DNA of 64,000 nucleotides from Parietichytrium sp. I65-24A (lineage: Eukaryota > Sar > Bigyra > Thraustochytrida > Thraustochytriidae). Positions within the stretch are counted from its first letter, which is position 1. Every line of letters starts with the position of its first letter. The translations under genes were made by a program, and so were the position numbers. Below are positions 1 to 64,000 of this stretch, piece by piece. The stretch spans positions 310,001 to 374,000 of the forward strand of contig BLSF01000012.1 in the NCBI GenBank assembly GCA_012862575.1. Direction: 5' to 3'. The notes beneath the pieces were generated by a model, which was not told where the DNA came from, did no database searches, and saw nothing but the letters and a program-made list of their open reading frames with translations.

Positions 1-990
1 CAACCGCTGCGAAATTGCGTTACTTCGCACCCGCCTCACACCTTGCAGAAAAATCCAGCCGATCAAACAGTTTCGCATGAATATCACCAGCGTTGAAGCA
101 ATGACTCCAGGATCAAGGCCGACGCGTTGCTGGAGACCAATTTCTGCATTCCAAGCAATATGCAAGAAGCAAAGTGAGGTGATGACATCCGCACATGTGG
201 CCAATACCGCGAAACCAATTGCCGGAAGCTTCGTCTCGATTTCCTTCCTCTCCTTGACCGACAAGTCCTCAAGGCGAGGCGAAAGAACGACTGGGTCATT
301 CAAAAAGCAATAAAAGGCGGCAGAGTAGGCGGCAAAGCTGAGGACGATCACAAGAAGACTGAGGGAGCCGTCCAGCACGAGCTCGACGGGGGACATTGCG
401 GAGTCGTTGGTCTGTAGCCCGTAAGACCAGAGATAGATGAGGCTTCCATTTCCTCCCGCCACAGGGCCAAGTGCAATCGCAGCACAAACCACCTGCTTAA
501 TGACTCGTGCAGTGAAATTCGAGACTTTAAGAAGTCTGCGATTCTTCAGCTCCACACCAAGCTTCTCCGTGATCACGAGCGCCAAGAAGTAGCAAAAGGT
601 GCAAACCCAGATGACTGTGGGAACCGCGATGGTGAACTTCCATTCCTCCAAAATTCTGACGTACGTGGTAGTCGCGTTCGTGACGTTTCCCTCCTCCATA
701 CTTTCGACAGCACGAAGTTTCGCTGCAGCGAAAGGGTGCTCTGTGTTTCACTTGCTCGATTGGCCAGCCAGCAACCACGCCAGCGGGCTCAAAAGTATTG
801 CCGGAGCCCAGATGGCCTGCCCGTTCTTGCCTTTCAAGCCGGCGAGCCCCGCGTACTTCGAAGTCTGGACGATGGAAAAGTGAAAATAAGCAATGCGCTT
901 GAGACTTTGGACGACTAGGGGCCACATCCCTGTGCAAACGTATAAGAAAATGGTGACCTTTTCTTTACGTCCATCATACACACTGACCAT
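1..990 (-). CDS. Multi-pass membrane protein, partial (runs off left edge), in-frame TGA
   Basis: The minus strand is open from 747 to the window edge in one frame, with a usable ATG at 699 (MEEGNVTNATTTY). It encodes at least five hydrophobic segments, for example FTIAVPTVIWVCTFCYFLAL, LLVIVLSFAAYSAAFYCFL and IGFAVLATCADVITSLCFLH. Two NxT sites near the ATG suggest a lumenal N-terminus if it starts there. In the same frame just upstream, 990 to 748 encodes two more hydrophobic stretches before a TGA at 748-750, so the intact protein could have about seven membrane helices. I could not find a GT-AG intron of normal length that removes the TGA and keeps the frame, so the upstream piece may be a separate small ORF, a missed exon or a sequence error. 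I do not recognise the family. The C-terminus lies outside the window. Confidence 0.6.
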
Positions 991-1835
991 GGCAGTTGGG
1001 TTGAAGCCATTGTGTGGAATGTGTATAGTTTCCGTCTGCCATCGTTTTAAATGCTCGCATAGTCAAGTTCCCAATCGCGCCAATTATGTCGTGGTGCACT
1101 TGTCCATAAATGACTGTTTCTTTCTTTCTAATCGCCATCGAAAACGCGACATTGCTCAACATTTCTCGAGGTTGTAACTCTCCGCCCAACGGATTGCTGT
1201 TTGTAGAGTGTTTGTAGATCTATTTAGTGGTTCAAGCAAGAGCTAGTACCAGCTACACTAGTGTGGGTAAACAATTTGCAACGTGGATTGGTGAACTGAT
1301 TAGTACTATTAATAGAGAACCGTTACCCTCTCAAAGACGGGCGGACTTGGCGGCGCGGCGGCATTCACTCATTAAAATTACAAAGCCTGGTACACGCAGC
1401 TTGCAACTCCTACGGGAAAAATAGTAGATTAACGAGGCTGGTTGTTGTTTTAAAAGTATGCTGCGCAAGGAAATGCCGAGCAATAGGATATCGCACTGCA
1501 ACCCAACCATGCCGTCAAACAAGGTTCTAGATTGGGGCACTTGACGTGAGTGATGACTCTACTTCAATCGTTTCGCGCGCCGCGGTGTCATCCCAAAGAT
1601 GATCGCCTTTAGGTGCGACGCATACACATGTTCGTGTACACTGCGCACTTACTACATTCTCTTCAACGTCAGTACAATACAGTCGGAATCGGAATGTTGT
1701 ATTTAACATTGAGCGAGCCATTTAAGAACGACCAATATTCGTCGCCAGCGGTGTTTTCCTATTGAATAAACATCTCATCTCCTGATATTAAACTTTATGC
1801 ATCGCCATCTTCGTGCCTTTCAAAGACAATTCACG
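991..1835. other. Intergenic, no gene seen
   Basis: This stretch lies between the membrane-protein gene, which points left, and the stop of the bestrophin-like gene. Only short open frames without domain signal occur on either strand. It is expected to hold the upstream region of the left gene and the 3' flank of the right one. Confidence 0.6.
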
Positions 1836-3434
1836 CTACTTTAACGCATTGGCTTGGGCAGTGTTTGATCTCGCAAAAGTTGGCGAAGCAGGTGGCGAAG
1901 GAAAATCCCGGGTTGGCGACACTGGTACGTCAACGCCGTCCTTCTTCTTGAAGCCGATTTTGCAGATTTTACAAAATGTGACGGACCTTTTCAAAATTGT
2001 TCTACACATTTTCGTAAGGTTTGCATCCGATGCCCTCCACCCAAAGGGAACCTCCATCTCACAAGACGCTTCCTCAATCGCATATAATCCAAAGGTTAAA
2101 GACATACTTGCAAGTACTGGAAACCAGCCTGTATGATTGGTGGCGAAATAGAGAGGGCAGAACAAGATCGCTGCCACAAGTGAGAGAAGTAGCGCGAGAT
2201 GGTGTAAAACGAACGGAGGAGGCGTCCGAACGATTTCCCTACACTTTGTCCAGCAGTGAATGATACGTTCAACGTGCTGCTGAAAGATTTGCGAATCCCT
2301 GGTGCTCCCTTTCTGCGACCCTTCGTGCACATGCTTGGCGAACATGGTTCTAATCGCAATCGTGCAAACTACCACCCGGTCTTGAGGGGCATGGGCTTTG
2401 TAGACCGCCACCTCGCTTGGCGTAAGTATCAGCTTGAGCGGAGGCGCCCCGAAGCGATCCTGTACAAACTTTTCCTCTGATGAATCGAACCACTCGAGCG
2501 CGAGTGCGCTACGCTTTGACCCTGCTTTGAACGTGCTGTGGTCCCTTAAATGGTGCCTTGATTCCCGCAAGTCCTGTCGAATAAATGCAGCAAGGACATT
2601 GAATCTACGAATCATCTCAAGCATGTCCATGCCGCTGTTTCGGACGTGGATACTTGTGGTGCAAGCAAGTAAACTGTCTACAACTGCAGATGAAATTTGC
2701 AACACATACTCATGGCCCTTGCGGTACGTCCACCACGCCGCAAATAATCTGAAACCAAGGGCGAATATGGTGACGAGGATAAACGGAAGAAAGAAAAGGT
2801 CTGGTAAAGCGCTCTGCATGGCATCCGCTCTAGACGCTGAATTCTGAGCACCAATAACAATGCAGGTAACCAGACCAGAAGCTGCCACCGGCGGAAGGCA
2901 TCTCCGCACCACAGTGCCATCCATGTGCAAAACATCTCGAACGAAGCTGAAGTAGCCTAGCGGCGTTTCATCCCCACCTAGCAGAGGCCTCTCCCAATAC
3001 TTTTTCGCATTGACAAATCTGTATTTCATCCACCTGGGCATATTAGGGTCAATCTGCAGATCATCAAATTTTTCTGCCAATATGAGCTCGGCGTTTTCGT
3101 CCCCCTCTTCGTCATCATCATCGTCATCTATGTAGACTTCTTTCGCACGACCCTTGTTTCTGCTTTTTGATCTTCTCCTTCCAAATCGCCATTTTAGCTC
3201 TGGCGTTTTTATGTAGGGACCTCTTTTCTTTCCTTGAGAATGGTCGCCCTTGCCAAGTGTCTCCGGCGCTTGCTCTAGAAGATTTTGTGCGCCATTAGTG
3301 TCTGGATCTTCTGCTACCTCCGCTAATTTATCTGTCGTCTTCAGCGACTGGTCGTCATGTTGGGCCTGGTCGTCCGGCACAACTTGGGCCATATTGTGAC
3401 GCACCAAGTGGTCTTCGCCACGGCCAGCCTTCAC
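1836..3434 (-). CDS. Bestrophin-like anion channel
   Basis: This 532-residue protein has a C-terminal membrane domain of the bestrophin/UPF0187 type, a family of chloride channels in plasma membrane, ER or thylakoids. The first ~160 residues are polar, with an acidic run near residue 105, and look disordered. Hydrophobic segments follow (LPDLFFLPFILVTIFALGF, FVLHHLALLLSLVAAILFC, WFPVLASMSLTFGLYAIEEA). The family marker is the late EEASCEMEVPFG block, matching the bestrophin E-E-[IL]-x(3)-[IL]-E-x-PFG pattern that follows the last helix. The segment before it (TPPPFVLHHL) also resembles the family. The start could be M1 or M15 (3392). An equally polar tail follows PFG. The myosin gene lies upstream on the same strand. 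The call rests on motif memory; ion selectivity cannot be read. Confidence 0.7.
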   Translation of the reverse strand: MKAGRGEDHLVRHNMAQVVPDDQAQHDDQSLKTTDKLAEVAEDPDTNGAQNLLEQAPETLGKGDHSQGKKRGPYIKTPELKWRFGRRRSKSRNKGRAKEVYIDDDDDDEEGDENAELILAEKFDDLQIDPNMPRWMKYRFVNAKKYWERPLLGGDETPLGYFSFVRDVLHMDGTVVRRCLPPVAASGLVTCIVIGAQNSASRADAMQSALPDLFFLPFILVTIFALGFRLFAAWWTYRKGHEYVLQISSAVVDSLLACTTSIHVRNSGMDMLEMIRRFNVLAAFIRQDLRESRHHLRDHSTFKAGSKRSALALEWFDSSEEKFVQDRFGAPPLKLILTPSEVAVYKAHAPQDRVVVCTIAIRTMFAKHVHEGSQKGSTRDSQIFQQHVERIIHCWTKCREIVRTPPPFVLHHLALLLSLVAAILFCPLYFATNHTGWFPVLASMSLTFGLYAIEEASCEMEVPFGWRASDANLTKMCRTILKRSVTFCKICKIGFKKKDGVDVPVSPTRDFPSPPASPTFARSNTAQANALK

Positions 3435-3905
3435 TGCTTTGCTTCTCTCTCTCCAGAGAGCCAGGAGCCACCAGTATGCCTGTCAAGCGGTTCTGACGCC
3501 TCGCCAGGTGGCTGCCGCAACGCCGTCCTGGATCAAAGTCGAGGTCGACTGGGAGGTCTGCACGGGACAACAAACCTTTCACCGGTCGCTTTGGTCGCTT
3601 TCATTCGCTTTCCCTGTCCTCGGGCGATCGTTCCTCAGGCGTCTCAGGCCCCTCACACACTGTTAAAACGGTCATAGTAAGACGTGCCAGTTCCGTTACC
3701 TACGAAGTCTCCTGTCAATGCCTTCGCTAGTTGGTGCCACCCCGCTAAGCAGGGGTTACAGCTGCTCACTGTCGTTCGCCTGCTTGTTTGAGTTGGTGCT
3801 AGTACCGTGTACTGCACTAAATATCCATCTGTTCAGCGGGAAACCTAAAAAAAATATTGGAACATCACGTTTGGTGGCAATTCTTCTTTACTATTGGTGT
3901 AGTTT
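3435..3905. other. Intergenic between bestrophin-like and myosin genes
   Basis: A 471-nt spacer between two minus-strand genes. No convincing coding frame was found. It must contain the 3' end of the myosin transcript and the promoter of the bestrophin-like gene. Confidence 0.5.
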
Positions 3906-6900
3906 TCAATCCATCTGTTCAAAGTCCTCAGATGGCCGCTTGAGGTTCGGGGAATTCTCCTCTGCCTGAGTGTCGGGGTTTGGCACATCATCCATTGATA
4001 GGGCCTCTTCGACTGGCTGCCATGATCGGCTGTTCATGTAACCTCGTGACAAAGTATGTCTCTTGAATCCTTCTGATCGTCTCTTCATAGCTCCATTCAA
4101 GGCTGCCATCCATCGTTTTCGGTTGCGCTCTGTCTCGAAGTTGAGACGTAGCGGGTACGCAGAATTGGGGGTTTCCATCTCAAGACAATATTTACGCTTC
4201 CGGGAACCGTTACTCTTCTTAACGCTGCAAAGATCATTCAAATTCAGACCTCCCAAAGGAATGTCTTTGGCGTCTTTCGATTTGAACCAGTACAGCGAAG
4301 TCCCCTTCAGCACAAAGTGTCTCTTCCGCCAGTCATGCTTTCCCTGCGTCCACTCAATCTCTCCCTCAACGTGGACTTCACTGAGCCCCCCAGGTACGCC
4401 GGGGCCGCCAAATGCCCATGGGTTTTCAGGAGACAGCGGTTCCAGCAAAAAAGGGTGGGACAAGCGAAGTAGGCTCGAGGTACTGTGCGGATCTTGAAGC
4501 ATCAGGACCCAGCAGAAAGCATCGTCTCCTGAGGTGATTGTGAACCTGCGGATGCTATCAATCTCACTTTGGCGCTCAGTGCTTCTGAGCCTACCTTTGA
4601 TTTTGAGTTTAGAAGCTTGCAAGAGCTTTGATATCGCAGATGCAGACTTTCCTTCGTGGCGGATCAGCTCGACGGCTTGGACTGGCATATCGGAGAAAAT
4701 CACAAGTTTGTGGGTAGAGGAGGCCAGTGCACACGTCTTATTGCCAATCCACGGAACTTCTTCCTGTAGGAGATGGTCCAGCGTGACAAGGAGAATTCTC
4801 GGCGAAGGGCCGCTCGTGAAGACCAGGTAGTAGGTGTCGCCACTCTTCAAAAAGAAGCGCTTGCTTCGGAGCACAGTGGATACATGCGCAACGCATTCAT
4901 TCCCACGCAGCAAATGCTTGAATGGTGCACGCATTTCAATTAAACGGTCGAATCGACTTCGGATAATCGCGCCTCGCACATGAGCTTGTACCTTTACCAC
5001 GGCTCTGAGAGCTCGCAACTGCCTCTTTGCAAGAAGCATACGCACAACACTTGCGAGCTTGGTCGCGGCACTCTTTGCAGAAGCAAAAGCATCCACCTCG
5101 CGCTTTGCTCGCACAGCGGCCTGTAGCTTTGTGATGGCAAGTTTTGTTGCGCGAAAAGTCTTTCTTTGACGAGCGCCTCGATATGCAGCCGCTATCCTGT
5201 CAGCAGACTCCTTTTTCTTCTTCAGTAAGGCACGGGCTTTCCTCCTTCGAGCCAGCAACTGGAGAGCTGAGGCACTCTCTTCTCGCTTTTTGCGAACCTT
5301 ATGATCTAGAACCTTCAGGGTGGATTCAAGCATAAAACACTTTGACTCCCCCATTTGCCACTCGTGACCTTTGGACTCCGGTCCAAAAACGTCATAGAGG
5401 AGCTGTACAAGGACTTGCCGCTCATCGTCTACACCCTTCTTATAGGTGATTTTCGCAGCTTGCAGCAGCTCTGGGTACTTTTGAAGTGCTTCTTCGAACG
5501 GAATTCGGACAGGGAAACCTTCATGACGGACCCTGACCATCTCGAGAATCCCAAGCATTCTAAGCTGAGTCGCGACCATCTCAGCGGCCCATGCATGAGG
5601 CTGTTTCCTCTCATTGGGTTTTATGCAACGTACAAAGTGTAGCATAGTTGACTCCAAATGCGCGCGAAGGTTTCCCATCTGCATCCTAAATCGAGCCGAG
5701 ACGCTTTCGAGCTTGGCCATTTTGCGAGCCCCTCGCTCTGCCCGGTCTTCGCCTCCGTGAGCGGCTGCAGTAGTGCTTCCTTTACGCCGGGACTTGACCG
5801 TCCCTGGAAGCACATTGTCATCAGGTGCTTTGGCATTGTTGCTAGGACTGGTGTAGAGAATTTTTTGGAGAAATGGAAACCCAAGCACCTCGTTTTTGGC
5901 AGCCGACAGTTGCTGCACGAGATTTCCAGATCCAGATGTCTGGCTCTCACCGGACGCCGCAGATCCCGTACTTTTGGTCTTTGCGCGCGTTCTGAAGGCT
6001 AGTAAAGTAGCTCTCCGAGATGGCACTGCGGCGATGAGGGATTGCAAATCTTTGTTGCTCTTGGTGATGAGTTCCATAAGATCGGGCTGGAGATGATCCG
6101 AGTTTTTGCCGACCAAACCGCTGGACTCATAGGTGACCGGCCCAGCAAAGTGCACAATTACAAACGTTGAGGAAACTCGGCGAGAAAGTCGAAGACGGGA
6201 CTTGTCATCTTTCCCTTGCAGCGATTTCAAGGCCTTCACAAAGTTCTGGTCTGAGCCACGCGCGCCCAGTGCGCCTTGCTCGTCAAGAAGCTGGAAAATG
6301 CCATTTGGTTTGCTATCGAGCAAGGTCAAAAGCGCCTTATTGTCTCTAAAAGAGAGAGAAGGGCAAGATATGCCTTCCGCCGAGAGGCTGTCGAGCTCGA
6401 GCTGGAATACGTGGTCATCGAACATGCCCTGAAGCACTTCGTTAGTGTAGTTGATGCATAACTGCTCGAACGAGTTGCACTCCAAGATCTCGAATCCGAA
6501 AATGTCCAAAATTCCAATGTAAAGCTGCTGAGCCGGGCTCTTGCCCTTTCTGGTCAAGGACTGAGGGCGGGAATGCGGCTGATCGCCGCCAGAGTGGCTT
6601 GTAGAAGAGTTTAGGCGACGCACGAGCCATTCAAATAGTGCCTGATACATTGCTTTTACGAGCCCGTCGCGGCTACCCTCCGCTTCAAGAGTGGAAAGGG
6701 GTACGAAAGAGACAGAGTGCCGCTTTCCGGCACGGACGGAGCGCTTACAAAAGGTGTCTACGAGCTGGTCCGCGTCTACACCCACGAGGCGAGCAGCCAG
6801 CTCCAGATTGTCATAAGCTTCCTTCGATCCAATGTCAACTTTGCACCCCTCCTCTCCATCACTCTTTACGTCCGGGATGAAAGAAACATTTCCCAGCGCA

Positions 6901-8078
6901 AGGATAGCGGCCAAGACCCTCCATATGTCGCGCTGCTCTTCGCGCTCCACGCCGAGCATCTCGAACGACTCGGTGACTTGGTGGAAGTCATCGAGGTCGA
7001 AATTTGGCGGCATGGACGAAATGCTACGAGGTCGCAAGGACGCCTGATTTCGTCGCCCGCCCTGAGAGCGGAGGTATCGGTAACTCTCCCAGCCCTGCAA
7101 ACCAAGCCCGCTAAACGCATGCGGGTCGTGTTTTGCAGCTGCGCACAGTTGGTAAAATATGTGGTAGTTGCGCTCTTGGTTCGCATGTGACACGACGCGG
7201 CTCTTCTCGAGGAGGAAATGCAATGTTTTAGCTCCTGTAATGACCCCGTCCTTATTGTACTCGAGTTGCACAAATTTTCCAAAGCGGCTTGAGTTGTCGT
7301 TTCGAATAGTGCGGGCATTCCCAAAAGCCTCTAGCACTGGATTCGTGTGAAGAATAGCGTCTTCCATCTGAGACACATCTCGAGCGCCATCACTCGCCTC
7401 TTTGCTTGGGCTGGTGCTTTTCTGTGGCTGCTGGTTTCCCCGTTTCCCAAAGAGCCCTGGAAGGCGAATGGACCCTCCAATTGGTGCCCCTCGGCCACGC
7501 ATCATGCCCATGAGCTTTGACTTACTCCCTACTTCCTTTCTTCTGGCTTGACTTCTGTCCGCGAGGAAGCTCATTATCCGCTTGGCAGCCTCAGTTTTCC
7601 CAGCGCCGCTTTCGCCGTTAATCAGAATACTTTGGCTCATGCCCCGAAGCCCGTTGTTGAGCATATCGTTGTATGCCTTGTCTGCCACCGTGTAGACATG
7701 GGGTATCTTGTCATCAACCTGAGATGGGATTGGTTCATACAGCCCCTTGATCTCTGCGTACGGGTTTACTGATATCAGAATGTCCCCGATAAACGTGTAT
7801 ATGTTGTTTGCCATCGCCCTCCTCTTGAGTAAAGCCATTAAACCAGCGGCGTTCATTGCGCTCATCTCGAAAATATTGTCTAGATCTTCCTCGTGGTCCT
7901 TCGCGTAAGTCAGCGTATCGCTGAGTTTGTACGTTTTCTGCTGGGATATTGCGGAGTCATCGTTGCTCAGCTCTACAGTGATCTCCTTTTTATCCGAAGA
8001 AACGCTGATGACATCCGCAAGCTCCCAAACATTGACCGGGTGAGGCACCCATACTTTGTCATCAAGAGGCAACTCCAT
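3906..8078 (-). CDS. Unconventional myosin with IQ region and C-terminal PH domains
   Basis: Actin-based motor of 1390 residues. Motor signatures are the P-loop GESGAGKT (155-162), switch I NDNSSRFG (260-267), switch II DIFGFE (525-530) and an actin-binding block ending VRCIKPN (about 797-822). An IQ-like, basic helical neck follows (about 937-1040). A PDK1-type PH-like segment lies near 1060-1195 (KRFFLKSGDTYYLVF, EEVPWIGN) and a classical PH domain near 1235-1335 (WRKRHFVLKGTSLYWF ... RWMAALN). Loop 1 after the P-loop is unusually long (about 60 residues, basic, Gly/Pro-rich) and loop 2 is also long. A serine sits about 16 residues before DGLVK, near the TEDS position. I start at 8078 because MELPLDDKVWVPHP begins the usual N-terminal fold; the frame stays open to 8270 (1454 residues). 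The PH domains imply membrane phosphoinositide binding. The myosin class is not assigned. Confidence 0.9.
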   Translation of the reverse strand: MELPLDDKVWVPHPVNVWELADVISVSSDKKEITVELSNDDSAISQQKTYKLSDTLTYAKDHEEDLDNIFEMSAMNAAGLMALLKRRAMANNIYTFIGDILISVNPYAEIKGLYEPIPSQVDDKIPHVYTVADKAYNDMLNNGLRGMSQSILINGESGAGKTEAAKRIMSFLADRSQARRKEVGSKSKLMGMMRGRGAPIGGSIRLPGLFGKRGNQQPQKSTSPSKEASDGARDVSQMEDAILHTNPVLEAFGNARTIRNDNSSRFGKFVQLEYNKDGVITGAKTLHFLLEKSRVVSHANQERNYHIFYQLCAAAKHDPHAFSGLGLQGWESYRYLRSQGGRRNQASLRPRSISSMPPNFDLDDFHQVTESFEMLGVEREEQRDIWRVLAAILALGNVSFIPDVKSDGEEGCKVDIGSKEAYDNLELAARLVGVDADQLVDTFCKRSVRAGKRHSVSFVPLSTLEAEGSRDGLVKAMYQALFEWLVRRLNSSTSHSGGDQPHSRPQSLTRKGKSPAQQLYIGILDIFGFEILECNSFEQLCINYTNEVLQGMFDDHVFQLELDSLSAEGISCPSLSFRDNKALLTLLDSKPNGIFQLLDEQGALGARGSDQNFVKALKSLQGKDDKSRLRLSRRVSSTFVIVHFAGPVTYESSGLVGKNSDHLQPDLMELITKSNKDLQSLIAAVPSRRATLLAFRTRAKTKSTGSAASGESQTSGSGNLVQQLSAAKNEVLGFPFLQKILYTSPSNNAKAPDDNVLPGTVKSRRKGSTTAAAHGGEDRAERGARKMAKLESVSARFRMQMGNLRAHLESTMLHFVRCIKPNERKQPHAWAAEMVATQLRMLGILEMVRVRHEGFPVRIPFEEALQKYPELLQAAKITYKKGVDDERQVLVQLLYDVFGPESKGHEWQMGESKCFMLESTLKVLDHKVRKKREESASALQLLARRRKARALLKKKKESADRIAAAYRGARQRKTFRATKLAITKLQAAVRAKREVDAFASAKSAATKLASVVRMLLAKRQLRALRAVVKVQAHVRGAIIRSRFDRLIEMRAPFKHLLRGNECVAHVSTVLRSKRFFLKSGDTYYLVFTSGPSPRILLVTLDHLLQEEVPWIGNKTCALASSTHKLVIFSDMPVQAVELIRHEGKSASAISKLLQASKLKIKGRLRSTERQSEIDSIRRFTITSGDDAFCWVLMLQDPHSTSSLLRLSHPFLLEPLSPENPWAFGGPGVPGGLSEVHVEGEIEWTQGKHDWRKRHFVLKGTSLYWFKSKDAKDIPLGGLNLNDLCSVKKSNGSRKRKYCLEMETPNSAYPLRLNFETERNRKRWMAALNGAMKRRSEGFKRHTLSRGYMNSRSWQPVEEALSMDDVPNPDTQAEENSPNLKRPSEDFEQMD

Positions 8079-8270
8079 TTCGATTTCCTCCCGCGGGGCA
8101 AAGCGTGCCGAGCCGGAGCGTTCAGTATACTCGGACTGCAGGTTATGGTCTTTGTCTCGAGCTCGATCGATCGTGTCAACTCCGCCACGCCACTCAAGCG
8201 AGCCAGCGAGATCAGAGTAAGCACACACCCTGAAGGACAACCAAGAGGGCAGTGCGCGGAGGCGCGCCAA

Positions 8271-9234
8271 CCAACGATGCCAAGGGGAACGTCACCGACA
8301 AGTGAGTAAGGTCTCGTTCGGTAAGAACAGGTCGCCGCCGTGTGAGCGACCTCGAAGCTCAAATGGTCCCTCCACACCTGCGCTCTCCTTCTCCCTCACT
8401 TCGCCCAAGTCTGTGCTTTCGGAGGGGGGAGCAGCTCTCAATTTGCTCCCACTCTGCCAGTGAGCACCACAATATGTCAGCACCAGTGCATACTAGCACA
8501 TACCAATATCACGCTAGCCTACTCCCTGCGATTAGTTTTTTGGCTCTGCGACGTTAGTGAGACTCGTGGAAGGGGGTTTATGGTACGTACTAATGATAGT
8601 ACTCGCACTAGTACTAGTGCATTACCAGTATAGTACCAGTACCCGGCTCTCACGGCTCATCTGACGTTCAATGCATAATAACTTATCTACTGCCTCCCCT
8701 GGTTGTGCCAAGCTCCAAGGTAGTGAAACTATAGCGCCTCGTAGCACACCTGTTTGAGCACACACCTCCATTCGTAAGGGGTATTGCTGTAGTATTAATC
8801 ATTGTATAGGCGATATTAGGATGACTTGATTCATGTTCATGCAGGGGAAGAGCAGTGTGAGCAGGCACGTGGTCCTGTAGATAGGTTTGAGGCGAGTTGA
8901 AGCCATCATTTCAGGTTGGGGCTTTGGGGCTCCTCCGTAAAGAAGGCAAGCTACATGAGTTCTGCAGTTCTGATGTGGCACTCGGTGCACTGGTGCCGGC
9001 ACTGAGCACGTCCTACTCTCTCCGAGTCACAGAAACGACACCATGATACAACCGGTCCATTTTTCAAGTGAAAGTACTGTACCAGGTACATACATCATCA
9101 GAGGCATCAAGCATTTCCCCACGGGAGTTAGGCTGCGAGGTTGGTCTTTTGTGTTGTCGTCACCACAGACAAGACCTCATGGAGAACTCAACGCCCGAAA
9201 GCTCTTTTATTCTATTTCTGTTTCTCTTTATTTT
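8271..9234. other. Intergenic with ACTAGT palindrome
   Basis: Spacer of about 960 nt between two minus-strand genes. No coding signal was seen. It includes a perfect 14-bp palindrome CACTAGTACTAGTG at 8606-8619, in a patch rich in GTAC and AGTA steps. Confidence 0.5.
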
Positions 9235-10746
9235 TTATACATACTCGCTCTTTATATGAGCCACGGGTAAATTTGAGATGGGATCATCGGCAATTCTTAG
9301 AAATGTCGGTGCAATGGCACCCAGCCTCTTGATGATGACTTCTTTGGAAGAGATGTTGAGCGCCTTGTGAAATTTCTTCTTCGTCACAACCTTGTAGAGT
9401 TTGTTCAAATCCATGGAGCCACCATTCTGGCGCAACAGATCCAGGACCTTATCACGAAGCTGGTCAGCCGGGTCAGTGGACACCCGTGGCGGAGGCTGTA
9501 CAGCAATGGGAGCGACCGCAACAGGCGCTTGGGCAGCAGAGGCGGCTCCTGTTCCATCCGCGGTGCCGTCCTCCGCAACCTGATCCCCACTTTCTTCCTT
9601 GATGATCTTGACCCTACTCCTGTTAAGCCTTGAATGTAAGTACCGCTGTCTCTCGAGCTCATCTTCCTCGTCATCTTCCTCGCCATTTCGCTTCTTGCGA
9701 GCCAACATTGCCTCGAGCTCCTCGTCATCTTCTTCGTCCTCTTCTTCGTCATCCTCGTCTTCTTCCTCCTCGCTGCTGAGTGCTTCGCGAACCTCCTCCG
9801 CACCCTGGATGAGGTCTTCCTCATCATTGTTCTGGTCTTCTTCTTCAATGACAGCAGCGTCGTCTTCGTCGTCGTCAAAGTTTTCTTGGAAGTCAGCATC
9901 CCCATTGTCTTCACCACGGGCATCTCCTTTGCGATCGATCGCTTTGACCTCAATGTTCTCCTCATCATCCTCATTAGCGACCTCGTCTTCTTCAAGCGTT
10001 TCAAGATTTGCTTTGCGAGCTTTCGACTTTGTTTCCATGTCGTCATCGCTCAGCAAAAGATTTTCCGTATTTTCAAAATCTATCTCTCCATCACCCGCGT
10101 TTACGCCACCGCGCCTGCTTCCATCTCCGGAGCTCTGACCCCCGGCTCCTTCAATCCCTGACTCCTCCTCGAGCTTGCGACGGCGCTGCTCCATATACTT
10201 GGAGACTTTGGACATGTTGCTGTTATCTTCCTGCATGCGGCGCGCCTCACTTGCCGAAAGCGGCTTGAATTTAGTCGGGCGAGTAAATTTCACCCACTCA
10301 TGAATCGGGACCACCCTAAAGGAGCTATCTGCTCCGTTTGGGCCAGGTGGAATGAGCATGTAGTACCGCGCCGATTGCCCCTCGACCTCACCGTTCAAAA
10401 CGTTTTTCCGCCTCTTGTCTGCAAGCGTCCAAACACTATCTTTGCGAGATGTGTACGTGCGACGCTTCTTCCGAAAATTCCTGAACCCTCCGGCTCCGGC
10501 ATCATCCTCATCCGAGTTGTCTGATTCTGACAGCTCTTCTGCTTTCAGATCCTCCCGTAAATGCACAGGCGCCGGGAATGATTTTGTCCCGAAAGCCGGG
10601 ACACGGGTGCTTGACTCTTCTTCGTCGTGCTCGGCTTCCTTCCCTTTCTTGGCTGCAGGTGGCAGTTCGTCTGGAAAGGTTGCAGCATAGTACTTGCGTG
10701 TCTCAGCGTACGCAGTGCAAACGTCGTGCTCAAGATACTCCTCCAT
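9235..10746 (-). CDS. GTF2F1: Transcription initiation factor TFIIF subunit alpha (RAP74)
   Basis: TFIIF alpha binds RNA polymerase II with TFIIF beta during initiation and elongation. The 503-residue protein shows the family layout. The N-terminal dimerisation domain contains DSVWTLADKRRKNVLNG, QSARYYMLIPPG and FRVVPIHEWVKFTRP. A long, strongly acidic, low-complexity middle (runs of D and E) follows. The C-terminus is a winged helix (DQLRDKVLDLLRQNGGSMDL ... VIIKRLGAIAPTFL), the part that in other species contacts FCP1 phosphatase. The start at 10746 (MEEYLEHDVCTAYAE) seems likeliest; the frame is open to an ATG at 10821. The acidic codons create long serine/lysine-rich shadow frames that are not genes. 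It is divergent from the PPC-domain gene. Confidence 0.88.
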   Translation of the reverse strand: MEEYLEHDVCTAYAETRKYYAATFPDELPPAAKKGKEAEHDEEESSTRVPAFGTKSFPAPVHLREDLKAEELSESDNSDEDDAGAGGFRNFRKKRRTYTSRKDSVWTLADKRRKNVLNGEVEGQSARYYMLIPPGPNGADSSFRVVPIHEWVKFTRPTKFKPLSASEARRMQEDNSNMSKVSKYMEQRRRKLEEESGIEGAGGQSSGDGSRRGGVNAGDGEIDFENTENLLLSDDDMETKSKARKANLETLEEDEVANEDDEENIEVKAIDRKGDARGEDNGDADFQENFDDDEDDAAVIEEEDQNNDEEDLIQGAEEVREALSSEEEEDEDDEEEDEEDDEELEAMLARKKRNGEEDDEEDELERQRYLHSRLNRSRVKIIKEESGDQVAEDGTADGTGAASAAQAPVAVAPIAVQPPPRVSTDPADQLRDKVLDLLRQNGGSMDLNKLYKVVTKKKFHKALNISSKEVIIKRLGAIAPTFLRIADDPISNLPVAHIKSEYV

Positions 10747-10821
10747 AGTGAGCGTCCCACTGCCGCACTGCTTGAGAGAGCGGCGTGCGAGAGGTAACAA
10801 TCTCTTTTTGCGCCTTTCCAA

Positions 10822-11376
10822 ACGCCTGTGCGTCTATCGAAGCGACGCGTCGGAGCGAACGTTAGCTGCGCGAAGCAGAAAAAGTTCACTCTCGCCTTTC
10901 GCCTCACCAAGCTAGGGCAGGTACTCGACAAGCAAGCAATCAAGCAATCAAGCAAGCAAGCGAGCCGACCGGTACTCGAGTTTAACTGCTGTATGTTCCC
11001 TTCGCGTTTCTGGGAGCTATCTCGCCGCGGCTGGTCGCGTGAGGATTGTAAGGATCCTCGCACTATCCTCACTGTGTTTGTTAGGGCAGGGTTACCGCTT
11101 CACACTATCGTTTTGAGTCGCTTCCACTGGAGGATCATGGAGGATCCTTGACTGCTTCCCCAGAGCAAGTAGTAGATTATTAACCTAAGTATACCTATGA
11201 CAGAAGTATTCATCTTCTAATTTCTAGTCCTAGTGCGTATCGTATACCCTAATCCTACGAGCTGCCCAACCACGCCTCATTATGGAATTCGGCGCACTCT
11301 GCATGACTCGCTGCCAAGATGACGAGCAGAGAAACGGACGAGGGAGGGAAGGGCGAAAAAGGAGGGCGCTTGGCCA
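10822..11376. other. Intergenic, divergent promoter region with AAGC repeats
   Basis: Spacer between the TFIIF alpha gene (minus) and the PPC-domain gene (plus), so both promoters must be here. A short AAGC/AATC tandem repeat lies near 10930-10961. No coding signal was seen. Confidence 0.5.
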
Positions 11377-11931
11377 ATGTGGCACCATGGGTCTAGCAAC
11401 GCCTTCTTGGCCTTAGGCGCCGCTCTTGTGGCAATTTCAGCATATTCTTTTGCAAGCCGAAAACGGCGAGGAATCCAAGTACACGCTTTCCGCTTGCGGC
11501 CGAAGCAGGACTTGAAGGACGAGATTATTGCGTTTGCCAAGGCTAAGGGACTGAAAGCTGGGGCTGTGCTGACTTGTGTTGGAAGCTGCCAAGGCGCGCG
11601 AATCAGGCTCGCTGCAGCAACCGCAGAAACAGCAGAAAATGAGATTGTTTATTTAGAGGGCAAGCATGAGATTGTTAGCCTCGTAGGAACCTTCAGCCAA
11701 GACGGTTCCTGTCACTTGCATATCTCTCTTGGTGATGAACAGGGCCATGTGATTGGTGGCCACCTTGTCGGGGACATCCCAGTCTTTACCACTGCTGAAA
11801 TTGTAGTCGCAGAATGTGAAGGCTTGACTTGGGGTCGTCAGATGGACTCTTCCACCGGATTCAAAGAGCTCGTCGTGGAAGAAGACCCATATCCGGGTCT
11901 ATCTCCTTGTGGGTGCGCTTTCTCGAAATGA
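11377..11931 (+). CDS. PPC/DUF296-domain protein with N-terminal membrane segment
   Basis: This 184-residue protein starts with a hydrophobic stretch (residues 9-26, FLALGAALVAISAYSFAS) followed by RKRRG, which looks like a membrane anchor or uncleaved signal. Residues ~35-170 match the PPC (DUF296) fold: VHAFRLRPKQDLKDEI, GAVLTCVGSC, HLHISLGDEQGHVIGGHLVGD and TAEIVVAECEG. In plants the fold follows AT-hooks in AHL proteins; bacteria and archaea have it alone. No AT-hook is visible here, so a nuclear DNA-binding role is not supported. The conserved His in HLH and GGHL fits the metal or ligand pocket proposed for stand-alone members. The biochemical function is unknown. Confidence 0.8.
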   Translation: MWHHGSSNAFLALGAALVAISAYSFASRKRRGIQVHAFRLRPKQDLKDEIIAFAKAKGLKAGAVLTCVGSCQGARIRLAAATAETAENEIVYLEGKHEIVSLVGTFSQDGSCHLHISLGDEQGHVIGGHLVGDIPVFTTAEIVVAECEGLTWGRQMDSSTGFKELVVEEDPYPGLSPCGCAFSK

Positions 11932-12723
11932 TCTGATGGTCGATCTGATGGTCGCTCTGAGAAGTAGCTGATTTTAATTCATGGCCAACTTGATCGATTG
12001 GGACGTGCAAGATTGCCTGACGCAGACTTGTTGAGCGCGTATGACTCTGCCCATCTTAAATTGCATCATCTAGCTAGTAGCTAGAGTTCCTGGAATCGGT
12101 TCAGGTGTTAAAAAGTAGATTTAGGATTTAGAAAGATGTGTTTCCGATGTGTCGTTTCTTCCAGACTTCTCACAGAGTCTTCCACGAACAATAACACTAA
12201 TACCTTAAAATCTAAATCTTTGAGCTGAAAAAGGAAACCGCCGACTTTAGCTTGAAAAAAGAAAATATCAGCTATAGCTGAATGTTTCAGCTGACGGTTG
12301 TCGTGAGGGCCTCGAGACCACAATGCTGTGGCACAGGAAGAGTTTGCACCTCCTCGTAGACTTTGCTTATTTCACGTCAGTTCACCCACTTCTACCACTC
12401 AGTACCGTCAGATACTAGGTAGTGTCATGCTGACTGAACGACTAAGAGCTGCATACTTGCTTGCGTATGGTTTTGGTATTCGCGGTATTCGCGGTACTCA
12501 CAGTACTCACAGTCAGAGTTCAGTACTCACTGTCAGTACAGACCCTCTGGAATCCACATCCCAGTCATCCCAGGGATCCCAGTTCTATCCAGCAGCAGCG
12601 TGTCAGTGAGATACCCATCCTGAGCACGTCGTGAGCGGTGTCACGGCCAGCCGCAGACCTCAAGGATCCAGTACATTTGCGTTGAGCGGACAGGCCTTGG
12701 GCTAGGCCACAATTTGATAAATT
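11932..12723. promoter_or_regulatory. Intergenic; cluster of GTACTCAC(A/T)GT motifs upstream of SH3-MIT gene
   Basis: No gene is visible. Three copies of GTACTCAC[AT]GT lie at 12494-12504, 12503-12513 and 12523-12533, about 200 nt before the next ATG. A 12-bp palindrome, CAGCTATAGCTG, is at 12269-12280. The motif recurs in other spacers of the window. Regulatory function is inference. Confidence 0.35.
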
Positions 12724-14421
12724 ATGGTTGGAGACGACGATGCTGAGGCATACGCCTCTGGTGCTGGTGGTATCCTCGTGGCCGCCTTCACGTTTGAAAA
12801 GGAAAACGATGGGGAGCTTGCTGTTCAAGAGGGGACAAAACTTCGCGCTTTGGAGCTCAGGGACGAGTGGTGGTACACAGAAACACTTGACGGAAGTGAA
12901 GAGGGATATGTTCCTGCCAGGTAAGTCGAAGAAATTGTGAGGTACCATTGCCCACTTTTCTTCACGGATCTCTCCCTGACCTTTGTTGTTTGTCAATGCA
13001 TCGTGCACAGCTATCTGGTCAGTGAAGAGGAGTTCGAAAAGATGACAAAAAGCACCGAGAACGAGTTCGATGTAGATGACGGCAATCTGGCAAATCTTGA
13101 CACCAGCGATGCCGAGGAAGAGGGCGCGGACTTGGCGGAACACGAGGACACAACACCCGACAACACGACATCTAAACTGGGCGAGGTAAGCGTGGAGCTC
13201 GATCTTCCCCCCTCGCCTTTAGAGGCAGCTGCTGAAGTAGCTTGCGCGCCTTCTCCAGTAGAGGCTAAAAACCCGTTGGCGGAAAAAGTCATGGAAGAGC
13301 ACGAGGTCTCCGACACAGAATATGACGATCTGGCAGCAAAATTTGCCGCACTTCAAGAGCGGGTTGCGGACCTTAAGCATTCTGTAGACGAGCCAGTGCT
13401 GGAGGCGCAGAACATACCCGAATCGAGTGCCCCGCCTCCCCCGAGCCCTGCTGAAGCGGAGGCTGCGCTTGGTCGTATTAGCATAGAATGTCCTCCGCCC
13501 CCATCCCCTGCAGAAGCTGAGCAAGCGCTCTCCGGTAACCGTATGCCGCTTCCCAGCCCAGCTGAAGCTGCGGCGGCATACTCGCTCAGCCAGCAGCAGA
13601 AGATGGTGCACCAAGAACTCCCACCACCATCCCCATCGGAGGCACAGTCAGCTCTGCAGGCAGCGACAAATTTGGAGAGACAAAGGGTAGAAGAGGAAAG
13701 GCTGAGAGTAGCCCGAGCCGAGGAGGAGAGTAAGCAGAGAGGTTTAGAGCTCCGCAGACAGCGTGAAGAAGAGCTTGCTCGGCAGCACCAAGCTCAAGAA
13801 CGCATGCGTCAGGAGCAGGAAGAGCTGTATAACATGACACACAAACAACAGTTGGCGGTCAAGGCTGGGAAAGCTGCCTTTGCTAATGCGGTGGAAGCCG
13901 TCAAAGCCGCCGTGGCAGCTGACAACGATAGCCGCTTCGAGATTGCCTATGACTATTACGTGAGGGCTCTGGAGGAGTTCTGTATTGTGCTGCAAAACGA
14001 TGTCAAGAAGCAGCAGCATGGTACTATAGTCGGCCGCATGGAAGGATATCTCGCGCGTATGTCCTCGTTCGAGCCAATTATTTGCACGGGGCCATGGTCG
14101 GATGGCAAAACTTATCCTAATCAGGCAAAAATTAGTGCTCGCTACAAAGATCGAGTGAAAATACTCATGGCGATGGCGAAGACTGGTGCGTATGACCCCC
14201 TTCCAAGTGCAGACGAATGTAGGCTACAGGCTCGACTGGCGGAGTCCAAAAACGACAAACGCACCGCGTTTCGTCGCTATAATGAGGGTCTGGAGTACTA
14301 CATGGCTTTTCATCGCCTCCAGAAAGAGGCTGGGAAGCCAGTTGCTCAGAGTGTTTTGGAAAGCATGGGGAAAATGCTCGACAATGCCGAAAAATTGAAA
14401 GCCGCGTTGGAGAAGCAATGA
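12724..14421 (+). CDS. SH3 protein with SPAEA repeats and tandem MIT-like domains
   Basis: Two exons, 12724-12920 and 13011-14421, are joined across a 90-nt GT-AG intron (donor GTAAGT, acceptor CACAG). The splice restores the SH3 end GYVPAS-YLV, which supports it strongly. The product has 535 residues. An SH3 domain lies at about 17-69 (FTFEKENDGELAVQEG, EWWYTE). An acidic linker follows with five or six short repeats of the type PPPPSPAEAExAL, then an Arg/Glu-rich coiled coil. A helical MIT-like domain (about 315-380; FEIAYDYYVRALEEF) and a second one at the C-terminus (RTAFRRYNEGLEYYMAF) complete it. MIT domains usually bind ESCRT-III tails and SH3 domains bind proline motifs, so a membrane-trafficking adaptor is inferred. 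I do not know a named family with this order. Confidence 0.8.
12921..13010 (+). other. Spliceosomal intron, 90 nt
   Basis: The intron begins GTAAGTCGAAG and ends GTGCACAG. Removal joins AG|C to give a serine inside the last SH3 strand (GYVPASYLV). Confidence 0.85.
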
Positions 14422-14803
14422 ATATTTTGTTTGACAAGTTGTATTTTCGTTTCCGTCCACAACGCTCAAAATCAAAAGTGTGTCCCGGCAAGGACAATCA
14501 CAAAATTCTCAACCCCTCCGATTCGCCCCTTCTTCTTCCCCTCACAATAACTCTGGTGGCAAGTTTAGTGCAGATCATGTTCTCAAGTAACAATATCAAA
14601 CCAGATTTCGAATCTATTGCACCTGTCTTCGTAGAGTTTTGATTTATATATGTTAATTTGCATTGCATACTTCGCAAATGAAAAAACAATGTGTGCATGG
14701 ATCTTTTCGAATCTGCATCGATAAAATCGAAAAGGCGTTCGATTCAAGCAACTTTTTAGAGATGAAAAAGTTTGCGATGGTTTGGTTCGTCGCTTGTTTT
14801 TTC

Positions 14804-15934
14804 TCAACCTTGAGTCTTCATGAAAGGCAATGGTTCGGTGAGCAGCAGATTTCCACCCGACAGGACTATTCCAATGTTTCGAACCGGTCGCTTAAACTTG
14901 GCCTCTAAGTTGGACACAAAGTCTGTCTGAAGAACTGCAGCCAGACCAACCGCCGCGCTTGGCTCTATGACAACTTTCAATCGCTCATATACCAGGTGCA
15001 TAGCTTTCACAATCTCATCGTCGCTCACCAAGCACAATTTATCGACCAGGTCGCGCACCACTGGCCATGTGTTGGAACCAAGGGTGCTTCGAAGCCCATC
15101 CGCAACGGTGTCTGGGATCACGCCGTCTTGATGTCCCTGAATCTCCCCAGCTTCGCGCGAACGGAAGGCATCATCGGCTTTTGCAGGTTCTGCGCCGACT
15201 ACAATCAGATCTGGGTTTAGTGCTTTTGCAGCAATTGCAACCCCCGACATGAGCCCTCCTCCTCCAACTGGTGCAATGACTACATCAAGGACGCCCCCCA
15301 TCTGAAGCGCTTGCTCGTAGAGCTCCACCATAACAGTGCCTTGCCCGCTCATGACATTCGGATCATTTGACGGATGTATGAGAATGGCGCCGCGCTCATG
15401 CATAATCTTCTCTGAAGCAGCCTTCCTCTCCGAGGCGTCAACGAGTTCGATGGATGCTCCTTGACGTTTAGTTGCCTCGATTTTAAAGACCGACGAGTTT
15501 CGTGGCATCACTACGGTTGCCAGACAGTCTTGCATCTTGCATGCCAGAGCGAGAGCCTGACCGTGATTTCCCGAGCTCTCCGTAACAAAGGAATGCTTGC
15601 TCTCGTTAGATTTCTGGCTCTGACCGCTTGCTTCTAAATGCGATAGCACCGCATTAACTGCACCGCGAAATTTAAATGCGCCAGTTTTTTGAAAATTTTC
15701 GCACTTGAAGAAGAGTCGCCCTCTCTCGTTCCCGGTGAAAACAAGGTCTTCGAGCGAAGCACTGTTGAAGACTGGAGTGCGGACCGAGAATGGCGCAATC
15801 CGAATTCCCGCATCGGAAATGGATTTTGCAGATATCGCGTATGTGCTATGTTGATCGCGATCGCGATCGCTCAAAAGCTTTTTGCACCCATCTAACAGAA
15901 CATCTTTGCTTTCTCTGCTGTCGGAGACCCCCAT
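14804..15934 (-). CDS. SRR: Serine racemase (PLP fold type II)
   Basis: It interconverts L- and D-serine and usually also deaminates serine to pyruvate. The 376-residue form shows the PLP lysine in TGAFKFRGA (K88), the SSGNHGQALA loop that carries the re-face serine, and the phosphate-binding GGGGL. Also present are ADGLRS, NTWPVVRDLVDKL, ERLKVVIEPSAAVGLAA and the SGGN near the end. These track animal and plant serine racemases more closely than the longer biosynthetic threonine deaminases, and no ACT-like regulatory domain follows. I start at 15934 (MGVSDSRESKDVLL); the frame stays open to 16057, adding a 41-residue basic, aromatic extension that could be a targeting peptide. The gene is convergent with the SH3-MIT gene. 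A threonine/serine dehydratase with little racemisation cannot be excluded. Confidence 0.85.
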   Translation of the reverse strand: MGVSDSRESKDVLLDGCKKLLSDRDRDQHSTYAISAKSISDAGIRIAPFSVRTPVFNSASLEDLVFTGNERGRLFFKCENFQKTGAFKFRGAVNAVLSHLEASGQSQKSNESKHSFVTESSGNHGQALALACKMQDCLATVVMPRNSSVFKIEATKRQGASIELVDASERKAASEKIMHERGAILIHPSNDPNVMSGQGTVMVELYEQALQMGGVLDVVIAPVGGGGLMSGVAIAAKALNPDLIVVGAEPAKADDAFRSREAGEIQGHQDGVIPDTVADGLRSTLGSNTWPVVRDLVDKLCLVSDDEIVKAMHLVYERLKVVIEPSAAVGLAAVLQTDFVSNLEAKFKRPVRNIGIVLSGGNLLLTEPLPFMKTQG

Positions 15935-16339
15935 TTTATCCGATTCGCTTGCTGCAAGAAGAAAAGAGAAATGATACACGGGGCCGAAGAAATAGTATTT
16001 GCGCGTTCGCCGTGGCGCCGGCTTTGTATAAACCGCGAGCCCGGGACTACCTTTCAAGATTGAGAGTCCGGCCGGTTTCGCAACCCACCCCAGAGCGAAA
16101 GACCTGCGTGGCGGAGGGAGACCTGTGGAGCTCCTCGCGAAACTGTGTTTATGGTATTCACCATATAAACGACTATCGTTCAGCTACCGATATAATTTAC
16201 ACCCAGCGTAGTTGTGAGTGTAGTAGTGTGTGTCGTTCCACGAAGATGTCAAAACAGCCAAGACACTTTTAAGTGGAGCCTCGGGGTCACGAGTGCAGCG
16301 CAAACATACCCTATGGGAAGGTAGGGTGGCAAAGACATG

Positions 16340-17639
16340 CTATATTCGTTCCCTCGGAGACACCCGGATGTCGATGTCTTCACCGTTGAAGCTGAAAGCC
16401 ATTCTACAGCATCGCAGAGAAAGGTCAGGGTTGAAAACGTCAACTCCTTCGGACTCTAGCTTCTTCCTTTCAAACCCGACTTGATACATCAAATCTCCTC
16501 GGAGTGGCCAGCCAAGGAGCCCAAACTGAGCGCGGATCTGATGTGTGCGGCCAGTCTAGTGAGCGCAAGGGTATAACATGGAGTTAGAAGCAACGTTCTC
16601 GTGCATGCGGAAGATAGAGAAAAAAAGGTCAACTTACCAGCAATTTGACGGTGCATAGCTTCGCATTTGAACCGTCATTGAGCGGTTCACAATGCTCTAG
16701 AATAAGAGCGGCTCGCTTGGTGAAGCCAAGTTCACTGTCAAAGTCCGTGGAAATGGACTTTGGAGCGTTGTCATCAGATCCAAGCATGTAGTGCGTGATG
16801 GTACTACCGGCTTGAGGCAGCTCCTTGATCTCTGAAGGATCCCTTGTAGGGTCCGGCTCAGCAATCAGAGAGTAGCATTTTTGCACTTGGCTCGCCTTCC
16901 ACGCGAGGTGCAATTCGGAACAAGACTTGCCAGACTTAGCCAAAACTAGGACGCCAGTTGTGGGGACGTCGAGTCTGTGCACCGGCCACATCTGCTCGAC
17001 ACCAAGGACTTGGGCGGTTTCGTAGCAAGCGTTCTGGATAAAGTTGTCTGCTGTTGCCACACTTGGCATTCCTCGCGGTTTATCAATCGCTACAAAGTGT
17101 TCATGGTCAAAGACGATGTGGTCTCTTCGGAGCGGTTCATAATCAGCTTGTTTTGGTTTCAAATAGCAGCGAAGGTAATAACCCGCCTCAATGTGGTCAT
17201 CCGCTTGCGCCTCAGTCAAGCGCTCCACGACAGCCACACCCGCGCGGTTCAAAACGTGTCTGTAGAGCGAGCCGATTCTAAAGAGCGAGTCAACGTCCAC
17301 TTGGCCATACTCTTCGAGAAATGATTCCAAAACTCTTCTCTGATCTGCGAGCCGGCTTTCTGAGTCTCTGCTCCCTAGCTTTTCGAGCGAACTCCGGTGC
17401 AGCAGGTCAAAACTCGTTGGCCGCGTGAAGGTCTTCTCCATAAACTCTCGGCTCAGAGCAGCACGCACGACTTGACGAGCAGGGCCCCCGATCGGGGCAG
17501 AACAGTGCACCACCAAGCTCTCTGGAAGCTCCATTCGCTTGTAGATTCGACTTGCGGAACGTGCGAGACGGGCTGCCATCTCACTACCTCCGTCTTGCTT
17601 TCTGTTGTGCGCCTCTCTTTTGCACTCCTCGAGGTCCAC
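16340..17639 (-). CDS. RluA-type RNA pseudouridine synthase
   Basis: Two exons on the minus strand, 17639-16638 and 16555-16340, are joined over an 82-nt intron (16637-16556; GTAAGT ... CTAG). Splicing fuses VKLL to TGRTHQIRAQFG, the invariant late RluA motif, so the join is well supported. The 405-residue enzyme isomerises uridine to pseudouridine in RNA. The catalytic Asp lies in HRLDVPTTGVLVLAK, and IDKPRGMPS marks the start of the catalytic fold. The N-terminal ~100 residues precede an S4-like region (SLYRHVLNRAGV). Eukaryotic relatives act on tRNA or mitochondrial rRNA; the target here is unknown. It is divergent from the D-threonine-aldolase-like gene, with only 186 nt between the start codons. 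Confidence 0.88.
16556..16637 (-). other. Spliceosomal intron, 82 nt
   Basis: On the minus strand it starts GTAAGTTGACC and ends CTCACTAG. Removal is in phase 0 and creates the LLTGRTHQIR motif of RluA enzymes. Confidence 0.88.
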
Positions 17640-17825
17640 AGTATTCTACAGTGTCCACAGACGCTAGAATAGCGAAAAAAGTAAGCGAGGCCTCCTATTC
17701 GCCACCAAAACCTTACTAGGTTTCTGTACACGGAAAACAATAACCTTCGTGCTCTCTCATTTAGAGTCAAGCTGTTATGTCAAGTTGTCAATCAAGTTGG
17801 TCATAGATCCCAAGGTGAGAAGACA

Positions 17826-19121
17826 ATGCGGGCGTTTCGAGCTTTGTTCACTTCTGGGGCATATCAGAGGGCGACACGGAAGAATACTCTTGTCCAGAGT
17901 CAGCGACAGGTCGCCACCATGGCATCGGAATCCTCGCGGGGTAGGCTGCAAGATCTGGAGACTCCGGCACTATGCGTGGACATGGACGTTCTAGAGGCGA
18001 ACGAAAGGAGCTTTGAAGCAATATTTGGTGCTGGGCTTGTTCGCGCAAGACCGCATGTCAAGTCCCACAAATGTCCTTTTTTTGCAAGAAGGCAGTTGGC
18101 CCAGCGCTCCACGATTGGCCTTTCTTGCGCCACAGTTGGCGAAGTACAGATGATGGCCAAATATGCTGGGGCAAAGGATATTCTCCTGACGAACGAGATT
18201 GTGACCCAGTCCAAAATAGAACGCCTTCTAAACGTTTGCAAAGGTTTTAATGCCGGGGAAGCCGGCGGCGACATCTCCGATCCCTTTCAGCTCACAGTGT
18301 GTGTGGACAGCGAGGAAGTTGCTGCAATGCTCTCCGAAGCTGCGAGCCAGCATGGCGTTCAACTCGGGTGCGTCGTCGAGTATAACGTTGGCCAGCAGCG
18401 ATGCGGAGTCGACTCTGCTGCAGAAGTGGTGCAGCTAGCCAAATTCATCTCGGATGGCTGCCCGGCCTTGCGATTCCGCGGAGTACAAGGGTATCAAGGC
18501 GCCAGCCAGCATGTTCGTTCGAAGCAAGAACGAGCAGAACTTAGCGTATACGTTGCAAATAAGCTCAAATTTGTATGCGAAGAACTCCGCAAAGAGGGCT
18601 TTTCATGCGAGATCGTCACTGGCGGAGGAACGGGAACCTTTATGCATGATTTGACCTCGAATGTCTTCACTGAAGTGCAGCCTGGCAGCTATTTATTCAT
18701 GGACCAGGATTATGGTCGAAATGAGGAGGGGTTCTCCATATTTCTTCCCTCATTGTTTGTTCTCGCTTCAGTCATTCACTCATCTCCAAAAAGATTCGTG
18801 GTGGATGCCGGTCTCAAGTACCACTCCGTGGAGTCAGGCCTCCCTTCACTCTCCCCGGACTTTGACCAAGCGAATGAGTTTGTTATTCGGAACGGCGGAG
18901 ACGAGCATATGGTCTTTGATTTGAAGGACGGGTCCAAGGCGACCTGTCCTTCGATTGGGTCTAAGGTCAAGTTACTGGTGGGCCATGTCGACCCGACGTT
19001 TAATATGCATTCTCGCGTGTATTTGGTTCGGGAGGACAGTGTAGATGGGTTTGAGAAGATTTTTCGTGGCACAGACGTCGACGTTGCGGAGCTTTGCAGC
19101 GGCGGGGGAGTTGGACATTGA
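17826..19121 (+). CDS. D-threonine aldolase / D-serine dehydratase-like PLP enzyme
   Basis: Fold type III PLP enzyme of 431 residues with an alanine-racemase-type barrel. The PLP lysine is in RPHVKSHKCP (K79 of the long form); VTGGGTGT binds the cofactor phosphate. The C-terminal domain carries the metal site as GHVDPTFNMH, that is H-x-D. D-threonine aldolases use His and Asp here, while D-serine dehydratases usually have H-x-C, so an aldolase-type enzyme (D-threonine or 3-hydroxyaspartate) is favoured. There are two starts. The ATG at 17826 gives an Arg-rich leader of 31 residues resembling a mitochondrial presequence. The ATG at 17919 has a near-ideal context (GCCACCATGG) and begins right before the enzyme. 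A serine racemase lies 1.9 kb to the left. Confidence 0.82.
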   Translation: MRAFRALFTSGAYQRATRKNTLVQSQRQVATMASESSRGRLQDLETPALCVDMDVLEANERSFEAIFGAGLVRARPHVKSHKCPFFARRQLAQRSTIGLSCATVGEVQMMAKYAGAKDILLTNEIVTQSKIERLLNVCKGFNAGEAGGDISDPFQLTVCVDSEEVAAMLSEAASQHGVQLGCVVEYNVGQQRCGVDSAAEVVQLAKFISDGCPALRFRGVQGYQGASQHVRSKQERAELSVYVANKLKFVCEELRKEGFSCEIVTGGGTGTFMHDLTSNVFTEVQPGSYLFMDQDYGRNEEGFSIFLPSLFVLASVIHSSPKRFVVDAGLKYHSVESGLPSLSPDFDQANEFVIRNGGDEHMVFDLKDGSKATCPSIGSKVKLLVGHVDPTFNMHSRVYLVREDSVDGFEKIFRGTDVDVAELCSGGGVGH

Positions 19122-19738
19122 TGAGGCGAGCCCAAGTTTTTCCTTCTGAGAACCCTGTGACATCTAAATTTATCTGTATTTTCTATTTCACCAATTTTGA
19201 ATCAACAATCAATCACTCCACTCGGGAAGATCGTCTGCCTGATGATTTCGTTTTCACTGAAAGCCTACAAGTGCGACCGTGAAAACCTTTGCAATTCTCT
19301 TCGTGTTCGAGAGTTGCGTATGCACTCATTTCTTCCGCTGCACCCCAGCGTGACCACGTCTCGCTGACTCGATGCTTGGGCTCATGAGTAGTAGTGCTAC
19401 ACTAGGGCACACTTTATTCAAATCACCTCATAGGAATCGAATAGAAGTGCCACTAAGGACATTTAGTCCCCACACAAAATCATCAGAAACCAAACTTCTC
19501 ATTTTTCGCAGTGATGGCCACCAAACATCACCAAACCTCGAATGGATCGCATTTCACGCGCTTTTGCGATAAAATATTAGGACTCGGCGAAACGAGTCAG
19601 AGTTTTTTTGGCAAGGCGAAGAATGTATGGAACCCGGAACAGGTGGTGAGCAGACATGGTGTAGCCAATAATTAACATTTTTGATCGCCAATAATTCAAA
19701 ATCTTTTGTGGGCACTACACGAAGGTCATCTCTACTTG
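19122..19738. other. Convergent intergenic region
   Basis: This stretch lies between the ends of two convergent genes. It is AT-rich, with no supportable coding frame; 3' untranslated regions are expected. Confidence 0.5.
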
Positions 19739-21622
19739 CTAGTTGAGAGAGTTAGACAAGAATCCTCTCCTGCGCCAAAATTCCTGAGCCTTCCACCATA
19801 CCCGCAAGCAAAACCCATAAAACAAGAGCGCGACTCTTTTGCCGGTAAGGGCTGACTGCTTGAAATCGTTCAGAGTCTCAATCGTTCCGTCGCGAATAGT
19901 CTGCCAAGATGTGAAGCTCGATAAAATAATAATCATAGCCCTCAGGCGATGCAGCTCTCCATGTTTTATGAGTTGATACACGGATTCGGGTGTCGCAACG
20001 AGTTGTAAGAGAAATGCTTTTGCTATTCTTACTGCTAGTCGCCATGCGTTTTCTGCGTTGGTTCGGAGAGGTCTTGTTGCAAGGCCCTTTGCAAAATTGT
20101 AATCGATTCTGGTTTGCTCAACGTGCTCCTTGACGAAGTCTAATGCCAAAAAACTCAGAGTCGTCAGACAAGCTACGTGAACCCTGGAGTGTTCAGCTGC
20201 AGTTGCGACCACAACATTCTTTGCGTTGCGCAGCGCTTCCGCTAGCGTGCTCGCGCTGGCCCAATCCGACTGCCATTCACTTCGCGAAGAAGTTCGGCAA
20301 GTGTGCGAACTCGAGCTGCTCAGCCCGCCCCAGGAATTGCGAGAACCCACACGTGAATGACCGCGATGAGAAATTGTGTCTTCGTCCGAGGAACAATGGT
20401 CGAGAAACAAATCATCGCCGCAGTCTGAAAAGCTGGAAGCCATTTGCTTCTCTTGCTGTGGGCAAAGTTGCGACAATGCTTGTAACCAAGCTGCCTTCTC
20501 CTCATACGATTGTGCAACGAAAGTAACCGCACGCTCCTGGCAGTGAATGACGAATCCGTGGTTTGCCCCAAGTGCGAGGGGAGAACCATTAGCAAGATCG
20601 AGAACTTTCTTCGGGTGTAGCCTTTCACGGAATTGCCATCGCCGCTTCTTGGCCTTGTCCATTTTTAGCAAGTTTTGATTTAGCGGACGAGCATAGACGA
20701 TGCAATCGTCGAAGACGAAAAGCTTCCGCCTCTTCTTACTTCGTCGAGAGCATATCTTGTAAAGCTCCCCCTCTTTAATGAACTTGCGATTCATTTCAAA
20801 AATAGGTGCAGCTTTGGTGCTGTCATCGGGAAACGCGAGGGAACTCTGGACTTCCCAGACCTTTACAGCGTTCTCTTTCGTGCGAATCGTTTCGTTGAGA
20901 TTATTGGCGACATCCGCCATCAGATCCAGGCCCTCCTTGCAACTTGAAAAGTCAGGATCATTGGGTGTTAGAGTTTTCAGAAGTTCGCGCAGCATGAGCA
21001 CATGTCGCGGAACTCTTTGGATTGGCATGATTAGAAGAGACAACAGACTCTGGTCAGCTTTCCTCTCACATTCCCCGATGACGTCCCGAAAGTCAGGACG
21101 CGTCGCAGAGAGTTTGGTAACCACCTCGACGGCATCGCCGTGGTTTCGGCAATACTCTGCATAAATTCGATAATATGGGCCAATGCGTCGATACAGAGCC
21201 CCCACGCGGCGCTCTGCAAGTGCGCTCTGGAGATCTTGAATGAAGCTTCTGCTGAAGCTATGCAGCTGCTCAATGTTGCTGAAGATTGTCCGAACGGTTT
21301 GCTTGCACTGCTCGCCGAGCACAATCTCTATTGCAGGCTTGAAGTCATCCAAAAGTACAAAAAGAAAATTCGCATAGGTCTTTTCCGTGGACAGAATTTC
21401 TGCGCCTACCCGTCTCCACTTGAAACTATCACCTCCTGGCGCTTGAATGTTTGGAGAAACATTCTCACTTTCCGCTTCACACATGACTGCGTCAGTGTTG
21501 CTTCTCGCGCTTCGTCGCAAGTGCAGCGTGGGAGTGCGGAGATGCACGTGAAGTTCACACTCAATTCGGCTCAACCAAGTTAAGCGTTTCAGGTTTGCTT
21601 CGTCTTTCACCACCATGCTCAT
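19739..21622 (-). CDS. DH-PH Rho guanine nucleotide exchange factor
   Basis: Protein of 627 residues that should activate Rho-family GTPases. The DH domain spans about 70-265 (ILSTEKTYANFLFVLLDDF, then the conserved LLIMPIQRVPRHVLMLRELL helix). The PH domain spans about 282-395 (FIKEGELYKI, RKLFVFDDCIVYAR, AAWLQAL). A Ser-rich linker and a helical C-terminal region of about 190 residues without recognised domain follow. An alternative start at 21484 (MCEAESENV) would remove a basic leader. The LIMPIQR-P core places it with FGD/intersectin-like GEFs. The partner GTPase is unknown. A second, differently built RhoGEF is at 44-47 kb. Confidence 0.88.
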   Translation of the reverse strand: MSMVVKDEANLKRLTWLSRIECELHVHLRTPTLHLRRSARSNTDAVMCEAESENVSPNIQAPGGDSFKWRRVGAEILSTEKTYANFLFVLLDDFKPAIEIVLGEQCKQTVRTIFSNIEQLHSFSRSFIQDLQSALAERRVGALYRRIGPYYRIYAEYCRNHGDAVEVVTKLSATRPDFRDVIGECERKADQSLLSLLIMPIQRVPRHVLMLRELLKTLTPNDPDFSSCKEGLDLMADVANNLNETIRTKENAVKVWEVQSSLAFPDDSTKAAPIFEMNRKFIKEGELYKICSRRSKKRRKLFVFDDCIVYARPLNQNLLKMDKAKKRRWQFRERLHPKKVLDLANGSPLALGANHGFVIHCQERAVTFVAQSYEEKAAWLQALSQLCPQQEKQMASSFSDCGDDLFLDHCSSDEDTISHRGHSRVGSRNSWGGLSSSSSHTCRTSSRSEWQSDWASASTLAEALRNAKNVVVATAAEHSRVHVACLTTLSFLALDFVKEHVEQTRIDYNFAKGLATRPLRTNAENAWRLAVRIAKAFLLQLVATPESVYQLIKHGELHRLRAMIIILSSFTSWQTIRDGTIETLNDFKQSALTGKRVALLFYGFCLRVWWKAQEFWRRRGFLSNSLN

Positions 21623-22315
21623 ACGGGCATTACTGATTCCCAGTAATTTGAGTACCTGGTCGGTATGGTTGTTGCTCTGTTTGCGGTATCGTGATCAGTA
21701 GACTAAATGAATACAGCGTCGACATCAGGGCGGGTCAGTTCCTGGTTTTGGCATTTTTGGCTCCCCTCTGTATGTAACTTATGTGTTCAAAACTACATCC
21801 TGGCACTAGTACACACAAGGCCAAGGCAAGGTCAAGGTCAATTTTCGAGACTCGGGCACAGCCTGACGGAACTCTGGGGGTCCAATAAGTTTAAACTTTC
21901 ACAGTCAGTGAACGTGCAAATTTTGATCTATCCAAGGTGGTTAGACTTGCCAGGGGCCCTCATAGTGTGAGGTACACTAGGTGCACTACGGATGCAACCT
22001 TATCTTATTTTGATCAGTCTCAAAAGAGGATTGAAGGAGTAGATTTACTCTCGGGCTGCCAGGGCTGAGCGGCTGCACTGCTTGAAACTGGAGTGTTCAA
22101 GGGTAGAATGCACGGAAATGTTAGTTAGCAATACGAAGCAGTACTATCACTGGCGGCTGGAACGCTCGAGAATACAATGAACAATGTCACACTCAATTAA
22201 CGAAGTTCCTCTTTCTGTTTTAAAAAGGCGAGATAAAATTTCCAAGGCGCCGCTTTGAAAAACGCCAAACAAGATCCGGCCGCAAGAGGAAGATTCAAAA
22301 CAGCGCCCGAGACGC
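21623..22315. other. Intergenic, no gene seen
   Basis: Spacer between two minus-strand genes. No coding signal was seen; it holds the RhoGEF promoter and the 3' end of the SAM-domain gene. Confidence 0.5.
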
Positions 22316-23395
22316 TCAAACTACTCTCAAACCCTTCTTAATCTGCGACTCTTCAACATAGTGTAGGATGCTTCGCACAAGTTCTTTGGCACCGTCAGAA
22401 ACACCAATTCGTCTGATGTCACCCTTAGCGTCTCCTTGCCGCAATCTAATAATAACGATTGCATCAGGGCGCTCGCGGTAACGATGTTCATATCCACAGC
22501 AATACTTGCGAAATGGGCCTATCCAATAATAATTCCCGCCATTCGGTTCCCGTTCAAGTGATTGGCAAGTGCAGCTCCTCATGCAATCGGCGCAGGTTTT
22601 GTGGTAGGAGTTGACTTTTGGAACCTCCTCGAGATCTACGTCAACAATATTACTGTAGTCCACGTTGTCAATAACCATTTTATAAGCAGCTTTATTCGGA
22701 TTGGTCAGAGCAACGTTAAGCTCCTCGTATTTCTTCTGAACCACATCGTCAAGCCAAATGGGTGCCGAGATTGAAAGATGGTCGCGATACACAATAACCG
22801 AAGACTCTGGCAGCTCTTGAAGCGCCTTTGGAGAGCAGGTAAGAAAGTCAATGCATTTTTGGCAAGGGATTCTTGAATGTCGTGTGGCATGGCAATTGCA
22901 GATATCACACGGGGCTGAATGCCACTCATGCATCTCCCCCCAGAAGGTGAGTCGCCTGACCATGATCGCCTCCTGGCGTTGCTCCCCTCGCTCCACCTGA
23001 TTGAGTTTTGTACACAGATTAAAGAATGCTTTGGACTCTCCCAAACTGGAAAAACCCATCCGATCGACGTCACTTTCGTTGAGAGTGTGTAAAATCGATC
23101 CATTCAATTGATTCTTGAGCACCAGGTCCGGAAGTTGCGAGAGGCCAAGTCGCTGAAAAAATTGAGAAAGTTCCACCATGTCCATCTTTTTGGCTTGTTC
23201 CATTTGCTCCTCGGTCAAACTCGACAGCACACGTGCTGGGTCCACCATCGAGGAGTGAAGTCTGGACATTTCCTGCTCGCTAGGCGCAGCCTCCTTGGCG
23301 ACGGGTGCTTTCATGGACTGCTTGTTGGACCGTGGCGGTACTGAAGGCTTCTTGGTGTCGTCCATTTCCACGTCCATGATCTGCTCTTTCCCCAC
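22316..23395 (-). CDS. SAM-domain protein with novel cysteine-rich C-terminal region
   Basis: 359 residues. The first ~65 are disordered and Ser/Pro/Lys-rich. A SAM domain follows at about 72-137 (LSQFFQRLGLSQLPDLVLKN, then LHTLNESDVDRMGFSSLGES). The remaining 220 residues hold two cysteine clusters. One is CDICNCHATRHSRIPCQKC. The other, in the last third, contains CADCMRSCTCQS and KYCCGYEH. The spacing suggests zinc binding, but I do not recognise it as RING, PHD or B-box. The segment between them has predicted strands and an FxP-like aromatic patch (YYWIGPF). SAM domains mediate oligomerisation or RNA binding. Function is unknown; it is divergent from the C9orf78-like gene. Confidence 0.7.
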   Translation of the reverse strand: MGKEQIMDVEMDDTKKPSVPPRSNKQSMKAPVAKEAAPSEQEMSRLHSSMVDPARVLSSLTEEQMEQAKKMDMVELSQFFQRLGLSQLPDLVLKNQLNGSILHTLNESDVDRMGFSSLGESKAFFNLCTKLNQVERGEQRQEAIMVRRLTFWGEMHEWHSAPCDICNCHATRHSRIPCQKCIDFLTCSPKALQELPESSVIVYRDHLSISAPIWLDDVVQKKYEELNVALTNPNKAAYKMVIDNVDYSNIVDVDLEEVPKVNSYHKTCADCMRSCTCQSLEREPNGGNYYWIGPFRKYCCGYEHRYRERPDAIVIIRLRQGDAKGDIRRIGVSDGAKELVRSILHYVEESQIKKGLRVV

Positions 23396-24330
23396 GCTCT
23401 TCCTTCCAAAGTCCTCACTACTTGTGCCTTTGTTTGACCCTTCGCAAGTTAAAAGGACTCCTTTCCAGGGATCTGTAATGCTCGCCTTTAAGGACCGCTT
23501 GCTCCTGGCACGGCGTTCGCCAATGGTGTTCGAGACAACGAGTATGGCGCGGAGGCGTTGCTTGCAGTCACAATCTCTTCGTTCTCCCCTCTCTCCTGAC
23601 TCTCCTGTCTCAATCTGGCTTTAAGTGAAGCCACGAAGCGAGAGCGTAAACAAACCCTATCGGAAGGTGGGGTGAATCTGGCTCCCAATCACCACGCTCG
23701 CCACTCAGAGCTTGTAACCAATTGCCCTAGAAGGTCTTAAACAGTTACATTAGGAGGTTTGGGGGTTCTACACCTTGGGTACTAGTACTAGTAATATTAC
23801 GGGCGTCCACTCTCCATCCAGCTACTTTCGCTACTCATTACGTAGTAACACCTATTAGATGACAGAGGACCTATTTATGCTTTACTCTATACCCGAAAGT
23901 GACTAGCTGGTACTTTATCTAATGAGTTTGGTGCTGATAATAAAATTTATGGTGGGAATATTCCGGAAAAGGAAGACTAAGATACCGGTAAGTACCTGCT
24001 ACATACTATGCCTTCTGGACTCTTTTTTAAGCCTGAGGTTCCTGAGGTGTACTCGCTGTGATTCGCTGTGGCTGTGAACTCGCTTTCAGTACTCAGCAGC
24101 GCTACAATATCTACTATTGTACCCCTTCCTTGAGTAGCACTACAGGTATCGCATATTGGTCACACTCGCCGTGGCGCTGGTGGGGGCCACACTCAGAGGC
24201 CACTCTGTGTCACACAGGTGTACAATTGTGGTGACTCTTTGTGAGTATCCACTGACTTGAAATATCAATCTGTAGCGTAGCTCACTGCCAGGAACTTCTT
24301 TTCTTTCCCTCCAGCGAGCGCACAAGAGCT
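23396..24330. other. Divergent intergenic region with ACTAGT palindrome
   Basis: This stretch lies between divergent genes, so it should hold two promoters. A perfect 14-bp palindrome TACTAGTACTAGTA lies at 23780-23793, sharing its core with 8606-8619. No gene was seen. Confidence 0.45.
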
Positions 24331-24864
24331 ATGGGTTTCCGGAAGCGCAAGAAACCAAGCGCTCCTACACGAAGCCCAAGTTTGGAAGCTACGCAAGGCT
24401 CGGAGGTTGAGGGCGACTCTGGTGAAGAACTGCTGACCAAGGACGATGTTGCGGAGCTAAAAATCGGAAAGCGGCTTCGTGCAGTTGGTGCTGGCGTAGA
24501 TAAAGCGGGCGACTTTGTAAACCGCGTTAAAGCGAGGAGCTCAGACGTTTCTGTGATAAACGCAGCCGTCAATAACGCTTCAGAAAACAATCCCTTGCTC
24601 CAGCAATATATTGAGTCTAAGCTTGGCACGGAGTCTGCAGGTTCTAGCACGGTTCCAAACGAAGCTGAAAACTCCTCCAAAAGTGCTCTTTATGCCCTCC
24701 CTGAGAATCTGCGATCTCAAATTCAGCGATCCGAAACCTCAAACGGCCTCGATGGAGCCCCGATCGCCGCGGAGGTTGTTCACGAAGTCGATATGGATAT
24801 CAACGCCAAATTGGACCTAATCATCGAAACTGAAAAGTTGCGTCTTTCGAAGCGGAAACGATAG
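24331..24864 (+). CDS. C9orf78/TLS1-like spliceosome-associated protein (Hep59 family)
   Basis: Protein of 177 residues matching the Hep_59 family (human C9orf78, fission yeast Tls1). Those proteins bind the Brr2 helicase and tune splice-site use. Family features are the N-terminal basic FRKRKKPS, the central block ending NPLLQQYIESKLG, the signature ALYALPENLRS, and the C-terminal EVDMDINAKLDLIIETEKLR. The human protein is longer (about 290 residues), so this is a compact version that ends in a basic tail. It is intronless. Low-complexity acidic spacers are as expected for this disordered family. The start at 24331 is the first ATG and follows a purine-rich leader. Confidence 0.78.
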   Translation: MGFRKRKKPSAPTRSPSLEATQGSEVEGDSGEELLTKDDVAELKIGKRLRAVGAGVDKAGDFVNRVKARSSDVSVINAAVNNASENNPLLQQYIESKLGTESAGSSTVPNEAENSSKSALYALPENLRSQIQRSETSNGLDGAPIAAEVVHEVDMDINAKLDLIIETEKLRLSKRKR

Positions 24865-25158
24865 ATTTCACCGAACTGGTGTATCCGGGGACCAAATCTT
24901 TGATTGCGCCAGATGTTTTACCTCCAAGATTGGAGTTCAGAATCTGGACAATCTATATGTGCGTCAAGAACGAAGTATTGCACCCTTCGCATAGCCGAAG
25001 CCAGTGCCTGTAAATTGCTAAATCACAATGTAAAAGTTCAAAACTCAGAATCCAGAATTTAACGCTTCCCGACCCCGCCTATGCAATACGAGACTTGGAA
25101 AGGAATGAGCGACAAAAGATTACTTGATTACCAGACCTGAACATGTTGCAACCAAGTG

Positions 25159-25231
25159 GCTCGGATAACTCAGTTGGCAGAGTGCAGCCTTCACACGGCT
25201 GAAGTCGCGGGTTCGATTCCCGCTTCGAGTA
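25159..25231 (+). tRNA. tRNA-Val (anticodon CAC)
   Basis: The 73-nt cloverleaf folds completely. Acceptor stem GCTCGGA pairs with TTCGAGT (including G-U pairs), D-stem ACTC/GAGT, and anticodon stem CAGCC/GGCTG with loop TTCACAC. The anticodon is CAC at 34-36. The variable loop is AAGTC and the T-arm GCGGG-TTCGATT-CCCGC, with discriminator A73. There is no intron and no encoded CCA. The T-runs starting at 25233 serve as an RNA polymerase III terminator. Confidence 0.95.
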
Positions 25232-25391
25232 CATTTTTTATTTTTTTAATTTAGCTTTTGTGGTACTGCTGACTACTGGCTCCTATAGAGTTGGAGCGGG
25301 AAGGAAAGCAAAGCAAAGCTTCTCTTGCAAATATGCACTCGTCGCAAGTGCAAAGGAGAAGCTCACGTCGCAAGCAAACAGGAAGGCAGCG

Positions 25392-26282
25392 ATGCTGCGA
25401 TCATTCTTCTCTTTCTTTTGCTGTCTCGAAGGGAGTCCCTTGGAGAGGTTAGCTCGATCAATCAGGTCGGAGTCGAGGCGTTCTTTGTCCAGCTCTGTTT
25501 CGCTTCTCGGGCGGAATTCTGACGTCACACTTCCAGGTACCCAGTATGAGTGCGTCGAGGAGGCTCACCGCTCGTTGGAAGAGAGCGCCACCAAAGGGAA
25601 GCGGATTCTAATTGTTGGCGATGTGCATGGGTGTTACAAGGAGCTGGACGATCTGCTTGCCAAATTGAAATTCGAGAAAGCAAACGATCTCGTAATTTTT
25701 GTTGGGGATATGATCGCTAAAGGACCCGACTCCAAGCGTGTCATTCAAATCGCCATGGAAGCAAACGCGCTTGCGGTCAGAGGAAATCATGACCATTACG
25801 CAATAATGAGACTCTCAGATAATAATTTTCCTGATCGGGAGCACACAAAGCTTGTCAAAGAGATTCTCAACGAGGAGGAAATATCATGGCTCGTTAGTCA
25901 CCCCCTGACTTTGAGGCTCAACGAATACAACCTCACGGTCGTCCATGCCGGATTATTGCCGGATATTCCTGTCTCGAGCAACAGTCTTCAAGACATACTT
26001 CACATGCGCAATATCATCGTGGACGATAAGACGGGGGAACTGACAGGGACAAGTGACCCAAGAGCCGGATGCCCGTGGGTGGAAAAATGGAAAGGGCCTG
26101 ACCACCTCGTATTTGGTCACGACGCGGTTCGCAAGATTCAGAGGGGCGAAAAGTACACTGGATTGGACAGTGGCTGTGTCTATGGAGGGGAACTATCTGC
26201 GCTGGTTCTCCCGGACTGGGAGCTAGTCTCGGTCCCAGCTCGTGAAGTTTACGAACAACCCGGAAAGAAGAAAAGTTCCTAG
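25392..26282 (+). CDS. ApaH-like metallophosphatase (calcineurin-like phosphoesterase)
   Basis: Metal-dependent phosphatase, 296 residues from this start. Motifs of the PPP superfamily are GDVHGC (76-81), GDMIAKGPDS (105-114), GNHDHY (131-136), a later VVHAG, and VFGHDA. The K-G-P after the second motif and the two-residue GNHD marker are typical of ApaH-like phosphatases. Known members hydrolyse Ap4A, polyphosphate or, in trypanosomes, mRNA caps. The start at 25392 is preferred. The frame is open to an ATG at 25260, but that lies only 28 nt after the tRNA and inside its terminator zone. The N-terminus (LRSFFSFFCCLEG) is hydrophobic with a Cys pair, possibly lipidated or membrane-associated. 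The substrate is unknown. Confidence 0.82.
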   Translation: MLRSFFSFFCCLEGSPLERLARSIRSESRRSLSSSVSLLGRNSDVTLPGTQYECVEEAHRSLEESATKGKRILIVGDVHGCYKELDDLLAKLKFEKANDLVIFVGDMIAKGPDSKRVIQIAMEANALAVRGNHDHYAIMRLSDNNFPDREHTKLVKEILNEEEISWLVSHPLTLRLNEYNLTVVHAGLLPDIPVSSNSLQDILHMRNIIVDDKTGELTGTSDPRAGCPWVEKWKGPDHLVFGHDAVRKIQRGEKYTGLDSGCVYGGELSALVLPDWELVSVPAREVYEQPGKKKSS

Positions 26283-26546
26283 ATTCAAAAGTTGAAAGCA
26301 GATCCAGTGCTCCATTATTTTATTTATTATTGGGGGACTTGGCGTCTCGAGGTGCTCATTATAGGTCATGCTGTTGTTTGTCTTGACATTTGTTACAAGT
26401 AAATTTTTCACTTATGTAGCGCAAAACGGTCATTCACCCAAGATTGTGACCAGGCGTGTCACGCTTCTTTTTTGTCATAAGTCGTTCCAAGACTAAGCAT
26501 CAAAGTTTTACCAATTCGGATCACGTCAAGTGGAAGTTCTTCACAG

Positions 26547-28817
26547 TCAATGCAAGAGCGCTCCCGTCGCTCGCTTCGCTAGGCCACCGCCCATGGCTGT
26601 AGCGTAGGGGTGTTGGGCCTCGTATGAAGATTTTGCGCTCCTAAAACGATCTTGCTCCTCTTTTACCAGCTCGCGTTTTGCCTTAAATTCTGAAAACTGC
26701 ATTTCGCGTTGGTTTCGCTTATTTTCGAGAAGCTTTTGCTGTGCAATTTGCATTGCAGCCGAGTGAGCAAATTCCCTCTTCTTTTTGAAGTCACGACGGA
26801 TTCGATCGTCTCTCTTCTTGAATCCATCTTGGCAGGATGCTTCGTTTTGTGCGAATTTTTGGGTTTCGCGTGCACGTCTTTCTGAGCCACGTAGGAACTC
26901 TTCGTGGACCTTTCTCTCTACCATATCTTTCGCGGCGCCAAGGAACAGATTCTTTTTCTGAACCTTTTCCTCTTCCTCCTGCAGCCTTACTATTTCCTCT
27001 TCTCGCGTCTGGCGGATTGCAGCAAGTTTGTCCAAAAGCCTTAGTTTTGCCTCGTCTTTTATTTCGTCCTCAAGCCGCTGTTTTTCAGCATCCTGCTCCC
27101 GTTTTAGAGCCCTTTGCTTGCGGTTCGCCATTGACGCGGCATCTCTTGAGCGACGAATGCTGTGAATTTTCTCCTGTATCGTGGCCTCTTTTTCCTTCTT
27201 CTCCAACAATATCTTACTACGAGCCTCGCGCTGGAGCTCCTTCGCCTTCATCTCGTTGATTGCGAGCCTCTCTCGAAGCTCTAAAAGAGACATTTCCTCC
27301 AGAAGTCCGTGCCCAGCTGTTTCTGTCGGATCAAAATAGGTGATTTTCTGCACGGGTACTCTCTCTAAGGCACGGATTCTGCGAATTAGGTCATTCCTCT
27401 TCTGCTGCTCCTCTTCATCTTGTTTTCGCTTCTCTGCCTCGGCTCGCGCTTGTCTAGACTTCATCTCCTTTGTCAAGGTTTTATTTTGCTTCACAAGTTT
27501 CTCTCTTTCCTCTTGTGGAATATGTTTTCGAGATTGCACATCTTCTACGATTGCTCGCTTTTCTCTTGCAACATCTGCCTCTCGTGCGTTCATTTCCTCG
27601 GTCTGTTGATGGATTGTTTTGCGCATCTCGAGTGCCACCCTGCGATTTTCGTCCATCTGTCGGAGTGTCGCGAGTCGCGCCTCTTCTTGCGAAGCGACAC
27701 TCTGCTGACGACGTTCTTCCACCATTCTGAGCCTACTCTCCTCATCACTTTGCTTCATTTTTGTCTGCCACTCGAAGAATTCTGTCGAGTCCCGCAATTC
27801 ACTCTCGTAGTCCTTGAGAAGCTTTGCTTCCTTTGCTTGCTTGCTCTTGTACAAAGCATCCTCGCGCAAGACAGCTGCAGTGTTCATCTTGACCTGTGCA
27901 GCCTTGCTCTCAAAGTCAGGAACCGGGTTTGCGACAAATTTTGTGCTCAATGCTTTTTCTAGCTCTCGCTCGTGCTCCTCTATAGCTTTAGAGAGGGTGT
28001 CGCGTCCTTGGTGAAGTTTGAATTCCTGTGACGCGCTGTATTTTTTCAGGGTTTCCTCCATCATCTTGGATTTTGCTGCGTTCCGTTCCGCTTCCAAGCT
28101 CTCCAGGGTATTGGCGTGAAGTGATTTCGGGATAGGGCGAGCCGTCGTTTCCTGAACAATTTTTGTAGGTTCAGAAACCCGAACAGGGCGCGCAGGGGTT
28201 AAATTGAACGGTTTAAATACCGTCCGGGGACCGCCTAAATAATTAGACTTGGTGGATGTGTTTGCGGCGGCTTCGCGCTTTTGAGCAATTCCAAAAGCTT
28301 TTGTGCTTAGGTCTTGGCAAAGCTCATCAACTGCGCCCCTGAACAATACGAGCTTTCCAATCATCTCCGCCTCAATAAAGCTTAGATCGTAAAACTTCAT
28401 CCATTCTTCCTTTACCCATTTTTCCAAACTCTCCTTGTCAAAGAGGAATTGTAATAGGGCATGCATTTTTTCGGCAGCTTGTGATCTCACCAATGTTGCA
28501 AAAGCTGGAAATCCGATCTCCTCAAGTCTATAGATGGCGAGATATGAGACAACCATGTACATTGTATAGTCTATCCGCGACGTTGAAGAGCTGTGAGTGT
28601 AGTAAAACCCCGTCAAGAACGCCTTCAGGGCGTTTTTGTATCGCACGCAGCCGTAGAGCACCTGCTTGATGAAGACACTGTCCTTCTCAGAAAGCTTCAC
28701 CCTGTCTGAGGCGACCACGCTGGATGCATGTGAGTCCAGCGTGCTCTTTACAGGGTCGAAGCTCTTCAGCGCATCTTCACAGGCAAGAACAAGCTTTCCT
28801 GGACTCAGGTCCATCAT
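26547..28817 (-). CDS. CFAP99: Cilia- and flagella-associated protein 99 (CFAP99-like)
   Basis: 756 residues. An N-terminal helical domain (about 1-180) contains VLYGCVRYKNALKAFLTGFY and the WVKEEWMKFYD block. A short proline/basic segment (RTVFKPFNLTPARPVRV) follows, then about 500 residues of almost pure charged coiled coil. This order matches CFAP99, a conserved axonemal protein. The presence of three more ciliary-type genes within 13 kb supports the call. The last residues (GGGLAKRATGALLH) lie after the coiled coil. The frame is uninterrupted. The exact role in the axoneme is not known from sequence. Confidence 0.75.
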   Translation of the reverse strand: MMDLSPGKLVLACEDALKSFDPVKSTLDSHASSVVASDRVKLSEKDSVFIKQVLYGCVRYKNALKAFLTGFYYTHSSSTSRIDYTMYMVVSYLAIYRLEEIGFPAFATLVRSQAAEKMHALLQFLFDKESLEKWVKEEWMKFYDLSFIEAEMIGKLVLFRGAVDELCQDLSTKAFGIAQKREAAANTSTKSNYLGGPRTVFKPFNLTPARPVRVSEPTKIVQETTARPIPKSLHANTLESLEAERNAAKSKMMEETLKKYSASQEFKLHQGRDTLSKAIEEHERELEKALSTKFVANPVPDFESKAAQVKMNTAAVLREDALYKSKQAKEAKLLKDYESELRDSTEFFEWQTKMKQSDEESRLRMVEERRQQSVASQEEARLATLRQMDENRRVALEMRKTIHQQTEEMNAREADVAREKRAIVEDVQSRKHIPQEEREKLVKQNKTLTKEMKSRQARAEAEKRKQDEEEQQKRNDLIRRIRALERVPVQKITYFDPTETAGHGLLEEMSLLELRERLAINEMKAKELQREARSKILLEKKEKEATIQEKIHSIRRSRDAASMANRKQRALKREQDAEKQRLEDEIKDEAKLRLLDKLAAIRQTREEEIVRLQEEEEKVQKKNLFLGAAKDMVERKVHEEFLRGSERRARETQKFAQNEASCQDGFKKRDDRIRRDFKKKREFAHSAAMQIAQQKLLENKRNQREMQFSEFKAKRELVKEEQDRFRSAKSSYEAQHPYATAMGGGLAKRATGALLH

Positions 28818-29708
28818 TCACTGCTGCTTTGAAGCGGCTCGCTTCGGAAAATCAGGCCCCTAGACGCCTCCGTGAGTCCTCTTCCTCGAGATTGGAACGG
28901 AGAGCCTGGAGATTCACGCTGCCATCCAAGCCTGGGCCTTCGTTGCTTCCTTCTTCCAGCGCCCACTCGAAAAAGTATGCGCGCACCCACTGGTTGGTCA
29001 CCTCACTTCGTTCTGATTGTGAATTTTGGTCACGGAATGTTGTTGAAAACTAAAAAGGCGATCTCACAGCAAATTCTCTAGAAGACTCTAAAGCTCGCTC
29101 TGTCTTCGGCTGTCTCCAAAAAAGGATAATGCTGAGCGATCGATTCAGCCCATGGACTGAAAAGTGAGTGCAATACCCGCGATGATACGACGCCTTTGAT
29201 GACACATGGCATTGCCCCTCTGCCGGCAATCGTACTGTTCCTGTTGGCATCGAAATTGCTCTGCATTTCTGGTCTCAGGCGCTGGCGCTCAATGTCTCCA
29301 ACGGATCTCGCTAGTGAGGTAAGAGTTGTTGCTGGGTCACGAGGCTCTTTTGCTTGAGGAACGCATTTAGTTGGGGTCAACCCGCTCTGGCTCGTACTTC
29401 TCGTACTCGTGGTGTCTCGCAGGTACTCACAGTCAGAGTCAGCACCTCAACCGACGTGCTGTGGACTCTGTGGACACGGAATCTTCTTCGAGGTGACCTT
29501 CCAACGAGAGACACCAAACGCAACGAGAGAGAAAGAAAGAAAGAGAAAGAGAGAGAGAGAGCGCAGGGGAGGGTCTCGGAAGGACTGGCGCAAGGACTTC
29601 GCCACTTAGATCCACGCTTGAGGCATTTTTCCGTAGCGTAGAGCAGGTCAAGTCTTTGGTTTCAAAAAGCGCCGAGCAGGGAGAGCGAAAAAAGAATAGA
29701 ATCAGAAA
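28818..29708. promoter_or_regulatory. Divergent promoter region with GTACTCACAGT motif and GA microsatellite
   Basis: About 890 nt between CFAP99 (minus) and the FYV7-like gene (plus). It holds GTACTCACAGTCAGAGT at 29423-29439, identical over 17 nt to 12503-12519, and a GA/GAAA microsatellite at about 29525-29562. No gene was seen. Confidence 0.35.
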
Positions 29709-30381
29709 ATGGAGGGCAGCGCAAAACGTAAAGGGCTTTCTTTGGAGCGATTCGCGAAGGCCAAGCGACACGACCCCACCTTTGCAAAAGACTGTAAGTG
29801 ATACGAATGATGTGTTGGCTTTCTTGTTACGCTGCCAGAATAAAGACTGCAACCTATTGATACTGACGGCTCGTTTGATTTTTCTCCGACCAATGGGATG
29901 CCATCTGTATTTTACGAGAATAGTGCAGCGCAAGGAGTTTCACCGAAAGGCAGGGATCGTTCGAGAGTACAAAAAGCTCCTTAAGCGCGAAGGGTACACG
30001 AATGATGACCCAGTTTCAAATTCTACTGTTTCTGGCCCCGAAAGCTCATCGACATCCAACAATCGTAAGAGATCTCGCAGTGGCAAGGACCAGCAAGACC
30101 TTAAAGGGTCCAGAGGCAAATTTCCAAGGCGTGGAAAGGGACTTTCAGGCGTAGACCGTTTTCAGCGAGCAAGAGAGGAGGCCAAAGCGAAAGAGGAGGA
30201 AGAGCGCCAGAAGGCTGAGGAGAAGGAATTGAGAGAGAAAGAAAAGGAAAAGAGGGCGAAGGAGCGCAAGCAGTGGAAGAAAAAACTTGGTGAGCGTACC
30301 CGCAAAGGACAGCCCGTTCTGAAGCACAAAATCGACTATTTGCTAAACAAAATCGAGAACCAAGTCAAAGCCACAAAGTAG
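29709..30381 (+). CDS. FYV7: FYV7/CCDC59-like rRNA-processing factor
   Basis: Two exons, 29709-29793 and 29924-30381, are separated by a 130-nt intron (GTAAGTGATACG ... GAGAATAG). They give 180 residues. Splicing makes FAKD-LQRKEFHRKAG continuous. The protein is highly basic, with a Lys/Glu/Arg coiled coil and the C-terminal block ERTRKGQPVLKHKIDYLLNKI, the hallmark of Fyv7/CCDC59. Those proteins act in small ribosomal subunit assembly in the nucleolus. Alternative: without splicing an open frame from 29656 also exists, but it lacks sensible N-terminal sequence. The gene ends 64 nt before the stop of the convergent gene. Confidence 0.75.
29794..29923 (+). other. Spliceosomal intron, 130 nt
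   Basis: Donor GTAAGT at 29794, acceptor TAG at 29921-29923. Removal gives GAC-T|TG-CAG in frame and joins the Lys-rich N-terminus to the basic FYV7-type body. A second AG 5 nt downstream would shift the frame. Confidence 0.7.
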
Positions 30382-30445
30382 CTTTGCTGCCACGAGTAGG
30401 AGGCTACGTAGGAGCCTTCCTTTGAAGGATAGATAGGTCACACGA

Positions 30446-31474
30446 CTAGCTTTGCCCAAACACCTGCTCAAGAAGATCGAGGACAAGCTGCTCCTGCTGC
30501 CGTTGCTCTATCTCGGATATCTGAGATGCTTTGGCCGCTCCCGCCTTTGAACGGGCTTCAATACCGGTTGGTGTTCGAGAACTACCCTTGACTGACTTTG
30601 AGTCTCCCGTCTTGAAAGTGAAAAGACCATACTCGGTGATGATGTTTTGCAAGCTTTGTTTTATTCGGTTTCGGCGCTCACACAAAAGATCTGCTGCGCC
30701 TCCACTTTCATCCCCACAACTCTCGAAGGCCTCCCATGCTATAGTGTTGAAGCATCTGGGGGCCACTAGCCTTTCGATACTCTGAGAATGAACCAAGCTT
30801 TCCGAGCGAGGAACAGCGAGTTGCATTGGAATATACTTTTTCTTGCCAAGCTGAGCCCAGAGACTGCCGTCATGTAGTCGAATTGATTTGATTGCTACAA
30901 AAATCTCACCAGCCTGTACTTCTTTCACCACCAAATCTCGCGCAGCCAACGTCCTCGGTTCATAATTTTTCCCAAACACTGGCAGTTTCACCATTATTGT
31001 TTTCATCTTCACTTCAAGAACATTGAGGCTCTTGCCCATGTTGAACAAGTTGTACCTCGGCACAGTCAAGACGTTTCGTGTCAGAGCTTTTTCATGGAAG
31101 GCAACAGAGTCGCCAACGTCGAAGGAATCGCCTTTCAAAGGAAGAACAGTCTTTTTCTCAGGACTAGAGCTGTCTCGCGTCCCCGCGATATCATCTTTCG
31201 CAGCGTCTTCTTTGACACCGCCCGCAACTCCATCTGCAATAACTTCGCTGACTTTAACAGATTCGTCGTTCTTGAGAGCCTCGGCCGACTCTTCTGTTTT
31301 TCCTGCAGCACCAGAGGGCTGAACGGGCTCGAACAGCATGGGGCGGTCGCTGTAGCGCTGGCCGTCAAATGCCAGAGGGCTGCTCCATAGCGCAAGTCCG
31401 TTGAGCCCAATGAGAACGCTGTAGCAAGTCAGAAAAGTCAAAAGCACCAAGCTGACTTTGACTATGCGCCGCAT
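30446..31474 (-). CDS. Unrecognised membrane-anchored protein
   Basis: 342 residues, no family recognised. A hydrophobic segment at 6-32 (VSLVLLTFLTCYSVLIGLNG and following) after MRRIVK is a signal anchor. A charged, Ser/Glu-rich linker runs to about 110. A folded-looking domain at about 115-210 has alternating strands (FDVGDSVAFHEKAL, FVAIKSIRLHDGSLWAQLGK). The segment KYIPMQLAVPRSES is followed by a region with Cys-Phe and CGDESGG plus CERRNR. The C-terminus is helical and Gln-rich (QISEIEQRQQEQLVLDLL). A type II membrane protein with a lumenal or extracellular body is likely. The pairs of cysteines could form disulfides. Confidence 0.6.
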   Translation of the reverse strand: MRRIVKVSLVLLTFLTCYSVLIGLNGLALWSSPLAFDGQRYSDRPMLFEPVQPSGAAGKTEESAEALKNDESVKVSEVIADGVAGGVKEDAAKDDIAGTRDSSSPEKKTVLPLKGDSFDVGDSVAFHEKALTRNVLTVPRYNLFNMGKSLNVLEVKMKTIMVKLPVFGKNYEPRTLAARDLVVKEVQAGEIFVAIKSIRLHDGSLWAQLGKKKYIPMQLAVPRSESLVHSQSIERLVAPRCFNTIAWEAFESCGDESGGAADLLCERRNRIKQSLQNIITEYGLFTFKTGDSKSVKGSSRTPTGIEARSKAGAAKASQISEIEQRQQEQLVLDLLEQVFGQS

Positions 31475-32856
31475 GGTTCCCTCGCTTGCATTCTAGCTCG
31501 CCTCAAAGCCAAACCAAGCGGAACAGGGCACTCACAGCTCAGTGATGCCCTGGTGAGCACGATCTGGTCTCCAACCCTCTAAGTCTCTGATACCTGTACC
31601 CTTCCTCTACCCTCTTTACCCTCCTCCTACGGGTGCTCACTGTGGCACTATCGCTCCGAGTCGCCCTCCACTACCACCCCACTTCTATCACATACTTCAT
31701 GGGTAAACTAACGCTGCGCGCTATGGCTTCTAGTCGCCTCCGCAGACTCGGGATGACTCAGGACCGGCGTCCTTCCTTCTCCCTTTTCACAAACTTGAGC
31801 ACCCAACAAGAAGAGAGCAGACTCACCATATCTGGTAAAAGCGAAGCTGCGACTTTTTAGCTTACAGTGCGTACGAGACTTTTTCGGACGGACGAGTAAC
31901 GCCAAGCCTGACGTGTCGACGACACCTGGTTCTCAACAGCCTTCTGGAATATGGCGATTCTGAAGACTGCCAAATGTAAGATTCTCTTCCTTCTATCCTA
32001 TTCCTAAAATTGGTTGCTTCGCTGAGTGGTTGCCATCAGAGATACTTTGGCTTGTCACCTTTACCGGAACCAAGTTTCCAGCTTTCAAATTTCCACCTCT
32101 TCTACTATTCTACTTGCTTCGATAGATGTGCTTGGTAAGAAGGGACCCAAATCTTTCCGAGGGCGCGCACCCCTAGAAACGTGACCGAGAGATGGTGCTA
32201 AGTCACTCTCCTGTCTCCTGTCTCCTGTCTTCTGTGCAACCCGGGACACCACTACGGCAGGGGTTACAGCCCCTCGCAATCGTTCGCTTCCGTTGGAGTT
32301 GGAACTGCAGCCTTAGGTCGCACTGGACACTGAACTGCGCACGGGACGGCAAAGCATGTCGGCGACGTGGTGCGACTTGGGTTGGACGGGTATAGTACTT
32401 AGTAGTGTGGCACTCACTGTGAGTACAAATGACCCTAAACAATCTTAGTCCAGCAACGCTGATAGTACTGTGTAGAAATTTCCACTTGGATGTAAATTCT
32501 GGCACAGTCGATGCAATTTTCATACCAGCTTGGATTGGGGGGAAATGAGAGGATGGAGCAAAGTAGGCACGGACTCACGGACGGACAGACTCACGGACTC
32601 ACTGCCAAAACGGCATGCGTGTGCGCCAAAAGAGACACCCGGCTCGAAAACGAATATGGTGGGTGCTAAAGAAACCTGGGAAGCAGGCCCACAAGTTCTC
32701 TGAGTGATTTTTCCAAATCTGATACGAGATTTTCCCAACGAGATGGTGGCGGTATTGGTGGCCATGAAAACATCTTGGGTACTTACGCTATGCGTCACTC
32801 ACCCTCTCCTCATTTCACCACACCAACCCAACCCAACCCAATCCCCCTCCCCCCCC
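31475..32856. other. Intergenic left of assembly gap; short repeats
   Basis: No supportable gene. It includes tandem CTCCTGT units at about 32208-32240, the motif ACTGTGAGTAC (reverse complement of GTACTCACAGT) at 32416-32426, and CACGGACT repeats at about 32570-32600. Just before the gap is an AACCC/C-run tract (32820-32856). Open frames that cross the gap are artefacts of N bases. Confidence 0.5.
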
Positions 32857-33211
32857 NNNNNNNNNNNNNNNNNNNNNNNNNNNNNNNNNNNNNNNNNNNN
32901 NNNNNNNNNNNNNNNNNNNNNNNNNNNNNNNNNNNNNNNNNNNNNNNNNNNNNNNNNNNNNNNNNNNNNNNNNNNNNNNNNNNNNNNNNNNNNNNNNNNN
33001 NNNNNNNNNNNNNNNNNNNNNNNNNNNNNNNNNNNNNNNNNNNNNNNNNNNNNNNNNNNNNNNNNNNNNNNNNNNNNNNNNNNNNNNNNNNNNNNNNNNN
33101 NNNNNNNNNNNNNNNNNNNNNNNNNNNNNNNNNNNNNNNNNNNNNNNNNNNNNNNNNNNNNNNNNNNNNNNNNNNNNNNNNNNNNNNNNNNNNNNNNNNN
33201 NNNNNNNNNNN
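32857..33211. other. Assembly gap (355 N)
   Basis: A run of N bases. It is preceded by (AACCC) units and a poly-C tract, suggesting the assembler stopped in low-complexity DNA. The true length is not known. Confidence 0.98.
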
Positions 33212-33335
33212 TCGCCTTCAATCAAGTCAGAGAGCTTTGGAAATACGAGCAAAACTGATCGGAGTTCTCGATGCAGAAAAAATTGAGACCAGACCCCAAT
33301 TCGACTCAGCTCGTAATACGCTTATCTTTGCTGAA

Positions 33336-35126
33336 ATGACCTCCATACAAGCCTCCAATCCCAAGTACTGCGAAGAAGCCAATGGCTCTATCGATAGCAT
33401 TCCTGTTTCTCGAGCCGTACACCATGGCCGGCCTCGTAAACGCTTCTTCGGGGGACTTGCTGCACTTGGCTTGGTTGCGGTAATAGCAACGTCGATTGGA
33501 ATTATCGTTGCCAGACAATACAGTGACGATGAATTGGGCTCGACGCAGGAGGACTCTGCGTATTCCAGTCTAGAGAGTGGAGTCGAAGTTCGAGAAGACT
33601 CGACTAGATATTATGTTTCTTCGGGGGCTGGTCTTGAAATTGCATTGCATAAAACGTCTTGCGATTTGACGTCTATCAAATTTGATGGTGTGGAAACCCA
33701 GAGCAATTACGAAGGCAAATACTCCCATATTCGGTCCGGGCTCCGCGCAAAGGCTGTGATGGAGAGTGACAGGAGCACGTTTGCAAAATTCACCTGCCAA
33801 AGAGGAGCTCTCACCCACTACATGATTATTCTTGGGATGCGAAACTATATTCTCATGGGCACTTACCAAAGCGCCACGGACTATTCGGAAACTCGGTTTC
33901 TCCTGCGCCTCAAAATGGACGTTATTGACGAGTGTCCAAAGGAGAACGATATTCGTGGCGCAGATGTGATTGAGGGATCAGACGTTTTTCGTCATGGCGA
34001 CGGAATGACTAGCTGCAAGTTCTTCAGCGCAAGAAGAGTGATCGACTCTAACTCCTTCGGGGCGCGGTCAACGAAGCACAACTTTGGAGTATACTTTGTG
34101 ATTCATGAAACCGGCCTAGAGACCGGGGTGGGAGGGCCGTTCTTCAAAGACATCCAGCAACAATGTACGACTGGCCGACACGAGATCTCGCACTACATGA
34201 ATTCCGATCACGTTCGTTCCGAGGACTACCGCCTAGGGTTCCATGGCCCATATGCTGTAACCTTTCAGCGCGGCGCAGTACAGCCAACCGCCAGAGATGT
34301 CGACTTCAGTGTGATGGACAACTTTGAATTAGTAGGCTACGTGCCAAAGTCGCAAAGAGGTTTTGTTGCGGGGGTTGCCATTCTCACTTCTTATGGACGA
34401 GCGTTTGACCACACAATAGTATTTCGGAATGCGGAGGCGCAATATTGGACAAAAGTGGTTGGCGACAAAGGTTACTTTTCCGGCCCGTGGATGAAGCCTG
34501 GTACTTACGAGATGGTCCTGTTTCGCGAAGAACTGGAGGTAGCCTCAAGCACAGTGTCGGTCGCCATCGGACAACGGACCGTGCAAAACATAAGGTACTT
34601 GGTGGACCCGGAACCCGCTCTTTTTCGGATCGGAACCCTGGATGGGAAGCCCTTGGAATTTTTGAATGGCGACAAGATAACCTCCATGCATCCAACCGAC
34701 GTCCGAATGCAGCCGTGGTCGCCAGCCACTTTTGTCGTGGGAAGAGATTCAGCCGACATGTTTCCTTTAGCCATATTTAAAGAAGGGCAAGAACCAGGAA
34801 GGGTTCAGTTTTCGCTGACGATGGAGCAGGCTTCTGCACCACATCGAGTAATTATTCACATCACACACTCTTCTAACGGAGCTCGGCCAAGAATTGCCTT
34901 GAACGATGCATACACAGGACCAATTGTAGCTGCACCAACGAAAATAGACTCTAGGGCCATCACTCGCGGATCTTACAGAGGATTCAATCAGCAGTTCGAG
35001 TTTGTTGTTCCTTCGTCGGCATTCCTCGCGGGTGATAATCTGTTGACTATTAGCGCTGTCTCTGGCTCTTCCGGTGCTGGCTTTCTTGCGCCAAACTTCG
35101 TGCTTGACTGCATAGAGTTTTACTGA
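33336..35126 (+). CDS. Membrane-anchored PL4-type rhamnogalacturonan lyase
   Basis: Cleaves the rhamnose-galacturonate backbone of pectin by beta-elimination if active. From the ATG at 33336 the protein has 596 residues. A cytosolic tail ends in GRPRKRF, and a single membrane helix follows (GLAALGLVAVIATSIGIIVA, about 31-50). The family 4 lyase N-domain carries the marker GVGGPFFKDIQQQ. A short FnIII-like domain (KPGTYEMVLFREELEV) and a C-terminal carbohydrate-binding beta-sandwich (ending NFVLDCIEFY) follow. The frame stays open 41 codons upstream to the gap, so more N-terminal sequence may be missing. Secreted fungal and bacterial lyases lack this anchor. It is convergent with the CH-domain gene. 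Confidence 0.8.
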   Translation: MTSIQASNPKYCEEANGSIDSIPVSRAVHHGRPRKRFFGGLAALGLVAVIATSIGIIVARQYSDDELGSTQEDSAYSSLESGVEVREDSTRYYVSSGAGLEIALHKTSCDLTSIKFDGVETQSNYEGKYSHIRSGLRAKAVMESDRSTFAKFTCQRGALTHYMIILGMRNYILMGTYQSATDYSETRFLLRLKMDVIDECPKENDIRGADVIEGSDVFRHGDGMTSCKFFSARRVIDSNSFGARSTKHNFGVYFVIHETGLETGVGGPFFKDIQQQCTTGRHEISHYMNSDHVRSEDYRLGFHGPYAVTFQRGAVQPTARDVDFSVMDNFELVGYVPKSQRGFVAGVAILTSYGRAFDHTIVFRNAEAQYWTKVVGDKGYFSGPWMKPGTYEMVLFREELEVASSTVSVAIGQRTVQNIRYLVDPEPALFRIGTLDGKPLEFLNGDKITSMHPTDVRMQPWSPATFVVGRDSADMFPLAIFKEGQEPGRVQFSLTMEQASAPHRVIIHITHSSNGARPRIALNDAYTGPIVAAPTKIDSRAITRGSYRGFNQQFEFVVPSSAFLAGDNLLTISAVSGSSGAGFLAPNFVLDCIEFY

Positions 35127-35325
35127 ATCTGATTCTATCAATTTCGGCTCAACGAAAGAGGTTGACAAACGCATCACTTATGGAAAAAAGCTTCGTTTCA
35201 ATCAAACTATCAAAATTATTCTAGTCAGATAAAAGAACCACACTTCAGGATATAGATCTACTGCGCATGGCCCGTGCTAGCTCCCTGGATAGAAAGATTA
35301 CATTCATGAGTCGGACCGTTTTTAG

Positions 35326-37869
35326 TTAGCACTGTGACTCCAGGTTTGCGAGCAGCTCATTCTCCAACAATGCTGGGAACTCTACACAGAGATCCGAGAT
35401 TAGCTTTGCGACGTCTTGACGATGAGGACCATCTTCCTGCAAAACTTCCTCCAACATTTGCGCCACGAGTTCCTGCTGTGAACTAAAGTCTTGGTCGTGA
35501 AATAGCACTTGCACGGCTTCGTAAAAGCTTCGGTCTTCCATAACCGGGTACCCCAGTTCTGTAACCCACAATTTGATGATGTGAACGGCCAAAGCAGAGC
35601 ACTCGATCCCACAACTCGTTGAGCGATATACTAAAGATCTCAACGAGTCATAAAGACTCATATTACTATCAGGCCTCTTGGACTCTTTGCTTTCATCGCT
35701 GATCTTTTCTTCGTTCGAGAAGTCTATGTCTTCACAACTACCGATAACGAGTGACAGCAGCAACTCAAGGTGGCTGGTTTCCAAGGTCTTCATGTTCGCA
35801 GCTTTGGTGATCCTAGTAAGCTCATAGGCAATTGCGTCTGCGTCCCAGAGTGACGGGAGGGGCGGAAGATGGTAAACACCTCCACTGGCGCTCTGGACTG
35901 GAAGTTGCTCGAGATCTGTCACAAGGCCGAGCAAACTGTCCATGCGGTAGTCGTCCTTTTCAGCGCCATCCGGAAGCGCATTCGCCCTCTCAGCAAGTTC
36001 GAGAAGTATAGCGACATAATCTTCTGCGAGACCAGGGATCTGTGCAAGATGCTGCCCAAGGTATGACAAGCCAACCTTTTTCACCGCCACGATGGCCTCA
36101 CGATTGAAAACTTTTCTTAGCGCGGAGACGCAACTATCGAGAGATGACTCGCTGTCAGGTATTAAGTTCGCTGTGTTGTCGTACTCATCCAAAAATTTGC
36201 TGCAGACAATGACGAGCTGGCATTGAACCTCCCACCAGTCGTCACTTGCAAGACGGTGCAAGTGCGGGACCAAACGTGGCAAAGAGTGAGGATCATACTG
36301 TATAATGACTGCAAACATGGCAAGCGAAGCAGCGCGAAGCGTAGGTGATGCGTGCGAGGTACCGATGAGAGCGTAATATGCGTAAAGGTCAAGCAGCTCG
36401 ACACCGGGGCTTCGTAAGGAGAGATTTTGCTCCATAAAGATCAGAATCGTGAGACAATGAAGAAAAATCGTCAGATCGTCAAGTGCATCATGAAGCTTTT
36501 TGACGAAAATAATTCGGGACTTGGAGTCCTTCTCCACAAAGCTGCCCAAAACCATCAGAATAGAACGCCTCTTCTTCGCGTTTTTGGTCAGCATTGTCCG
36601 TAGTCTGGGCATCCCAATTTGCATCACTACATCAAGTACTGCGGCTTTGGACTTAAACACGTCATGTAGATCGGCTTGACGTAGGAGCATTTCACCAAAT
36701 TTACAAAATACCTCCTTTGCGGCATCAAACGCTTCGGTGTCTTCCTTCAAGCAATCCATCAGATCTGTTAAAAGATTGACCGCCGTCCACAAATCCGAGG
36801 ACTGTATCTGGTGGTCAAGCTGTTCGAACTCGCGAGCGATCCTATCCAGTACACTAATGGTGTCAAGATCGTTAACTCCCAAAGCCTCTGCATCCAGCTC
36901 CTCCCGGTGCAAGCAAGCGAATCTCCCCAAAGAAGGGGCAGAGCTGCCCTTATACGCTTCTTGCTTGACCCTTGCTCGGACTAGCCCAGAAAACGTGGCC
37001 TCCAAGCCAAGGAAGCCACATTTTTCTGCAACCGCTTTGTCCATCATCTCTGTAACAGAGACTAGCTGCTTGGATTCCCCGAACTTGCCATTGAAGGCTC
37101 GGGTCAAATTGAGAGAAGACGCGCCTTGCATGTCCTTTGCGGCTCTAAGCATAGAAGTGCTCCTACTGAGTTGTCGGACCTTGACTTTTGTAGCCAGCAC
37201 GGACTGCGAGTCAAGCTGATTGACTGCGTGATATGGTGCCCCATTAGAGTAATTCGCTCGCTCACTAGACTTTGTTTCCAAAGAGGAGGCAGTGCTTGCT
37301 TCCTCCGCCACTTTGCGCTGAGCAGATCTTTCTTCAAGCGTTCTTGAGTGGTGCAGCTCCAAAACGCTTTTGATATTGCTCTCGAGGGTTCTACTGTCTT
37401 GTATCGTAAGCAAATCAGGATCCTTGAGTCTCGCTTTGACAAGGTGTGATGCTGTTGCTTTTGCAAATGGCGGAATTCGCAGTTCCTTCTTCTCCACTTC
37501 TGGCTTGTTTAGCTTTTTCTCGGTGAGTTGAGAATAAATACTTTCTAGAAAACGAGCTGCCGAGCCATTGTGACTGTGCATAATCTGCGTGATTTGCTCC
37601 GGGACAAACTCAATCCCCCATCGCCGAAAGAGCCTCTGCAACTGATACCAGTTGTCCTTTTTGGAGGTCATTCCAGCACCGTTAGAATATGCGTGGATGT
37701 TCAAATCACTTTCAAAGTACCTTGACATTATTTCAGCCACCAAGAAACCATTCGCGAAGTCCCGTTTCACATTTTTTACAGAGTAAGACAAATCCAAGCT
37801 CTGAATCCATCTCAAAACCTCCCGCGGAAGAGAATTTTCGTTCATTGTGCGCCCAAGACAGTCTGACAA
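35326..37869 (-). CDS. SPATA4-type CH domain protein with helical-repeat tail
   Basis: 847 residues. The N-terminus (about 14-115) is a CH_2 domain like SPATA4/CLAMP: LPREVLRWIQSLDLS, VKRDFANGFLVAEI, NWYQLQRLFRRWGI. The rest (about 330-840) is alpha-helical and resembles ARM/HEAT repeats, with helix pairs such as LRAASLAMFAVIIQYDP and EAIVAVKKVGLSYLGQHLAQ. SPATA4-like proteins are ciliary/sperm proteins, and CH_2 domains bind microtubules. Animal SPATA4 is short, so the long repeat tail is an addition. It is divergent from PACRG, 1.3 kb away. Confidence 0.75.
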   Translation of the reverse strand: MSDCLGRTMNENSLPREVLRWIQSLDLSYSVKNVKRDFANGFLVAEIMSRYFESDLNIHAYSNGAGMTSKKDNWYQLQRLFRRWGIEFVPEQITQIMHSHNGSAARFLESIYSQLTEKKLNKPEVEKKELRIPPFAKATASHLVKARLKDPDLLTIQDSRTLESNIKSVLELHHSRTLEERSAQRKVAEEASTASSLETKSSERANYSNGAPYHAVNQLDSQSVLATKVKVRQLSRSTSMLRAAKDMQGASSLNLTRAFNGKFGESKQLVSVTEMMDKAVAEKCGFLGLEATFSGLVRARVKQEAYKGSSAPSLGRFACLHREELDAEALGVNDLDTISVLDRIAREFEQLDHQIQSSDLWTAVNLLTDLMDCLKEDTEAFDAAKEVFCKFGEMLLRQADLHDVFKSKAAVLDVVMQIGMPRLRTMLTKNAKKRRSILMVLGSFVEKDSKSRIIFVKKLHDALDDLTIFLHCLTILIFMEQNLSLRSPGVELLDLYAYYALIGTSHASPTLRAASLAMFAVIIQYDPHSLPRLVPHLHRLASDDWWEVQCQLVIVCSKFLDEYDNTANLIPDSESSLDSCVSALRKVFNREAIVAVKKVGLSYLGQHLAQIPGLAEDYVAILLELAERANALPDGAEKDDYRMDSLLGLVTDLEQLPVQSASGGVYHLPPLPSLWDADAIAYELTRITKAANMKTLETSHLELLLSLVIGSCEDIDFSNEEKISDESKESKRPDSNMSLYDSLRSLVYRSTSCGIECSALAVHIIKLWVTELGYPVMEDRSFYEAVQVLFHDQDFSSQQELVAQMLEEVLQEDGPHRQDVAKLISDLCVEFPALLENELLANLESQC

Positions 37870-39163
37870 GCCGTGAACTCCTTCAGCGCAACAAGCTTCG
37901 TCACGACGACCCTAGCCAGCACAGCAAAAGTTTTGCAGCTCTCTGCTTCCGCTCGAGGGCAAAGCGCTCAGCCACTCGCCCGTGGAGGATACGACTACTC
38001 GCTGGGCATGCAACTTGGTGACGCAAAGTCTTTGGACTCTCACACGCCTCGCTTCGGCACGGCACCCTCGCACTCCATCTCCTATCTCCTATCTCCAACC
38101 TCCTATCTCCAATCTCCTATCTCCTGGACGCGATTCCGCTTGGTGGACAAGAGATGCGTTACATCACGTTGTTCCGGAGGCCGAGGCACTGTGGCTACAC
38201 CATCACGTACCATCACGTACCATCACGTCTCTAACACATATTACCATAAATGATGACCAGGGACTTGGTACCGGTAGGTATAATGTACGGAACCGATGGG
38301 TTCTCTACACTCGACTAGCTTCCTGATGCTCCTGATGCATACAAGACACTGCTCTTTCGTCCTGATGGAAAGAGACACACAAGCGTTGCTTTTAAATTTC
38401 GTGACACCATAGCGTTCTTTGTCTGATCATTGTATTTTACAGTTAAAAGCTGAGAAACTGGTAGCGCCTGCCTAACTTTAAATTGATGGAAATCAGTTCC
38501 AGGGAAAGCGAACGATAGTGACTGGTGGTAACCCCTGCAATAGTCGACCAGCAGCATTTGATAACACTTATTAGAACCGGTAGTACTTCGAAGGTGAGCT
38601 TGAGGTTAGCTTGAACCTAACCCAACACCTTCGACACCCTTGACTGAAAGGTCCGTTGCCACGGTCAAATGAGGCCTGGCCCGCGGCGCCGAAAAGTTAT
38701 CACAACATGACCCATTGGAAGTGACGGCGGCCCAAAACTAACTCTTTACCATTCTCGTGCCAAGAAAACAAGCTGGTTTTACACAAAAATGTGAACAACG
38801 ATTACTTCCTCAGTTTACCAACTTCTGCCCTCGCACATCTTCACACCCCTTTTCACACGTACCTGCTTGTACCTTGCCTAGCTGTGCACACAGCAAGCTG
38901 CAGTAACAGTAGAGGAAGCAGCGCGGATTCGAGCTTTTGGCAGACACCTCCGCGCTGGAAATTCTCACATCGAGAGGCATGGCCTTTTGGTCCTCTTGTC
39001 AGCACTTGAGCCGAGGTTTCGCTTCATAAAGCTGACACATATCTCGCTTAAAGTGCCGAGGTTTGGGGCGTTCACAGCGGCTGCAGTCACCTTGAGAGAC
39101 GAACGCTTTTGCAAGCACGCACCAGGGGGTGAGCGAACAAAACGCGCTGCGACACAGGGAGCA
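37870..39163. promoter_or_regulatory. Divergent promoter region of SPATA4-like and PACRG genes; two short tandem repeats
   Basis: No gene seen. A CTCCTAT/CTCCAAT repeat spans about 38072-38125. (CATCACGTAC)x2 plus CATCACGT lies at 38201-38228; it contains CACGT boxes. Sharing of one control region by two ciliary genes is inference. Confidence 0.35.
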
Positions 39164-40206
39164 ATGGTATTCACGGAGCACATTGGGCCTGACGCGAGCA
39201 GGGCTCGCTCAGCTTGGGGTTCGCGCTCGTCAAGAGACGGTGGCTCTGGGAATGCGGATGGCCTCAGACGAGGGGCAAAGGATGGAGCTTCGAGGCCTCT
39301 TGCATCTCCGAAAATAGTGGTCACACCTAAGCGCGCTGCGGTTTACCCAAAGTGGGAGTCTGGAGGCGCTGGCGATGAAGCTATTCCAAGCTGCTTGCCT
39401 CGCCGAGCACGAGAAACGCGAACCTCTTCGAAGTCGCAGCGGCCACAACCAAAGCTTGCGAGTAGCACCGCCAAACCAAAACTTCGCCCAAAGCCAGCGC
39501 CGCCTGTCGCCGGAGCTTGGACAAGCAAGCCCACAACGCACTCCAATTCCCCGACTGCTTTCAAGGTATATTACGACCGGGGTGATATTCCAGCGCGTGT
39601 TGGGCATGGTGCCAAACGCAAGGTTCATTGGAAGTGCAACATGGACACTCTTGACTACCATGTGTGTAAGTTTTTCGGCAGCCTTTTATTCTCAGTATAT
39701 ACTTTTTTGCGAGTTCTAGTAGAGACGCAATGACTGACGTTTTGTTCTGATCAGATTTGCCTGTGTTTTTCGATGGGTTACGAGACACAAATGAGCCATA
39801 CAGCTTCTTGGCATTCAGTGGTGTCCAGGACTTGCTAGAGCAAGGTCGCGACCGTGTGCTTCCGATCGTTCCGCAACTAATTTCGCCTCTCAAGAAGGCA
39901 CTGAATTCAAAGCACAAGGAGACTCTTTGCAAAGTACTCCAGGTCATTCAGACTCTGTGCGACATCCCCTACGTTGGCGAAGCCCTTGTTCCATACTATA
40001 GACGCCTTCTTCCAGCCTTCAACCTGGTGCTGCTTCTGGAGAAGAGAACCAACATTGGTGACAGAATCGACTATTCTCAGCAGAAGAGAGAAAACCTTGT
40101 GGACCTCATCAACGAGACACTAGAGAAAATGGAGGACTCGGGCGGCGAGTTTGCGTTTCAGAACATCAAGTACATGATTCCGTTTTATGAAAGTACATCG
40201 ATTTAA
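39164..40206 (+). CDS. PACRG: Parkin co-regulated gene protein (PACRG)
   Basis: Two exons, 39164-39665 and 39755-40206, with an 89-nt intron (GTAAG ... GATCAG); 317 residues. Splicing gives LDYH-VYLPVFFDG, matching LDYHHYLPLFFDGL of animal PACRG. The core (about 125-317) is strongly conserved: KVYYDRGDIPARV, ILPVLPQ-like VLPIVPQLISPLKKAL, ALVPYYRRLLPAFN, IDYSQQKRENL, FQNIKYMIPFYES. PACRG is an inner-junction protein of axonemal doublet microtubules. The N-terminal 125 residues are basic and disordered. The frame is open to an upstream ATG at 38987, but the 39164 start is closer to the known size. Confidence 0.93.
39666..39754 (+). other. Spliceosomal intron, 89 nt
   Basis: Donor GTAAG, acceptor TGATCAG. 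The phase-1 join builds the tyrosine codon in VYLPVFFDG of PACRG. Confidence 0.9.
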
Positions 40207-40722
40207 ATGAACAGCCCAAGACTAAAAACACTTGAATAACCGGAAGAAATATATAGAGATCGTACGTATATATACGGCTTTCAAAACATTATTTCGCTAG
40301 TACTTTAAGAGTCGCACCCAGCTTTTCTGAGATCTTAAAGATGTGGACATTCTCTCCGCAAGCACCGCAAGCTTGCGAACCTGCAACATCCCGGAACCTG
40401 TGGGTGCTTTACTACCGCCCCAGCATGATTGAGCTAAGCTACTAGTGACAGACAGAGACTCGCGGGTACAGAGAACCCTTCTCTCAACCGTTTTCAATTG
40501 TGATAGTAACTACTAGTAACCGGACTAGACCACGAGTACTGTCATGTGTAGTATTCGCACGCACAAGACATCACAAGACGAGAAAAGCATTTGTGGGTTG
40601 GACTCGGTCAGAGAGACACAAACGCGAAGCTGCAAGGGCGCGTGAGGCTGAGTTTGAGAAAACCAGCGAAACCGGCGAGACACGAACGCGAACACGAACA
40701 CGAAACTATCGGGCAAAGCAAG

Positions 40723-41309
40723 ATGGCTGAGGACGGGATAGAGCAGGTAAGTCTCCTCGGTGTCTGGGCTCTTGGTGCTTGTGTGTCTGACTCGCGCGAA
40801 CTGACGACTGTGTCGGGTGCGCAATCAACGCGTAGGACTTTGACATCGACCTTGCCGTGAAAAGCATACGGAAAGCTATTAAAGATACCTTTGATGGGCA
40901 GGATTGCGTCGACACAGAAAAAAAAAACCTTGACAAGTGGACAAAGTCTATCTCTGACAGCGTTTTGAAGCAATGTCAAGACAATTGCAACTGCAAGTAT
41001 TCAGGTAAGTGAAGAGAGAGCTATCGCTCGATGCCGATGCGGGCGCAGACATACTCACCAGCGTCTCCTGCCTTTTGCTCAGTCGTCACTGTTATTGGCC
41101 AGAAAGTCGGAGCAGGATTCACAGCCCACAACAAAATGTACTGGGATTGCAATCATGTCGAAGACGGAGGAGATACGTTTGTTAAAGTGTCGTGGGAAAA
41201 CGAGTCGATTTTTGTGCTTGTCACATTGTACGCAGTAAAAGTGATGGCCTATTTCAGCCAAGAGCAAGTCCGCGCTCTGAAGGCTATGGAGTTTGACGCT
41301 GGATTGTAG
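40723..41309 (+). CDS. Tctex-type dynein light chain (DYNLT)
   Basis: Three exons, 40723-40746, 40836-41004 and 41083-41309 (introns 89 and 78 nt, both GTAAGT/AG); 139 residues. The spliced protein reads MAEDGIEQ-DFDIDLAVKS, then KWTKSISDSVLKQC. KYS-VVTVIGQKVGAGFTA follows, and then SWENESIFVLVTLYAVK. This matches DYNLT1/Tctex1 (KYIVTCVIMQKNGAGL and RWENKTMYCIVSAF in animals). Light chains of this family bind the dynein intermediate chain and cargo, in the cytoplasm or cilia. It is longer than usual (about 113 residues) because of a C-terminal extension (YFSQEQVRALKAMEF). It lies next to PACRG on the same strand. Confidence 0.88.
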
Positions 41310-41548
41310 CTGTGTGTCCTCTAGAGAACCAAGCTTGTAGAAAAATACTTCAGCGCCACTGTCAGGAAGTCTTCTTGCGGCTCAACTTGCGACGGGCTCC
41401 CGTCAAAGCAGAAGATGTTGTAAATCCCGCTGCCAAACCACCAGAACTTTACAGAGCTTATTTTAAAGAAGAATATGAATGAATGAAAAATTCAGACTGA
41501 TTGGGAGAATCAAATCATAATCAAGTTTGCAGCTCAGAAAAAAGGGCC

Positions 41549-43222
41549 TCAGCGGCGCTTCTTTCGCGCTCTGCTAACGGACAACATTGTTCCCGCTTGC
41601 CCAGGTCTGCCATTCAGGTATTTGATTGCCTCATCAGCGCTCTGCAGTGTCTTCAAAGTGATGAACCCGAAACCTTTGCCCTCGATTATGTGTATGCGAG
41701 GGCTGCCCGTCCGATCGTCCTTCTCGATGCCGTAGTGCTCGAAGAGCCGCAACATCTCGTTAAATGCCGAGCTGCTCTCTTGCGGCAGTCCCGAGACGTG
41801 CAAAACCCGTTCCTCGAATTGCTGAGTGTGTGCAGAAGGCCTGATGTGATGTGAGCGGCCTCTGCCACCGCCGCCGCCCGAAAACCCGCTTGAGAATCCA
41901 CCTGACGGAGGAGGGGCACTGCCTGGAACTCCTGACCCCGAAAAGCGATGGTGCTTTGAGCCATGAAATTTGCCATCCGAAGCACCAGGGTGCTGCAACA
42001 ATGTAGACTTTGCAGCCACCGGTTTCTTGTACCCCCACCAAACTCGATTTATGATCACGTTCTCGGCATCCCCGAAGCGAGATTCCTTTACAGGCACCAC
42101 CAAATAGAGGTTATCATTAGCACGCAAGTACTTGGCATCTGCGCGATTTCGAAAGGAAGAAATATGCTTGCCGTTGAGATACACCACAAATTCGCTCGGG
42201 AGAACGTGTATGCGGAGCTCAAATTGCTCGTTCTTCACGATGGGAAAGCCCTCAATACTTCGGTCAGCCTTTCCCCAAACCTGCTTAGAGAATGAGCTTT
42301 GAACGATGAGCTGCTTTCCCCAGCCATCGCGTGGATTGAAGTGATACAAAATTACCGTGTCCGGGTCCTTCTCGTCGTGCAACCTGTCAGGCGATATGTT
42401 TATGCAAAACCTCTCCGAAGAAGTCGGCATTTTCCCCCAGATCACCAGGGTGTTTCCTCCCTTGCCATTAGCATCGTCATTGAAAGAGAGATTCGGAAGC
42501 TCGCAAATAAGCGGCTCGGAGTTTTCTGTGGAATTCCAGTCACTAGTCTGTATGAATCTGTCTTCTTCAAATTCCGACCCGCTACTCGGAGATATGAAAC
42601 AATTTGCAAGCGGTTTGGATTGCAACATTACCGGCGGGGGAGGTGGTGAACTTGGTGACCCTCCCACGCCAGACGAGGTAGCAGCTCCGTGAGACGCACT
42701 ACCTGTCGATTGCTGTTCTTCTGGCTGATAAACCATGAGACGGGGCCGTTTGACGGTTGCGCGGTCACGCTCAGTCCTTGCCAAGGACTTAAAGTTTTGC
42801 TTTCCAAAAGATGCAAAAGGTTTGTTCGGCCCCACTTTCAGAACAACCTTTTTGGACTTTGCGTACTTCTCCAAAAGCCTAACCTCTTCCTCTGTAAGAT
42901 CTAAAATACCACGGTACTGTTCCGGAATTACAAACCCTCGCTTTTCCGCTTGAGCAATTGCGCTACCGCCGCTACCGGGCGCGGCAACAGGTGCCAAAGA
43001 TGACGATGAAGAAGACGCCGCACCAGATCCCTTGCTACCAGACTTTGTCTTTAATTTTTTTCGGACTGAGGGCGTGTACTCGTCGTCCAAGATGTGGTCG
43101 TCAAACGCCTCGTCCCCGTCCTCCATCTGGTATTCATCTTCGCTGATCTCTGCGCTGCTCACGCTAGAAGAAGACTCCGCCTGGCGCTTCAGAGGGAGCT
43201 TAATCCGGATCTTTGTAGCCAT
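41549..43222 (-). CDS. Galectin-fold plus RRM protein
   Basis: 557 residues in one uninterrupted frame. The N-terminus (1-200) is Ser/acidic and basic, with KKLKTK and Pro-runs. Residues ~255-390 match a galectin carbohydrate-recognition domain: GNTLVIWGKM, FCINISP, ILYHFNPRDGWG, LIVQSSFSKQVWGKADR, FELRIHVLPSEFVVYLNGKH. Of the eight sugar-contact positions, H294, N296, R298, V307, W316 and R321 are kept; the second Asn is S309 and the Glu is A319. A Gly/Ser/His linker leads to an RRM at 472-553 (RNP2 VLHVSGL, RNP1 KGFGFITL) and a basic tail KKRR. It probably acts in the nucleus on RNA; sugar binding is doubtful. I know no named protein with this combination. Confidence 0.8.
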   Translation of the reverse strand: MATKIRIKLPLKRQAESSSSVSSAEISEDEYQMEDGDEAFDDHILDDEYTPSVRKKLKTKSGSKGSGAASSSSSSLAPVAAPGSGGSAIAQAEKRGFVIPEQYRGILDLTEEEVRLLEKYAKSKKVVLKVGPNKPFASFGKQNFKSLARTERDRATVKRPRLMVYQPEEQQSTGSASHGAATSSGVGGSPSSPPPPPVMLQSKPLANCFISPSSGSEFEEDRFIQTSDWNSTENSEPLICELPNLSFNDDANGKGGNTLVIWGKMPTSSERFCINISPDRLHDEKDPDTVILYHFNPRDGWGKQLIVQSSFSKQVWGKADRSIEGFPIVKNEQFELRIHVLPSEFVVYLNGKHISSFRNRADAKYLRANDNLYLVVPVKESRFGDAENVIINRVWWGYKKPVAAKSTLLQHPGASDGKFHGSKHHRFSGSGVPGSAPPPSGGFSSGFSGGGGGRGRSHHIRPSAHTQQFEERVLHVSGLPQESSSAFNEMLRLFEHYGIEKDDRTGSPRIHIIEGKGFGFITLKTLQSADEAIKYLNGRPGQAGTMLSVSRARKKRR

Positions 43223-44193
43223 GATTTTCCTCCTTGCCTAGCTCGCTAGCTCGCAGGAAAGGGGCAGGCAGCGAGAGGGGCCGGCCCTCTGTTGAGCTCA
43301 ACACGTGGCTCACGTGGCTCAGAAATCAGTGAGCGCGAAGGATTCTGACGCTCCTGGCGTCCTTCGGAACCCTCGGTCTCTTCGTCCCTTGGCACGCCAC
43401 GACTTACAGCAACACTACGCTGCAAAGCGAGTCGCGCGAGTGTCCGCCGGTCTGCGCACTCCAAGGGGTCCTCGAGGATGCTGGTAATGCCTGTAGCGGC
43501 TATCGCTATTCCAGCGCTCGCTAAGGAATACTTACTTCAGCAACTCAATTTAGCAGCTCTAGCTAGCATGCTCTATCCTAGCTTGGCTGGCTCTAACAGA
43601 AACTATTGGGAGTCTCATTGATTCTAGAGGAGTGTTAAGGATAGATAGTCGAACTTAGCACAGACTCCTAAATAGCCCTAGCTTACCGGTTCATCATAGA
43701 CTGAGTGCCGCTATTTTGTCAATTTTGTCTTTCAAAATTCATCAATTATAATATAAACTTCAAGAACTTCTGAACGAATAGGATGACGCAGATTCGGAAT
43801 ATGCCAACGAGAAATTGGGGATGGTGTTTGGGATTCTTGGAAACGGAAACAAGCTCTCCTCGTACACAGATTAGCATGAGGTACATGTGGAACCGAAAGC
43901 AGGCGGACAATACTGAATCGGAAGAAACCAGTGTGCCAACAAATAATTGACCCGAAAACAAAGCAACTTACTGAGCCAGGCTCGGACACAAACTTTGGGG
44001 GTAATGGCTTGTATATATATATACTAGTACATAAATTCTATCTTTTGCTTGCAATCCAGTTCCTCATTTCATAATATACTTTGTTGCTCAACCCGGCCCA
44101 CAGCATCCTACGCACAAACTCGGCAATATGTACTTGCAGGCAGCATTCCGAAGGGCCGAAGGAACGTTGATGGAGCCCGAATAAGAGCGAAAT
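43223..44193. other. Intergenic, no gene seen
   Basis: Spacer between two minus-strand genes. Nothing coding was seen. A TA run (about 44011-44025) is followed by ACTAGTAC. Confidence 0.5.
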
Positions 44194-47142
44194 CTAAGAT
44201 GCGGCCGCAAAGCGGGAGTGACTTTGCAGTTCTTTCAAGAATGAGTCGTAGAGGACCGCAGAGTCGATTTTTGGCTTGCTAGTGAGGTCCACCGATTTTG
44301 CTCTCCGCGGCGCCGATGTATGTTTGATGCGCTTTGACTGCTTCTGCGCCTCCGCTACATCTTGCCTCTCACGATCGGCGGCTACAACTCGCATGCAATC
44401 TTGGAGATCAACTAGCCATCGCAAAACGTCATCCTCTAACGGAGTCAGGAGGATGACCGAGCATGCGGTCCGAATGGCTAAGCAGCCATCTACACTGTCT
44501 ACCGTTGTAATGTTTTGCACTTCCACCATCTTCACGATGTGGTACTTTGTTTTGGTCTTCCACTTATTTGCAGCTTTCAGAGTCAAGAACAGCGCTCCTG
44601 TAAAGAGCATCGCATAACACGACCCAGTCTTGACGCCCTGAATCTTGGCCAACTGCGTCGCAGGGCCATGTTCCGTATCTCCGCTTTGGGGGTGTTGGCC
44701 AGAAGAGCTCACTCCGGTGGTAAGGGTCTGAAAAGTAACCTTTCCGTAGCGGTAGAGTCGTTTGCATCTTGACTGGTCACCAAGCCCGAGCCTTTCTACA
44801 GGTTCCCTGGGTCGTAATTGCTGCGCGAGATCGATGGCCTTTCGGGTGTCGTAGTCTTGATGCTGCTTCATTATCTCGTTGACGTCATTGGCGATTTTTG
44901 AGACCTTGTCAAATGCCTCCTTGACCACGTAGTAAGACTCCTCATCCTCAGTTCCGTTGTACTTTAATATTTCGCGCATCAGGAGCGGATACTTGGTGAT
45001 TCGCTGCATCGGCTTGATGAGGAAAGAAGATAAGTCGAGATTATTGAGTCTCTCCCTTTCTTCGAATTGTTTTTGAGCAATGAACATTTTCGGCGAGATC
45101 GCATGACCATTCTTGTTCTTCTGCAAAGCCTTGCAGGCGATCGGCTGGTTGACGACGCAAGGAATACAGAGCTTCAGCCAGTCACTCATTTCTACCATAG
45201 ATTGACAAATCATTATAGCTGTTTGTCTTAAAGACATGTGCCATGCTCTGATTTGGTAATTGTCAAGAAACACGAATTCTGAGAGGTGTTCGCGGTGGAT
45301 ATGGTCGAGCATCTTGAGGAGATGCCTGAGATTTTCGACAAATTCCGTAGACACCAGGCCCTGTTGTGCAGCTCCCGTTTCGCTCACAGAAGTTTTAGAA
45401 AAACTTTGCTTGAGCAGCGCTTCGTTAGAACTCGAGCCTTTTACATTTGACTCCTGTGAGTAGATTGCTCTCTGCACACGCGGATCTCCCTTAATGATCG
45501 AAAACGTTTCCGACAAGGCTTGTATACTGGGAAGCCCTTCAGCAAGAGACAACAGGACTTGTTCGTGAACTCTTAGCAACGGAACCCAGTCAGAAAACAC
45601 TTGGCGTGTCAAGACGGGACCGAATGTTGTCTGGAATGGCCCAATATATACATCCAGAACCGTCTGCAGATCATGAACGTGGCGCATTTCGGTGTCGACG
45701 ACCTCCATGAGCGAGTGAAATAGCGAGTTGCACTGCTTTTCAAGTTTGAGAAGCTCTGGCGATATACACTCGCTATTTATTTTCGGAGCGCTCGCGTTAT
45801 TTTTGCTCGAGGACACGGAGCCGAAAGAGTCTGTGTGGCCCATGTGCAGATGCGAAGTGCTTGCACGCCGCGAATTTTTAATTAGTGCAACGTGAATAGA
45901 AGGAAAGTACCCAATTACCTCCTTTCCATCTCGCAGCGCTCGTCCTTTCCAGAGGACGCCGCCACTAGTCTCTGTCGAGGACTCGTCTTTTTCCTCCTCC
46001 TCCTGATCGATTATTTCAATGATCTGACCTTCGGAAAAGCTCAAGTGGCCAAGTTCGTGGCCATCATACGACACCCTCGCGCGAGCCATCGTTTTGGGGG
46101 GGCGAAACGCAGTTGGAATGGACTCCTGTTGTGGGCCTTTCTTTACCCAGCTTTCTTTTGAAGCAATCTTTCTCGCCTGCCGTAGCGGAGAACCATCCAA
46201 GGAGTTACCGGAAGAGAAGCTTCCGCTACTAATAGAAGCCACTTCTTCCTGGGCATCGGTGCGGACAGGGCTACTTCCACTCACACATGAACAGCTTCCT
46301 GTGCACCCGCCGCTATTATCCCTACAATGCTTGGCGATAGGTTGCGAAACATTGCTACGGTCTGATGACGGTGGGCTCGCCGACGTCGGCTGCCGAGGTG
46401 ATGGACTTGAATAGCTAGACTCCTGAGACAAGTCCGACTGAAAGTATACCTGTGCTTTCGGCTTCGATTCTGCAGCCCTTGGAGTTTCCCTTGACTGCAT
46501 CGCCGACCCATGTGCGCTGGGAAATGCCGCCGGCTCGTCTGCGCCTGTAGGCGTGCTTGGGCCTGATCTTCCCATCGAGATTCCCCCAGTCGCTGAGCTT
46601 GAGGGGCCTGATGGGACTGGCGGAGGCATACCACTTTTGAGAGCATTGCTCCTGCTGGGAGCCATCAACTGGGCGATTGCCGCATCTTTTGTACTCTGTG
46701 ACCAAGTTGGCAAAGGTGGTGGTACTTTCCTTCCTGTGCTTAGACGCTTCCTGGCTTGAAGCGGGGTTCCTGATGGCGCACTGGCATTGGCGGTCGCTGG
46801 AATTGGAGGGGGCGGAACCTGAGGCGGCGGGGGTGGTAATGCGGCACCTTCGTTTGGGCGAAAGGCTTGCTCATCGTTCTCAAGGGGTTGGTCCCGATGA
46901 ACTTGAACGATTCGATAACTGATTGGCCGAGGCGGTGGCGCTGGTTTATCCTTGGCCGAGCTATTGTCCTCTGCTTTATTCTTCGAAAGCGGCGGGGGTA
47001 CTCTTTTCGAAGGGCGCGGTGGCGGTGAAGGACCCCTCTGGGTGATCGGAGTGGACGACATTGGCGATTTTACTGCATGCGTTGCTCTCTCTTCACTCGT
47101 GTGACAATGAATTGCACTTTCCACGCCGCAGCCGGTTTCCAT
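44194..47142 (-). CDS. SH3-DH-PH Rho guanine nucleotide exchange factor
   Basis: 982 residues from this start. A proline-rich disordered region (about 28-330; PPPRPSKRVPPPL, PPPPPQVPPPPIP) precedes an SH3 domain at about 351-422 (ARARVSYDGHELGHLSFSEG, GYFPSIHVALI). A DH domain follows at about 470-790 (SLMEVVDTEMRHVHDLQTVL, then SSFLIKPMQRITKYPLLMRE). The DH carries a Ser-rich insert of ~60 residues and a second inserted loop. A PH domain (about 810-925; KLYRYGKVTFQ, DDVLRWLVDLQDCM) ends the folded part. The start is uncertain: ATGs at 47061 (MSSTPITQ) and 47406 are in frame. The layout resembles SH3-containing GEFs acting on Rac/Rho at the cortex. The proline motifs could bind its own or other SH3 domains. 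Confidence 0.87.
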   Translation of the reverse strand: METGCGVESAIHCHTSEERATHAVKSPMSSTPITQRGPSPPPRPSKRVPPPLSKNKAEDNSSAKDKPAPPPRPISYRIVQVHRDQPLENDEQAFRPNEGAALPPPPPQVPPPPIPATANASAPSGTPLQARKRLSTGRKVPPPLPTWSQSTKDAAIAQLMAPSRSNALKSGMPPPVPSGPSSSATGGISMGRSGPSTPTGADEPAAFPSAHGSAMQSRETPRAAESKPKAQVYFQSDLSQESSYSSPSPRQPTSASPPSSDRSNVSQPIAKHCRDNSGGCTGSCSCVSGSSPVRTDAQEEVASISSGSFSSGNSLDGSPLRQARKIASKESWVKKGPQQESIPTAFRPPKTMARARVSYDGHELGHLSFSEGQIIEIIDQEEEEKDESSTETSGGVLWKGRALRDGKEVIGYFPSIHVALIKNSRRASTSHLHMGHTDSFGSVSSSKNNASAPKINSECISPELLKLEKQCNSLFHSLMEVVDTEMRHVHDLQTVLDVYIGPFQTTFGPVLTRQVFSDWVPLLRVHEQVLLSLAEGLPSIQALSETFSIIKGDPRVQRAIYSQESNVKGSSSNEALLKQSFSKTSVSETGAAQQGLVSTEFVENLRHLLKMLDHIHREHLSEFVFLDNYQIRAWHMSLRQTAIMICQSMVEMSDWLKLCIPCVVNQPIACKALQKNKNGHAISPKMFIAQKQFEERERLNNLDLSSFLIKPMQRITKYPLLMREILKYNGTEDEESYYVVKEAFDKVSKIANDVNEIMKQHQDYDTRKAIDLAQQLRPREPVERLGLGDQSRCKRLYRYGKVTFQTLTTGVSSSGQHPQSGDTEHGPATQLAKIQGVKTGSCYAMLFTGALFLTLKAANKWKTKTKYHIVKMVEVQNITTVDSVDGCLAIRTACSVILLTPLEDDVLRWLVDLQDCMRVVAADRERQDVAEAQKQSKRIKHTSAPRRAKSVDLTSKPKIDSAVLYDSFLKELQSHSRFAAAS

Positions 47143-47406
47143 GCTCTGGAAGGACCGGCGCAAGGGGCACTCTGCTGAAATGGCTGAGTGCTCTGTCGTC
47201 AAATTTTGGGAGAAACGTGTCCAGGGCACCTGCGAAAGACTCCGACTCTCCGAGTCCCTGTCTCTGGTATGGCTGCCAGCGAAAGCTATTTTCAAGCGCC
47301 AGCTCAGCGCCAGAGAAGCACGATTCGTCGCGTTTTCGAGCCGGACGACTGCCAAGGGCGACACAGGACACACGACACTCCTTGCGACTCTTCTTATCAT
47401 GCCCAA

Positions 47407-48161
47407 AAGACCGAAAGACTATTTGGGGCCGTTGAGGTCACAGCGCGCTCCCAGCGCTCTTCCCTGCCATTTGCTAGGCCTGTCGATACGAGTAGGCATG
47501 CGTTGCCGAAGCTTGCACTAGCTAGGCGTGCGAATAGGCGCACATACCGCATATTCGTAGCCAAGCGACGCATTGATAGTACGGTGGTACTACCGGAGTG
47601 CCGAGCTACGATAACCGTGGTACTGGGGCTAGCGCATCGTAGCTTTCTTCCCTGTCCGGGTCTTTTCAATCTAAGAAAGGCCTCCTACCGGTACTCAGTA
47701 CCTGCCTATCCTTATCTTGCATCGAACTTCCAATGTTGGACATCGTCGGTTTTGTTTATTTTTTATGCTTTCAAAAAAGACCCCATGGCGCTGCGCCTCA
47801 CCTGTGATTTGTTGCTCCGATTCGGATGAGCTCGAAGCGGTGGGCAGAGTGAGTACAGCTCCGGTGTAGTACCGTCAAGAGACCAAATAAATTCCCAAAA
47901 ATAGTTTTCGCGTTTCTTCCTGGAGTAAAGATCAAGTGTTCTGGAGGTTTTTTGGTGTATTTCAGGCTCGCAAGACGGCAACACGGTACTCAGTTCCGAG
48001 CGGTCTCTGTTTAACAAGTTTAAGCCGGACTAGCAACCTCAAGGTGGTCGAATTGTGTAGAACATGCAACATCTGACTGCGAATTCTAAATCGAAAAATT
48101 TAGCCGTTGGACTCCAAACTTTCAAAGTTAAAGTTGACTGTACTCAATACCGTAAACATTA
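47407..48161. other. Intergenic, no gene seen
   Basis: Spacer between two minus-strand genes. Frames here lack domain signal. A GAGTGAGTACAGC stretch at about 47846 resembles the recurrent motif. Confidence 0.45.
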
Positions 48162-51100
48162 TTAGTTTCCTCTGGTTCTCACGAAGTTTAGGAAGTCATG
48201 TGTGCGAAAAACTCCCTCTGAAGAGAAACGTGCAAGAACCCGCTTGAGTTGCTCTGTTGACAACGGCAGCCCGAGTTCTTTAGTGCAAAGGGTGAACTGT
48301 CGTGCCGTTAGCTTGGTTTTCTCTCCGAATCTTTCGCACTCTTGCGCAAATGAGATCCCATCGCGATCAAGATCCTCAAGGCGCCTGTACAGCCGAGAAG
48401 CGATGACATCCCATTCTTGCTCGTCTTGATCCAAGAGCTCTTCGAAAGCCGAAAACGATAGCTTTTTATTCGGCGGACAGATGAGATGTACTTCGTTGTC
48501 ATCGAAGATGAGTCCGAGTGAGATGATGAAACGTTTCATCTCGTTATGGCCCATGAAATCTTTTCCGCGCGAAAAATTCGCAAATTGGGTAGACAAGTCA
48601 AACTTTGGATCTCGAGATCCCATTTCAAGCACCCTCTTTCTCAAAGTTGAAAGTATTTGTCCAGCGCTCAGCCCCGCTGCACCAGAGGACGATGACTCGA
48701 GAATGTTGACATCGCTTGACAACCTCTCGTAGTCAACGCACCCATTCCCCTCTGTGTCGTACGCGCACATGAGGCTCATGAGAATCTCTTCGGAAAGTTC
48801 GATTCTCAGATCGCACCGAAGAGCACGCCGAAAGTCGTATCGCGTCAGGATGCCAAATCCGTCTTTGTCTCGAGTCTTCATTGATTCAATTAGCATTGCC
48901 TTGCAATTTTGCTTTCTTAAAGCAACAACCAGATTCTGCAAAGCCAACTCTTTACTGGCGGAGCTGAGTGCGTGAACCCGGTATTCTTCGCAAAAGGAAA
49001 TGTAGTCCACGAATTTGTCGTCCAGCACGCGGTGCTCCCCTTCCGCGGCCTGATACTTGAGAGCAATTTGCAACAAATCGCTAACCGACAGTACCTTTTC
49101 GAGGTTTAGCTCGTGGACAAGTTTGTTTAGAGCGGAGACGAAGTCTGTGCTCCGTATTTCTCCGCAGCCCCCGCCATCAAATTTTTCAAAGTGGCTCAAA
49201 AGATCATATCTGTTGCAATGGGCGCCTGCTTCTAAGGACTCCTGAACAAATTTGAATAATTGCCGTTCCTTTTGCACCAAATTTACCTTTGCGATACCCT
49301 CCAGCGGCGTCCGGCTGTTGAGCATTGCTTCAACACGCCCCCCGGATTCAACTACGTCTTTTAAGGCGTGATAATCGATCCGGTCCTTTTTCTCGATACG
49401 AGTGCGCAACACACTCCAGTCTTTTGGAGAGAGATCGATTTCGCAGATTCGCAAAACCCTTTTGAAATCTTTGCTGTGTATCGTCCCGTCACCGTTTTTA
49501 TCGAAACCTTGAAACACGTACAAGTAGTCTGAGCCCGAGAATTGGCGTGCAATTCTCTTATGCAGGAATGCAATGTTCCGATAGTCCATTTCGCTGGATT
49601 CAGACACGAGCTCGAGAAATTTCTTATAGTCCACGCGATCCTCTTGAATGAGATAGTTCGACAGCGCCTTGTGCTCGCTCTCTGGGATCTCGATACCTTT
49701 TCTCTCCAACACTTGCTTGAAGTGTTTTTTGCTCAAGAAACCCGATCGAGTTTGATCTCTTGCTCGGAAGCACTTTTTGAGACGAAGCGGGCCTCCGTTG
49801 GTTCGTACAGCATCTTCGACTGCCGCTTGGATGCGATACAAATTCAATCCTTCCTTTCCCTTCTGTCCGGCAGGCGCCTCCATGTGGCGCATCTTTTCGA
49901 AGTGAAGGACCCAACTTTTCTTCATGTCTTGACGTACGAGGCCGGCTACTAACCCGCTTTCCTGCTCGCCATCGGCGTTTATGGAATCTGCGTCTTGCTC
50001 CGCAGCCCCATTCAGCCACCAAACTGGGCATGCAGCACGGTTGCTCTTTTTGCGATATCTTCGCTCGAACTGGCCAACAGCCATAGTAGAGCTCTGTGCA
50101 TCCTCCTTCTGCGTGGATCTGATTTCACCTTCGGACTCTTCCTCGCTCGCGGATGATGTGCGGCTCGACAGGTCTCCGGATTCGTGTTCGTGGGCTTCCG
50201 CGTTTGAGCTGCCCAAGGTGACTCTTGGAGAAACAATCATCTTGCCTACTGGGCTGTGTCTATGGTCGCCATTAGATTCAACACCATTAAATTTTGAAAC
50301 ACGCGCAAAGTTCTCTTCAGACCCAAGTATCCTGCTTAAATCCCTGGCCGTAATCACCCCGTCCTGATCTCTGTCAAACTTATCCACCAGCCTATCATGG
50401 TCGCCGTCTGCACAAAAGAGAGCGAGGGCCCCGATTTTCGCCAGAACGTGCAAAAATGTCGCTTTCGTTACTTTTCCATCAGCCGCGCTCACACCAAACA
50501 AAGCACTAAAGAGCTTGTCAGAGTCTCCGCCGAAGTCCGTTGCTAGCACCTTGAGGTCCGCAAGGAGGCTGCGGTATGCCTTTCGAAAAGTACTACCTGC
50601 AGAGCCAGACGACTGTGACCTGGCCCCCTTCTTCTCGTCCGTGTCGGGCTTGAAATGGGTGACGAAGATTTTGAATCGTTCATACGTTACCCCGTTGTAT
50701 TTCTCAAATTTCGGTTCCAAAGCTGCGAGAAGCTGAAGCGCATCGCCTCTGCGAATCCTGACATGCTCCCGCTTCAGTATGTCCCTCAGCCTTTGAAGAT
50801 CTAGAACGTCTTCCTGAGCGTCGCTCTTTCGCTTGCTTGTGACGAGCCTCTCCCAGGCGTAAGGTAGATCAAGGGAGCGCTGAAGTTTCCCGTTTGGAGC
50901 GCATCGCATTGCCTTTGCCTCGGCGGCCCTGTGCAACACTTTAGCTGCGTGCCGAACTGCAGGACTTAGAGAAATCAGGCGGTGCTGAAGTGCTTTGTTC
51001 AGCCCAACGCTATTGTCCTGAACAAATTTTATAAACTCTGAGAGCTCTACAAACCCGTTTCGATTAGTATCAACTCGATCCATCAGCCGCTGCATCTCCA

Positions 51101-53057
51101 TCGGCGTGGTGGGAATTCCCATTTGTTGCAAGGTTCGTTGAAGTTCGAAGGCGGACAATTTCCCATCCTGGTTAATGTCAAGCTGATGGAAAAGCTCAGG
51201 CAGGCTCAGCCCACTCTCATGCAGCTGTCGAAATTCCTCTTTTATCTCGTGCAAGAGAGAGCTCAATTCTTTGTCAGAGAGTTCGAAAAACTCCACAATG
51301 TCGTCCCGTAGTACTACCCCTTCTTGATTTATATCCAGCTTATCGAAAATCAGAGCCAAGTCTCTGAAGGAAAGATCTATTCCAAGCCCTTTGAGCGCCT
51401 GTACAAATTGCTTCTTGGTGACATGGTCGTTTTCGCGGGTCATCTTGTCAACAAAAGCAGCTTCAATTTCAAATGGCGCTGAAGTACGGTTCGCGGAGTG
51501 GTCCTGAACGAGACGCTCGCGAACGATGTCTCGCAGTCGCTTCTCGAGAGCCACTTCGTATGGCGCCCCCTGTTTGGTTGTAATTTTTGCAAGGTTTTGC
51601 CGTAATAAATATTCCCGCGAGTAAGTCTCGTCCTGTTTTCGATACCATATAAACACGGCATGTGCTTCGGAGCCGAAGTTGTGATAGAAACGTTTGAAAC
51701 CTCTGCACGGCGGGGACCACAGCGATGAAGAGAGACTATTGATGGCCCCTCTTGTAACAGCAATGTCCACAACGACGTCGCCGATGTGATGGGTGGCATC
51801 TGAACCTTTGACACTCTTTGTCCATAGGTATTTTGGAGCTTGACGGAATGGGAGAACCGCGGAAGTTCTTGTTAAAGGAAGCTTTTGACAGTCAAAACCA
51901 TCTGCAAGCAGCCCTGCATGCTGCGGGTCGCTCTCGACCTCGAAATTTGTCACTGCACGAACCTCTGCACGATTGCGTTTTGCGGCGAAAGCTCTGCTCC
52001 CTGCAGAAGTCTTTCTTTTTCCGCTTGCACTTGAGTCCGAAGCACTGCTCTTTTGTTCACTTTCACTGCCGCCGTCAGATTCACTCTCGCTGTTAGAGGA
52101 GGCAGAATCGGAGTCAGACGTCTCTGCTTGTGACTCTTTGGCAAAACGCGTTTTCCGCTCCGTTTTAATTCTTGACAGCTGCTCAACAGAGCTCCACTTC
52201 GCCCAGAGCGAAAGTTCTGTACGACTGCCTTCGGAGAGCTGATACGTAATCGCACAAAACCCGCTCGCTAAGAGCATATCGCGATCTTTCTTCTTTATGC
52301 TTCGCTTTAGTTCCAACTGCGACAAAAACTTCTCATCTCGTTGATGATCGTTAAGAAACTTGTCGTCATCAGCCCGGACGAACTTCTTGAAATCTTTCAA
52401 GCCAGTTCCTATCCACTCCAAAATTCTGCCCAGCTCCCCCGGCGTCAGATAATGCTCCAGCTCCTCCAGGATGTTTTGAACCTTTTGCGAGCTTATGTGT
52501 TGCTGAAGCCTGTCGTCCTTCAAACTGGTGTAAATCTCCAGGGGAGGCTTCCCAGAAAATATGCCAAGTATTTCGTTCCGAAGTTGCATGGCTATTTGAG
52601 CGAGTTGGGCATTGCTGAAGGAGCAAAAACTAACAAACTCGTCGAATGAAATATTTCCGCTGCGTCTAATGTTGACGGCTCCGAACAATTGGGAGAATCT
52701 GCGCTCAGACACCTTTCCTAACGCATCCTTTGTGAGCCGCCCAAACTGATGCGACCCCATCTCATTTGACCCATCAGAATAGAATTGAAATCTCTTGAGT
52801 ATTGCCTCCAGTGCTTTGGAGCCGCCCGAAGACTGGCCTCGCTTCCTGGACCCAACGCTGGACCATGAAAAAGACCTTGCCCTTCGCAATACGCCTTCTT
52901 GTCTCTTTAGACCTTGCCTCTCCTGAATATCCTCGTCTTCCTGCTGTGGTGGCAGCCGCACCATATCCCTAATCTTGGTTGCATCTTCCTCGAAGGAGCT
53001 CTTGCGTGCGCTCTTCTTGGAACTGACAAAACCAAGTCTCTGTATACTGGCTTCCAT
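48162..53057 (-). CDS. Giant multi-EF-hand protein with MABP-like segment
   Basis: 1631 residues without interruption. Helix-loop-helix pairs recur along the protein. Near-canonical calcium loops include DINQDGKLSAFE, DTNRNGFVELSE, DRDQDGVITARD and DKNGDGTIHSKD, and DTEGNGCVDYER. Others are degenerate (for example DINQEGVVLRDD, DGGGCGEIRSTD, LDRDGISFAQE). Residues ~405-475 (VVVDIAVTRG, CRGFKRFYHNFGSEAHAVFIWYRK) resemble the MABP repeat seen in MVB12/DENN proteins. A Ser/Asp-rich linker is at ~310-345, and a second acidic Ser/Glu linker lies farther on. A calcium-responsive scaffold, maybe at membranes, is inferred. It could also be a flagellar EF-hand protein (EFCAB6-like). Confidence 0.75.
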   Translation of the reverse strand: MEASIQRLGFVSSKKSARKSSFEEDATKIRDMVRLPPQQEDEDIQERQGLKRQEGVLRRARSFSWSSVGSRKRGQSSGGSKALEAILKRFQFYSDGSNEMGSHQFGRLTKDALGKVSERRFSQLFGAVNIRRSGNISFDEFVSFCSFSNAQLAQIAMQLRNEILGIFSGKPPLEIYTSLKDDRLQQHISSQKVQNILEELEHYLTPGELGRILEWIGTGLKDFKKFVRADDDKFLNDHQRDEKFLSQLELKRSIKKKDRDMLLASGFCAITYQLSEGSRTELSLWAKWSSVEQLSRIKTERKTRFAKESQAETSDSDSASSNSESESDGGSESEQKSSASDSSASGKRKTSAGSRAFAAKRNRAEVRAVTNFEVESDPQHAGLLADGFDCQKLPLTRTSAVLPFRQAPKYLWTKSVKGSDATHHIGDVVVDIAVTRGAINSLSSSLWSPPCRGFKRFYHNFGSEAHAVFIWYRKQDETYSREYLLRQNLAKITTKQGAPYEVALEKRLRDIVRERLVQDHSANRTSAPFEIEAAFVDKMTRENDHVTKKQFVQALKGLGIDLSFRDLALIFDKLDINQEGVVLRDDIVEFFELSDKELSSLLHEIKEEFRQLHESGLSLPELFHQLDINQDGKLSAFELQRTLQQMGIPTTPMEMQRLMDRVDTNRNGFVELSEFIKFVQDNSVGLNKALQHRLISLSPAVRHAAKVLHRAAEAKAMRCAPNGKLQRSLDLPYAWERLVTSKRKSDAQEDVLDLQRLRDILKREHVRIRRGDALQLLAALEPKFEKYNGVTYERFKIFVTHFKPDTDEKKGARSQSSGSAGSTFRKAYRSLLADLKVLATDFGGDSDKLFSALFGVSAADGKVTKATFLHVLAKIGALALFCADGDHDRLVDKFDRDQDGVITARDLSRILGSEENFARVSKFNGVESNGDHRHSPVGKMIVSPRVTLGSSNAEAHEHESGDLSSRTSSASEEESEGEIRSTQKEDAQSSTMAVGQFERRYRKKSNRAACPVWWLNGAAEQDADSINADGEQESGLVAGLVRQDMKKSWVLHFEKMRHMEAPAGQKGKEGLNLYRIQAAVEDAVRTNGGPLRLKKCFRARDQTRSGFLSKKHFKQVLERKGIEIPESEHKALSNYLIQEDRVDYKKFLELVSESSEMDYRNIAFLHKRIARQFSGSDYLYVFQGFDKNGDGTIHSKDFKRVLRICEIDLSPKDWSVLRTRIEKKDRIDYHALKDVVESGGRVEAMLNSRTPLEGIAKVNLVQKERQLFKFVQESLEAGAHCNRYDLLSHFEKFDGGGCGEIRSTDFVSALNKLVHELNLEKVLSVSDLLQIALKYQAAEGEHRVLDDKFVDYISFCEEYRVHALSSASKELALQNLVVALRKQNCKAMLIESMKTRDKDGFGILTRYDFRRALRCDLRIELSEEILMSLMCAYDTEGNGCVDYERLSSDVNILESSSSGAAGLSAGQILSTLRKRVLEMGSRDPKFDLSTQFANFSRGKDFMGHNEMKRFIISLGLIFDDNEVHLICPPNKKLSFSAFEELLDQDEQEWDVIASRLYRRLEDLDRDGISFAQECERFGEKTKLTARQFTLCTKELGLPLSTEQLKRVLARFSSEGVFRTHDFLNFVRTRGN

Positions 53058-54020
53058 AGCTTCGTAGCTGCCGCAACCAGCCCTCCACTTGGCGACAGAG
53101 GTGCAGCCCTACTCTTCCGCCGAGTTCTGCGATAGGTGTAGATGGCGATTCTCCGCCCAAGCTCTCCGCCTTTGCGCTGTGCCCTATGAGTCCACACTTG
53201 CAAAACAGCGTCGCCGCAGAGTCTTGCGCACGAGCGTGCTCACCAGGTCCTCTCTTTCTTCATCGCGCCGCATCGTAAGATCATGCTACTCGATACTCCG
53301 ACACATCCTGTTAGCAGTGCCTCGGACACCACCATCGTATTTGCTAGCAGCGGAATAGGATCCCCAACGGCTATTTCGTGATCCAAGGCCACATAGCACC
53401 TGATAGAGGGGCATATATCCCTGTTCCTACCGACAATCCGTATGATATCAGTACGCTTATACGATTCACGTTCCTTCCTCGAGAGAATGTTCTCTCTGTA
53501 CGTGATCAATACGCGTTCATGGTGTGATGGGGATCCCTAGGAATCCCTTAGGACGAGTTGTGGGGCACTTTCAGGACTTTCAGGAGTGAGGTGTCTGGCG
53601 ATGTCTGGCGTCAAGGTTGTCAAGGTTGTCAAGGTTGTCAAGGTTGTCAAGGTGGTGCCTGAACACGTGCGTCCGCGTATAATTGCGTAAGCTGACGAAG
53701 CCGACTTTAAGCGTACCGTAGCGGGACCGAAGCTGGATCCAGGGCGGCAGGAGTGGCAGGAGTGGCAGGAGCGTCCTTTGGTAAGCGGGCCTTGTAAACT
53801 CCAAAACACACTCACACACTCACACATGTTGTCTGCCCGATCCAGCGACACGCCTGAACAGACTAGCTAGCTGAGTGGAGCAAGAGCCCGCCTGCGCTCA
53901 AGTGCAGGTGCTTTCCGCGTTTGCAGAAGCGGAACACACCCTTGGTTCAATTGGTCCACAGAGCCCCAGCACCGAGCTCCCGCGACTACGGAGAGGGAGG
54001 AGAGTGTTCCACTAGCTTCG
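53058..54020. repeat. Divergent intergenic region with two 9-bp tandem repeats
   Basis: Between divergent genes. TCAAGGTTG is repeated about five times at 53611-53655 (last unit altered). GGCAGGAGT is repeated three times at 53746-53772. A CACTCACA run is near 53809-53826. No gene was seen. Confidence 0.7.
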
Positions 54021-57000
54021 ATGGCGAGCGAAGAGATCTCTAAGAAGAATAAGAAGAAGGCAATTTCCACCTCTACAGCTGCAGCTGCAGCTGCGTCGGC
54101 GGCCCAAGAAGATACTCAGGCGCCAGCGCTGGGTTTGGCTTCTTCATCTTCAACGGCAAGGGAGCTTAGTCCTCTTCGCACTGGGACTGGCCCGACCCAA
54201 TCTTTGAAAAAAGGTGCTGATAGCAGCAAAAACGCGAGCAGTACATCGAGGTGCAAGAGAGCCGCCCCGGCCTCTCCGAAATTCGTTTCGGACGATAATA
54301 CAATTGGGGATTACGATGATGCGAGCCAGAGTCGATCAAGAGCAAAGGTTTCGGCCAGAGAGAATGAAATTAAAGAAAAGGACATCAAGGAGGAGCAGAC
54401 TGCCGCGGAAAGCGATGCCGTTGCGAAAAGCGGCGCGGACAATAGTGAAAGGAAACGTACTCAGGATACCCATGAGGTACCTCTCAAAGGACACTGTCAG
54501 TCGCATGGTAGCCCGGTGAAAGGATCAAGCCAGAGTCTCGTGCCTGATATCACAGCATCTGGTCGTGTAAAAAGCAGCTCCGCGCAGGACCTAGATAGCA
54601 GGGAAGGTGCTCAGATGGATTTAAAGCTTCGAACATGTTGTGAACATTCAATGCCCGCACCGTCGAATCAACTCTGTCTCCTAGTAAACTTTTACCAGCA
54701 ACATCGACCAGCAACTGCGGCATTGCAACTGCGGCTTACACTGGAACTTGCGAGGGCCGGCTTGGTTCGCAAATTGACAACGAGATGGGACGATAATGAG
54801 CTTAGTGTCAGTGTGACGATGGATCGCCCGAGTGAAGCGTGCAGAGCGGTAGAATTAGTCAACTCCTCTGCAATTAAATTGCCCCATGGCGCTGATCTGC
54901 GGGCGTTTGCGGAGGACATGCACTGGCGCACCCGGCCTCCCTGCCACATTCTCATCCATTGCTGCCCACGTCAAGTTGTCAAGAATTCTCCAAATCCCAC
55001 CGCTGGCCAGTTGCACCGTGACAAAAGCTCAATCCCCGTCAAGGTTCCAGAGGATCGGAAGGTTGACAAATCGAAGAGCACTGACTCGCCGCCGGTGAAG
55101 CGAAAAAATTATCCCGTGGACCCTGGTTCATCTCCTGATGTGAATCAAAAGGCGCGGGAGCCATGTGGCGTTGACATGGAGCAGCTCCACCAAGCTCTTG
55201 TGGAGCACTTTGATCGACTGATCGAAAGCGGTCATCAGTCTTTTGGCGCGACTGCTGAGACAGAGCAGGCTTATGTTGATACAATTCGGGTTAGGTTTCG
55301 ACATTGCGGTGCCTTGAGTTCCATCGATTGTCTGGAAGTTCGAAGCAGCACTTCTCCTTCCGATCGCTGGTTTGTGGTGCAGTTCAATAGGTCGTCGCAA
55401 GCGCTGGCCGCATTGGAGGACTGGCAAGAGAGAGGAATGCGCATTGACGCAGAATGCGACTTTGCGTGTGTGCATTACCTCGAGCAGGCGATAGAGGCTC
55501 ATATTACCGTCAGTTCCAATGAGGGCCTGACTCATGGTACCGGTGAGCGACAGCTTGGAGCTGTTAGCTCGCTCTCCTCTTCTCCAAAGTCTCGTACAAA
55601 TTCGTTTGCAAGTTCATTCTCACCAAATCCACGCCCGAAATCTTCTCCGTCTATTAGGACCAGACTCAAGACAGAAGTTGGGGAACCACTTTCCCCTTCG
55701 AGGTCGGGAACGACTGAAGTGCACCGGAAAGGCAGCCCTACTGACTCAGCTCTCAATGCCGAAGAGCGTGAGATAGCCTATCTGAACAAGCGCACACGAT
55801 CAAGCTCACCTATCTTGCCTGCAACCCACGGAGGAGAGCAGCAAGGCTTGATCGAGAACGAAATTGGTGGTGCCCTGCGTCAAAAAAGAACGAAAGGTTC
55901 CCGGTCGGAGTTGACGTCGTGCATGAGAAAGGAGCTCTTTTCTAAGGCCGTAGTAGAGAATGAAGCCGGGGCTATTTCCGCTTCTTCATTTTACAATAGT
56001 GCAAGCGGGGTTAAGCCGCACCGCAGCGAAGCCGTCGAGAAAGAGTGCAAGTTGATTTTATTTACTACGTCGGATGTTTCTGCAGAAGATATCAAAAGCG
56101 AACTACATGGGATCGCTGGGTGTGCGGTTGAGAGTTCCGATATTGCCCCAAGCCTTGCGGATGTCGGTGTGCAAGTGGACGTCTTTTGCAAGAGTCGCTC
56201 AGTTGCGATTCAAGTCTGCGAGGCTCTACAAGGGTTTGCAGGAGATTGTGCTGACTTTCCTGATCGAGATATGCGGAAAGAGCATTTGCCCATATCCAAA
56301 TCGCTGGTCGCCGAGACGCTACCTGAGGAAGAAGCGGCAGATCCTACGGCTGCACGGAGGCCATCAGACCCTTTATCAGTCAAAAGGCAGCAACTTCAAA
56401 GTGCTTCTGGGGGGAAAGAAAGAGAGTCCGAAATAGAATTAGATCGTTTGAAATTGCAAGGCCCGGGCGACGCGTCTGACGGTGAGGTAGAAAGGCAGAA
56501 TAAGACGCCAAAACGCGCCGAAAGTGATACGTCGAACAGTTTGCTAGTTGCAAAGCGGCAGGGAAATCATACGCACGAGCAACCAAATTCGAAGCGAGCC
56601 GCAAATTTGGCAGAAATGAGGCGCCAGGCTGAGAGCGAACTAGCACTTGAGCTGGAGAGAACCACTGGTGAAACCAATTGTGAGGCCGAGGACTTTGGAA
56701 CGAGCGAGAAGAGCTTTAGTACTGCTTCAATGGAGGACAATGCGGATAGCCTGGCTGCAAATTTCCAGACGGCCGTGGGCTTTTCCTCCTCGGCAAAGAG
56801 CGCTGCTCCATCGGGCTCTAATTCTCTTTTTGCTATTACTCGCTCGCACCAGTCCGGACGAACGGGCCACAGGACCCCTCCCCCAAATCAGCGTGGGCCG
56901 CATGAACCGGACAATTCGACAATGCAAGCCGGAAGCGGTATGCCATCGCATCGGCGAAGGATGCATGTTCAAGACCTGGGCTATCAAGGGCAACTGGGCC

Positions 57001-57644
57001 CGGAGATGGGCGGATTTGCCGGCCACTTCTTCCACCACCCTCACCCGCAGCAATTTGCGGCCCCGCCTCATCCAGCAATCATGCCTCCTTACTTTGCTCA
57101 GCCAGTATATGGAAACATTCCTCCCCCACCTCCCCCCCCACCTCCACACCACACGCCCGTAGGCTGGCAGTACATGGGATATCCCGCCTCCCCGCAGCAA
57201 ATGGAAGCTGGTCTACCGATGACACATCAGCACAGCTTGGGACCGCACGCTGTCCACGAAGCAGGGGGCAATGGTCCATCAAGTAGCAACATCAGTGTCG
57301 CGCCCGACGAGCCTAATGAAGATGGTGAAGAATCAGCCCCTCTCGAGACTTCGCGGCTCTACGTAGCCTTCAACCGGCCCCTTCCTGAAGACGCTCTGTG
57401 GCAAGCCTTCAATGAAGTTGCGCCAGGACTTGAATACGTGAGTCGGCCGCGTGAAAAGTGTTTCGTATTTGTGAAATACAGCAGCGAAGCCGCCGCCAAG
57501 TTGGCCATGTTGCGGCTGAATGGCAAGGAGGTCCTTGGGCAACCGCTACGCATTTCAATCGCGCAACCTCCGAGATCTGCTCCGAGTGGGAGAAAGCGGC
57601 AGCGAACTGCAGACCTGGAAAAGCGCCCGAGTTCCAAACGCTAA
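54021..57644 (+). CDS. Large RNA-binding protein with C-terminal RRM
   Basis: 1207 residues, intronless. The C-terminal RRM is clear (about 1113-1185): SRLYVAFNRPLPEDALWQAF, KCFVFVKYSSEAAAKLAM, GQPLRISIAQ. Three earlier segments look like degenerate RRMs. One is near 225-310 (QLCLLVNFYQQHRP). The second is near 410-500 (TIRVRFRHCGALSSIDCLEV, WFVVQFNRSSQALAAL). The third is near 675-755 (CKLILFTTSDVSAEDIKSEL). Spacers are disordered and Ser/Lys/Glu-rich. A Pro-rich stretch with nine consecutive prolines lies before the last RRM. The N-terminus is Lys/Ala-rich. A multi-RRM protein related to RBM45/DRBP1 is one possibility, but I cannot name it with confidence. Role in mRNA processing is inferred. 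Confidence 0.75.
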   Translation: MASEEISKKNKKKAISTSTAAAAAASAAQEDTQAPALGLASSSSTARELSPLRTGTGPTQSLKKGADSSKNASSTSRCKRAAPASPKFVSDDNTIGDYDDASQSRSRAKVSARENEIKEKDIKEEQTAAESDAVAKSGADNSERKRTQDTHEVPLKGHCQSHGSPVKGSSQSLVPDITASGRVKSSSAQDLDSREGAQMDLKLRTCCEHSMPAPSNQLCLLVNFYQQHRPATAALQLRLTLELARAGLVRKLTTRWDDNELSVSVTMDRPSEACRAVELVNSSAIKLPHGADLRAFAEDMHWRTRPPCHILIHCCPRQVVKNSPNPTAGQLHRDKSSIPVKVPEDRKVDKSKSTDSPPVKRKNYPVDPGSSPDVNQKAREPCGVDMEQLHQALVEHFDRLIESGHQSFGATAETEQAYVDTIRVRFRHCGALSSIDCLEVRSSTSPSDRWFVVQFNRSSQALAALEDWQERGMRIDAECDFACVHYLEQAIEAHITVSSNEGLTHGTGERQLGAVSSLSSSPKSRTNSFASSFSPNPRPKSSPSIRTRLKTEVGEPLSPSRSGTTEVHRKGSPTDSALNAEEREIAYLNKRTRSSSPILPATHGGEQQGLIENEIGGALRQKRTKGSRSELTSCMRKELFSKAVVENEAGAISASSFYNSASGVKPHRSEAVEKECKLILFTTSDVSAEDIKSELHGIAGCAVESSDIAPSLADVGVQVDVFCKSRSVAIQVCEALQGFAGDCADFPDRDMRKEHLPISKSLVAETLPEEEAADPTAARRPSDPLSVKRQQLQSASGGKERESEIELDRLKLQGPGDASDGEVERQNKTPKRAESDTSNSLLVAKRQGNHTHEQPNSKRAANLAEMRRQAESELALELERTTGETNCEAEDFGTSEKSFSTASMEDNADSLAANFQTAVGFSSSAKSAAPSGSNSLFAITRSHQSGRTGHRTPPPNQRGPHEPDNSTMQAGSGMPSHRRRMHVQDLGYQGQLGPEMGGFAGHFFHHPHPQQFAAPPHPAIMPPYFAQPVYGNIPPPPPPPPPHHTPVGWQYMGYPASPQQMEAGLPMTHQHSLGPHAVHEAGGNGPSSSNISVAPDEPNEDGEESAPLETSRLYVAFNRPLPEDALWQAFNEVAPGLEYVSRPREKCFVFVKYSSEAAAKLAMLRLNGKEVLGQPLRISIAQPPRSAPSGRKRQRTADLEKRPSSKR

Positions 57645-58132
57645 CCTTTCCTTCTGCGCTTGGCAAGGATCCTTTCTACTTTGCTTTTCAATTCAAATTG
57701 AAATCGAAAGGATGTCAGAGAAAGAAGTCGCCCATCGTCAGTTTGCACTGAGCTGTGAGCTGTGAGTTGCTAAGAGTGAGTGTTTGCCGCCAGTTAGTGC
57801 CAGCAACTCAACTCGGTCAACTCGGTCTCAGGAAGCGAATCTAATGACAGTGTGACAGTATGATAGTGGTTTGCGTACTCGTGAGGATAGTGTTTTGATG
57901 TCCTATCTCATAGAAGGAGCATATGGGTACATAGGCTAAACCCAAAGGCAAATGGTAAAGCATCAATCACCCAGACATCTGACTCATGTGACTGCCCTGA
58001 GAGTGAATTGGGCTGCAAAGGTCTTGTCCAGTCTGTGTGGTCGCCCTATACTCTCCCCGAGGCTGTTGAAGAACGGGAGAGCGAGCGAGACAGAGAGCGG
58101 GGGGCGATTTGGCGCACGCAAGAGAGTGGAAC
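57645..58132. other. Intergenic, no gene seen
   Basis: Spacer of 488 nt between two plus-strand genes. Nothing coding was seen. Confidence 0.5.
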
Positions 58133-58987
58133 ATGGCGGACTCAAGCGTCCGCGCTCTGGAGCAGCAGCTGTCCGGTGAGCGCAAGGCGCGGCATGCGTT
58201 AGGGCAGGAGCTGAAGGAGCTGCGCAAAGAGCTCGCAGCGCTGCGCAAGGACGGGCAGGTAAAGCAGCAACTGCTGGATGAGACTACAGACGCACTCTAC
58301 GAGTGGAAGGATGAGTGCGAGCGGCTGCAAGGGTTGCTGGACCAGAGAGACAATGCAGCTCCTTCCGGAAAAGAAGGAAATGCGCGAGGCACCGCTCTTC
58401 GGCACAAGGAATCGGACAAAGATGAGAGGCTCATCGAGCAAACAAGACAGATGGCCGCGGAGAAGCTGGTTTTGGAGGAACAGGTCGCACAGCTCGCGAT
58501 AGAGAACAAAACTCTCTTGGAAGAGAACGAAAAGTTATTACAGGAAAATAGGAGGGTTGGCGAGGAGAGGGCGAGGGCCGCACAAGATCTGGAGCGCCAG
58601 CTCAAGGTAACCCTCGAGAGAGAAAAGGATTTGCTCGGCCTCCGCGCAGATCGGCAGGCGCTAGTGCAGCAACAGGAGGTGGATCGACAAGAGGCTGACC
58701 TATTGCGGAAAACCGACGCTCAGAGGCATGAGCAGCAATTCGAGACCAAATTGAGGGATCATCAACGACAATCTCAAGAGAAATGCGACACATTGATCGA
58801 AGAAATTAAGGAAATGCGAGCTGCTGCCAAGGTGCGAGCAGAGGTAGAAGCCTCTCTGAGGGCTGGCTACGCGCGATGCGAAGCAAGAGCCGCCGCCCTG
58901 GAAGAAGAGCTGCGCGTACATACAAGCGAGTCTGCAGTACTTGCAGATTGGTCCAAGTCAGTCTTGCAGACATTTGCACGGTTGTGA
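58133..58987 (+). CDS. Coiled-coil protein, unrecognised
   Basis: 284 residues from MADSSVRALEQQL. Almost the entire length is predicted coiled coil, with heptad-like Leu/Glu/Lys patterns and no other domain. An ATG 24 nt earlier (58109) is in frame. It ends with ADWSKSVLQTFARL, a hydrophobic, helical tail that could be a binding motif. No family is recognised; such proteins are often centrosomal, ciliary or Golgi tethers, but nothing here shows which. Confidence 0.65.
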   Translation: MADSSVRALEQQLSGERKARHALGQELKELRKELAALRKDGQVKQQLLDETTDALYEWKDECERLQGLLDQRDNAAPSGKEGNARGTALRHKESDKDERLIEQTRQMAAEKLVLEEQVAQLAIENKTLLEENEKLLQENRRVGEERARAAQDLERQLKVTLEREKDLLGLRADRQALVQQQEVDRQEADLLRKTDAQRHEQQFETKLRDHQRQSQEKCDTLIEEIKEMRAAAKVRAEVEASLRAGYARCEARAAALEEELRVHTSESAVLADWSKSVLQTFARL

Positions 58988-59267
58988 TGCTGAATTCAAG
59001 TCCTTTGGACCAAGTCAACTTTTTGGTGTGTCCGAAATGTTCAGCATAGTGAAATCAAAAAGTAACGAAAGAATCTCTCTATGCTTGTGTAACTTTTTCT
59101 CTTCCGGCAAAGCACCTTGTGTTTAAACTTGTAGAGCTATGTGCACAGAGCGCAGGAAATCGAGTCAGGAGAAAATAACTATTTCATTTGTGAGTTGTTT
59201 TTTTAAAGTCAGTGCATCAGAAGAGAGCGCCACAGCTATGTCATGTGATCGTTTAGGGGCTAATTGT

Positions 59268-61571
59268 TTAGAATTCAAGTGCATTCACGAGGGAAAGCTC
59301 CTCGAACACCTGAGGAGCTGCGTCGGCGACGGTGGCCGCCTCATCAACAACGTTCACAGAAATGTGGGACTGTGCGAATGGCAAGAACTCACCACTCAGG
59401 CTCGCTACAACGTAGTAGGTTCCCGCCTTAGCTGGTGGCAAGAGCTCCGCATTCACCTTCATGGTTGCGCCGCGCTTGAGGTCTTGGCAAACCTCTACAC
59501 TGGTGACATTTTCTGGCTTGTCATTAAAGTTGAGCTCATGAGAGTGCAAAGTGATGCAGACGTGCTTGAGAGTAAAGCTGAGAGGGTTGCGAAACTTGGC
59601 AGAGACCTTAAATGCCTTAGCCGAGCTCGAGGAACCAACAACAACCTTCTCAGGTGCTTTCATGACAACTGGTGGTGCGTCAATGTCAAGAACATCCTTT
59701 GCGAAAATGACCTTGCCACCGTCAGAGGACCCAGTGGCGACGATACGCACAAAGTAGTCTCCGAGATCCTTTTGCAAGTACACACTCGAGTCCACGGAGT
59801 ACGGAACTTCCACGCGGGAGCCCTTGACGAGGACACGAGAGGAGGTAGACTGCAATGTTTTGACCTCCTTTCCAGTGCGAGTTTCCAAAGTAAACATCAT
59901 GTTGAGCTGGATGTACTCCCCCTGAACGAAGCTTTCGGTGTCAATCTCCACGAACCCGGTGATTGCGGACCCAACGATGACTCCGTAGCTGTCAGGAACA
60001 ATGGTGACTGCATCGTCATTGAGGGCGTCGCCGAGCATCATGCCGCATGGCTGGTCCTCCCCGCTACGAAGCATTCTGCGAGAAGCAGTTTCCTCTTGAA
60101 ATGGGATGAATGCATCCGTGTTTGGGTCGATAAACTCGTGGGTAATGTTCTTTTCCTGAGCCGTTCCGTTGATGGTCTGGGAAGAAAGAATGAGTTTCAG
60201 GCCAGCGTGATCGTAGCGGAGAAGCTTTTCAACCTTGCAGCCCTTCAGCTGGTCCTTGCGCTGATGTTCCTTATTGCACTTCACCAGGAAGGTACGGGAG
60301 GTGGAGTGCACAGTGCTGAGAACATCGCTGACGTTAAATGGGTAGGTCTCATTGAAGTCGTGGATGGCCTTGACTGCAGCAGGTCCAATCTTGCCTGGTG
60401 GAGTGCCGTCCAGACTCTGCCATCCAGACATGCTCTTCTCGTCACGCTGCATCCAGATGTCATTCCAAGAGTGGTAGTTCCATGCTTGTGACTCCATGTA
60501 AACGGCCGAACCGTTAATGTCGTAGTATTCGTCAGCAACATGATGAAGCTTGTGGTGTTTGTCGCGGCGGCTGGACATGTCCATCCATGCGCCAAAAGCT
60601 GTGATTTGACGTGAGCCCACTCCGATAGCACGCATGAGGGCGTTCTGGAGAGCGCCAAACACCCAGCACTGTCCGTACTGAGTTGGCTTTCCAGTCTCCT
60701 TCCAACGGTTGAGAATGTCCGTGGTGGAAACCCACAGCTCTGGGGAGTTGGTATCATCAAAAGGGAAGTCACCCCAGTTGCCCTCCAGAAGGGAGTCCTC
60801 AGTACCCACGAGAACGCTACCATCCTTCTTTCTCATCATACCTTGGTTCTGTGCCATCGTCTGCACAACATGGAAAGGATCTGCAGCAAGAGTACGGTTT
60901 ACTTTCTTGAGGAGGTGAAAGACGGCGTCCAACGTGATCTGGTCGGATTGGCCGTAGTACCACTTGGTGGTCTCGTACGAGTTGGTAGATCCGCAGAAAA
61001 CATCTCCGTAGGTGTTGAGAATGTGCTCCTGGCGCATTTCCTCCGTTGGGATGTAGATGATGGAGTCCTCCTGGTTCCATGGATTGAACAGCATGTACAG
61101 AGGGAATGGGTACTCGTACACAATGGTCTCGGTGTTGTTAAGAAGCTCTTCGTCAGTGGACTCCACGGTGAAGGTAATGTCCTCGTACTTTCCGACGGCG
61201 GTGTTGACAGAAGTCTCCACGCTCATAAGGTAGGTGGTCGAGCTCAGAGCTTTGACGACCTTTGTGGTAAATGAAGGGTTGTTGTACTCTGCCACATCGT
61301 CATTCTCCATCGAAATGGTCATCGAGTTGAGGTCAAGTGGAGCATCGGTTGTCACAATAAGCTCGAAAGACTGCCCGCGGCGAACAGCAAAGCCTCCCTC
61401 AATTTCGAAATGGTCTGTGTGATGCTCGGCGAGAGAAGAGTTGGTGATGAGAGCACCGACAATCTTTGGGCCGGTGCTGGCAATGATCTCATCGATACTC
61501 CGGTCCTCGGTGGTATTCTCGAGGCCGTTGACGGCCACGAGCCCCGCGAGGAGCACGGCAAAGACCTTCAT
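59268..61571 (-). CDS. Secreted animal-type transglutaminase
   Basis: Cross-links proteins through Gln-Lys isopeptide bonds, calcium dependent in known members. The ATG at 61571 (MKVFAVLLAGLVAVNG) gives a clear signal peptide; one five codons earlier is also in frame (772 residues). Numbering from that longer form: N-terminal beta-sandwich at about 30-160. The catalytic core has C307 in QYGQCWVFGALQNAL, H372 in WNYHSWNDIWM and D393 in GWQSLDGTPPGKIGP, matching the Cys-His-Asp triad of factor XIII almost position for position. Two C-terminal beta-barrels lie at about 520-772. The length equals the animal family norm. Several N-glycosylation sites fit export. Codons are strongly biased to C/G third positions, unlike neighbours, which suggests high expression. 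It is convergent with the coiled-coil gene. Confidence 0.88.
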   Translation of the reverse strand: MKVFAVLLAGLVAVNGLENTTEDRSIDEIIASTGPKIVGALITNSSLAEHHTDHFEIEGGFAVRRGQSFELIVTTDAPLDLNSMTISMENDDVAEYNNPSFTTKVVKALSSTTYLMSVETSVNTAVGKYEDITFTVESTDEELLNNTETIVYEYPFPLYMLFNPWNQEDSIIYIPTEEMRQEHILNTYGDVFCGSTNSYETTKWYYGQSDQITLDAVFHLLKKVNRTLAADPFHVVQTMAQNQGMMRKKDGSVLVGTEDSLLEGNWGDFPFDDTNSPELWVSTTDILNRWKETGKPTQYGQCWVFGALQNALMRAIGVGSRQITAFGAWMDMSSRRDKHHKLHHVADEYYDINGSAVYMESQAWNYHSWNDIWMQRDEKSMSGWQSLDGTPPGKIGPAAVKAIHDFNETYPFNVSDVLSTVHSTSRTFLVKCNKEHQRKDQLKGCKVEKLLRYDHAGLKLILSSQTINGTAQEKNITHEFIDPNTDAFIPFQEETASRRMLRSGEDQPCGMMLGDALNDDAVTIVPDSYGVIVGSAITGFVEIDTESFVQGEYIQLNMMFTLETRTGKEVKTLQSTSSRVLVKGSRVEVPYSVDSSVYLQKDLGDYFVRIVATGSSDGGKVIFAKDVLDIDAPPVVMKAPEKVVVGSSSSAKAFKVSAKFRNPLSFTLKHVCITLHSHELNFNDKPENVTSVEVCQDLKRGATMKVNAELLPPAKAGTYYVVASLSGEFLPFAQSHISVNVVDEAATVADAAPQVFEELSLVNALEF

Positions 61572-61586
61572 TCTGACTTTGCGCAC

Positions 61587-64000
61587 CTTTTTGCACTCTA
61601 ATCAGCCCGCAGTCCGTTGCCAAGATGCAGCACCAAGCGGCGGCTTCCTATTGCTTGAGTTTGGGGTCTGTTGCGCTTGGCAAAGAAGGATTGAATCTAC
61701 TATGCCACCCTCCGTACGTAGCGACGATTGATCCCATCGTCTGAACACTTGCGGAGCTTACTTTCACTTACTCAGCAACGGCGTAGAGCCAGAGTAAGAC
61801 CGGGTTGCAGTGGTTGCAATTCATTGCCCCTTCGGATAGCACCTCATCTATTTTTTACTACACAAAAATGGTGGTTCTGGCAGGGCACATCATGGTTTTG
61901 CCTACCAACCTGCGGTGACTTTTCTTTTTCTCACAGTCAATTCTCGATCGCAACAGAGCAGAGCTGTAGAGCTGTCCTCACAGTCCCCAAAAGTAAAAGA
62001 GTGATCTAAAAAGCGAAGCGAAAAGGCGCCGACTGGCATTGACAGTATTGACTGCGAGTGAGCAAGTTTGACCGCACTTTGTTTCCAGACTTTGCCCCAC
62101 CCTCCCGTCCTCTGGTCCTCTGGAGAGGAGCTCAGTTTGATGCTCATTGATGTTCATTGGCCCGAAGACACAGTCAGTACCGGAATGCTTAACGACTGTC
62201 TCTAATGCTGCCTACGAACTAGTGCCTATTGATAAGTACCATGTGAGTACAGCTGCCGTCTTGTCTTGCGTGCACGCGAAGGTTGGATATCATTTCAGCA
62301 TAGCGGCCGTAGAGGGAAACAAAAGTTAGATCTTCTTCGCCTTCTCCTCTCCCTCTTTCTGACAGTGAATTCTGATTTATTATTCGGTTTCTCTGTCTGT
62401 CTGGGTGTGAGTGGTGTTTTCGTCTTGCTAAGGGAGGTTTATCAGCTTTGGCGGCGAACCACCCCGTGTGACTGTCGTTGCTTTGTGCTCGAGCTGTCCA
62501 TCCCTCCTCCATCCGTGATACTCCGTGTCCATCGCGAGCCGCCTCTCAGACCGATCAGACTCCCAACGACAAAGCCATGGCACCACAAATCGCCCCAGTT
62601 TTCTTTCAACGTTTTGCGCTCAGCTACTAACAGCGACAGAGAATACCGGCCAAAAATTGATTTATTAATTTACTGTTAATTCCTTGTTTCTTGGCAATTT
62701 CAGCGTGACTCGCACCCAATAACAAATCCGAATTCGCAGCCACACTTTTGCTTTTGCTCATGGAGACAATGGAGACCAAAGATCAAAGACGGAGTCAGAT
62801 TCCGTACCGGTATTGTACTACTTCTTGCTGAATTCTAAATTCTGTATTCAACGAACGGTAGTAGCTGAGTAGCTGAAGGAGGCGGCAAAATGATTGGCTG
62901 GTTGCGGCTGTCGCAGTCACTCCCAGCAAACTAAACTTTCGCACATTCCGGGCAGATTACGCTCGTCAGTAGAGCTTACAGTATCGGAGGCTAGAAATAA
63001 TTATAGGTCAGGCTCGTAGGTACTATTACTATATCGATTGGCGGAGTTCGAGGAGTGACCGAGGAAAATTTACATTTTGCTATTATTGCTTATCTTGAGG
63101 GTAGAAGAGAGGGATTCCTGTTACTGCGCGCGCTATGACTTTGCATTGGTACAAAAGATTTTTTGTACTTGCACTTTTAGCGCATTCTTCCCACTGGTTC
63201 CCGAGAGGTCCTTTCGCAAACGACCACGGTTTTGTATTTGCCAATGCAAGGCTCATGTAACGAGTACGGGTCACCCGCGCCATAGCAGGATGAACGCTTT
63301 GCCTTCCTTGCCTCCCAGAAATGCTTCCTGAATCATCCTGGATCCATGCCTGGCCGCTTCTGCCGCTTCGAGGACATCTTTGGCTTTGTGCACTGTCACA
63401 GCTGTCAGCTGTCAAGTGGAGCAAGAAAGCGAAGCAAAAGGTGCAAAAGGAGCAGAAGGGATGATAACGTTGCAGACAGTTGCGCGGCCAGATTAATGGG
63501 TAAAAGCGAAATGTCGGAGCAACTGAGACAGCAAGTGAAACCCTCGCAGCTTTTTTGTTTCTCGACGGTGGTAAGCTCAGTTAGCGCTCAAGCGCGCGAC
63601 TCTCTCTCTCTGCCCCGGAAGCCCCGGACCATCCCAGGCCAGCGTTCTTAGTAACAACAAACTGCAGTATTGGTTTTTGGTCACTGTCGCAGCAGTTTCA
63701 TTGTGAAGTGGACTTTGTGCCTTGCCCGCAATTAGCACTTGGATACGTCAACACTTGGCTGGCAACGAGGCAATGAGGGGCGGTGTGGTTCATGAAAAGG
63801 ACGGGAAAGGGCGACTGAGAAGCACAAATTATATTCTTTTAAATCAGGCGCTTGCTGTAATACACTTTACGCAAGGCTAACTTATTGTGAAGTACACAAA
63901 AGCTTTGTGTGCAGTGCGAGCTCCGCAGATCTCCGCAGCAGCGATCTAATCATCTCGCTCAGGGGAAAGTATTGAAGTGGCCCCCCACAGGCGCCATCTC
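61587..64000. other. Intergenic / right edge, no supportable gene
   Basis: About 2.4 kb upstream of the transglutaminase. Short frames only, none with domain signal. ATG-led frames near 63504 could be a first exon of a plus-strand gene beyond the edge, but I cannot support it. CCATGTGAGTACAGC at about 62239 resembles the recurrent motif. Confidence 0.45.

Follow-up and report, generated by a model that had tools for sequence, protein, structure and literature searches.

The closest described systems are the galectins of animals, two of which, galectin-3 and galectin-1, have been reported in nuclear RNP complexes (PMC11239732). In the case of galectin-1 this is said not to involve carbohydrate binding, and the association of galectin-3 with U1 snRNP is described as affected by lactose (PMC11239732). 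Galectin-3 is also reported to bind hnRNPA2B1 in a lactose-dependent manner, and when it was silenced several genes were spliced differently (PMC4952364). Another group obtained no RNA crosslinks with tagged galectin-3 and found no direct RNA contact (PMC11648975). Published views on a part of animal galectins in splicing differ. Sugar recognition is described through a contact set of eight residues in galectin-1, (H44, N46, R48, V59, N61, W68, E71 and R73), which can affect specificity and not every one of which, according to this nematode paper, is essential for sugar binding (PMC5297725). In galectin-1, -3 and -7 the glutamate at the E71 place takes part in a network of salt bridges that sets the orientation of the Arg73-type arginine, as described for the contact of that arginine with the aromatic ring of an inhibitor (PMC4945863).

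In the stramenopiles, one galactose lectin is tabulated in eight of ten genomes, with none in Hyphochytrium and Albugo (Table 1 of PMC5795050); PF00337 is named in the methods for the Hyphochytrium search, and the same family is assumed here for the other genomes. The Saprolegnia genome paper calls ricin-like galactose-binding lectins absent from other oomycetes (PMC3681718), which is not easily squared with one galactose lectin per genome unless a different family is meant. Transcriptomes of marine rhizarians list galectin in two of four table columns (PMC4362344). The Pythium genome paper adds nothing on this point (PMC2926784). In PMC3129679 the word galectin occurs in the reference list only, and PMC11766507 does not mention the RRM.

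The gene described here joins a galectin-fold domain to an RRM-type domain. It lies in a stretch of 64,000 nucleotides (the window) and is encoded on the minus strand as one frame of 557 codons running from 43222 to 41549, ATG to TGA. The preliminary description had noted a single uninterrupted frame in which a galectin-like domain, an RRM and a basic tail are fused, and this observation holds. The plus strand across 41549-43222 is interrupted by stops, and an in-frame TAG stands six codons 5′ of the start ATG. With a stop frequency of 3.6%, taken from the non-coding frames of 11 neighbouring ORFs, the chance of 557 open codons is near 1e-9, a rough figure in which codons are taken as independent. 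If frames shorter than 150 aa are disregarded, a RhoGEF protein (44194-47406) is the upstream neighbour on the minus strand, and a plus-strand frame at 38987-39733 is the neighbour on the other side. The features of the gene are as follows.

41549..43222, minus strand: whole open frame, 557 aa, readable without an intron from ATG to TGA
42728..42967, minus strand: basic N-terminal segment, residues 86-165; helices in a low-confidence model, no recognised family
42467..42712, minus strand: Ser/Pro-rich acidic spacer, residues 171-252, from composition
42029..42466, minus strand: galectin-fold domain, residues 253-398, from the Pfam match at 256-363 (remainder extended by eye) and PDB galectins
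42296..42298, minus strand: codon of S309, at the galectin-1 N61 position in the galectin-8 alignment
42266..42268, minus strand: codon of A319, at the galectin-1 E71 position in the galectin-8 alignment
41825..42028, minus strand: Gly/Ser/Pro/His-rich basic linker, residues 399-466, containing GGGGGRGRS, from sequence and composition
41564..41815, minus strand: RRM-type domain, residues 470-553, from RRM matches and RNP motifs, borders by eye
41552..41572, minus strand: basic C-terminal tail RARKKRR, residues 551-557, NLS-like, from sequence

Ahead of the galectin fold the protein is poor in recognisable families. For residues 86-169 all Pfam matches fell below cut-off and PDB matches had E-values of 0.25 or worse, and the Ser/Pro-rich spacer is probably disordered. 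The N-terminus, read by eye, has no hydrophobic leader; basic clusters occur at 54-60 and 551-557, among others. The whole protein had no match in PHROGs. AlphaFold2 models built from the single sequence are of low confidence (mean pLDDT 37.8 and 43.8). When the model with pLDDT 37.8 was compared with the PDB by Foldseek, the first 22 rows were galectins, at a best E of 3e-3 (none of the 865 matches reaches 0.001), with TM-scores (target) of 0.20-0.25 and rmsd of 12-16 for those 22 rows.

The galectin-type fold of the preliminary description holds up in sequence comparison. The Pfam scan places PF00337 at residues 256-363 with 64.4 bits (E 9.2e-18), 42 bits over the curated cut-off of 22.1 bits. 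A PDB sequence search returned 112 matches, the best 60 of which comprise 58 galectins or galactoside-binding lectins and two RRM proteins; the top matches are galectin-8 chains, where the best E of 3.5e-16 sums over two domains that singly give 7.7e-7 and 3.9e-6. In the Pfam scan of the whole protein with E up to 1, in which filters drop most matches above 0.1, nothing appeared besides PF00337 and RRM_1. The same scan thus contained no SPRY, concanavalin-like or other beta-sandwich family, which speaks against the case that the preliminary description had named as its own refutation, namely that the domain belongs to such a family.

The sugar site is partly altered. The domain carries the HFNPR motif, and in the galectin-8 alignment, with the register to galectin-1 itself presumed from the galectin-1 sequence, six of the eight contacts are kept (H44, N46, R48, V59, W68 and R73 of galectin-1 as H294, N296, R298, V307, W316 and R321). 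The other two differ, N61 being replaced by S309 and E71 by A319, so that both the count and the identity of the changed residues agree with what had been noted earlier. Galectin-1 with the E71Q change is said to lose binding. Since a glutamate of the E71 type sits in the arginine-orienting network and not all contacts are essential, the galectin-fold domain has likely, not certainly, lost ordinary lactose binding. The preliminary description read the two changes as a hint of a repurposed pocket; the pocket may instead have been weakened. The list of contacts used in this mapping is the galectin-1 list of PMC5297725. As only six of the eight residues are present, the domain is named galectin-fold and is not called a proven galectin.

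The C-terminal domain is probably a divergent RRM, which is short of proof. Its RRM_1 (PF00076) match in the Pfam scan, at residues 490-539, scores 17.1 bits (E 0.005) and lies below the cut-off of 20.7 bits, and the locus is absent from the 80 matches of a whole-genome RRM_1 search. An RRM-type domain had been claimed here and stands; that it is 'well-formed', as was also claimed, does not, given this score and this absence. Searched alone against the PDB, the domain matches poly(A)-binding protein at E 1.5e-5 (best single-domain E 1.7e-5) and the proteins HuC and HuD at 2.3e-7 and 2.7e-6, values that each sum two RRMs and become 0.0021 and 0.0026 for the best single domain. The NCBIfam model of the ELAV/HuD family gives E 8e-5 and 22.4 bits against a cut-off of 279.1. 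An RNP1-like motif, GKGFGFITL at 515, keeps both Phe residues. The RNP2 consensus has an aromatic Phe or Tyr where the RNP2-like motif, LHVSGL at 474, has His. The order of elements fits an RRM: the RNP2-like motif at 474, a helix at 485-497, strands at 508-514 and 517-522 with the RNP1-like motif at 515, and a helix at 529-537, the secondary structure being that of a low-confidence model. A search of its own genome with this domain by itself gives back the gene and a single further match, which is insignificant (E 0.32). The window contains a second RRM-bearing gene 11 kb from this one (54021-57644, plus strand), whose 1207-aa product, largely low-complexity by eye, carries an RRM (E 7e-8) at its C-terminus together with a basic tail.

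Compared with galectin-8 and other animal galectins, the protein has in common the domain family, the HFNPR and WG...R motifs and, by eye, the lack of a leader peptide; it differs in having a single galectin domain, changes at the N61 and E71 positions, an attached RRM-type domain and ∼410 extra residues. Like galectin-3, for which a nuclear RNP role has been proposed (PMC11239732), it combines a galectin domain with a low-complexity segment, but galectin-3 is without an RRM (PMC11239732) and may not contact RNA directly (PMC11648975), whereas here an RRM-type domain is present in cis in the order galectin-linker-RRM. Galectin-13 and -14 are similar in that their binding-site residues are altered and lactose binding is absent or poor, and galectin-14 and -16 are described in the nucleus with c-Rel as partner (PMC11934519); in these three galectins, however, different positions are changed and there is no RRM. 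With ELAV/Hu, PABP-type RRM and Gly-rich hnRNP-like proteins the shared features are the RRM match, a Gly-rich linker with GRGRS and the basic tail. Unlike these proteins, this one has a single divergent RRM, far below the ELAV/HuD cut-off, and a galectin domain.

The pairing of a galectin with an RRM is, to our knowledge, unusual, both domains being ordinary by themselves, and a fusion of the two is named in no title or abstract start among the matches listed by our literature search. Its claim to be new rests on searches of viral and prokaryotic collections rather than eukaryote databases. The gene may be old, given the galactose lectins of most of the stramenopile genomes tabulated in PMC5795050, and the architecture may already stand in databases or have gone unremarked elsewhere. 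Single-sequence queries of this kind reach close relatives only, and in viral and prokaryotic collections the missing relatives say little about eukaryotes: the whole protein in viral_contigs gave three stretches that fit a pattern, and the galectin part gave 38 in genome_contigs and five in viral_contigs, none of them confirmed as a relative.

The genome assembly holding the gene comprises 42,540,916 bases in 172 contigs. In a PF00337 search of these 42.5 Mb this gene was the sole match found over cut-off, from two candidates, in a profile search that reads no introns and for which counts of large families are lower bounds. A search for paralogues with the whole protein, at E up to 10, returned only itself (one of three candidates scored). 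Pfam, run on 17 neighbouring frames, identified among others a PH-domain myosin, a sperm-type CH-domain protein, a parkin co-regulated protein (partial match) and two RhoGEF proteins, a set that fits a protist with flagella. The myosin is encoded in a single frame at 3906-8270 on the minus strand of the window (1453 aa as scanned), with the PH domain near its C-terminus. A PL4 rhamnogalacturonan lyase frame of 783 aa (32775-35126, plus strand) lies where the window is richest in AT (GC 0.409 at 32001-34000) and has a GC3 of 0.43 against 0.51-0.57 in ten other frames; it was possibly transferred, and in genome_contigs six stretches fit its pattern with no relative confirmed. Two long frames overlap on opposite strands, one of 450 codons at 59139-60491 (plus), which has no Pfam match, and one of 772 codons at 59268-61586 (minus).

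Lineage markers in the genome were considered as well. Opisthokont EF-1alpha carries an insertion that marks the lineage. At what we take to be the insertion site, the EF-1alpha of this genome reads WYKGPYLLEALD and is without the insertion, and each of the eight chains listed is longer than this protein, with 441-443 residues where it has 431 (six rows) and 439 where it has 427 (two rows). An opisthokont origin of the genome is therefore unlikely. A fusion of TPI with GAPDH marks stramenopiles and some of their relatives, and was not seen in this genome: of two TIM genes, the one on contig C53 ends, by eye, without a GAPDH part and the other lies in a 256-aa frame, and none of seven GAPDH C-domain matches falls on contig C50 or C53. 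This speaks against a stramenopile; assigning the genome to that group, for instance to the thraustochytrids, would be a guess. The PUFA-synthase marker TIGR02813 had no match over cut-off in the genome. On contig C66, positions 8562-22499 (L006-L009, L012) form one open frame of 5583 aa that suggests a giant multimodular polyketide or fatty-acid synthase; four of its stretches match positions 176-516 of the PfaA model and three match 2093-2251, none over cut-off, with a model that also rings in 11 of 14 control genomes. Small-subunit rRNA is recognisable by eye only at its 3′ end, at L003 1-1670 and L004 1350-3019, with longer spans in Rfam. In L003 the rRNA end comes directly after sequence that, judged by eye, codes for the terminal part of a Copia-type retrotransposon, which may reflect an insertion or an assembly joint.

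Taking the observed fusion in one frame, its two domains as recognised by sequence and the changed contact residues together, we favour, at a probability of about one half, an RNA-binding protein whose galectin fold serves for docking instead of acting as a classical beta-galactoside lectin. The RRM-type domain, the Gly-rich linker and the basic tail would bind RNA, as the RRM match suggests, and the same C-terminal parts would probably take the protein to the nucleus, a location suggested by the basic clusters at 54-60 and 551-557. The galectin fold, in which two of the eight sugar contacts are altered, one of them at the Glu71 position, would dock a protein or an altered glycan ligand, by analogy with the animal precedents, and so could bring a partner to RNA-protein complexes; a role in splicing may be supposed. 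This reading draws on a galectin domain far above cut-off with its N61 and E71 positions replaced, on RRM matches to PABP, Hu proteins and, weakly, the ELAV/HuD model, and on the absence of an N-terminal hydrophobic leader, the basic clusters and the only galectin match found in the genome by an intron-blind search. Counting against docking, the domain retains six of its eight contacts, H-N-R and W among them, and a domain for pure protein docking need not retain these; not all eight are essential for sugar binding (PMC5297725), and some nuclear contacts of galectin-3 respond to lactose (PMC11239732, PMC4952364). Against the RNA-binding part stand the RRM score below the Pfam cut-off, the absence from the 80 RRM_1 matches and the His in RNP2.

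The main rival is a domain that still acts as a sugar lectin with shifted specificity, the protein tying glycan recognition to RNA or RNP granules; the glycans might be those exposed on damaged vesicles or the cell's own. It is kept in this place because H294, N296, R298, V307, W316 and R321 remain and some galectin-3 contacts are lactose-responsive, and it gains from contacts that are dispensable in part and able to affect specificity (PMC5297725). We nevertheless consider it unlikely, as the Glu that orients the Arg73-type arginine in galectin-1, -3 and -7 (PMC4945863) is here an Ala. That the protein is an ordinary RNA-binding protein whose galectin domain is a decayed passenger with no function of its own would agree with the two changed contacts, the lack of a paralogue in the genome at E up to 10 and the divergence of the RRM. 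A passenger in decay is decidedly improbable, however, for a domain that scores 42 bits above cut-off, keeps HFNPR and retains its coding bias throughout (0.155 bits per codon, whereas none of the other five frames exceeds 0.018).

Coding bias also bears on whether there is one protein at all. The two N-terminal parts (0.249 and 0.229 bits per codon), the galectin part and the RRM part (0.145) each exceed the other five frames, and the Ser/Pro spacer has 0.030 against 0.020 in another frame. The Gly-rich linker is flat, with −0.020 against 0.036 in another frame, so codon statistics are no proof that it is exon. The linker could conceal an intron or a gene boundary, leaving the domains in separate proteins made from two genes or from alternative transcripts; a GT-AG intron in it is possible, and a GAPDH-like match on contig C57, in three pieces of which one contains a stop, suggests that the genome has introns. 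Yet the frame is open along its whole length, and no in-frame ATG occurs between residues 265 and 490, the latter already inside the first RRM helix, which makes a separate RRM gene unlikely. A loose scan of residues 363-480 for GTAA, GTGA, GTAC and GTAT turned up four sites, all within codons 364-397, the linker proper being free of them, and an intron that keeps the frame would still give a fusion. Separate proteins are thus highly improbable.

In its widest form, the docking and RNA-binding reading would make this an old galectin-RRM protein from outside animals and fungi, with the galectin fold as the recruitment module of an RNA-protein complex, a proposition that we regard as quite unlikely. 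If it is true, this lineage would have an ancient and covalent partnership of galectins with splicing RNPs, and the sugar site would have changed to take a new ligand. The debate on nuclear galectins and RNA is conducted with proteins that themselves lack an RRM, galectin-3 for example. A naturally occurring fusion of a galectin fold with an RRM-type domain offers a direct test of whether the galectin part picks the partner and whether sugar is needed. The organism being probably neither animal nor fungus, its galectin domain, with the sugar site changed, may also help in asking what the fold does beyond the classical lectin.
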